Part shown: one piece after another, positions 1-26,881 of the stretch | Layout of the letters: the number at the start of each line of letters is the position of its first letter | Numbering within the stretch: the first letter of the stretch is position 1 | Virus record (IMG/VR): IMGVR_UViG_3300047550_005314 | Span: 1 to 26,881 of that record | DNA from: a virus | Strand: one strand, 5' to 3' | DNA length: 26,881 bases | Program-made: the position numbers and the translations under genes | Notes under the pieces: model-generated | The model's input: the letters and a program-made list of their open reading frames with translations, nothing else | Database searches by the model: none | What the model was told of the DNA's origin: nothing

Positions 1-1691
1 TAAAGGAAATTGCGAGCTTTTGAGTCCTGTAGAATTACGCCTGGTGACGTATTTGTAGCGGAAACAGCGGCGTTATCTATGTCTGTTATAGCGAGGGACA
101 TCTTGGAGCTATAAATAGTACCGCACCTATGATAAAAGCTAATTGTTACTTCTCCTAGCTCAGTAAAAGATGCCACACTTAGAGACTCTTTGTATTCGTC
201 AGAAACTATTATTCTATATTTAAGAGTATTAGCATTTCTTACAGTAGCATTAGAAGCAGCAGATGAGTCTGTTAAAGAAACAGCTATAGAAAAATTTGAA
301 CCAGCAACGTCAGTAGTTACAGGGACAGCCGCGCCAAGAGACTCCCAATTGGTAGCATTATCTATTTTTCTCTGAAGCTGGTAAGATGTTATTGGTACAA
401 GAAGAGAGTTTTTCTTAATCGTAGCCGTATAAATTATATTATCGTTATCTCCCTTGTATCTTGTAAGCGATCCAATATTAGGAGCGGGAGACGCTAAAAG
501 AGACGGAGCAACATAAGTATTAGGATTAAATGTATAAATAATAGAATTAGTACCGCCACTGCTATCAGTCACAGTCAATCTATAATATAAGCTTGTAGTA
601 TCATATTTTTCATGATTGAAAGTATCAGAAATAGGAGACGATGGCGGATTTGTAGGTGGCAAAACGCTACTAGACCAATTTAAAACAGTAGTAACATCGG
701 ATATATTAGTCCAAGAAGAAGAAGATCCTTTTTTTCTTTCTATTTTAATAGAAGACACCGTGGCATTTTTAGTTCTTATCGTATAATTAAACTCTATTTC
801 TAAAGTTTTAGCACCAGATTCTCCAAATTCTATAACATCTCCACTAAAAATATTCAGCGTTGGGCTCAAAGCTTCTAAACAAGCCATTAATATTACTTCT
901 TTTGGCGTTTTATTTTTTGCTAGAACTAAATCTCCATTTGCATACTTACCAAAAGTTTTCCCAGCGGCTATTGACACTTCAAAATCATCATCAAAAACCT
1001 CTCCACTCCCACCTCCCGTACCTATTTCTTGTAAACCTAAAACCCCGACCGTAGCAGTGTTAACAACAAGATAAACCTTCTTATCTTGTATTACAGAACA
1101 AATCTGACCCGCGTAAGCAGATGTATTATTAGATATATAATTTTCTAAATCAGCAAGAGTATTAAAATTTCCTTTTACAAAAATTTCTGTCCAGCAATGA
1201 TTTGGGTCGTTGCTTCCCGAAATTACATCGTAAGTCGCCGAATCAACGCCACCAACCGGTCCAAATTCGCCTAATTCATCAACTACAGTTCCATCATCGA
1301 AATCATCCAGATTCTGTTTTCCTGGATTTAATAAAATAGTTTTTTTGGCTGATCTATAAAAAAGCCATTTTTTGAGAGATACCGGCTCGCCAGGCTTAGT
1401 TATATCTATTTCATTTATTTCTCTTGGAATTAATTGGTAATATTTATTTTCAGAAATAACATAAACAATCATTCCCACTTTTCTTCTTCCGCTTGAAAAT
1501 AAGTCTTCGCTAATGCTATCTACAGACGGAATAGCATTTCTATATTCTATTGATGGCAACTCTATATATCCACCAATACCCCAATGAGAATAATGACTTC
1601 CGTATGTTACGTCTTTATTGACTACAGCTAAAGGAGTATTCGTTTTTCTATTTGAAATTTGTAAATCTAAAATATAATCAGGACTAGGCAT
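1..1691 (-). CDS. Large virion appendage protein, 3' end beyond the window
   Basis: The frame is open from an ATG at 1691 to the left edge without a stop, giving at least 563 residues. The start follows an A-rich tract (AAAAATAAAAATT), as for other genes here. The N-terminus begins MPSPDYILDLQIS. The middle (about residues 240-560) holds several beta-rich segments with Ig/fibronectin-like spacing, such as LYYRLTVTDSSGG and LKYRIIVSDEYK, and a Gly/Ser linker near residue 228. There is no signal peptide, membrane segment or catalytic motif. It is the last gene visible after the capsid and Ig-like genes, which suits a tail, neck or fibre-associated protein. The exact role is not recognised; that it is a real gene is near certain from the open frame and its composition. 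Confidence 0.8.
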   Translation of the reverse strand, partial: MPSPDYILDLQISNRKTNTPLAVVNKDVTYGSHYSHWGIGGYIELPSIEYRNAIPSVDSISEDLFSSGRRKVGMIVYVISENKYYQLIPREINEIDITKPGEPVSLKKWLFYRSAKKTILLNPGKQNLDDFDDGTVVDELGEFGPVGGVDSATYDVISGSNDPNHCWTEIFVKGNFNTLADLENYISNNTSAYAGQICSVIQDKKVYLVVNTATVGVLGLQEIGTGGGSGEVFDDDFEVSIAAGKTFGKYANGDLVLAKNKTPKEVILMACLEALSPTLNIFSGDVIEFGESGAKTLEIEFNYTIRTKNATVSSIKIERKKGSSSSWTNISDVTTVLNWSSSVLPPTNPPSSPISDTFNHEKYDTTSLYYRLTVTDSSGGTNSIIYTFNPNTYVAPSLLASPAPNIGSLTRYKGDNDNIIYTATIKKNSLLVPITSYQLQRKIDNATNWESLGAAVPVTTDVAGSNFSIAVSLTDSSAASNATVRNANTLKYRIIVSDEYKESLSVASFTELGEVTISFYHRCGTIYSSKMSLAITDIDNAAVSATNTSPGVILQDSKARNFL

Positions 1692-1702
1692 AATTTTTAT
1701 TT

Positions 1703-2707
1703 TTAAACGCAAGAATAAATAGTGAAATCTTGAGTAGTGCCAGCAGGATAAGAGGTTGATGCATCAAATGAAAGAAGCTTATACGAATTTCCATTTAAAG
1801 TAATCGCAGTACCAGTACTTCCATTATTATATGTTGTAAATATTTTTATACCCATTTGATTATTAACCAGATCAGTCTCTCCTGTTTGTATATAATTATT
1901 AGGAGTATTAGAGCCAACTGGAGAAGGGAAAGCTATTAGGCACTTGATTGAAGTTCCAGTACTAAGTTGACCTGCTCCAGCGACGTATGTTAATGCCCAA
2001 TTTTTAGCCGCATTTCCTAAAGCAAGATAATTCGAGGAGCATATATTTTCTGTATGAATTGTTACTCTATCGTTAGATGTACCAGTAAGTGTTCCTCCAT
2101 TTGCGGTTGTAAGTCTGCCCTTAAGAAAATCTTCAAATGAAATTGTTGTAACCACTCCAGAGATATATTTTCTAAATAACGGACCATAAAGACTATTTGC
2201 ATTAAATGATGCAAAATCCCCAGTTGAAGCAGCAGCCGCAGTTGAAGACGCCGCATAAATTACATATATCGGATTAGCTTGCGGTGTTACCGTCGGCGTA
2301 GGCGTAATGGTCGGCGTAGGCGTGATCGTTGGCGTAGGCGTAATGGTCGGCGTAGGCGTGATCGTTGGCGTAGGCGTGATCGTTGGCGTAGGCGTGATCG
2401 TTGGCGTAGGCGTGATCGTTGGCGTAGGCGTAATGGTTGGCGTAGGCGTAATGGTTGGCGTAGGCGTAATGGTTGGCGTAGGCGTAGGAGTAGCTTGCGC
2501 TATAAAAAAGCTAATAGAATTATTGCATTTGCCAAGAGAAGTTACAGTAATGCTTGTAGCGCAATCGCTTACCGAAACAACTTTTCCATTTAGTAATTCA
2601 GCTTTCGAAAGTATTGCCGGATTAGCCAATCCCACATCAGCAGTAATAGAAAAATCTGGACCAAGCCCTTCACCCATTCCAGCATTCAATGTTAATAAAA
2701 TATCCAT
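1703..2707 (-). CDS. Virion-type protein with (TPTPTI)n hinge between two domains
   Basis: 334 residues in three parts. Residues 1-70 form a small beta-rich domain related to the 103-residue protein encoded at 24191-24502 on the other strand (shared pattern AELLNG, then D-A-T-S-I-T-V-T-S). Residues about 72-140 are a run of TPTPTI hexapeptides encoded by 18-bp tandem repeats. Residues about 145-334 are a Ser/Thr/Gly/Asn-rich beta domain without recognised catalytic motifs. Pro-Thr runs act as stiff extended linkers or as sites of O-glycosylation in other surface proteins. Here it probably spaces a distal domain away from the particle. The start lies 17 nt after a GTGTA motif. The function of the end domains is unknown. 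Confidence 0.75.
2295..2492. repeat. 18-bp tandem repeat, 10 full units plus a partial
   Basis: On the plus strand each unit starts GGCGTAGGCGT and ends AATGGTC, GATCGTT or AATGGTT. The unit variants are clustered rather than random, which suggests duplication by slippage or recombination. 18 bp is six codons, so gain or loss of units keeps the minus-strand frame and only changes hinge length. The repeat is much more GC-rich than the DNA around it. Confidence 0.97.
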
Positions 2708-2724
2708 TATATTATTTGAGTATA

Positions 2725-2729
2725 TACAC
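2725..2729 (-). promoter_or_regulatory. GTGTA motif ahead of the repeat-protein gene
   Basis: CTGTGTATATACTCAAATAA on the minus strand, 17 nt before the ATG at 2707, in the 30-bp gap after the Ig-like protein gene. Confidence 0.4.
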
Positions 2730-2737
2730 AGTTTTTT

Positions 2738-3181
2738 TTAAATTCGAGATAAAGAAAAAATAGATTCAATAGAACAAAAAGAATTTCCAACATCTCTAGC
2801 AGATCCACCATTAAACTCGCAATCACAAAAATCTATTCTTGTTACATCACCAGTCACAGAAAGAGTGCCCCTTAAATAGGTTGTCATTTTTTTTTGATTT
2901 AATATTTGTAAATCATAATCATAAACCCCAGGAGGCATCCCCATTTTACACCCAATTTTTTCTTTTAAAATTATAGTATAATCATCCGGAATCTGCACAG
3001 AATTGTCAAGAGTGGACCAGCTTAAAACTATTGCGCAATTTTTTTTATTTTTTACATGTAGATTTATTTCAGTTCCGGCAATACTTAAATAACCTCCAGA
3101 AGAGTCTTTTATTTTTAAAGAAATCGGACCGTAAGCATCGCCTCTATAAGCATCTGGTAAATTATAAATAGTTGGAATCAT
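2738..3181 (-). CDS. Ig-like structural protein (BppU N-terminal type)
   Basis: 147 residues. The pattern YRGDAYGPISLKIKDSSGG, then IAGTEINLHVKN, then GVYDYDLQI, then LRGTLSVTGDVTR matches the beta-sandwich seen at the N-terminus of baseplate-upper-type proteins and many small phage structural proteins; this is recognised by pattern only. Six cysteines lie scattered, most in the C-terminal half. It is the first gene after the terminator that closes the capsid operon and has its own GTGTA motif 35 nt upstream, so it is probably transcribed separately from the major capsid gene. It is likely an adaptor or appendage-attachment protein. Confidence 0.65.
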   Translation of the reverse strand: MIPTIYNLPDAYRGDAYGPISLKIKDSSGGYLSIAGTEINLHVKNKKNCAIVLSWSTLDNSVQIPDDYTIILKEKIGCKMGMPPGVYDYDLQILNQKKMTTYLRGTLSVTGDVTRIDFCDCEFNGGSARDVGNSFCSIESIFSLSRI

Positions 3182-3216
3182 AATTAATCAAAAAAATATA
3201 ACTATATAAATTAGTT

Positions 3217-3221
3217 TACAC
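3217..3221 (-). promoter_or_regulatory. GTGTA motif ahead of the Ig-like protein gene
   Basis: ACGTGTAAACTAATTTATA on the minus strand, 35 nt before the ATG at 3181 and about 40 nt after the terminator that ends the capsid operon. This is where a new promoter would be expected. Confidence 0.45.
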
Positions 3222-3259
3222 GTTTAGTGATAATAAATATCACTAAAAAAAAGATTATT

Positions 3260-3299
3260 TAACAAAAAAGAAAGCCCCGAACGAGTCGGGGCTTTCTTT
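3260..3299 (-). terminator. Rho-independent terminator of the capsid operon
   Basis: A perfect 14-bp stem (arms 3267-3280 and 3286-3299, core GCCCCGA/TCGGGGC) with a 5-nt loop. On the minus strand it is followed by a run of T residues (complement of the A run at 3262-3267). It lies 22 bp after the stop of the major capsid gene. It is the only strong GC-rich terminator I found in the window. Confidence 0.93.
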
Positions 3300-3320
3300 A
3301 ATTTTACTTGTTTATTTTTA

Positions 3321-4445
3321 TTAAACAATAATGCCAGCAACAGCTTTAGCATCAAGGGCGACGCGACCCTCTTCCAAGCCGCCATAAAAACCAACCTTGC
3401 CAGAGCGAGCCAAAAATTGGTCATCTGGACGAAGATTAAAGCTTCCACCTGTTTCAGCATTAACAGCCAATGTGCGAATAAATGATCTACGTGAACGATC
3501 GATACCAATGAGGATTTCATCAGTATCAGCAAATTCAGTACCAACAAGATCAGCGTTCTCACCTGGTTTAGCAAATTTCTTTGTTCCAGCGATTTGATCG
3601 AAAAGAACATTGTATTTGCCGCCAACGCCAAGCTCAAGAAGCTCATGAAGCGTAACTCCCCAAATATCAGTCATACCAGCGGCATTGAAAATGCGCTCGC
3701 GGACAGAATCGGTAAGAGGAACGCCAGTAGTTGCACCAACTGGACCTAATTTTGTATTAACTGGATTATAAGCAAATCCACGAATTTGCTCCATAATCTC
3801 AGGAGAAACATAGAGATCTGTTAAACCTCTTCCTTCGTTACCAACTGGAGTAGTGCCATTATAAGCGGCATTCAATCTCTTGAGAAGAGTAATTGCCTTG
3901 TTAATGTCTTCAACTTGGAAGACGTCCGAAGCCTGAGCTTTAAAAACGTGATTAACATTTTTTGTCTTGGCGTCTGCAAGCATTTTAAGAACAACATACC
4001 AAGCGTTTCTTTCTTGCTTAATAAGCACATCATTAGAAAGCCTCTCAAGACCTCTAGCTACAACGTCTAAACGACATTTGCGAACATAACGCTTATCAAA
4101 GCTAATAGCAGAATCAAGAGGATAGGTAGAAACTTTAATCTCTTGGAAGCTTCCAATCTGTTGAGTAGGAAGACCTCCGGCAACTGTTTGCTGCCAAACA
4201 GAAAATGTACCCTCGGGCTCACCATAGTAAAGATCAACTGGAATAGATGGGGAATCATCTTCATCATAACTCATGTCTTCATAAATAGCGGCAGCAGTAC
4301 CTGCCTGTAAAAGAACTTCCTGAATAACTGGAGCAATAAAAGCAGCAAAAGCGTCCTGAGCCTCAAGAGCTTGAACCTTATTACTTGAACCCATAGCTTT
4401 AACAAGTTCAACTTGCTCTGGTGTTTTTTCAAATTTGATTTTCAT
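3321..4445 (-). CDS. Major capsid protein (HK97 fold)
   Basis: 374 residues, the usual size for an HK97-fold shell protein. It begins with a charged helix (EKTPEQVELVKAM) and a long amphipathic segment with AFAAFIAPVIQEVLLQ, as in N-arm and E-loop regions. The core includes GTFSVWQQTVAGGLPTQQIG, FDKRYVRKCRLDVVARGLERL (spine-helix-like), LTDLYVSPEIMEQIRGF and a C-terminal beta segment. There is no membrane segment or signal. The position after protease/scaffold and decoration genes and before a strong terminator is the classic order for capsid operons. The terminator would allow high, defined-end transcription. Start follows ATAAAATAAAAATT. Confident for role, less so for any one subfamily. 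Confidence 0.88.
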   Translation of the reverse strand: MKIKFEKTPEQVELVKAMGSSNKVQALEAQDAFAAFIAPVIQEVLLQAGTAAAIYEDMSYDEDDSPSIPVDLYYGEPEGTFSVWQQTVAGGLPTQQIGSFQEIKVSTYPLDSAISFDKRYVRKCRLDVVARGLERLSNDVLIKQERNAWYVVLKMLADAKTKNVNHVFKAQASDVFQVEDINKAITLLKRLNAAYNGTTPVGNEGRGLTDLYVSPEIMEQIRGFAYNPVNTKLGPVGATTGVPLTDSVRERIFNAAGMTDIWGVTLHELLELGVGGKYNVLFDQIAGTKKFAKPGENADLVGTEFADTDEILIGIDRSRRSFIRTLAVNAETGGSFNLRPDDQFLARSGKVGFYGGLEEGRVALDAKAVAGIIV

Positions 4446-4491
4446 AATTTTTATTTTATTTTCTAAATTTTATTTTCTATTTAGCGTTGTA

Positions 4492-5022
4492 TTAAAGCTT
4501 AATGTCGATCAAGACAAAGTTACTTGAGTCCTTTGGACCAAGCGCTTTAGCAACCATTAAGGTTGGATCATTTGTAGTAATAAGCTCGCCATTGGTATTA
4601 ATACCAAGTCCGCTTCCAAACGCTGGTGTTCCAGCAACTCCGCTATAAAGGAATAATCCGCGCTTAACAACGGGGACAGCTTCACCGCTAATGATAACAT
4701 CGCGCTCAGCAGCCTTGCGTGGTTCAAACTTTAATGGATATCCATTTTCATCAACCGATCTAACATCCTTAAGCATCATTCCGAGAACCTTAGCTGGAAC
4801 AGTTCCAGAAGGAGCAGCGGTAACTTTACTTGCAACGTTAAATCTAGCGGAGACAGTTCCATCAATAAAACTGTCATTTCCAAAAGCGGCTTCTTTGGAA
4901 AGGTCAAAGCCATTACCGACAGCGGTAACGAAAGTGCCTTTATTTCCCAAGCCACCGTCAAAAGCAAAAAGGTTGATAACCTCATGCTCATCATAATCTC
5001 TAAAAGGTCTAATTGTAGCCAT
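4492..5022 (-). CDS. Probable capsid decoration/stabilisation protein
   Basis: 176 residues, beta-rich and glycine-rich, with no membrane segment. It begins MATIRPFRDYDEHEVINLFAF and contains a conserved-looking GNGFDL segment followed by a run of alternating hydrophobics, and ends LGPKDSSNFVLIDIKL. Small proteins of this kind, encoded between the protease/scaffold gene and the major capsid gene, are commonly head-decoration or cement proteins that bind the shell after expansion. That role is inferred from order and composition; no motif proves it. The gap to the capsid gene is 46 bp with no terminator, so the two are probably co-transcribed. An alternative is a minor capsid or head-completion protein. 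Confidence 0.6.
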   Translation of the reverse strand: MATIRPFRDYDEHEVINLFAFDGGLGNKGTFVTAVGNGFDLSKEAAFGNDSFIDGTVSARFNVASKVTAAPSGTVPAKVLGMMLKDVRSVDENGYPLKFEPRKAAERDVIISGEAVPVVKRGLFLYSGVAGTPAFGSGLGINTNGELITTNDPTLMVAKALGPKDSSNFVLIDIKL

Positions 5023-5062
5023 ATTTTTTATTTATTTGTTAATTTGTTTATTTATTTGTTTA

Positions 5063-5740
5063 TTATTTATTTTCTACTTTGATAGTGTTGCTATTGAAAG
5101 CTTTGGCAAATTTTTGCCTAAGGCTATCTTCAGCAATCGCTCCATTTGGAAGAGCAACCTCTTCAGCCTGCGCCTTTTCAAGCACAACTGCAGCCTCTTG
5201 CTCTTTTTCTTCCTGCTCTGAAGCAATCACTTCAGCAGATTGTTTATTTTCAGATGTTGCACAGCCCTCATCTTTCATTTTTTCTTCTTTAGCTGTTTTT
5301 TTCTCCATCATCATTTTTTTGTTTTTGGATTTAGCAAAAACATTGAAAGCTTTATACCACTTATCAAAAGCTTCCTGATCTAAATTTTTAATTTGTTCAC
5401 CAATTATCTGACGTTCTTCGTCATCTAAAGAAAAATCCTCGTCTAATCCAGACATTCTATTTTGGAAAATTTCTTCGGCTTCACGAGCTTCTGCCTCTAG
5501 CTTAATTTTTTCAAGCTCGGCTTTTAATTGTTCACCGGTTTGTTTTAACTCTTCTAATTGAGCTTCAAGTTCAGCCTTTGTTTTTTCCGCTTCGGCAATA
5601 ACGCTGTCTTTAGCAGCTTGCTCCTCGGTAAATTTTTCGCTAGCTTTTTTAATTTCCTCTTCAAATAAAGCGCGAATATCAGTAGCGCATATCTGTTTTA
5701 AAGAATCGTCATTTAAATCTTGAATAGATTTTATAAGCAT
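5063..5740 (-). CDS. Candidate nested scaffold protein (in-frame internal start)
   Basis: An ATG at 5740, in frame at codon 334 of the protease/scaffold gene, opens a 225-residue product beginning MLIKSIQDLNDDSL. It is preceded by AAGGAAAATAAAAAA, which is both purine-rich and like the A-rich leaders of other genes here. The product would be almost pure coiled coil (about residues 50-110) with a basic/acidic tail. The start falls exactly at the boundary between the acidic linker and the scaffold. The layout matches lambda C/Nu3, where the scaffold is made from an internal start. Expression is inferred, not shown. Confidence 0.5.
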   Translation of the reverse strand: MLIKSIQDLNDDSLKQICATDIRALFEEEIKKASEKFTEEQAAKDSVIAEAEKTKAELEAQLEELKQTGEQLKAELEKIKLEAEAREAEEIFQNRMSGLDEDFSLDDEERQIIGEQIKNLDQEAFDKWYKAFNVFAKSKNKKMMMEKKTAKEEKMKDEGCATSENKQSAEVIASEQEEKEQEAAVVLEKAQAEEVALPNGAIAEDSLRQKFAKAFNSNTIKVENK

Positions 5741-6739
5741 TTTTTTATTTTCCTTTTTTGTTTTTTCTTTTTCAACATTAGCAGCAGCTAAATCATCCGC
5801 GTCTAATTTATTTGAAATTATATTTGTTTCTACAAGTTTTTCATCTAATTGGGAACTTTTTATAGATAAGTCACTCACGTCAGACTCTTCTTTTTCCTCA
5901 ACTTCATTTTCTTCTTTTGATTCTAAATCATTAGGTCCAAAAACCTTAACACCTTTAACGTCGGCTGCTGGATTATTTGTAAAACCTATTCCAAGAGGCA
6001 AAACCTCACCTATTAAATTAATAAATAAAGGCTTACCATCATCATCAAAACCCTTGCCGCCGAAATGCATTAACTTATCTTTCATTTCTGCTACTTCAGC
6101 CTCATCAGAAAGAATTGAAGCCTCGGAAAGATTTAATGACCCCTTAGCTATATTGAAATTTCTAAATCCCATTTCCCAGCTAGTAGAAATACTAAGATAA
6201 GACTCAGAAGACGGATCCGAGGAAGCTTCAAGCTTATCGGCAAATTCTTCATTTACAATTCTCCAAACAAAACCGCTCAAGACAACATTGAATGGATCTT
6301 TTTTATCCTTAACTTCATCCAAAGTTAAAGGCTTATCCGTTCCATATTCGCTAAAGCCAAAGCCAGTTATCAAGCCGGCAACATTTTTTCTCTTATGCTC
6401 TATATTCATCGGCTTGAATTTAAAATTCTCAACGGAAGATAAAGCTACATCTGTAGAAATTACTTGCCCATTTTTATTTGCTCTGTTAACAACAAAAGCA
6501 TTAAACGCAACCCCAATTAAATCATAATTTTTTTCTAAATCAATTGAAGAATCTAGAAAAGGTTTTAAAGAATCAATTCCAGCTTTAGCAATATTTATAT
6601 CAGTTTCTTGCGGCAAGAAAACTCTTATAGGGTCAGATGCAAAAATAGTTTGAAATGGAAAATTTATTTTTTCTGAAGGTCTATACTCTTCTGCTACCAA
6701 ATCTTTTACCCAGATATAAGAATTTTCAAATTTTGGCAT
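5063..6739 (-). CDS. Prohead maturation protease fused to scaffold
   Basis: 558 residues. Residues about 30-270 have the layout of a herpesvirus/phage-type prohead serine protease: a strand-rich N-terminus, the histidine segment MNIEHKRKNVAGLITG (His115) and the serine segment SESYLSISTSWEM (Ser183 or Ser185 as nucleophile candidates). Residues about 275-330 are an acidic linker. Residues about 334-558 are a long Glu/Lys/Ala coiled coil typical of an internal scaffold. The protease would cut scaffold and capsid N-termini during head maturation. An internal ATG at codon 334 may give free scaffold. The gene opens the head operon 38 nt after a GTGTA motif. Which serine is catalytic cannot be settled by eye. 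Confidence 0.82.
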   Translation of the reverse strand: MPKFENSYIWVKDLVAEEYRPSEKINFPFQTIFASDPIRVFLPQETDINIAKAGIDSLKPFLDSSIDLEKNYDLIGVAFNAFVVNRANKNGQVISTDVALSSVENFKFKPMNIEHKRKNVAGLITGFGFSEYGTDKPLTLDEVKDKKDPFNVVLSGFVWRIVNEEFADKLEASSDPSSESYLSISTSWEMGFRNFNIAKGSLNLSEASILSDEAEVAEMKDKLMHFGGKGFDDDGKPLFINLIGEVLPLGIGFTNNPAADVKGVKVFGPNDLESKEENEVEEKEESDVSDLSIKSSQLDEKLVETNIISNKLDADDLAAANVEKEKTKKENKKMLIKSIQDLNDDSLKQICATDIRALFEEEIKKASEKFTEEQAAKDSVIAEAEKTKAELEAQLEELKQTGEQLKAELEKIKLEAEAREAEEIFQNRMSGLDEDFSLDDEERQIIGEQIKNLDQEAFDKWYKAFNVFAKSKNKKMMMEKKTAKEEKMKDEGCATSENKQSAEVIASEQEEKEQEAAVVLEKAQAEEVALPNGAIAEDSLRQKFAKAFNSNTIKVENK

Positions 6740-6777
6740 GATATAAATAATAATTTATTTTTATTGTATTTTAAATT

Positions 6778-6782
6778 TACAC
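6778..6782 (-). promoter_or_regulatory. GTGTA motif ahead of the head operon
   Basis: TTGTGTAAATTTAAAATAC on the minus strand, 38 nt before the ATG at 6739, in the gap between the lysozyme gene and the protease/scaffold gene. Confidence 0.45.
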
Positions 6783-6809
6783 AATTATATAAAAAATGTC
6801 ACAATAATT

Positions 6810-7439
6810 TTATATATTACTACAAGATTCAACTAATAAAGCTTCCGACTCTCTTCTTTCTATTAATCCATCAAGATTTTTACCTCTCCAGATCCTTTTC
6901 ATTTGCCTTATTTCATGAGCTATTTTTTTATAGTCTTTCTTTGGAATCAAGACTCTTATGTTTCTCATTTCTAATCTTTTTTCTCCAACCAAGCTTGTCC
7001 CTCTATTAAAAACTAGGGATACAATAGCCCCATATGCATCCGGACATAAATCAGACAACCCAGGAAACGTTTTTTCTGCTAATTTTGTAAATTTTGTCCA
7101 AGTTAAATTCTCAAAAATCTCTTTAGCTTTTTCCCATTGAATAGTTATTCCGGCAGCTCTAAGCTTCTTAGTATACTCTCTGCCTCTTTCGGAACTTTTT
7201 CCAGAAGCACTTTTGATTAATTCTATTTCTTCTTTTTTAAGAAAGCTAAATATATTAGATAATTCGTCCTCAGAGTAATAAGCGCAATCTATTCCTATTC
7301 CAATTGTCGGACCAGAAGCTCCTCCAGGCCATGTGAACTTAGATAAATATTTTTCATAATAATCTCTGCCACCGCCCACTTCATACTTTAATAATAAATC
7401 AAGCGCTTTTTTAGATGGCTTATCTGAGTTCGTAATCAT
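6810..7439 (-). CDS. Endolysin, pesticin-type lysozyme
   Basis: 209 residues, with no signal peptide. The N-terminal half has KYEVGGGRDYYEKYLSKFTW, then PGGASGPTIGIGID, the signature of pesticin-like muramidases (T4-lysozyme superfamily). Candidate catalytic residues are Glu20, Thr45 and Asp51; the six-residue Thr-Asp spacing equals that of pesticin. The C-terminal half has VSLVFNRGTSLVG and EIRQMKRIW, as in lysozyme helical lobes. It should cut the glycan backbone of peptidoglycan at the end of infection. It overlaps by 20 bp the upstream gene for a two-segment membrane protein and closes the lysis block. With no export signal it needs a holin to reach its substrate. Confidence 0.85.
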   Translation of the reverse strand: MITNSDKPSKKALDLLLKYEVGGGRDYYEKYLSKFTWPGGASGPTIGIGIDCAYYSEDELSNIFSFLKKEEIELIKSASGKSSERGREYTKKLRAAGITIQWEKAKEIFENLTWTKFTKLAEKTFPGLSDLCPDAYGAIVSLVFNRGTSLVGEKRLEMRNIRVLIPKKDYKKIAHEIRQMKRIWRGKNLDGLIERRESEALLVESCSNI

Positions 7440-7842
7440 CTTCTTTTATATTTGTTTCAATAACTGTTACGTTATTTATATTTTCGTTAACACTTTCTAT
7501 CGTTGACGCTGAACTACTTCCATATTTTAAATCTACAACGGCTTGAGCGCCAACATAAGAAGCTATTATGATAGCTAATATCTCAATTGTTTTAGAAAAA
7601 ATAGTAACAAATCCAGCAACGAATTCTGGATTTTTTGGAATAAAAAACATTATTCCAAGACTTGCAAAATAAAAAAAAGCAAGTATAAGAACCGAAGTAA
7701 AAACAATATAAAATTTACTAGAAGCCATATGATTTATGGCTTTCATTCTTTCTACATCTTGAATTGGAGTATTTGGTGGAACTAAGTTTCCACTCAAATA
7801 CGAAACTAGAGAAATTGCCGTATTTTTAATTGCCTCGATCAT
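7420..7842 (-). CDS. Two-segment membrane protein, holin candidate
   Basis: 140 residues. Two hydrophobic helices are visible, about residues 43-68 (FYIVFTSVLILAFFYF and onwards) and 74-103 (ending IIIASYVGAQAVV), with a short loop PKNPE between them. The C-terminal tail of about 35 residues is Ser/Asn-rich then acidic (KEDDYEL). The N-terminal 40 residues are soluble. Its end overlaps the start of the lysozyme gene by 20 bp, so the two are translationally linked. Size and topology suit a class II-like holin, but holins share no sequence signature and the long soluble ends are unusual. A general inner-membrane protein is the alternative. Confidence 0.5.
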   Translation of the reverse strand: MIEAIKNTAISLVSYLSGNLVPPNTPIQDVERMKAINHMASSKFYIVFTSVLILAFFYFASLGIMFFIPKNPEFVAGFVTIFSKTIEILAIIIASYVGAQAVVDLKYGSSSASTIESVNENINNVTVIETNIKEDDYELR

Positions 7843-7850
7843 ATGTAAAT

Positions 7851-8501
7851 CTATTTCTTTTCAATAGAAACTATCGCGACGTATCCAGACAACAATTTAG
7901 CTTCACTTTCTAATTCCTTATAAAGCTCATCAGACAGCCTTCCATCTGTATCATTAAAATCAACCCCAAGAATAGCAATAAAATCCCCCTCAAGGCAAAT
8001 AATTGGAAACATATAAGATCTATGAATGCCCCTATGTAACCAAAAATCTTTAAAAGCATTCTCATGAGTTTCGTCCGTTTCTATAATCACACCAGACTGG
8101 CTTTCATTCATTTCTGTTAGCACCTTGCTAAAAAAAGATATTGGTAAATTTTGTAGCTTCATTAAATCAGTAGAAACACCAGGCTTAGTAGCCTCAAATG
8201 TCGCAGAAAGCTTTTTCATGCTTTTGTTACCTGGATAAAAATTACCACCATTATGAAACTGAGCTATCCAAACTCTATCTAAATCATACTTGCTCTGCAA
8301 AATATTTAGAGTAGAATTAATTTTTTGCTGCATTTCAATTGTTATATTAAAATCATTGCGCCTTTTATTTCTATCCTTTTCTTTTCTTAAAGCCAAAAGA
8401 TACTTAGCGTAAAGCAGAGCAATTGGTCCAACTATTCCAGTTAAAAAAGCAGCTATTACAGTTAAAAATTCAGAATGAAAAAAAAGAGAAGAACCGACCA
8501 T
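7851..8501 (-). CDS. Membrane-anchored GAF-like sensor protein
   Basis: 216 residues. One hydrophobic helix near the N-terminus (about residues 12-36, FLTVIAAFLTGIVGPIALLY) is followed by a basic stretch (RKEKDRNKRR) that fixes the rest in the cytoplasm. Residues about 55-212 resemble a GAF-type domain: DRVWIAQFHNGGNFYPGNKS, then a hydrophobic core, then FIAILGVDFND near the end. GAF domains bind small ligands or mediate dimers. There is no output domain such as a kinase or cyclase. It lies between a 38-residue membrane peptide and the holin candidate, 8 bp from the latter. A role in timing lysis or sensing superinfection is possible but unproven. Confidence 0.6.
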   Translation of the reverse strand: MVGSSLFFHSEFLTVIAAFLTGIVGPIALLYAKYLLALRKEKDRNKRRNDFNITIEMQQKINSTLNILQSKYDLDRVWIAQFHNGGNFYPGNKSMKKLSATFEATKPGVSTDLMKLQNLPISFFSKVLTEMNESQSGVIIETDETHENAFKDFWLHRGIHRSYMFPIICLEGDFIAILGVDFNDTDGRLSDELYKELESEAKLLSGYVAIVSIEKK

Positions 8502-8551
8502 ATAAACCCATTATTAATATATTTTTATTTTATATTAAATACATCTCTTAA

Positions 8552-8668
8552 TTAAAAAAGAGACCCTATAATTAGTCCAGAAATAAAACCAAGAATAAAA
8601 ATAAATTTAGCCGGATTCTCCATTTGCCAGTTATTAAATTTTTGTATTAATTTTTCTAATGTTTTCAT
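8552..8668 (-). CDS. 38-residue single-span membrane peptide
   Basis: A short frame starting MKTLEKLIQKFNNWQMENPA and ending in a hydrophobic run (about residues 22-38, FIFILGFISGLIIGSLF). Its ATG lies 3 bp after the stop of the u-spanin candidate. An AAAGGGGAT purine block is present in the end of that gene, though at a longish distance (about 12 nt). Charged N-terminus, one membrane span at the very C-terminus and a place in the lysis block suggest a lysis accessory such as a pinholin or antiholin. Its length is too short for statistics alone; position, composition and tight spacing carry the call. Confidence 0.55.
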   Translation of the reverse strand: MKTLEKLIQKFNNWQMENPAKFIFILGFISGLIIGSLF

Positions 8669-8671
8669 AAC

Positions 8672-9268
8672 TTAAAGTATCCCCTTTATTCTTAGATAAG
8701 TGGCTCCGCCAATTATTAATAAAAGTATAATTATAATAATATTTCTCTGCAAAATTGCTAAATCTTTTTCGACTAACTTTTTTTGCATTACATTTAGATC
8801 TTTGATCATTTTTTCATTATACTCCATTTGCCTAATAAGCTCTTCGTCAACCTGAGACCTAGCTACATTTAAATTCTCAAAATCTTTTCTTATCTGCTCA
8901 TAAGTTTCTTTGTCTTTCAGTAGGTCTTCATATTCTTTTGAGCTAACTACAACAACAGTATCCGCTTTATATTTTTCAGGAATAATTAATACTCGCTGCT
9001 TATCAATATAAGCAGGAGAACGCTTACTTTGCGAAGTGATTACATCTATAGTTTTTTTATAAACCGGAGGAATATCGATTCTCTTTTTAGGAGGTTTAAC
9101 AAGCCTCGTAGTTTCCGTAGAGTACTTATCGGCTAAATCTATTCTAGCCTGCTCTAAAGAATCCTTAGTAGCATAAACAGTACGAGAAAGAGCCTCTGAC
9201 TGTTTTTCTGTATATACGGTACAAGAAGAAGCTACCAAGCAGCAAACAATTAATAAAAAAAACTTCAT
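8672..9268 (-). CDS. Unimolecular spanin (u-spanin) candidate
   Basis: 198 residues. The N-terminus MKFFLLIVCCLVASSC is a lipoprotein signal with Cys16 in a relaxed lipobox (ASSC). The C-terminus has a single hydrophobic helix (about residues 175-192, NIIIIILLLIIGGATY) followed by a short basic tail. Between them lies a charged region with coiled-coil character (about 120-170). Outer-membrane lipid anchor plus inner-membrane C-terminal anchor is the u-spanin architecture of phage T1 gp11, which fuses the two membranes in the last step of lysis. It heads the lysis block, with a GTGTA motif 9 nt before its start. The lipobox lacks the usual Leu at -3; an ordinary membrane lipoprotein is the alternative. 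Confidence 0.6.
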   Translation of the reverse strand: MKFFLLIVCCLVASSCTVYTEKQSEALSRTVYATKDSLEQARIDLADKYSTETTRLVKPPKKRIDIPPVYKKTIDVITSQSKRSPAYIDKQRVLIIPEKYKADTVVVVSSKEYEDLLKDKETYEQIRKDFENLNVARSQVDEELIRQMEYNEKMIKDLNVMQKKLVEKDLAILQRNIIIIILLLIIGGATYLRIKGIL

Positions 9269-9277
9269 ATTTATATA

Positions 9278-9282
9278 TACAC
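9278..9282 (-). promoter_or_regulatory. GTGTA motif ahead of the lysis block
   Basis: TAGTGTATATATAAATATG on the minus strand, where the last ATG is the start of the u-spanin candidate. Only 9 nt separate core and start, so if this is a promoter the message would be nearly leaderless. Confidence 0.4.
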
Positions 9283-9296
9283 TACAAAAAATTTCT

Positions 9297-11138
9297 CTAA
9301 CCTGGTACCCAAGTTAAAATTCCATTTATTGATTTTAATGTATATGTAGTTGCATCATTTAGAATAGGAGCAAAATCAGACGGACTAAATGTTTTATTTA
9401 TCCAAGCATTATTTGAATTATTTCTACTTAGGAATTGGCCACTCATTGGAGAGTTTATTGAAACATCATGTAATTCATCTAATTCATATCCATTTTGCAC
9501 CTTTACAAAAACTTCTCCATTATTTTGAGCCCTAGTTACAACGCCCAAATAAACCATATGATTTGGAGCATGAGGCTTATTAGCTAAACCATACAATAAA
9601 CTACCAGTTGGCCCAAGCCAAATAGGGTCACCAGCACTAGCAACGCTTACATCGAAATTTTCTAATAAGCCATCTGTAATTACAGTTCCAAAAGCATTAT
9701 TATCTAAACTATCTTGAACAACTAAACCTAATGTTTTTGAAGATGATTGCTCAGAAACATTAGATGCTAATTTAACTAAAATATTTCCGCCTTCAGCTCC
9801 AGCAATATATACGGGTTGACCTTTGTAAATAGTTGACCCATTATAATTTTTAACATTTACTTGAGCCGAGTATACAACGCCGCTAATAATCGTATTATCT
9901 TGTACTTCACCTTGAAGCAGAACGCCAGTTCCGTTAACAGTTGGTCTTTCGCTAAACAAGGCGGAACCAGAAACGTTTAACGCATATGAATTTTGAGATA
10001 TTAATTTTATTCCAGACTTAAAAGTTTTTCTTCCATTTACTATTTGATTTGTATCAACATCAACAAAAAATCCCCTTAGATTTGAAGCTAATCCAGATGA
10101 AGAATAAGGATCTAAATTGAAATCGGTAGTATCAAAATTTATTTCTGAATAACTATAGTCAATGGCAGAATTAGAAAATGCCACACTTGCGCTAAAAGTT
10201 TTTGGTCCAGTAATAGTTTGAGATCCGTTTATGGTCACAACCTCACCTAACATTGCTAGCCCAGACTGGTTACTTTGTATTTGTGAACCAGATAAAATAG
10301 GTCTATGGAAAAATGTTTTTACTCCTGATATATTTTGATTACCCGTTTGAAAAACTATATTTTTAAAATCGCCAGAACCCACAGCTCCGGATACGTTGTA
10401 AACATCTATTTTTTTATTAACCCAAGTATTATTTTCATTAAAAAATAAAACATCACCGCTTGATGGTAAGTTGATACTTACATCATGAAGTAAATCTAAA
10501 TGCGTTCCAGTATTTAAATTTATATATATTGCTCCATCTGCAGCGTCTTTTTTAATACAAAAACCTATAAAAATAGCATGGTTTGGAGCTGTTGGAACTA
10601 TATTCGTTATAGCCCCATCATTAACAGAAGAAAGATATAATTTGTCACCAACGTTAAAAGCATTAGTATTAAATCCGTCCAAAATTCCATTTACTACTAT
10701 TGAGCCGTATTCCCCATTTAAGATATTATCTAATGCTATGCCAATAACATCTGAATCATGAATCGAACTTGAAACAGCTTTTTCTACAATTGGATAAGAC
10801 CCGTCTCCGCCAACAAAAGATACTATACTACCTCTATTTATAGTAGAACCAGATCCATTATAAACTGTTTGAAGCAAGTATTCTGTACTTTGAATTGATG
10901 GCAAATCTTGCCAAATAGTATCATAATTAGTATTAGTATTTTTTACTAAAAATTGACCCATTGATCCACCAGCTGGCACTCCAATACTTGGATCCACCCA
11001 AGCAGTATCATAATTACTATTAGTAGATTTAGCTAAGACTTGACCCTGCGACCCACCAGCTGGGACGCCCAATCCACCCGTAGGAAGTATATCAGTAGGC
11101 TGACGCTCAATTTTAACTATTGAAGCATCATTAATCAT
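9297..11138 (-). CDS. Tail-fibre protein with duplicated domains
   Basis: 613 residues. Residues 24-49 and 53-78 are a direct repeat of GVPAGGSxGQxL with following TNxNYDTxW. A larger unit occurs twice, about 88-240 and 425-580: YNGS, then IxxGxxV, then a G-rich turn, APNH, and LDxLHDVSIN. This unit is familiar from fibre and adhesin proteins of marine and freshwater phages. Between the copies lies a stretch (QTGNQNISGVKTFFHRP and after) shared with the S74 fibre encoded at 11471-12961. It is likely a trimeric, beta-rich receptor-binding or fibre-shaft protein. It starts 3 bp after the upstream small structural gene's stop. Confidence 0.8.
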   Translation of the reverse strand: MINDASIVKIERQPTDILPTGGLGVPAGGSQGQVLAKSTNSNYDTAWVDPSIGVPAGGSMGQFLVKNTNTNYDTIWQDLPSIQSTEYLLQTVYNGSGSTINRGSIVSFVGGDGSYPIVEKAVSSSIHDSDVIGIALDNILNGEYGSIVVNGILDGFNTNAFNVGDKLYLSSVNDGAITNIVPTAPNHAIFIGFCIKKDAADGAIYINLNTGTHLDLLHDVSINLPSSGDVLFFNENNTWVNKKIDVYNVSGAVGSGDFKNIVFQTGNQNISGVKTFFHRPILSGSQIQSNQSGLAMLGEVVTINGSQTITGPKTFSASVAFSNSAIDYSYSEINFDTTDFNLDPYSSSGLASNLRGFFVDVDTNQIVNGRKTFKSGIKLISQNSYALNVSGSALFSERPTVNGTGVLLQGEVQDNTIISGVVYSAQVNVKNYNGSTIYKGQPVYIAGAEGGNILVKLASNVSEQSSSKTLGLVVQDSLDNNAFGTVITDGLLENFDVSVASAGDPIWLGPTGSLLYGLANKPHAPNHMVYLGVVTRAQNNGEVFVKVQNGYELDELHDVSINSPMSGQFLSRNNSNNAWINKTFSPSDFAPILNDATTYTLKSINGILTWVPG

Positions 11139-11141
11139 ATT

Positions 11142-11447
11142 TTAATTTTGTGCGGTAAATCCGCACCAAAACTTTCCATTTCCGCTTGAAATTGCTCTAA
11201 CTTCAGTTACTGGAGTTGTTAGATAAGCAGGAAGAGCGTATCCCGTATTTAATCCGGAAAAAGAATAAAAATCAACCCATCCATTTTCAAAAAATGGGCT
11301 TTTGTATTGAAGAAAAACGCTTCCACTTCCGCTTGCGTAAGCGGTAAATGCCGCGTCTCTGGATCTAGCCATATTAACTGCTTCACCCGTAAATGGCGCT
11401 TGTTGACCGGTTAGCAATAGTTTTGTTTGTATAAAAAAATGATTCAT
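11142..11447 (-). CDS. Small fibre-associated structural protein
   Basis: 101 residues, beta-rich, with no membrane segment. It begins MNHFFIQTKLLLTGQQAPFT and carries YASGSGSVFLQYKSPFF and ends NGKFWCGFTAQN. The pattern (a short strand-rich domain reading out one value per strand pair) recalls small fibre-module proteins of phages but matches no family I can name. It sits between two fibre genes with tiny gaps and has a GTGTA motif 14 nt upstream, so it probably belongs to the fibre set, for example as a fibre-tip or attachment subunit. Confidence 0.6.
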   Translation of the reverse strand: MNHFFIQTKLLLTGQQAPFTGEAVNMARSRDAAFTAYASGSGSVFLQYKSPFFENGWVDFYSFSGLNTGYALPAYLTTPVTEVRAISSGNGKFWCGFTAQN

Positions 11448-11461
11448 ATATTTATATGGGT

Positions 11462-11466
11462 TACAC
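11462..11466 (-). promoter_or_regulatory. GTGTA motif ahead of the small fibre gene
   Basis: AAAGTGTAACCCATATAAAT on the minus strand, 14 nt before the ATG at 11447. It lies just upstream of the end of the S74 fibre gene and could make the distal fibre genes separately controlled. Confidence 0.4.
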
Positions 11467-11470
11467 TTTA

Positions 11471-12961
11471 TTAAGATAAAATTCCGCTTTTTAATCTATT
11501 TAAAGTTCTTCTAGTTAGAGCCATTTCCATGAATTGGCACTCATCGGGTCTAATAGACCAAATTTCTCCAGAGGGGACTATTTTTCCGTCTACATCGAGA
11601 TGTTCTTCCCACTTATCATAACAAAGCATACCTATTTCAAACGCATCTAATCCACGGGCTTGAAACTTCTGATGAATATCTTGAGCTATGTGTCCAATGT
11701 GCCACCTGGCTCCAGATAAGCCTTTTTGAGCAACTGAATCTTTGAATTTATATCTTACATAATTTACTTCTTCCCATGCGTCCAACCAAGTATCTGGAAT
11801 TTCTGATATTTCTGTTTTTAGATTTTCATCGGAAGTTTGTATAGATGTAGTTGAAGCATATACAGTGCTCCAAGCTCTAGTTGCCTGACCCAAAGCTCTT
11901 GTTCCGCTATTTATAGGAGCAAAAAAAGTATTAGTTAATTGGTATGCGGTTGTTCCGGCTGGAAACTGAAAATTTATGTTATCAGTAGCAGCAAATGCTC
12001 CAATCGATAAATTTGCAGAAGAAGTTGCATTTAATAAATTTCCAGAAAATCCTCCTACAAAACTAGAAGCAGAAATTGAATTATTTGATGGATTAACAGT
12101 TATTCCATTAGTCATCAAATCTTTATATCCGGCAGTATTATTAGAAGTAAATAATAAGTAACGATTAGCATTAGCAGTATCTTGCGTTCCATATCCAGAC
12201 ACTACTATATCAGCAGAGCCATCGAACGTTAATCCGTTAATTTTTGCAATAGGATTTTTACCAGAAAGCCTGCTAGCAAAGCTTGCTAATCCATTAAAAT
12301 TATCACATTTTAAAGTTTTATTAATAGGATTATAACTCAAACCCGAATTCTGCTGAAGAAATTTTGAGCCCGACCCAGTTTGCTCTACAAAAGTAATATA
12401 TCTTTCAATACTACTGTTTCCTAAATTGACATATATTGGATTCACAGCCCCACTTACTAAAACCCCAGTTCCCTTAACCTGTAAAGCATTTGTAAAATTT
12501 TTAACTCCCTCAATCGCTTGATTTGCATTTGTATTTACAAGCAAAGCTCCTAAATTACTTACGAGACTATTTACAGAATTACCATCAAGAGAAAAATTAG
12601 TATCTGTAAATTCAACGTCACAATATTGATATGTATTATAATTTGTATCAAAAATTGTATTTCCAGCAAAAGTTTTTTGCGAAGGTATAGATTGATTTGT
12701 AGATAAAGTTACAACTTCCTCTAATTTCGCTAAGCCTTTTCCACTTAACTCTGGTCTAGAAAAAAAATTTTTTACTCCTGATATATTTTGATTACCAGTT
12801 TGATAAACAAATTGATTTGTTGCCAAATCGCTATATTTAAAAGATGATCCAGATAAAGAATTAAGTTGTCCAGTTGAAGCGAAGTATCCCGAACCATATT
12901 GACCAACAAGACCAGAAAAATCTGCATCTATTTGTTTTAATTTTACTTTATTAATACCCAT
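11471..12961 (-). CDS. Tail fibre with C-terminal S74 auto-cleaving chaperone
   Basis: 496 residues. The shaft (about 1-350) is Ser/Asn/Gly/Thr-rich and beta-structured. It includes QTGNQNISGVKNFFSRPELSG, nearly identical to a stretch of the neighbouring fibre. The C-terminus (about 365-496) is an intramolecular chaperone of peptidase family S74: after VYASTTSIQ comes TSDENLKTEI, whose Ser and Lys form the self-cleavage dyad, followed by IGHIAQD and the helical tail. Such domains trimerise fibres and then cut themselves off. It starts 4 bp after the portal gene's stop. The C-terminal assignment is strong; the receptor is not predictable. Confidence 0.87.
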   Translation of the reverse strand: MGINKVKLKQIDADFSGLVGQYGSGYFASTGQLNSLSGSSFKYSDLATNQFVYQTGNQNISGVKNFFSRPELSGKGLAKLEEVVTLSTNQSIPSQKTFAGNTIFDTNYNTYQYCDVEFTDTNFSLDGNSVNSLVSNLGALLVNTNANQAIEGVKNFTNALQVKGTGVLVSGAVNPIYVNLGNSSIERYITFVEQTGSGSKFLQQNSGLSYNPINKTLKCDNFNGLASFASRLSGKNPIAKINGLTFDGSADIVVSGYGTQDTANANRYLLFTSNNTAGYKDLMTNGITVNPSNNSISASSFVGGFSGNLLNATSSANLSIGAFAATDNINFQFPAGTTAYQLTNTFFAPINSGTRALGQATRAWSTVYASTTSIQTSDENLKTEISEIPDTWLDAWEEVNYVRYKFKDSVAQKGLSGARWHIGHIAQDIHQKFQARGLDAFEIGMLCYDKWEEHLDVDGKIVPSGEIWSIRPDECQFMEMALTRRTLNRLKSGILS

Positions 12962-12965
12962 AAAA

Positions 12966-14924
12966 TTATTTTTTACTATGGTATAAAATACTTGCGGATC
13001 TTATATCTATACCATGATTTGAAGCAAGTTCATCTATTTGGCTATAGATTTCTGGATTTGACCTTGACATATCCTGTATATATAAATCAAAAGTTTTATT
13101 CCAGTTTTCTAATTTTTCATTCTGAGCAATTAAAATTGCAATATCAGAAACGATTTCAGCTTGTTGTTTATTTAATTTTTTTATTTTAAATTTAGCTTTA
13201 AGAACTGTTTCTATATTTTTTTCAAGAGACGTTATAGACGCCAAAACTGTCTTCATTTTTTCGCAACTAAATGTTTCTATATTATCTGACTCAACTGACG
13301 CCGATGCTTGCTTGCGTGTTACGAGCTGCTTTCCTCCGCTTCCTATTGGTCTACCAGAATTTCCGGCCGGATTTTTATTTCCTCCTGTTCCAGCTGGTGA
13401 GTTAGGATCCTTAGCTCCACCTATCAATGGCTGGTAATAACCTTTTTCTTTTAATACTTTATATTTTTTTTGAGACTCAATACTTTCTTCAGACGTTGGA
13501 AGTCTACCGCTTTGAAATACATCAAATCCCTCCTCTGGAGTTAAAACTCCAAGTTCTATAAGCCTAGAATAAACTCTACTCATCAATACGTTGTCTTCAA
13601 AGTCAATATCTTCTAATTTTGGAGTAGGAATTTGTTTGAAACCCAGCGCTCTTCCAACCTCCTTCATTTCTGGAATTAAAAAATCTCTTAAGAATTTTTC
13701 ACGACCATATTTTAATCTAGCAAAAAATACTTTTACTTTTATTGAGGTATTTGAAAACTTTTCTTCTCCAAATAAAATGCTATTTAACCCCATTCTTATA
13801 TCGTTATCTAAGATTTCATATTTCTTAGGATCAAGAAGATTGCCGATATCTGGAATAACAAACTTTGCGTTTGTTGTGTAATCTGCAACTAAAACTTTTC
13901 CAACGCTTTGATTCTCAAAAAGCTTTCTCATAGAAGCTAAATTTTGAGCGCTTGGCATTCCAACTTTTTCGTCGCCCATGGTTATCATTAACACGGCTTG
14001 CTGAACAGATCTAGCAATCGCTTGATCTATTTTTTTTAATTCAAGTTTTGAATTTATATCTTCTAGAACCGCAAACCCCATAGGTACAGATAATGGTTCA
14101 TAATTTTGCTTTTTATAAAAAATAGCCACCAATCTATCTTTATCTAATTCTAGCGCAACATTATTAAGACCGGCGGGAATATTCTTTTTTTGAGAATTTG
14201 ACGCTTTGTCCAATAAATTTTTTATTTCTGGTATCTTTTCAGCTATTTGTTTATCTGATTCAGTTCTTGGATTTATAAGAGACTGAAGCTCATAATCATT
14301 CAGCATTTTAACATAAACATTGTCTAAAAAAGAAGATGACGTTACAATATTTATATCAGATGGGTTTAAAATTATATATTTAACTGGAATTTGCTGATCA
14401 TCAGAGGATGAAGCGCCAAACGCTTCTTGTATCTTCATCATGTTTTCTCTACTGAAGTCTGCCCTGAATTTATAGATAAAAATATTTCCACTTCTATAAA
14501 ACTCTCTGTAAAACTGATCTTGCAAATCCCAGCTATTTATCTTTTGAAGCCAAAGGTTAAAAAATTTTCTACTTTGTTCGTTTCCACCCGTTAAATAAAT
14601 GTCAGAGAGACTAAACTCCGTCATTAGATCTATTGTGTTTCTAAAAATTGGAACATTCCAATAAGCTTTTTGACAAAGCACTATCGCATCTTTGGCTGAA
14701 ATATTAGAATTATAATTACCTTTTCCAGTTCCGTAAACAAATGGGACAACCCCTTTTTCTAAATTAGAAAACCTATCAGTTTTTGTAATAGAAGAAGCCA
14801 CATTTCTTCTCATTGATGTTTCACCTGTTCTTTCACAAGTTGACGCAACCGCTATGCTCAAATTATCATCTAATGAAGCCATGACAGCCTCAGGAATTTC
14901 ATTTTTTTTATTTTTTTGAGTCAT
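12966..14924 (-). CDS. Portal protein
   Basis: 652 residues, in the large range for portals. The core shows the usual portal series: KAYWNVPIFRNTIDLMTEF, then REFYRSGNIFIYKF, YIILNPSDINIV, then ELKKIDQAIARSVQQAVLMITMG and LGLN-type helix-rich wing (LNSILFGEEKF). Residues about 520-560 are a Gly/Pro/Asn-rich linker, and the last 100 residues form a helical C-terminal extension that probably faces the capsid interior. It forms the 12-subunit ring through which terminase pumps DNA. It follows the terminase gene after a 110-bp gap with a GTGTA motif and precedes the fibre genes, an unusual neighbour for a portal. Confidence 0.88.
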   Translation of the reverse strand: MTQKNKKNEIPEAVMASLDDNLSIAVASTCERTGETSMRRNVASSITKTDRFSNLEKGVVPFVYGTGKGNYNSNISAKDAIVLCQKAYWNVPIFRNTIDLMTEFSLSDIYLTGGNEQSRKFFNLWLQKINSWDLQDQFYREFYRSGNIFIYKFRADFSRENMMKIQEAFGASSSDDQQIPVKYIILNPSDINIVTSSSFLDNVYVKMLNDYELQSLINPRTESDKQIAEKIPEIKNLLDKASNSQKKNIPAGLNNVALELDKDRLVAIFYKKQNYEPLSVPMGFAVLEDINSKLELKKIDQAIARSVQQAVLMITMGDEKVGMPSAQNLASMRKLFENQSVGKVLVADYTTNAKFVIPDIGNLLDPKKYEILDNDIRMGLNSILFGEEKFSNTSIKVKVFFARLKYGREKFLRDFLIPEMKEVGRALGFKQIPTPKLEDIDFEDNVLMSRVYSRLIELGVLTPEEGFDVFQSGRLPTSEESIESQKKYKVLKEKGYYQPLIGGAKDPNSPAGTGGNKNPAGNSGRPIGSGGKQLVTRKQASASVESDNIETFSCEKMKTVLASITSLEKNIETVLKAKFKIKKLNKQQAEIVSDIAILIAQNEKLENWNKTFDLYIQDMSRSNPEIYSQIDELASNHGIDIRSASILYHSKK

Positions 14925-15026
14925 GATATTAAAGGATCAGCTTGTCTTTATTTTTAAGTTTAAATATTAAACATTATTTTTATGGACAATATAAGATATT
15001 TTTTTAATTATATTATTGTATAATTC

Positions 15027-15031
15027 TACAC
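15027..15031 (-). promoter_or_regulatory. GTGTA motif between terminase and portal genes
   Basis: AACGTGTAGAATTATACAAT on the minus strand, 102 nt before the portal ATG, in the 110-bp gap. Followed by a long AT-rich leader. It would start the portal/fibre transcript. Confidence 0.42.
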
Positions 15032-15034
15032 GTT

Positions 15035-16972
15035 TTATAGAAAAAAGGGTGTAAAATTATACTTAGGCTTTTCAGCCTTGTCGGAGTTTAAGTCGAAAAA
15101 AACTTTAACTGCCCAGTTTCCAAGCATTAATGCTGAATAGTTATCTTTTCTTGGCTTATTAGCAGTCGTTAATCTTCTTAAATGAGCAGGCAAGTCAAAG
15201 CTCTGTGTTCCACGAGCCGTTGAAGAAACTTGAATCAAAGCGCATTGATCTTTTGTATCTTTTATTATAAAATCCTGTTGCTCCATAAAATCCCTAACGC
15301 CAAGCTTTGCTCTTTCAATAGCGTCTTCAGGAGCGTCATCTATACCTTTTGGATAAATATAGTCTATTGGAATGTTTAAGCTAAACATTTGATTAACAAT
15401 ATCTGGATGCGCGCAAGAAGCGCTTGCAAACCAAACCCTTTTATGATCTATACAACTTTGAAGATAGCTGTTAGCTCTTCCGATAAAAGAAGATGTAAAA
15501 TACTGCTTGATACATATTATTCCGGTATCGGAATTGTATTGTGTTTTTGCTTCTTTAAGCATCTCTATATACTCATCCCCCTCTTTATCGGAATTAAATT
15601 CAAAAAAGCCGACCTTCATATTTTTTGATTTAAAAATAGCCGACCCATTAGCTGCCTCTATGAACTGATCGCCTCCTGCGTTATCAATAATAACCATTTT
15701 TATATTAAAATGAGTTAGCAAGTAATAAAAATACTTAATATGATCCTGTACGCTTGCCCCTGCTTTCTGATATCCGTGAACATAAATAGAAGTTCCATCT
15801 TCCTCATTTAATTCCATAACCGCCATTGCAAAATAGTCAGAACTTTTGGACGCACTAAAGCTTGGATCAATAGCTAAAACATATTTTTTATCCTTATCTC
15901 CAACTATTTTAGTAGTTGGATACTGACCATTAGGAACAGTGCAAAGCGTCATTTTTTTAGGAGAAAAATAACCATCTCCTCCATCTACGAATCTTGCACA
16001 ATATTCTCTGAGGAAAGCGGAGTGACTAATCCCCCCACTTTTAGCTAATTGAATAACGCCTTGGTCAATCATATGTTCCGGAAGAGATTCGTAACTCATT
16101 TGAGAAACAAAATAGGTAGAATTTTTCATAGCTTCCATTCTATCTTCCCCAACTTTTTCAGAGTCATTAAGAAGATTTGGGTCTCTGATAATGTCAGACC
16201 ATATAGAATAAAGTTCAAAAAGATATTCAAAAGTATAACTAGCAGAACTTAACGTTATCATTTTATTGACGTTTTTAAAAACAGTCCTATCTTTTTCTTG
16301 CATTCTTCCAGCTTTAATCATCTGATCCTCTACTTCTCTAACTCTAATTCTTTCAGCAACATCTAATGGAGAACTCATAAACGGCATTAAAACTCTCTCA
16401 ACGATATCTTTCGGCATTAATAAAAACTCGTCAATAATAAGAACAGAAGCGCGATAGCCTCTAGTATTTTCTCCGCCAAGTGGTATCGCCGTAATAGAAC
16501 CTCCGTGGGGCAACTCTACCGGATAAACATACTCATCGTTTCTTTTTACTGGATCTTTAAAACATTGCTTCGCTAAACCTGCATCTTTTGCGTTCAGCAT
16601 CTTATCTATTTCCATGAATAGTCTTCTAGATGTTCTAAAATTAGCAGACGCAATCAGTATCTTAGTTCCTGGCTCGAATATGCATTGCAAAATACAAAAA
16701 ACAGCCGCGCAAAAACTCTTAGAAGCGCCTCTACCCCATGTAAGCATAGAAAAATTTCTATTAAACATCGCCTTAATATTTAATTCTTGATACTTTTCTA
16801 GCTTAATCCCTAAAAACAGCTCCGTAGTAAGTCCAATATTTGATTTTAAAAATTTTGCTAATGTTATTCTTGCGGTGGCATCATCCATTTCTCCTTTTAT
16901 TTCTATTAGCTCTTCATTAAAGTGCCTTTCAGGAATTATTATGTCTTGATTTCCAACTTCCCACATATTCAA
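15035..16972 (-). CDS. terL: Terminase large subunit (packaging ATPase/nuclease)
   Basis: 645 residues. N-terminal ATPase: deviant Walker A GRGASKS (80-86), Walker B SVLIIDEF (Asp181, catalytic Glu182), and coupling motif MITLSSASYT (about 238-247). C-terminal RNase H-fold nuclease: YVLAIDPSFS (Asp369), KMVIIDNAGGD (Asp430) and a late acidic stretch DDAPEDAIERAKLGVRDF. All hallmark parts are present in order and the length is normal, so it should be active. It cuts concatemeric DNA and drives it into the prohead through the portal. Its ATG overlaps the stop of the upstream ERCC4-type nuclease gene by 4 bp, so the two are co-translated. Confidence 0.95.
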   Translation of the reverse strand: MNMWEVGNQDIIIPERHFNEELIEIKGEMDDATARITLAKFLKSNIGLTTELFLGIKLEKYQELNIKAMFNRNFSMLTWGRGASKSFCAAVFCILQCIFEPGTKILIASANFRTSRRLFMEIDKMLNAKDAGLAKQCFKDPVKRNDEYVYPVELPHGGSITAIPLGGENTRGYRASVLIIDEFLLMPKDIVERVLMPFMSSPLDVAERIRVREVEDQMIKAGRMQEKDRTVFKNVNKMITLSSASYTFEYLFELYSIWSDIIRDPNLLNDSEKVGEDRMEAMKNSTYFVSQMSYESLPEHMIDQGVIQLAKSGGISHSAFLREYCARFVDGGDGYFSPKKMTLCTVPNGQYPTTKIVGDKDKKYVLAIDPSFSASKSSDYFAMAVMELNEEDGTSIYVHGYQKAGASVQDHIKYFYYLLTHFNIKMVIIDNAGGDQFIEAANGSAIFKSKNMKVGFFEFNSDKEGDEYIEMLKEAKTQYNSDTGIICIKQYFTSSFIGRANSYLQSCIDHKRVWFASASCAHPDIVNQMFSLNIPIDYIYPKGIDDAPEDAIERAKLGVRDFMEQQDFIIKDTKDQCALIQVSSTARGTQSFDLPAHLRRLTTANKPRKDNYSALMLGNWAVKVFFDLNSDKAEKPKYNFTPFFL

Positions 16973-17694
16973 ATAAGATTTTGCTCAATTAAGTATTGAA
17001 AATCTAAAGATTTAGCAGCATTAACATCAAGTGAAAGTATTTTCGGAATTAAATCTGATGATTCTTTTCTACCTCCAGAAAAACAGAATTGTACATTATC
17101 TGGATAATTTTTACATACTTCTCTAAATCTATGAAAAATAAAGTCTGACGAAGCTTTTGCAAATTTCCCAGTTCTAGAATAAGAAAAAGATAAAAATTTA
17201 TTAATATCGCACTCCGTCACGACAACTAAATATCCACCAGCTTCTTTTGCTCTTAAAATCTCTCTATTAAATCTATCAAATCCAGAAGACAAAGTCGATA
17301 CTAGGTCGCTCAACGACTTTCTCTCGACTGATAAAAGTCTATCTGAAGAATAATCTCCAAATTCAAGTTTTTCTACACTCACCTCACAATCAATAAGCTT
17401 AATAGGCTTTTGTTCTCTAGTATCGATGGTTATATTTTTCTTATGAATAAAATTAAAATTTAATTCATTTTTATTGTAGTTAAACCTTCTTATAAGTCCA
17501 GTAGATTCGATAAAACTATTTAAATCAGGAAAAAAGAATTCATAAGTTTTTATTGATGGTAAATAAGAGATAGTTCTAAGTTCTGAACAAGAGGGAAAAT
17601 AGCATACACTTTTTAATTTTGAATGTTCAATAATTTTATTCAATAAGAATTTTTTAGATAATCCGTCTTTTTCTAACTTAAGCCAAGATAGCAT
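16969..17694 (-). CDS. ERCC4/XPF-fold nuclease
   Basis: 241 residues. Residues about 88-210 carry the nuclease motif of the XPF/ERCC4 family: TIDTREQKP (Asp91, Glu94), FGDY (Asp114), SVERKSLSDL (Glu124, Lys126, Asp130), then FDRFNREILRA. All key acidic residues are intact. The first 80 residues are a different, basic domain with two cysteines (CYFPSC). The family cuts branched or flap DNA. The 4-bp ATGA overlap with the terminase gene suggests a role in cleaning branched concatemers before or during packaging, a task done by endonuclease VII in T4; this link is an inference. No helicase or HhH2 domain is attached. Confidence 0.8.
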   Translation of the reverse strand: MLSWLKLEKDGLSKKFLLNKIIEHSKLKSVCYFPSCSELRTISYLPSIKTYEFFFPDLNSFIESTGLIRRFNYNKNELNFNFIHKKNITIDTREQKPIKLIDCEVSVEKLEFGDYSSDRLLSVERKSLSDLVSTLSSGFDRFNREILRAKEAGGYLVVVTECDINKFLSFSYSRTGKFAKASSDFIFHRFREVCKNYPDNVQFCFSGGRKESSDLIPKILSLDVNAAKSLDFQYLIEQNLI

Positions 17695-17746
17695 ATTTTT
17701 TTTATTAACGAAATCAGTTAATAAATACTGCTCGAAACTTTTGAAT

Positions 17747-17884
17747 TCAATTATTTCTCTTATTTAGATTCCATTTTAAGTATTGATCTATTTTAATTCC
17801 ATGCACATTTTTTACGTGACTAATAAAATCATCTTTATTGTCACACGAATACTCACACGCAGATTCTTTACATGAGAAATTCAT
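17747..17884 (-). CDS. 45-residue single C2H2 zinc-finger protein
   Basis: The product begins MNFSCKESACEYSC and reads Cys5-x4-Cys10-x12-His23-x4-His28, with Phe20 in the hydrophobic core position. This is a full C2H2 finger, followed by GIKIDQYLKWN. The same HGI-x-Y pattern after the second His is seen in fingers attached to phage HNH/NUMOD proteins. It occupies most of the gap between the ERCC4-type nuclease gene and the duplicated-domain gene, starting 5 bp after the latter's stop. A DNA-binding or protein-binding partner of its neighbours is likely. Short length is the main doubt, but the exact motif is unlikely by chance. Confidence 0.7.
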   Translation of the reverse strand: MNFSCKESACEYSCDNKDDFISHVKNVHGIKIDQYLKWNLNKRNN

Positions 17885-17889
17885 AATAA

Positions 17890-19053
17890 TTAAGTATTAA
17901 ATATTTCTTTTGGGTCAATTCCTCGAATAATAGCCTTAAATTCATCGACAGAAGAAAGCTTTTGCACTTCCTCTTTTAGAGCCTCTCTCTGTCTTTCTGC
18001 CAAAGCAATCATTCTTTCTCTATTTTCCTCTTGCTTCCATGCGTATACTAAATTTAGAATAGAAGCATTCTCATTTCTTTTTTCTTCTATTCTTTTCGAG
18101 CGATTAACTGTTAAGCTTTTATACAATTTATCTTGCCTAGAAATACATTGATTATATTCTGTTTGAGCATTATTAATAGCCTCGTTTAGACTCATGCTTA
18201 TTTTTTTACCGTCAGATTCGGAAGCCATATCGTCTAAAGACATCCTCAAATATTCTATTCTTCTTTGAATATCAGCGGCAATAACCACTTCATTAGATAA
18301 GGTAATAAATTGATCTAGCTCTTCTTGAGTTAAATCATCTTTATCATGGGTATATCTAATAAACGCATCTTCAAAAAGCTCCCTATCTTCCTGTCTAGAA
18401 TAATTGTTTATTTGATAAAGAAATCTAAATATTTTGAGGTAAGAAAATAATGATTCTACGCATTTTAGTTGCGCTCTTTTTAGAGTATCTTCTTTCCATC
18501 CATAATTTAAATATTTATTTATTCTAGCTATAGCTTGCGTTATTGTGGCTGGAGGTCTATACTGCTCAGTTGGAGTTTCGCCTCTTCTAAAATTTGACGA
18601 AGGCTCGTAATTTATTGACTCAAATTCTCCCGAGTTACTCAATCTAAGACTTTTCCTATCTTCTTCGTTTTCTAAAAATTTTATGTAATCATTAACTGTC
18701 CTACATTCTAAATGTAATGCCGAAATATTTTGATTATCTAGCAAGTCTCTAGTAAAAGCAAGAACTGAAAATCCATCCTTTTTATATTCTGTTTTTATTT
18801 TATTCTTTTGATCTTCAGAAAGAATAAATGGTTCCATTTTTTTTATAACATTTACTTTTATAGATCCAATCTGAAATTCAGAAATATATTCTTTTATAGC
18901 TCGACCCTCTTTGCTTCTACCATCAAGAGAATCATTTAAAAAAACTTTCCTAGTTAATTCAGAAAGATTAGGAGCAGCCCCGCCCTGAAAAGCCTCACGT
19001 ATAATCAACTCTTGCTCTGGAGTCAATTTTAAATTATTACTATCCTCAAGCAT
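17890..19053 (-). CDS. Protein with duplicated HTH-like N-terminal domain; small-terminase candidate
   Basis: 387 residues, soluble and mostly helical. Residues about 10-60 (LTPEQELIIREAF, then IKEYISEF) and about 78-130 (LSEDQKNKIKTEY, then VNDYIKFLE) look like two copies of a small helical domain. Residues about 165-300 are helical, and 300-380 form a charged coiled coil (RSKRIEEKRNEN, ALAERQREALKEEVQKL). A DNA-binding N-terminus plus an oligomerising helical region, two genes upstream of the large terminase, would fit a small terminase subunit. I recognise no family signature, so the role is speculative. It follows the sigma-like gene by 2 bp and so belongs to that operon. Confidence 0.55.
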   Translation of the reverse strand: MLEDSNNLKLTPEQELIIREAFQGGAAPNLSELTRKVFLNDSLDGRSKEGRAIKEYISEFQIGSIKVNVIKKMEPFILSEDQKNKIKTEYKKDGFSVLAFTRDLLDNQNISALHLECRTVNDYIKFLENEEDRKSLRLSNSGEFESINYEPSSNFRRGETPTEQYRPPATITQAIARINKYLNYGWKEDTLKRAQLKCVESLFSYLKIFRFLYQINNYSRQEDRELFEDAFIRYTHDKDDLTQEELDQFITLSNEVVIAADIQRRIEYLRMSLDDMASESDGKKISMSLNEAINNAQTEYNQCISRQDKLYKSLTVNRSKRIEEKRNENASILNLVYAWKQEENRERMIALAERQREALKEEVQKLSSVDEFKAIIRGIDPKEIFNT

Positions 19054-19055
19054 TG

Positions 19056-19775
19056 TTATATTTCAAAAACTAAAGTTTTTGCAATTTTAAATATTTTATT
19101 TTTAATTTTTTTAATCTGCTTATAGCCCGGCGATCTATTTTTTTCGCTAGTTTTATACCCCATAGCTTGGGCTGTTTCTATTTCATTTTTATTATCTATG
19201 TAAAGATAAGAATATACCTTCCACTCAACTACTGATAGTTTTTCTTTTATTTTTTTGTGAAAAATATCTATTTTAAAACTATAATCTATATATTTATTTG
19301 TGTCTGGAATATTAATTTCTAACTGAGAAACAGAGCCGTCCTTAGATTCGCTGGCATATTCATGAATGCTTACTGGCATCTTTATATCATAAGCGCTTTT
19401 TTTGCTAGATTCCCACTTTGCGTAAATATTACAAGAGCTATTTTGATTAACATATAGCTCACATAAATTTCCACCTAAGTTATATTTACATTGAGAACAT
19501 GGCTTTGAAAAAGAAGAATAATTATTTCTAATTAAATTTGTTATTTGATTCGTAATAATCGTATTAAGCCAAGGTCTAATTGGTCTAGTATTATCCCACT
19601 GATCCCATTTATTAAAAATATGTAGCCTAATTTTTTGCGATACATCATCAAAATCCATCCACGCTATTGCGGTTAATCTCCACTTACCTCTTCTTTTTAA
19701 TATTTCTTCATCGATTATATATAAACATTCCTCAAATGAGGGTTTTTTATTTGGAAAATCTTCCTCTAAAGTCAT
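19056..19775 (-). CDS. Sigma-70-family-like factor with a cysteine insert
   Basis: 239 residues. Residues about 37-90 match sigma region 2: MDFDDVSQKIRLHIFNKW, then RPIRPWLNTIITNQITNLIRNN. Residues about 178-235 match region 4: a helix pair (LSVVEWKVYSYLYI, then TAQAMGYKTS) and a basic recognition end (KQIKKIKNKIFK). Between them is an insert with Cys93, Cys96, Cys105 and Cys115, likely a zinc site, unusual for this family. It would guide host RNA polymerase to phage promoters. It lies in an operon after a zinc-ribbon protein gene (gap 7 bp) and before the duplicated-domain gene. Similarity to sigma is judged by eye; an unrelated HTH protein is the alternative. Confidence 0.62.
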   Translation of the reverse strand: MTLEEDFPNKKPSFEECLYIIDEEILKRRGKWRLTAIAWMDFDDVSQKIRLHIFNKWDQWDNTRPIRPWLNTIITNQITNLIRNNYSSFSKPCSQCKYNLGGNLCELYVNQNSSCNIYAKWESSKKSAYDIKMPVSIHEYASESKDGSVSQLEINIPDTNKYIDYSFKIDIFHKKIKEKLSVVEWKVYSYLYIDNKNEIETAQAMGYKTSEKNRSPGYKQIKKIKNKIFKIAKTLVFEI

Positions 19776-19782
19776 AGGACAA

Positions 19783-20307
19783 TTAATCTATTTCAATTAG
19801 GCGAGGCGAACTGGATGCCTCTAACCTAAGCTCTTCAAGAATTTGTTCTTTGCTTTTGTTAGGCTTTCTGTCGTCTTCGGAAAATTTAAAATCATTTAAA
19901 TCATTAGTTGTCGAATTAGACGAAGATTCGATTAATTGACCAAATGTAATCCCACGCTGGGAATTATCTTTCTCAATGATAACCCCCGGTTTATTTTTTA
20001 ATTTTTTAAAGCTATTTATATGCCTTTGTATTTGAATATAATCATCTTCAGCTATTTCTTCAGCGTCATCTATCTCCTCGTCTTCTTCATCAACGACCTT
20101 ATTTATTTTTTTTAAAGCCTGAATCTGGTTTTCTAAATCTTTTATTCTTTTTAGATTATCAGAATCTGAAACTTCGGTTTCAGTTTTTTTTATGACTGGT
20201 TTATTTAAAATCACGCTTCCTATTGCCAATCCGCATTCTGGACAAAATTTAGGCTTAGAAAATTTGTATTCTATTTTGGCAAAACATTCTTTACAGTATA
20301 GATTCAT
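19783..20307 (-). CDS. Zinc-ribbon protein with acidic tail
   Basis: 174 residues. The first 30 residues form a zinc ribbon: Cys5-x2-Cys8 and Cys22-x2-Cys25 (YCKEC, then FCPECG). Residues about 50-70 are a short coiled coil (LKRIKDLENQIQALKK), about 72-90 a strongly acidic run, and the rest is Ser/Asn/Asp-rich and probably disordered. It is the first gene of the sigma-like operon, read from the divergent control region at 20308-20406. Layout suggests a transcription accessory or polymerase-binding partner of the sigma-like factor, but no specific family is recognised. Confidence 0.65.
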   Translation of the reverse strand: MNLYCKECFAKIEYKFSKPKFCPECGLAIGSVILNKPVIKKTETEVSDSDNLKRIKDLENQIQALKKINKVVDEEDEEIDDAEEIAEDDYIQIQRHINSFKKLKNKPGVIIEKDNSQRGITFGQLIESSSNSTTNDLNDFKFSEDDRKPNKSKEQILEELRLEASSSPRLIEID

Positions 20308-20317
20308 AGTTTTATTA

Positions 20318-20342
20318 TTTGATATAATAATATTATATCAAA
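20318..20342. promoter_or_regulatory. Perfect 11-bp inverted repeat with TATAAT on both strands
   Basis: Arms TTTGATATAAT and its complement are separated by AAT. Each arm contains TATAAT, one per strand (20323-20328 on plus, 20332-20337 on minus), so the site may be two back-to-back -10 elements or an operator. It lies 10 bp before the start of the zinc-ribbon gene. Confidence 0.5.
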
Positions 20343-20379
20343 ATGATTGCAAATAATCTATTTTTTACTCCAAAAACTC

Positions 20380-20385
20380 TATAAT
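20380..20385 (+). promoter_or_regulatory. TATAAT -10-like box for the metallopeptidase gene
   Basis: TATAAT followed 21 nt later by the ATG at 20407. No good -35 hexamer at 16-18 bp spacing is visible. Confidence 0.4.
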
Positions 20386-20386
20386 G

Positions 20387-20404
20387 TATGTAATATATTA
20401 CATA
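20387..20404. promoter_or_regulatory. Perfect 18-bp palindrome, operator candidate
   Basis: TATGTAATATATTACATA is fully self-complementary. It starts one base after the TATAAT box and ends 2 bp before the ATG of the metallopeptidase gene, so a bound dimer would block transcription start. Confidence 0.5.
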
Positions 20405-20406
20405 AA

Positions 20407-21054
20407 ATGAAAATAGAATATATTTCAAAAAAATATAAAATAGAAAAATTTATAGAACGCGTAACCTCGCACCTAAGAGAATATAATGGAAGAATAATAT
20501 TTAAAAACCCTACGTTAAATTCAAATTCATCTGACGGCGAATTTTTAGAATACAATATGACAATAAAATGTATTTTGAATACCTCTTCAACCTATTGGAT
20601 AGGAGTACTTGCTCATGAATACGCTCATTTTCTTCAATGTATTAGCGAAAATAAATACTGGACAGATTTTCAAAAAAAAGTTGCAGATATAAATAATTTT
20701 GACAATATCTTTAAAAGAGGAAAAAACGCCGAGTTATTAAATAATAAAAAAAGATTAAATCTTTCTTCCTGCATAATAAAAATGGAGCTAGACTGTGATA
20801 AGGCGGCCATAAAATTAATAAATAAATATAAACTTCCAGTTGATAAAAAAGAATACCGATCAAAAGCTAATATAGTGCTGTATAAATATTTATATTGGGG
20901 AGAATACGGAGTTTGGCCGAGTATAACTGATAAAAAAACCGGAAAAACTTCAGACTGGAAAACATTAGGCTTAAGCAAGTTTATCCACGAAGATGGCTAT
21001 AAAAGCGCAGGCGATATACCTAGAAAATTATTTAATATATTTCAAGAAAATTAA
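20407..21054 (+). CDS. HExxH zinc metallopeptidase-like protein
   Basis: 215 residues from the ATG at 20407; a TTG 60 bp earlier is in frame but lies upstream of the -10-like box. The zinc motif HEYAH (residues 70-74) sits in IGVLAHEYAHFLQ, with a second helix MELDCDKAAIKLI (about 126-138) supplying a plausible third ligand, in the gluzincin manner. There is no signal peptide. The C-terminus is basic (DKKTGKTSDWKTLGLSKF). It is one of only two plus-strand genes and meets the glycosyltransferase gene tail-to-tail with a 7-bp gap. Peptidase substrate unknown; could cut a host protein in the cytoplasm. Confidence 0.68.
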   Translation: MKIEYISKKYKIEKFIERVTSHLREYNGRIIFKNPTLNSNSSDGEFLEYNMTIKCILNTSSTYWIGVLAHEYAHFLQCISENKYWTDFQKKVADINNFDNIFKRGKNAELLNNKKRLNLSSCIIKMELDCDKAAIKLINKYKLPVDKKEYRSKANIVLYKYLYWGEYGVWPSITDKKTGKTSDWKTLGLSKFIHEDGYKSAGDIPRKLFNIFQEN

Positions 21055-21061
21055 TTTGATT

Positions 21062-21799
21062 TTAATCCCTTTCCCAAGCAAAATGCTTAAATGAAGAAGC
21101 TAGTTCGCTAATATAAGAATTTCCTTCTATAATATTTATATTTGCCGTATTTAAAGAAACGCCAATACTATAACCTTCTCCGTAACCTAAAACGTGTTGC
21201 TCCCGTTCGATGTCTTTATTTTCGCAAAATTGTTGTAAGTCCTTCCAAACCGAAAGAAAATTAGAAATTTTTTCTGGCACTTCTTTTATTACTAAAAAAC
21301 TTTCTTGGATTAAAAGCGAACTTTCAAGCTTATAGTTTCTATTAACGCAATGTTGCTCAAATTCCTTGCCATAAGGAACTCTTGGAGTTAAGCCTTTCAA
21401 GAAATGTTGTATGGAACAATCTGCTGGATACCTCCATATAACTTGAGGATAGGCTCCATTGTCTATTTTATCACTATCAAAGTCGATCAATCTTTGCTTG
21501 AGTTGTTCTCTAAGGCAGTGATCAGCATCGATTAAAATTACCGTATTTTCATACTTGAAGCCTTCTTCAAATATCAAACGTTTGTCATGGAAAGAGAACA
21601 GACGCTCCAAATAAGGAGCTGTTTTATATTCGTAGTACTTAACTATTACGTTTTTTGTACCCCAAAATTGACTTGGTTCATCAGTTAAGACTAGAAAATT
21701 TACATCTATTACCTCACTAATTTGTTTAATTAATTTTTTTGTTTTAGCGTGATAGTTTGAGCCAACAGAACAAATACCTATGATAAATTTTTTTTTCAT
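21062..21799 (-). CDS. GT-A-like glycosyltransferase
   Basis: 245 residues, soluble. It opens with a Rossmann-like strand (KKFIIGICSVGSNYH) and has VILIDADHC, whose DAD (91-93) fits a metal- and nucleotide-sugar-binding DxD motif. Downstream are short motifs, IQESFLVIKE and EREQHVLGYGEG, with acidic residues suitable for a catalytic base. It is the last of three genes joined by ATGA overlaps (here 21796-21799), so it probably acts in the same sugar pathway as the fucosyltransferase and FkbM-type protein. The family is not certain; the DxD context and neighbours carry the call. Confidence 0.6.
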   Translation of the reverse strand: MKKKFIIGICSVGSNYHAKTKKLIKQISEVIDVNFLVLTDEPSQFWGTKNVIVKYYEYKTAPYLERLFSFHDKRLIFEEGFKYENTVILIDADHCLREQLKQRLIDFDSDKIDNGAYPQVIWRYPADCSIQHFLKGLTPRVPYGKEFEQHCVNRNYKLESSLLIQESFLVIKEVPEKISNFLSVWKDLQQFCENKDIEREQHVLGYGEGYSIGVSLNTANINIIEGNSYISELASSFKHFAWERD

Positions 21800-22611
21800 A
21801 CAACTCTCCAGTTTTCACAAGTTAAATCGTCATAAGTTGATGTGTTTCTAGTTGACTCGTAATATACTTGGCTGAACCAATTTGTTTTTGGGTCTGGCAT
21901 TATTACATTTGAGTTATTAGCCATCCAAGCTCCCCACCAACTGAAGGTGCTGTTTGCTGTAATATGATTGCGAAACAAAGACATCAAATAAAGCTCCAAT
22001 AAATCGTTTCTTTCTTCGATGAAAGTTTTGTTAGGCAAGAAATTAAAATTAACTTTGCACCATTCTATATCGTCGGAAAATATAACAAAATGTTTATTTC
22101 TTCCGACAATCTCGGTTGCTCTTTCGTAGTAATTCAAGCCTAAAATAATTAACTCCCTTGCAGTAGCGTAATCCCCTCTTCTTACATGAAGAACGCAGCT
22201 ATCAGAATCAATGAGATGTCTATATTTATTCTGTATATATTCTTTGTGCTCGTCTTTTAGTTCAAACAAATTTAATACTTCGTTTCTACAGTCTTTGAAA
22301 TACTTTTCGGTTTGAAAAAACCCGTCAATTAGTAATAGCTTATCAGTCTTAGGTAAAGGTCTAAAACCTACATCTCCAAATCCCCAAAATTCATATCCAC
22401 TCTTGACTGCTTCTTGAAAATCAACCCACGGCAATTCATGTTTAAACAAAACACGCGAAGAGTCATTTGGATCGTGCCTATTGAACCTAAATGCGCAATT
22501 GTCAGGAAATGCATAATTCGTGTTGTTGTGTTTAGCAACTGAAACAGTAGTAGCTATTTGAAACAAACTATTAGCTAGCCCCCAACCGCCAAGTCGTTCA
22601 AAAATAATCAT
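21796..22611 (-). CDS. GT11-type alpha-1,2-fucosyltransferase
   Basis: 271 residues from the ATG at 22611, which overlaps the previous stop as ATGA; an in-frame TTG at 22665 is less likely. It shows the GT11 motifs: an N-terminal GGWGLANSLFQIA (cf. GGLGNQMFQ), LHVRRGDY (Arg-rich donor-binding motif, about 141-148), HFVIFSDD and HITANSTFSWWGAWMA. It transfers fucose from GDP-fucose to a galactose-type acceptor. All motifs are intact. With an FkbM-type methyltransferase before it and a glycosyltransferase after, it likely builds a methylated, fucosylated glycan on the virion or host surface. The glycine motif is altered (GGWGLAN). Confidence 0.85.
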   Translation of the reverse strand: MIIFERLGGWGLANSLFQIATTVSVAKHNNTNYAFPDNCAFRFNRHDPNDSSRVLFKHELPWVDFQEAVKSGYEFWGFGDVGFRPLPKTDKLLLIDGFFQTEKYFKDCRNEVLNLFELKDEHKEYIQNKYRHLIDSDSCVLHVRRGDYATARELIILGLNYYERATEIVGRNKHFVIFSDDIEWCKVNFNFLPNKTFIEERNDLLELYLMSLFRNHITANSTFSWWGAWMANNSNVIMPDPKTNWFSQVYYESTRNTSTYDDLTCENWRVV

Positions 22612-23198
22612 ATCTTCAAAGTCAATATATGATTTGGCATTCCAGATAGCCACAGGCCGCCCCAATTATACATTGATTCCAGTTTACTCTTGACTTCCTT
22701 TTCAAGGAAGCTTGCACCAGTTCTATAAACATTATTTAAATCATCATCTTGATGACCCCAAGCTTCAAAAATAAGCGTTTTAATACTTACTTTTGAAAAA
22801 TCAATAGAGTTAACTATTTCATAGTCTAATCCCTCAGTATCAATTTGAAGCTTTTCCACTTCTTGCGCATTTAAATCTTTACATAGATCATTAAAAGAAA
22901 TAGATTCAACATCAATTTCTTCAAGTGGGGTCATGTGAGATTTGCGTTTAATTAAAGATGAATGACCGGATTCATTATATATATATAATTTAGTTAATTC
23001 ATTTTTAAGTGAAATCGCTTTATTACAAATAATAACTTCATGCCTTTGTTTAATTTTTTGATAATTATTTTCAAGCTCATTTATTAATTTGAAATTAGGT
23101 TCGATTAACACTATCTTAGACGACTCCGTTAATGATTCAATATCTCTTTGGAAATCATCATTTCCAATATTTGCTCCGATTTGTATATATGTTTTCAT
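22608..23198 (-). CDS. FkbM-type SAM methyltransferase
   Basis: 196 residues. SAM-binding motif I is YIQIGANIGND (Gly8, Gly12), followed by IVLIEPN and by KLQIDTEGLDYEIV, the hallmark of FkbM-type methyltransferases. The end contains the motif IFEAWGH. It methylates a hydroxyl group, in other systems on sugars. It leads the three-gene sugar cassette and overlaps the fucosyltransferase start (ATGA). The gap before it is only 36 bp after the PhoH stop, without a GTGTA core (a looser AGTGATTG is seen), so the cassette may be read through from phoH. Confidence 0.83.
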   Translation of the reverse strand: MKTYIQIGANIGNDDFQRDIESLTESSKIVLIEPNFKLINELENNYQKIKQRHEVIICNKAISLKNELTKLYIYNESGHSSLIKRKSHMTPLEEIDVESISFNDLCKDLNAQEVEKLQIDTEGLDYEIVNSIDFSKVSIKTLIFEAWGHQDDDLNNVYRTGASFLEKEVKSKLESMYNWGGLWLSGMPNHILTLKI

Positions 23199-23234
23199 AA
23201 ATTTAAATATAATTCAATCACTTTTAATAAAACT

Positions 23235-24074
23235 CTATTCAAACATTGGCTCTTTTCTTTCCAATTCTTTATTATCAGGTTTTTTAATCAACCCAGTTTT
23301 TTCCATTACAAATCTAAGTAATCCAGATCTAACAATATCAGAATATTCCCTCAACTCAAAGCAATGTATGCCAAAATTACGACTTTCCTCATCATCAAAT
23401 AGGTCAAACATTTTACGGAAACCGGATTTTGCCCCAATATCGTTTTGATTTACAGAATCGCCTATAAAAAATATACGGGTAAATTCGCCACATCTAGTCA
23501 AAACAAGAAATAGGTCATCCCATGTCATGGATGATGCTTCATCCACTATAACAGCCTTACAGTTCCAAGAACGACCTCTCACAAAACCAACCGGGTGACA
23601 ATTTATCCTATTATCCTTCTTTAATTTCGCAATATCACATTCGGGCAGCATCTCTTCTAATTTATCGAATAAAATAGCATTATATGGAGCCATTTTCTCC
23701 TCACTAGTTCCAGGAATAAATCCAATTTTTCCTGTAGTAGATGATTCCACCGGATTTCTTATAAAGATAATTTCATCTACCTTTTTAGCATTTAACAGTT
23801 TTAATGAAGACATCACAGCTAAATACGATTTAGAAGATCCATATAATCCATCTATAAATACGCATTTTGTATTTTTCGCAGCGGCAATTTCAAAAATTTT
23901 CTTTTGTTTTTCTGTTAGATCTGATCTTTCTTTAATATTTAAATTAAAGTTAATCTTTGGACGCTGGCTTACATAAATAGATAAATCTTTTTTTTCAATT
24001 TGCTCAGACTTGTCTTTTTCACTTTTTGTAATTTGGTTTTTATTTAGCGCTGTTTTATTTTTATTTTTTGACAT
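23235..24074 (-). CDS. phoH: PhoH-like P-loop ATPase
   Basis: 279 residues. After a 50-residue Lys/Asn-rich N-terminus comes the ATPase: Walker A GLYGSSKS (76-83), FIRNPVE, a G-rich turn GFIPGTSEEKM, RGRSW, Walker B AVIVDEASSM (about 174-183) and FIGDSVNQND. This is the standard order for the PhoH family, which is common in phages and has RNA-helicase-like parts; its role in infection is unsettled. Ser replaces Gly in the P-loop. The ATG lies 29 nt after a GTGTA motif in the region shared with the divergent small gene at 24191. Confidence 0.9.
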   Translation of the reverse strand: MSKNKNKTALNKNQITKSEKDKSEQIEKKDLSIYVSQRPKINFNLNIKERSDLTEKQKKIFEIAAAKNTKCVFIDGLYGSSKSYLAVMSSLKLLNAKKVDEIIFIRNPVESSTTGKIGFIPGTSEEKMAPYNAILFDKLEEMLPECDIAKLKKDNRINCHPVGFVRGRSWNCKAVIVDEASSMTWDDLFLVLTRCGEFTRIFFIGDSVNQNDIGAKSGFRKMFDLFDDEESRNFGIHCFELREYSDIVRSGLLRFVMEKTGLIKKPDNKELERKEPMFE

Positions 24075-24103
24075 ATTTATTGCTTATATATTATATATAA
24101 AAA

Positions 24104-24108
24104 TACAC
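24104..24108 (-). promoter_or_regulatory. GTGTA motif ahead of phoH
   Basis: ACAGTGTATTTTTATATATA on the minus strand, 29 nt before the phoH ATG, within the 116-bp divergent gap. Confidence 0.42.
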
Positions 24109-24163
24109 TGTTATCGATTTAATTTATAGAATAAAAAAACTTACTAGACTAGTTAAATAAAAA

Positions 24164-24168
24164 GTGTA
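24164..24168 (+). promoter_or_regulatory. GTGTA motif, plus strand, ahead of the small virion-type gene
   Basis: AAAGTGTATTAAGACATATA on the plus strand, 22 nt before the ATG at 24191. It is the only plus-strand copy and it points at a plus-strand gene, which supports direction-specific function. Confidence 0.45.
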
Positions 24169-24190
24169 TTAAGACATATATATTATTTAT

Positions 24191-24502
24191 ATGAAGATTT
24201 TTATTAGCTTGTCGTCAATTGCAGATAACCTAGGAGATAATTTTAATTTATCTTCTAATGGTGGAATAATTTCTCCATCATCCGCAACAAGAGCCGAATT
24301 ACTTAATGGCATTCAAGCAGAGGTAGACGAATCAGCTTCTACTATTACTATCACGTCTCAGCTCCTAAATAATATTTTTGAAACAAAATCTATAGATAAG
24401 ACAGCCGAAAACTGTATAGATTTAAACCTTGGCGTACAAGCTCTAAAGCTTTCCGATTACCAGGGAAAAATAGTTACTCCATCAACTTTAGAAATTGAAT
24501 AA
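24191..24502 (+). CDS. Small virion-type protein, paralogue of the repeat protein N-terminus
   Basis: 103 residues, beta-rich, no membrane segment. Residues 1-57 match the N-terminal domain of the 334-residue protein encoded at 1703-2707: the pattern L-G-x-x-F, then PSSATRAELLNG, then DESASTITITSQ aligns with the same order there. The C-terminal 45 residues (CIDLNLGVQALKLSDY and after) are unique. It stands alone on the plus strand among minus-strand genes, 22 nt after its own GTGTA motif. Sharing a domain with an appendage-type protein suggests a small structural or capping protein. Confidence 0.65.
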   Translation: MKIFISLSSIADNLGDNFNLSSNGGIISPSSATRAELLNGIQAEVDESASTITITSQLLNNIFETKSIDKTAENCIDLNLGVQALKLSDYQGKIVTPSTLEIE

Positions 24503-24592
24503 CTAATTAAAAATCAAATAGTTTATTTAACTAATTTTATCCAATAAATTATTGTTACAATAATAAGATAAATACAAATAAATAACGTCAAT

Positions 24593-24645
24593 TAAACTGG
24601 TCGAACGCAACCTAAATCCCAAGCGCCGCCACTCCATCAAGTTTA
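24593..24645 (-). ncRNA. Candidate small structured RNA (three-way junction)
   Basis: A GC-rich island in an AT-rich gap. Read on the minus strand, an outer stem (TAAACT/AGTTTA, plus-strand 24593-24598 with 24640-24645) encloses two hairpins, GAGTG-GCGG-CGCTT and GGTTG-CGTT-CGACC, each a 5-bp stem with one G-U pair and a 4-nt loop. A GTGTA motif lies 15 nt upstream. The only frame is 12 codons. It does not fit a tRNA cloverleaf. Fold and expression are inferred by eye. Confidence 0.35.
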
Positions 24646-24660
24646 TTCATAGTATATATA

Positions 24661-24665
24661 TACAC
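24661..24665 (-). promoter_or_regulatory. GTGTA motif ahead of the structured segment
   Basis: TTAGTGTATATATATACTAT on the minus strand. No protein gene follows in this direction before the PhoH control region, only the GC-rich foldable segment. Confidence 0.4.
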
Positions 24666-24684
24666 TAAAATATGTATATAATTA

Positions 24685-24993
24685 TTAAATGAAAGACTCT
24701 AACCCCTTTTTAAGGGAGAAATATTTTTTATATAAAAAACACGCAAATAAGTGCGTAACTAATCCACAAAAAGGATAAGACAATATTCCAAGGTCTAAAA
24801 ATAAAGGATTATATAAAAAACTAACTAAAAAGCCCATCCAAAAACTACTACATTCTGGGCATATTAATGGGCGCCTAATATATGGAATTCGCGCCACAAG
24901 GTTTCTGACCGATGAAAATATTTCAGAGAAGCTCCACATGAAGCTTACGCTTATAGATAATACTATATAAGCTAAAATATCAAAAAATAACAT
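24685..24993 (-). CDS. Small membrane protein with CPEC-SFW motif
   Basis: 102 residues with three hydrophobic stretches (about 4-22, 50-66 and 72-90). Between the first and second lies RRPLICPECSSFWMGFLVS, similar to the Cys-x2-Cys-x2-FW-x-G pattern of small DUF1360-like membrane proteins found in phages and bacteria. Function unknown. It starts 2 bp after the stop of the gene before it (24996-25412), so the pair form one operon. Confidence 0.6.
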   Translation of the reverse strand: MLFFDILAYIVLSISVSFMWSFSEIFSSVRNLVARIPYIRRPLICPECSSFWMGFLVSFLYNPLFLDLGILSYPFCGLVTHLFACFLYKKYFSLKKGLESFI

Positions 24994-24995
24994 AA

Positions 24996-25412
24996 TTACA
25001 ATATGTATACATCAATATGTTCATCATCAACTGGAACAACAGAAAAACCTCTATATCTAATCCCTTGATCAATCATATTTTTGTTAAAATTAACCCATTC
25101 TGATTTTTTTATTCTTATAATTCTGCCCATACCAATTTCCGCATTTACTTCTGAATTAATTTTATCAAGATCTACATCGACATCAAATTCCAATAAAAAT
25201 AAATTAACGAAATCCGCGCATTTTTCTTTATTGTTTTTCACGTATTCCGAAATTTTAGCCTTACAAGTACAATTTGGATTAGTTACGTATGATTGAATTT
25301 CTGAATAAACTTCAGGCGCGAATGCTTCAAATCTAACCTTGAAGTCTTTATTAGAAGACAATAAGTTTAAAAATACTCTACCAAGATGAGGATAATCTTT
25401 TTCTATTTTCAT
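24996..25412 (-). CDS. Conserved phage protein of unknown function
   Basis: 138 residues, soluble, mixed helix/strand. The segment VYSEIQSYVTNPNCTCKAKI (about 35-54) with two cysteines, then a helical part and a C-terminal basic/strand part (IGMGRIIRIKKSEW, FSVVPVDDEHIDVYI) resembles a small protein often seen in large phages, where it has no assigned role. No enzyme motif is visible. It lies upstream of and nearly abuts the membrane-protein gene. The gap before it (62 bp) is AT-rich without a GTGTA core. Confidence 0.6.
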   Translation of the reverse strand: MKIEKDYPHLGRVFLNLLSSNKDFKVRFEAFAPEVYSEIQSYVTNPNCTCKAKISEYVKNNKEKCADFVNLFLLEFDVDVDLDKINSEVNAEIGMGRIIRIKKSEWVNFNKNMIDQGIRYRGFSVVPVDDEHIDVYIL

Positions 25413-25474
25413 AATAATTTATAGGCTATATTTATAAATATATTATTTATATAGAGCTTGATTTTTCAAAAAAA

Positions 25475-26818
25475 TTAAAAATTATATTTTACGCTTTCTC
25501 TTATATTTCTAATTTTAGAATGACTAGCTTTTTTCTGAGTTTTAATGCCTCTTACCATATAAACTATGATGGTATCAACTATTTCTAATAGTATAGCAAG
25601 TAAAAAACAAATTAAAGCCGTAATATCTCCTCTAAGCAGGGCGCTAAAAGATAAATTAATAACATTATCAGTTTTAAATTTTATAAACTGAGGTTCGGTA
25701 TTTAATTTGGCGCTAACCACGTTAATTGCGCTATTTAACTTAATAGAAGTATCGGCTAATTCTTCAAAAGTTTTAGCTTTATTTACACTAAAAATCAAAC
25801 CCTCTTCTCCGTCCTTAACAGAAACCAATCCGTCTATTGCTAATATTCCTTGCTCTAATGAAGCTTTTTTTGTTTCATATTCTTTCTGTATTTTTTCAAG
25901 TTCTTTATTCTTATTAGATTCAAGCCCTCTTTCTTCAAGTAAAATATTAGCCTTATAAGCCTCTATTTCTTTTTCTTTATTATTTTCTAATTCCTTTTTT
26001 GCTAGATCAACCTCAGCTTTAGCTTTTCTAATATCAGCTTCTAATTCTTTAGCTCTTGGACCGATTCCAGCAACGCCAGATGTAACTTTTCCTCTAACCC
26101 CCTCTGTTTCATCTATAAATGCCTGCTCCGCCTCATTAACTTTATCGCCAAGCTGCTTATATTTAGAATTAAATTGTTGTTCTAGGTCTTTCGCGGCATC
26201 ATTAATTTTATTATTAAGTTCCTTAAGCTTGGTGGTATGTTCTTGCTCTATTTTTGTCTTTATAGAGTTAGTCTCATTTTCTAATAATAGAAGTTGCCTA
26301 CTAATTGACTTTCTTACTTCTTTGTCAAAGTAATTAACTTTTTCTAATACTTCGAACTTGGTTGTCTGTAGAGCTGACTTAACACTTGTTTCTGAATAAA
26401 ATCCAACAAAGTCAAATATAGTCGGAAGCAGACTTATAACAATACAAAGCACGGCATGCTTATATTCAAACGTCTCGCGTCCGTACATAATAATTTTGAC
26501 ACAGTATGGTAATCCGACGACCGAAAGAGCGGCTAAAAATATTAATCCTACGTTCCACCCTGTTAATATCAAAGAAAGAGCGTGAAAGGCAAAAGCCGTG
26601 GCTACTATCATTACTATTATATAAATAAAGTTAAGAGATTTGGACGCAAAGACATTTTTTGTTGAAAATCCGAACAAGGTGCGGTGCTCTTTTTCCTCAA
26701 GGTCATCGCCGCTGATATTTTCATTTTCGTTTGTAATAATTGGCATATTTTTATTTTTTTCTTTTTTTAATATTCTTTTTTTAGCCCTCAAAGCCTTAAG
26801 ATAAATCCACCTAAACAT
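25475..26818 (-). CDS. Membrane-anchored coiled-coil protein
   Basis: 447 residues. Three hydrophobic helices (about 63-86, 90-112 and 119-140) are followed by a long Glu/Lys coiled coil (about 155-340), then a final membrane helix (about 398-422) and a basic tail (KTQKKASHSKIRN). The topology is a coiled-coil arm tethered at both ends to a membrane. Two in-frame starts are possible: the ATG at 26818, and the ATG at 26746 (codon 25), preceded by an A-rich tract like other starts here. The early form adds a basic segment (LRAKKRILKKEKNK). It could be a membrane organiser, tape-measure-like or superinfection factor; I do not recognise it. Confidence 0.7.
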   Translation of the reverse strand: MFRWIYLKALRAKKRILKKEKNKNMPIITNENENISGDDLEEKEHRTLFGFSTKNVFASKSLNFIYIIVMIVATAFAFHALSLILTGWNVGLIFLAALSVVGLPYCVKIIMYGRETFEYKHAVLCIVISLLPTIFDFVGFYSETSVKSALQTTKFEVLEKVNYFDKEVRKSISRQLLLLENETNSIKTKIEQEHTTKLKELNNKINDAAKDLEQQFNSKYKQLGDKVNEAEQAFIDETEGVRGKVTSGVAGIGPRAKELEADIRKAKAEVDLAKKELENNKEKEIEAYKANILLEERGLESNKNKELEKIQKEYETKKASLEQGILAIDGLVSVKDGEEGLIFSVNKAKTFEELADTSIKLNSAINVVSAKLNTEPQFIKFKTDNVINLSFSALLRGDITALICFLLAILLEIVDTIIVYMVRGIKTQKKASHSKIRNIRESVKYNF

Positions 26819-26845
26819 AAAATTTATTTTTTTATATATTTTTAT

Positions 26846-26850
26846 ACACT
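26846..26850 (-). promoter_or_regulatory. GTGTA motif ahead of the coiled-coil membrane protein gene
   Basis: TTTAGTGTATAAAAATATAT on the minus strand, 27 nt before the ATG at 26818 and 99 nt before the alternative ATG at 26746. Confidence 0.42.
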
Positions 26851-26881
26851 AAAATTGATATTACTATATTTAGTACGGCCC

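Follow-up and report, generated by a model that had tools for sequence, protein, structure and literature searches.

Enzymes of glycosyltransferase family GT11 are alpha-1,2-fucosyltransferases, and clusters containing GT11 and further glycosyltransferases, often in overlapping genes, occur in the cyanophages S-8S56, Bellamy, S-PRM1, ACG-2014f, DSL-LC02 and S-SCSM1. The end of GT11 is overlapped by a GT6 gene in S-8S56, Bellamy and S-PRM1; ACG-2014f has a gene annotated GT6 slightly downstream of GT11, and several cyanophages have an epimerase gene beside it. DSL-LC02 has an FkbM gene near GT11; FkbM enzymes carry out hydroxyl methylation, often on sugars or natural products. An excerpt of the S-SCSM1 paper lists a GDP-L-fucose synthase, a GDP-mannose-3,5-epimerase and an alpha-1,2-fucosyltransferase (PMC9602691). 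According to an excerpt of PMC3961637, GT6 of Bacteroides ovatus forms A-antigen-like products from fucosylated acceptors, and GT6 had been recorded earlier in two cyanophages. A variable, glycosyltransferase-rich region is described in the excerpted text of PMC7029224, for phages studied by metagenome mining, as the pelagimyophage host recognition cluster, a large island with a mean length of 44.6 kb that lies between VrlC and gp14, with tail fibres. Glycosylation of the capsid and tail of mycobacteriophage virions is mentioned in part of PMC12619734, which cites Freeman 2023. Among the papers searched, none joined phage genome, fucosyltransferase and glycosyltransferase family 11, and none joined FkbM, glycosyltransferase, phoH and freshwater phages.

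The locus described here lies in IMG/VR record IMGVR_UViG_3300047550_005314, which was analysed over its whole length of 26,881 bases and is called the window below. The record is probably a phage genome fragment, and most of the relatives compared are fragments too. It carries a cassette of three intact, linked genes, two of which belong to recognized families (Table 1). Three intact genes joined by ATGA overlaps had been described in an earlier note on this DNA, and this was confirmed in full: all lie on the minus strand with the ends given there, and both joints, FkbM to GT11 and GT11 to GTx, are ATGA stop/start overlaps. In its overlapping glycosyltransferase genes the cassette resembles the cyanophage clusters, and in its FkbM gene DSL-LC02; it differs in having GTx where S-8S56, Bellamy and S-PRM1 have GT6, and the window has no epimerase. 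The cyanophage GT11 proteins share 31–34% identity with that of the window among the matches listed (best 30 of 102 records), no Synechococcus or Prochlorococcus phage is named among the matches of the window terminase (Microcystis phage MaeS matches at 23%), and the cyanophage terminases are unrelated to it at the sensitivity of the search.

Table 1. Features of the cassette and its surroundings in the window.
Feature	Position	Strand	Remarks
Opposed gene, metallopeptidase-like, other flank	20347..21054	+	HEYAH motif; no Pfam family
Variable slot	21055..23234		Runs from phoH to the opposed gene
GTx, probable GT-A-type glycosyltransferase	21062..21799	-	245 aa; no known family; joined to GT11 by an ATGA overlap
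GT11-family glycosyltransferase (alpha-1,2-fucosyltransferase type)	21796..22611	-	271 aa; ATGA overlap with FkbM gene
FkbM-family methyltransferase	22608..23198	-	196 aa; first cassette gene
phoH-like gene, conserved flank	23235..24074	-	Pfam PhoH, 125.4 bits

The labels methyltransferase, fucosyltransferase and glycosyltransferase, which had been proposed for the three products, fared unequally. The FkbM protein scored above the cut-off with both Pfam Methyltransf_21 (PF05050; 41.4 bits, cut-off 22.7) and NCBIfam TIGR01444 (63.4 bits, cut-off 37.7), and it contains QIGANIG and DTEGLD stretches; no match to it was found in 50,697 phage records at the limits used. The GT11 protein likewise exceeded the cut-off of Pfam Glyco_transf_11 (70.3 bits, cut-off 23.9, residues 102–238), and residues 1–270 matched the glycosyltransferase group phrog_2644 (E 1.4e-50), which is categorized as 'moron, auxiliary metabolic gene and host takeover'. 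It has HVRRGDY at 142 and STFSWW at 221, of which the first fits HxRRxDY, which we take to be a fucosyltransferase motif. The fucosyltransferase label is a family assignment. The open reading frame list begins this gene at a TTG at 22665; the ATG at 22611 was preferred because it forms the overlap and because the relatives start there. A structure model of GT11 was unusable (pLDDT 34.3). Matches to GT11 were present in 102 of the 50,697 phage records, all at below 60% identity and mostly in Synechococcus phages, while the viral collection held, besides the known contigs, one further relative at 26% identity.

For GTx, the glycosyltransferase label comes from weak fold evidence. The protein had no family in Pfam even at E 10 and no PHROG or NCBIfam match, and none in the phage records at the limits used; comparison with PDB sequences gave no significant hit, and a profile search against solved structures returned nothing at E 10. 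A DAD at 91–93 is invariant among GTx homologues. A low-confidence model (pLDDT 58.8) had its best Foldseek matches among GT-A enzymes, all eight rows with E ≤ 0.001 being UGGT catalytic domains, and alignment of the same model with VIA-align gave GalNAc-T2 as the best match (Z 8.7), with blood-group (GT6) and other glycosyltransferases at about 8 and many ties. These results suggest that GTx is probably a GT-A-type glycosyltransferase. Relatives in the viral collection were confined to the known contigs, and 395 bacterial genomes yielded a single weak match with an internal stop inside it. Because GT6 comes after GT11 in several cyanophages, GT6 was considered as a candidate family for GTx, but Pfam and profile comparison gave it no support. 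With E values allowed up to 10, none of the four GTx members matched Pfam Glyco_transf_6 (PF03414), a profile that does find GT6 in P-SSM2 and S-8S56. Alignment of GTx with cyanophage GT6 by hhalign gave a probability of 3.9% and covered only 32–101, around the DxD, and two single proteins without a GT6 label scored equally well or better in the same comparison.

The cassette order is kept in three related phage contigs, two of which (L010 and L016) have all three genes, while the third (L002, identical with L034 and L130) starts inside GT11 and includes GTx. Identities to the window homologues are 68–70% for FkbM (from L010 and L016), 65% for GT11 and 62–67% for GTx. Gene coordinates place both ATGA joints again in L010 and L016, and in L002 the one that it contains. 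A GT2-type glycosyltransferase gene, also overlapping, sits ahead of the cassette in L010 and L016. Between these two contigs, which hold the closest pair of copies, dN/dS was 0.18 for FkbM, 0.22 for GT11, 0.18 for GTx and 0.20 for GT2; between either contig and the window, synonymous sites are close to saturation. Since the homologues recur in order, the ATGA joints recur and dN/dS lies at 0.18–0.22, the cassette is not a chance arrangement. The G+C content is 0.328 in the cassette and 0.327 in the window. The genes could also be passengers in transit that bring the phage nothing, and their patchy presence, with the nearest relative lacking the cassette, would agree with this. The open frames, the conserved overlaps, the dN/dS values of the closest pair and the sugar genes that dominate the same slot in close relatives (below) argue otherwise, and we regard it as very unlikely.

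The position of the cassette was surveyed in relatives of the window terminase, 119 of which were found in the viral collection and 80 kept. Window genes were mapped on the relatives' loci, the stretch from phoH to the HEYAH gene was extracted, and the slots were deduplicated by identical sequence. Relatives whose terminase is at least about 88% identical to that of the window were taken as the close clade; locus L084, which has no terminase match of its own, was counted with it through L040 on the same contig (92%). This clade comprised 19 distinct slots in relatives and, with the window, 20, and slot length in the close relatives ranged from 7 bases to 5.9 kb. Five slots were under 150 bases (7–133), and 13 of the 15 occupied ones, window included, contained one or more sugar-enzyme genes. 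The families seen were GT2, GT11, GT25, GT34, GT10, sugar-binding DXD, HtrL_YibB, FkbM or CmcI methyltransferase and UDP-galactopyranose mutase. The two exceptions (L026 and L027) each hold a single, related minus-strand gene with no Pfam match. The scan with Pfam covered 30 slot open reading frames, 25 from the close clade and five from three distant-clade slots; the slot genes of L016 and L027 were identified from their likeness to those of L010 and L026, respectively. The cassette is therefore exchangeable glycan cargo, as the slot is swapped between relatives and mostly filled with sugar enzymes, the cassette being one among many fillings of this site. We hold with high confidence that the genes are real and co-linear, that two of the three belong to their families, and that the slot exists and has its contents swapped. 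Like the pelagimyophage cluster described in the excerpt of PMC7029224, the slot is variable and rich in glycosyltransferases; it differs in being a compact single slot and in running from phoH to a metallopeptidase-like gene. GT10-type fucosyltransferase domains, a second fucosyltransferase family at the slot, were seen at the C-terminal end of large slot proteins in L032 (1190–3130) and L033 (2632–4782). The HEYAH gene flanks the slot in close as well as distant relatives, at identities down to 28%.

A distant clade with terminase identity of about 59–60% had 15 distinct slots, eight of them short and seven occupied. None of the five open reading frames scanned there (three slots) was a sugar enzyme; they were LRR, fibre-like or GLEYA/PA14 proteins or had no family.

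The nearest relative, locus L003 on contig G001 (63.6 kb), has a terminase over 99% identical to that of the window and a slot of 44 bases. DNA identity between the two is mostly 92–99% outside the slot. Near it, identity falls to 80–88% over the 3' portion of phoH that was aligned and to 93% in the bin with the opposed gene, and low-identity bins also occur away from the slot (e.g., 11501–12000 at 0.888). An almost empty slot combined with high identity elsewhere indicates that the cassette was gained or lost recently, plausibly through exchange by recombination in the slot flanks, a route that we infer from these comparisons. Away from its slot, G001 has a glycan gene run about 11 kb long, all on one strand (1395–12362, locus L112), which includes GLF (UDP-galactopyranose mutase), a CmcI-type methyltransferase, RgpF, DUF5672, an epimerase, WcbI, some genes without a family and a sub-threshold FUT8-like match. 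Just upstream of this run, on the same strand and separated by 36 bases, lies a gene for a Pro-Thr repeat protein (12399–13649), the N-terminal region of which resembles, by eye, that of the Pro-Thr protein of the window. The latter is encoded at 1703–2707 on the minus strand, close to structural genes, and its N-terminal region is also 35% identical over 57 aa (BLAST) to a short protein beside phoH (24191–24502, plus strand). Nine tRNA genes were found in 40 kb of G001 (L112 and L113) and none in the window.

The earlier note had read the three genes as coordinated synthesis of a methylated, fucosylated glycan. That they form one unit of glycan-modifying enzymes stands; the enzymes can cap a glycan and not build one, since all three are soluble and no initiating transferase, flippase or nucleotide-sugar gene accompanies them. 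A Pfam scan of 17 further window proteins gave no match to glycosyltransferase or sugar-methyltransferase families. None of the cassette proteins has a hydrophobic segment, their highest 19-residue means being 0.73–0.98 vs. 2.1–2.7 in three other window proteins. Gtr-type systems consist of a membrane flippase and a membrane transferase beside a polyprenyl-phosphate transferase. Serotype conversion of this type was rejected, as the cassette lacks hydrophobic segments and such families; this speaks against a Gtr-type system and not against the capping of lipid-linked units.

The following course, with its reactions, donor, acceptor, virion target and exchange route, is what we infer from the genes. 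Inside the infected cell, the soluble cassette enzymes would act on a glycan already present. GT11 would attach L-fucose, probably in alpha-1,2 linkage to a sugar of the galactose type, and GTx would attach another sugar; O-methylation of the product by the FkbM enzyme would then give a particular cap. The glycan may sit on virion proteins, with the Pro-Thr-rich proteins of the structural region as candidates, and related phages would alter the cap as the cassette is gained, lost or exchanged between the conserved flanking genes. GDP-fucose would be supplied by the host or by genes outside the window fragment. A search for gmd and fcl had been suggested earlier, and when run it recovered no epimerase or GDP-mannose dehydratase family member in the 26.9-kb window fragment; enzymes of the GDP-mannose dehydratase family are present in distant relatives. 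Among 20 related records, five have one NAD-sugar epimerase/dehydratase each (four distant-clade, one near), and a second such enzyme, as a separate fcl, was seen in none of the 20. The distant-clade example that was classified (L114, 8952–9998) was closest to gmd with 377.8 bits, below the cut-off of 415, and the near one (G001, 6780–7775) was closest to Fcl with 132 bits, far below the cut-off of 500.

As target of the cap, virion proteins appear slightly likelier than the host surface, with a probability of roughly 0.45. We lean this way because in the nearest relative the glycan gene run lies just downstream of a Pro-Thr repeat protein gene with which it shares its strand. Fibre-like proteins in the distant-clade slots, among them a protein with GLEYA and PA14 domains of sugar-binding type, were also counted for it. 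Against it, an initiating protein glycosyltransferase was not recognized in the window, and a comparable phage island is read as host O-chain modification in the excerpt of PMC7029224. The likeness to mycobacteriophage virion glycosylation is one of possible function. The same enzymes could instead work in the cytoplasm on a host surface polysaccharide, capping it while it is a capsule precursor or a lipid-linked O-unit, which would alter the receptor and exclude competing phages. Such a role has been published for pelagimyophage and cyanophage glycosyltransferases (PMC7029224 and PMC9602691, as excerpted), and GT11 also occurs in bacteria: of 395 genomes drawn from the class to which a metagenome-assembled genome (MAG) labelled Flavobacteriaceae belongs, 99 gave matches, so that acceptors of this kind are plausible in bacteria. 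The cassette, however, includes no flippase, polyprenyl-phosphate transferase or membrane transferase, and its proteins lack hydrophobic segments; we consider this alternative a serious one, somewhat short of even odds. To our knowledge neither GT11 nor FkbM is a DNA-modifying family, which argues against the enzymes glycosylating modified bases of the phage DNA. That reading is the least probable of those considered, although phage glycosyltransferases acting on DNA exist (PMC12619734, in part).

Relatives of the window terminase at 38–39% were found in three MAG contigs, titled Flavobacteriaceae, Verrucomicrobiales and 'uncultured bacterium'. A search for GT11 in these three MAGs gave none. 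Naming a host from them was rejected, as the terminases are too distant and binning error is too likely. A host search with the window protein 3321–4445, taken as the capsid protein from its place, gave no match.

Phage-encoded GT11 and variable glycosyltransferase-rich regions were already known; the compact swapped slot and GTx may be the new parts. By analogy, the slot might be a phage 'glycotype' locus with cassettes as its alleles, in which GT11 and GTx would make a cap like that of cyanophage GT11 and GT6 and GTx would represent a new glycosyltransferase family, a proposal that we make tentatively and consider rather doubtful. If true, near-identical phages would bear, or impose on the host, different sugar coats, as with bacterial O-antigen loci. 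If virion proteins are capped, one swappable locus would change the surface sugars while the structural proteins stay, giving a testable account of the abundance of glycosyltransferases in environmental phages. Public sequence data already hold the control pairs, with the cassette, an empty slot or another cassette on closely related genomes. Elsewhere in the window, the product of 19056–19775 (minus strand) matched Sigma-70 region 2 at 26.1 bits (cut-off 24) and may be a sigma factor of the phage itself.
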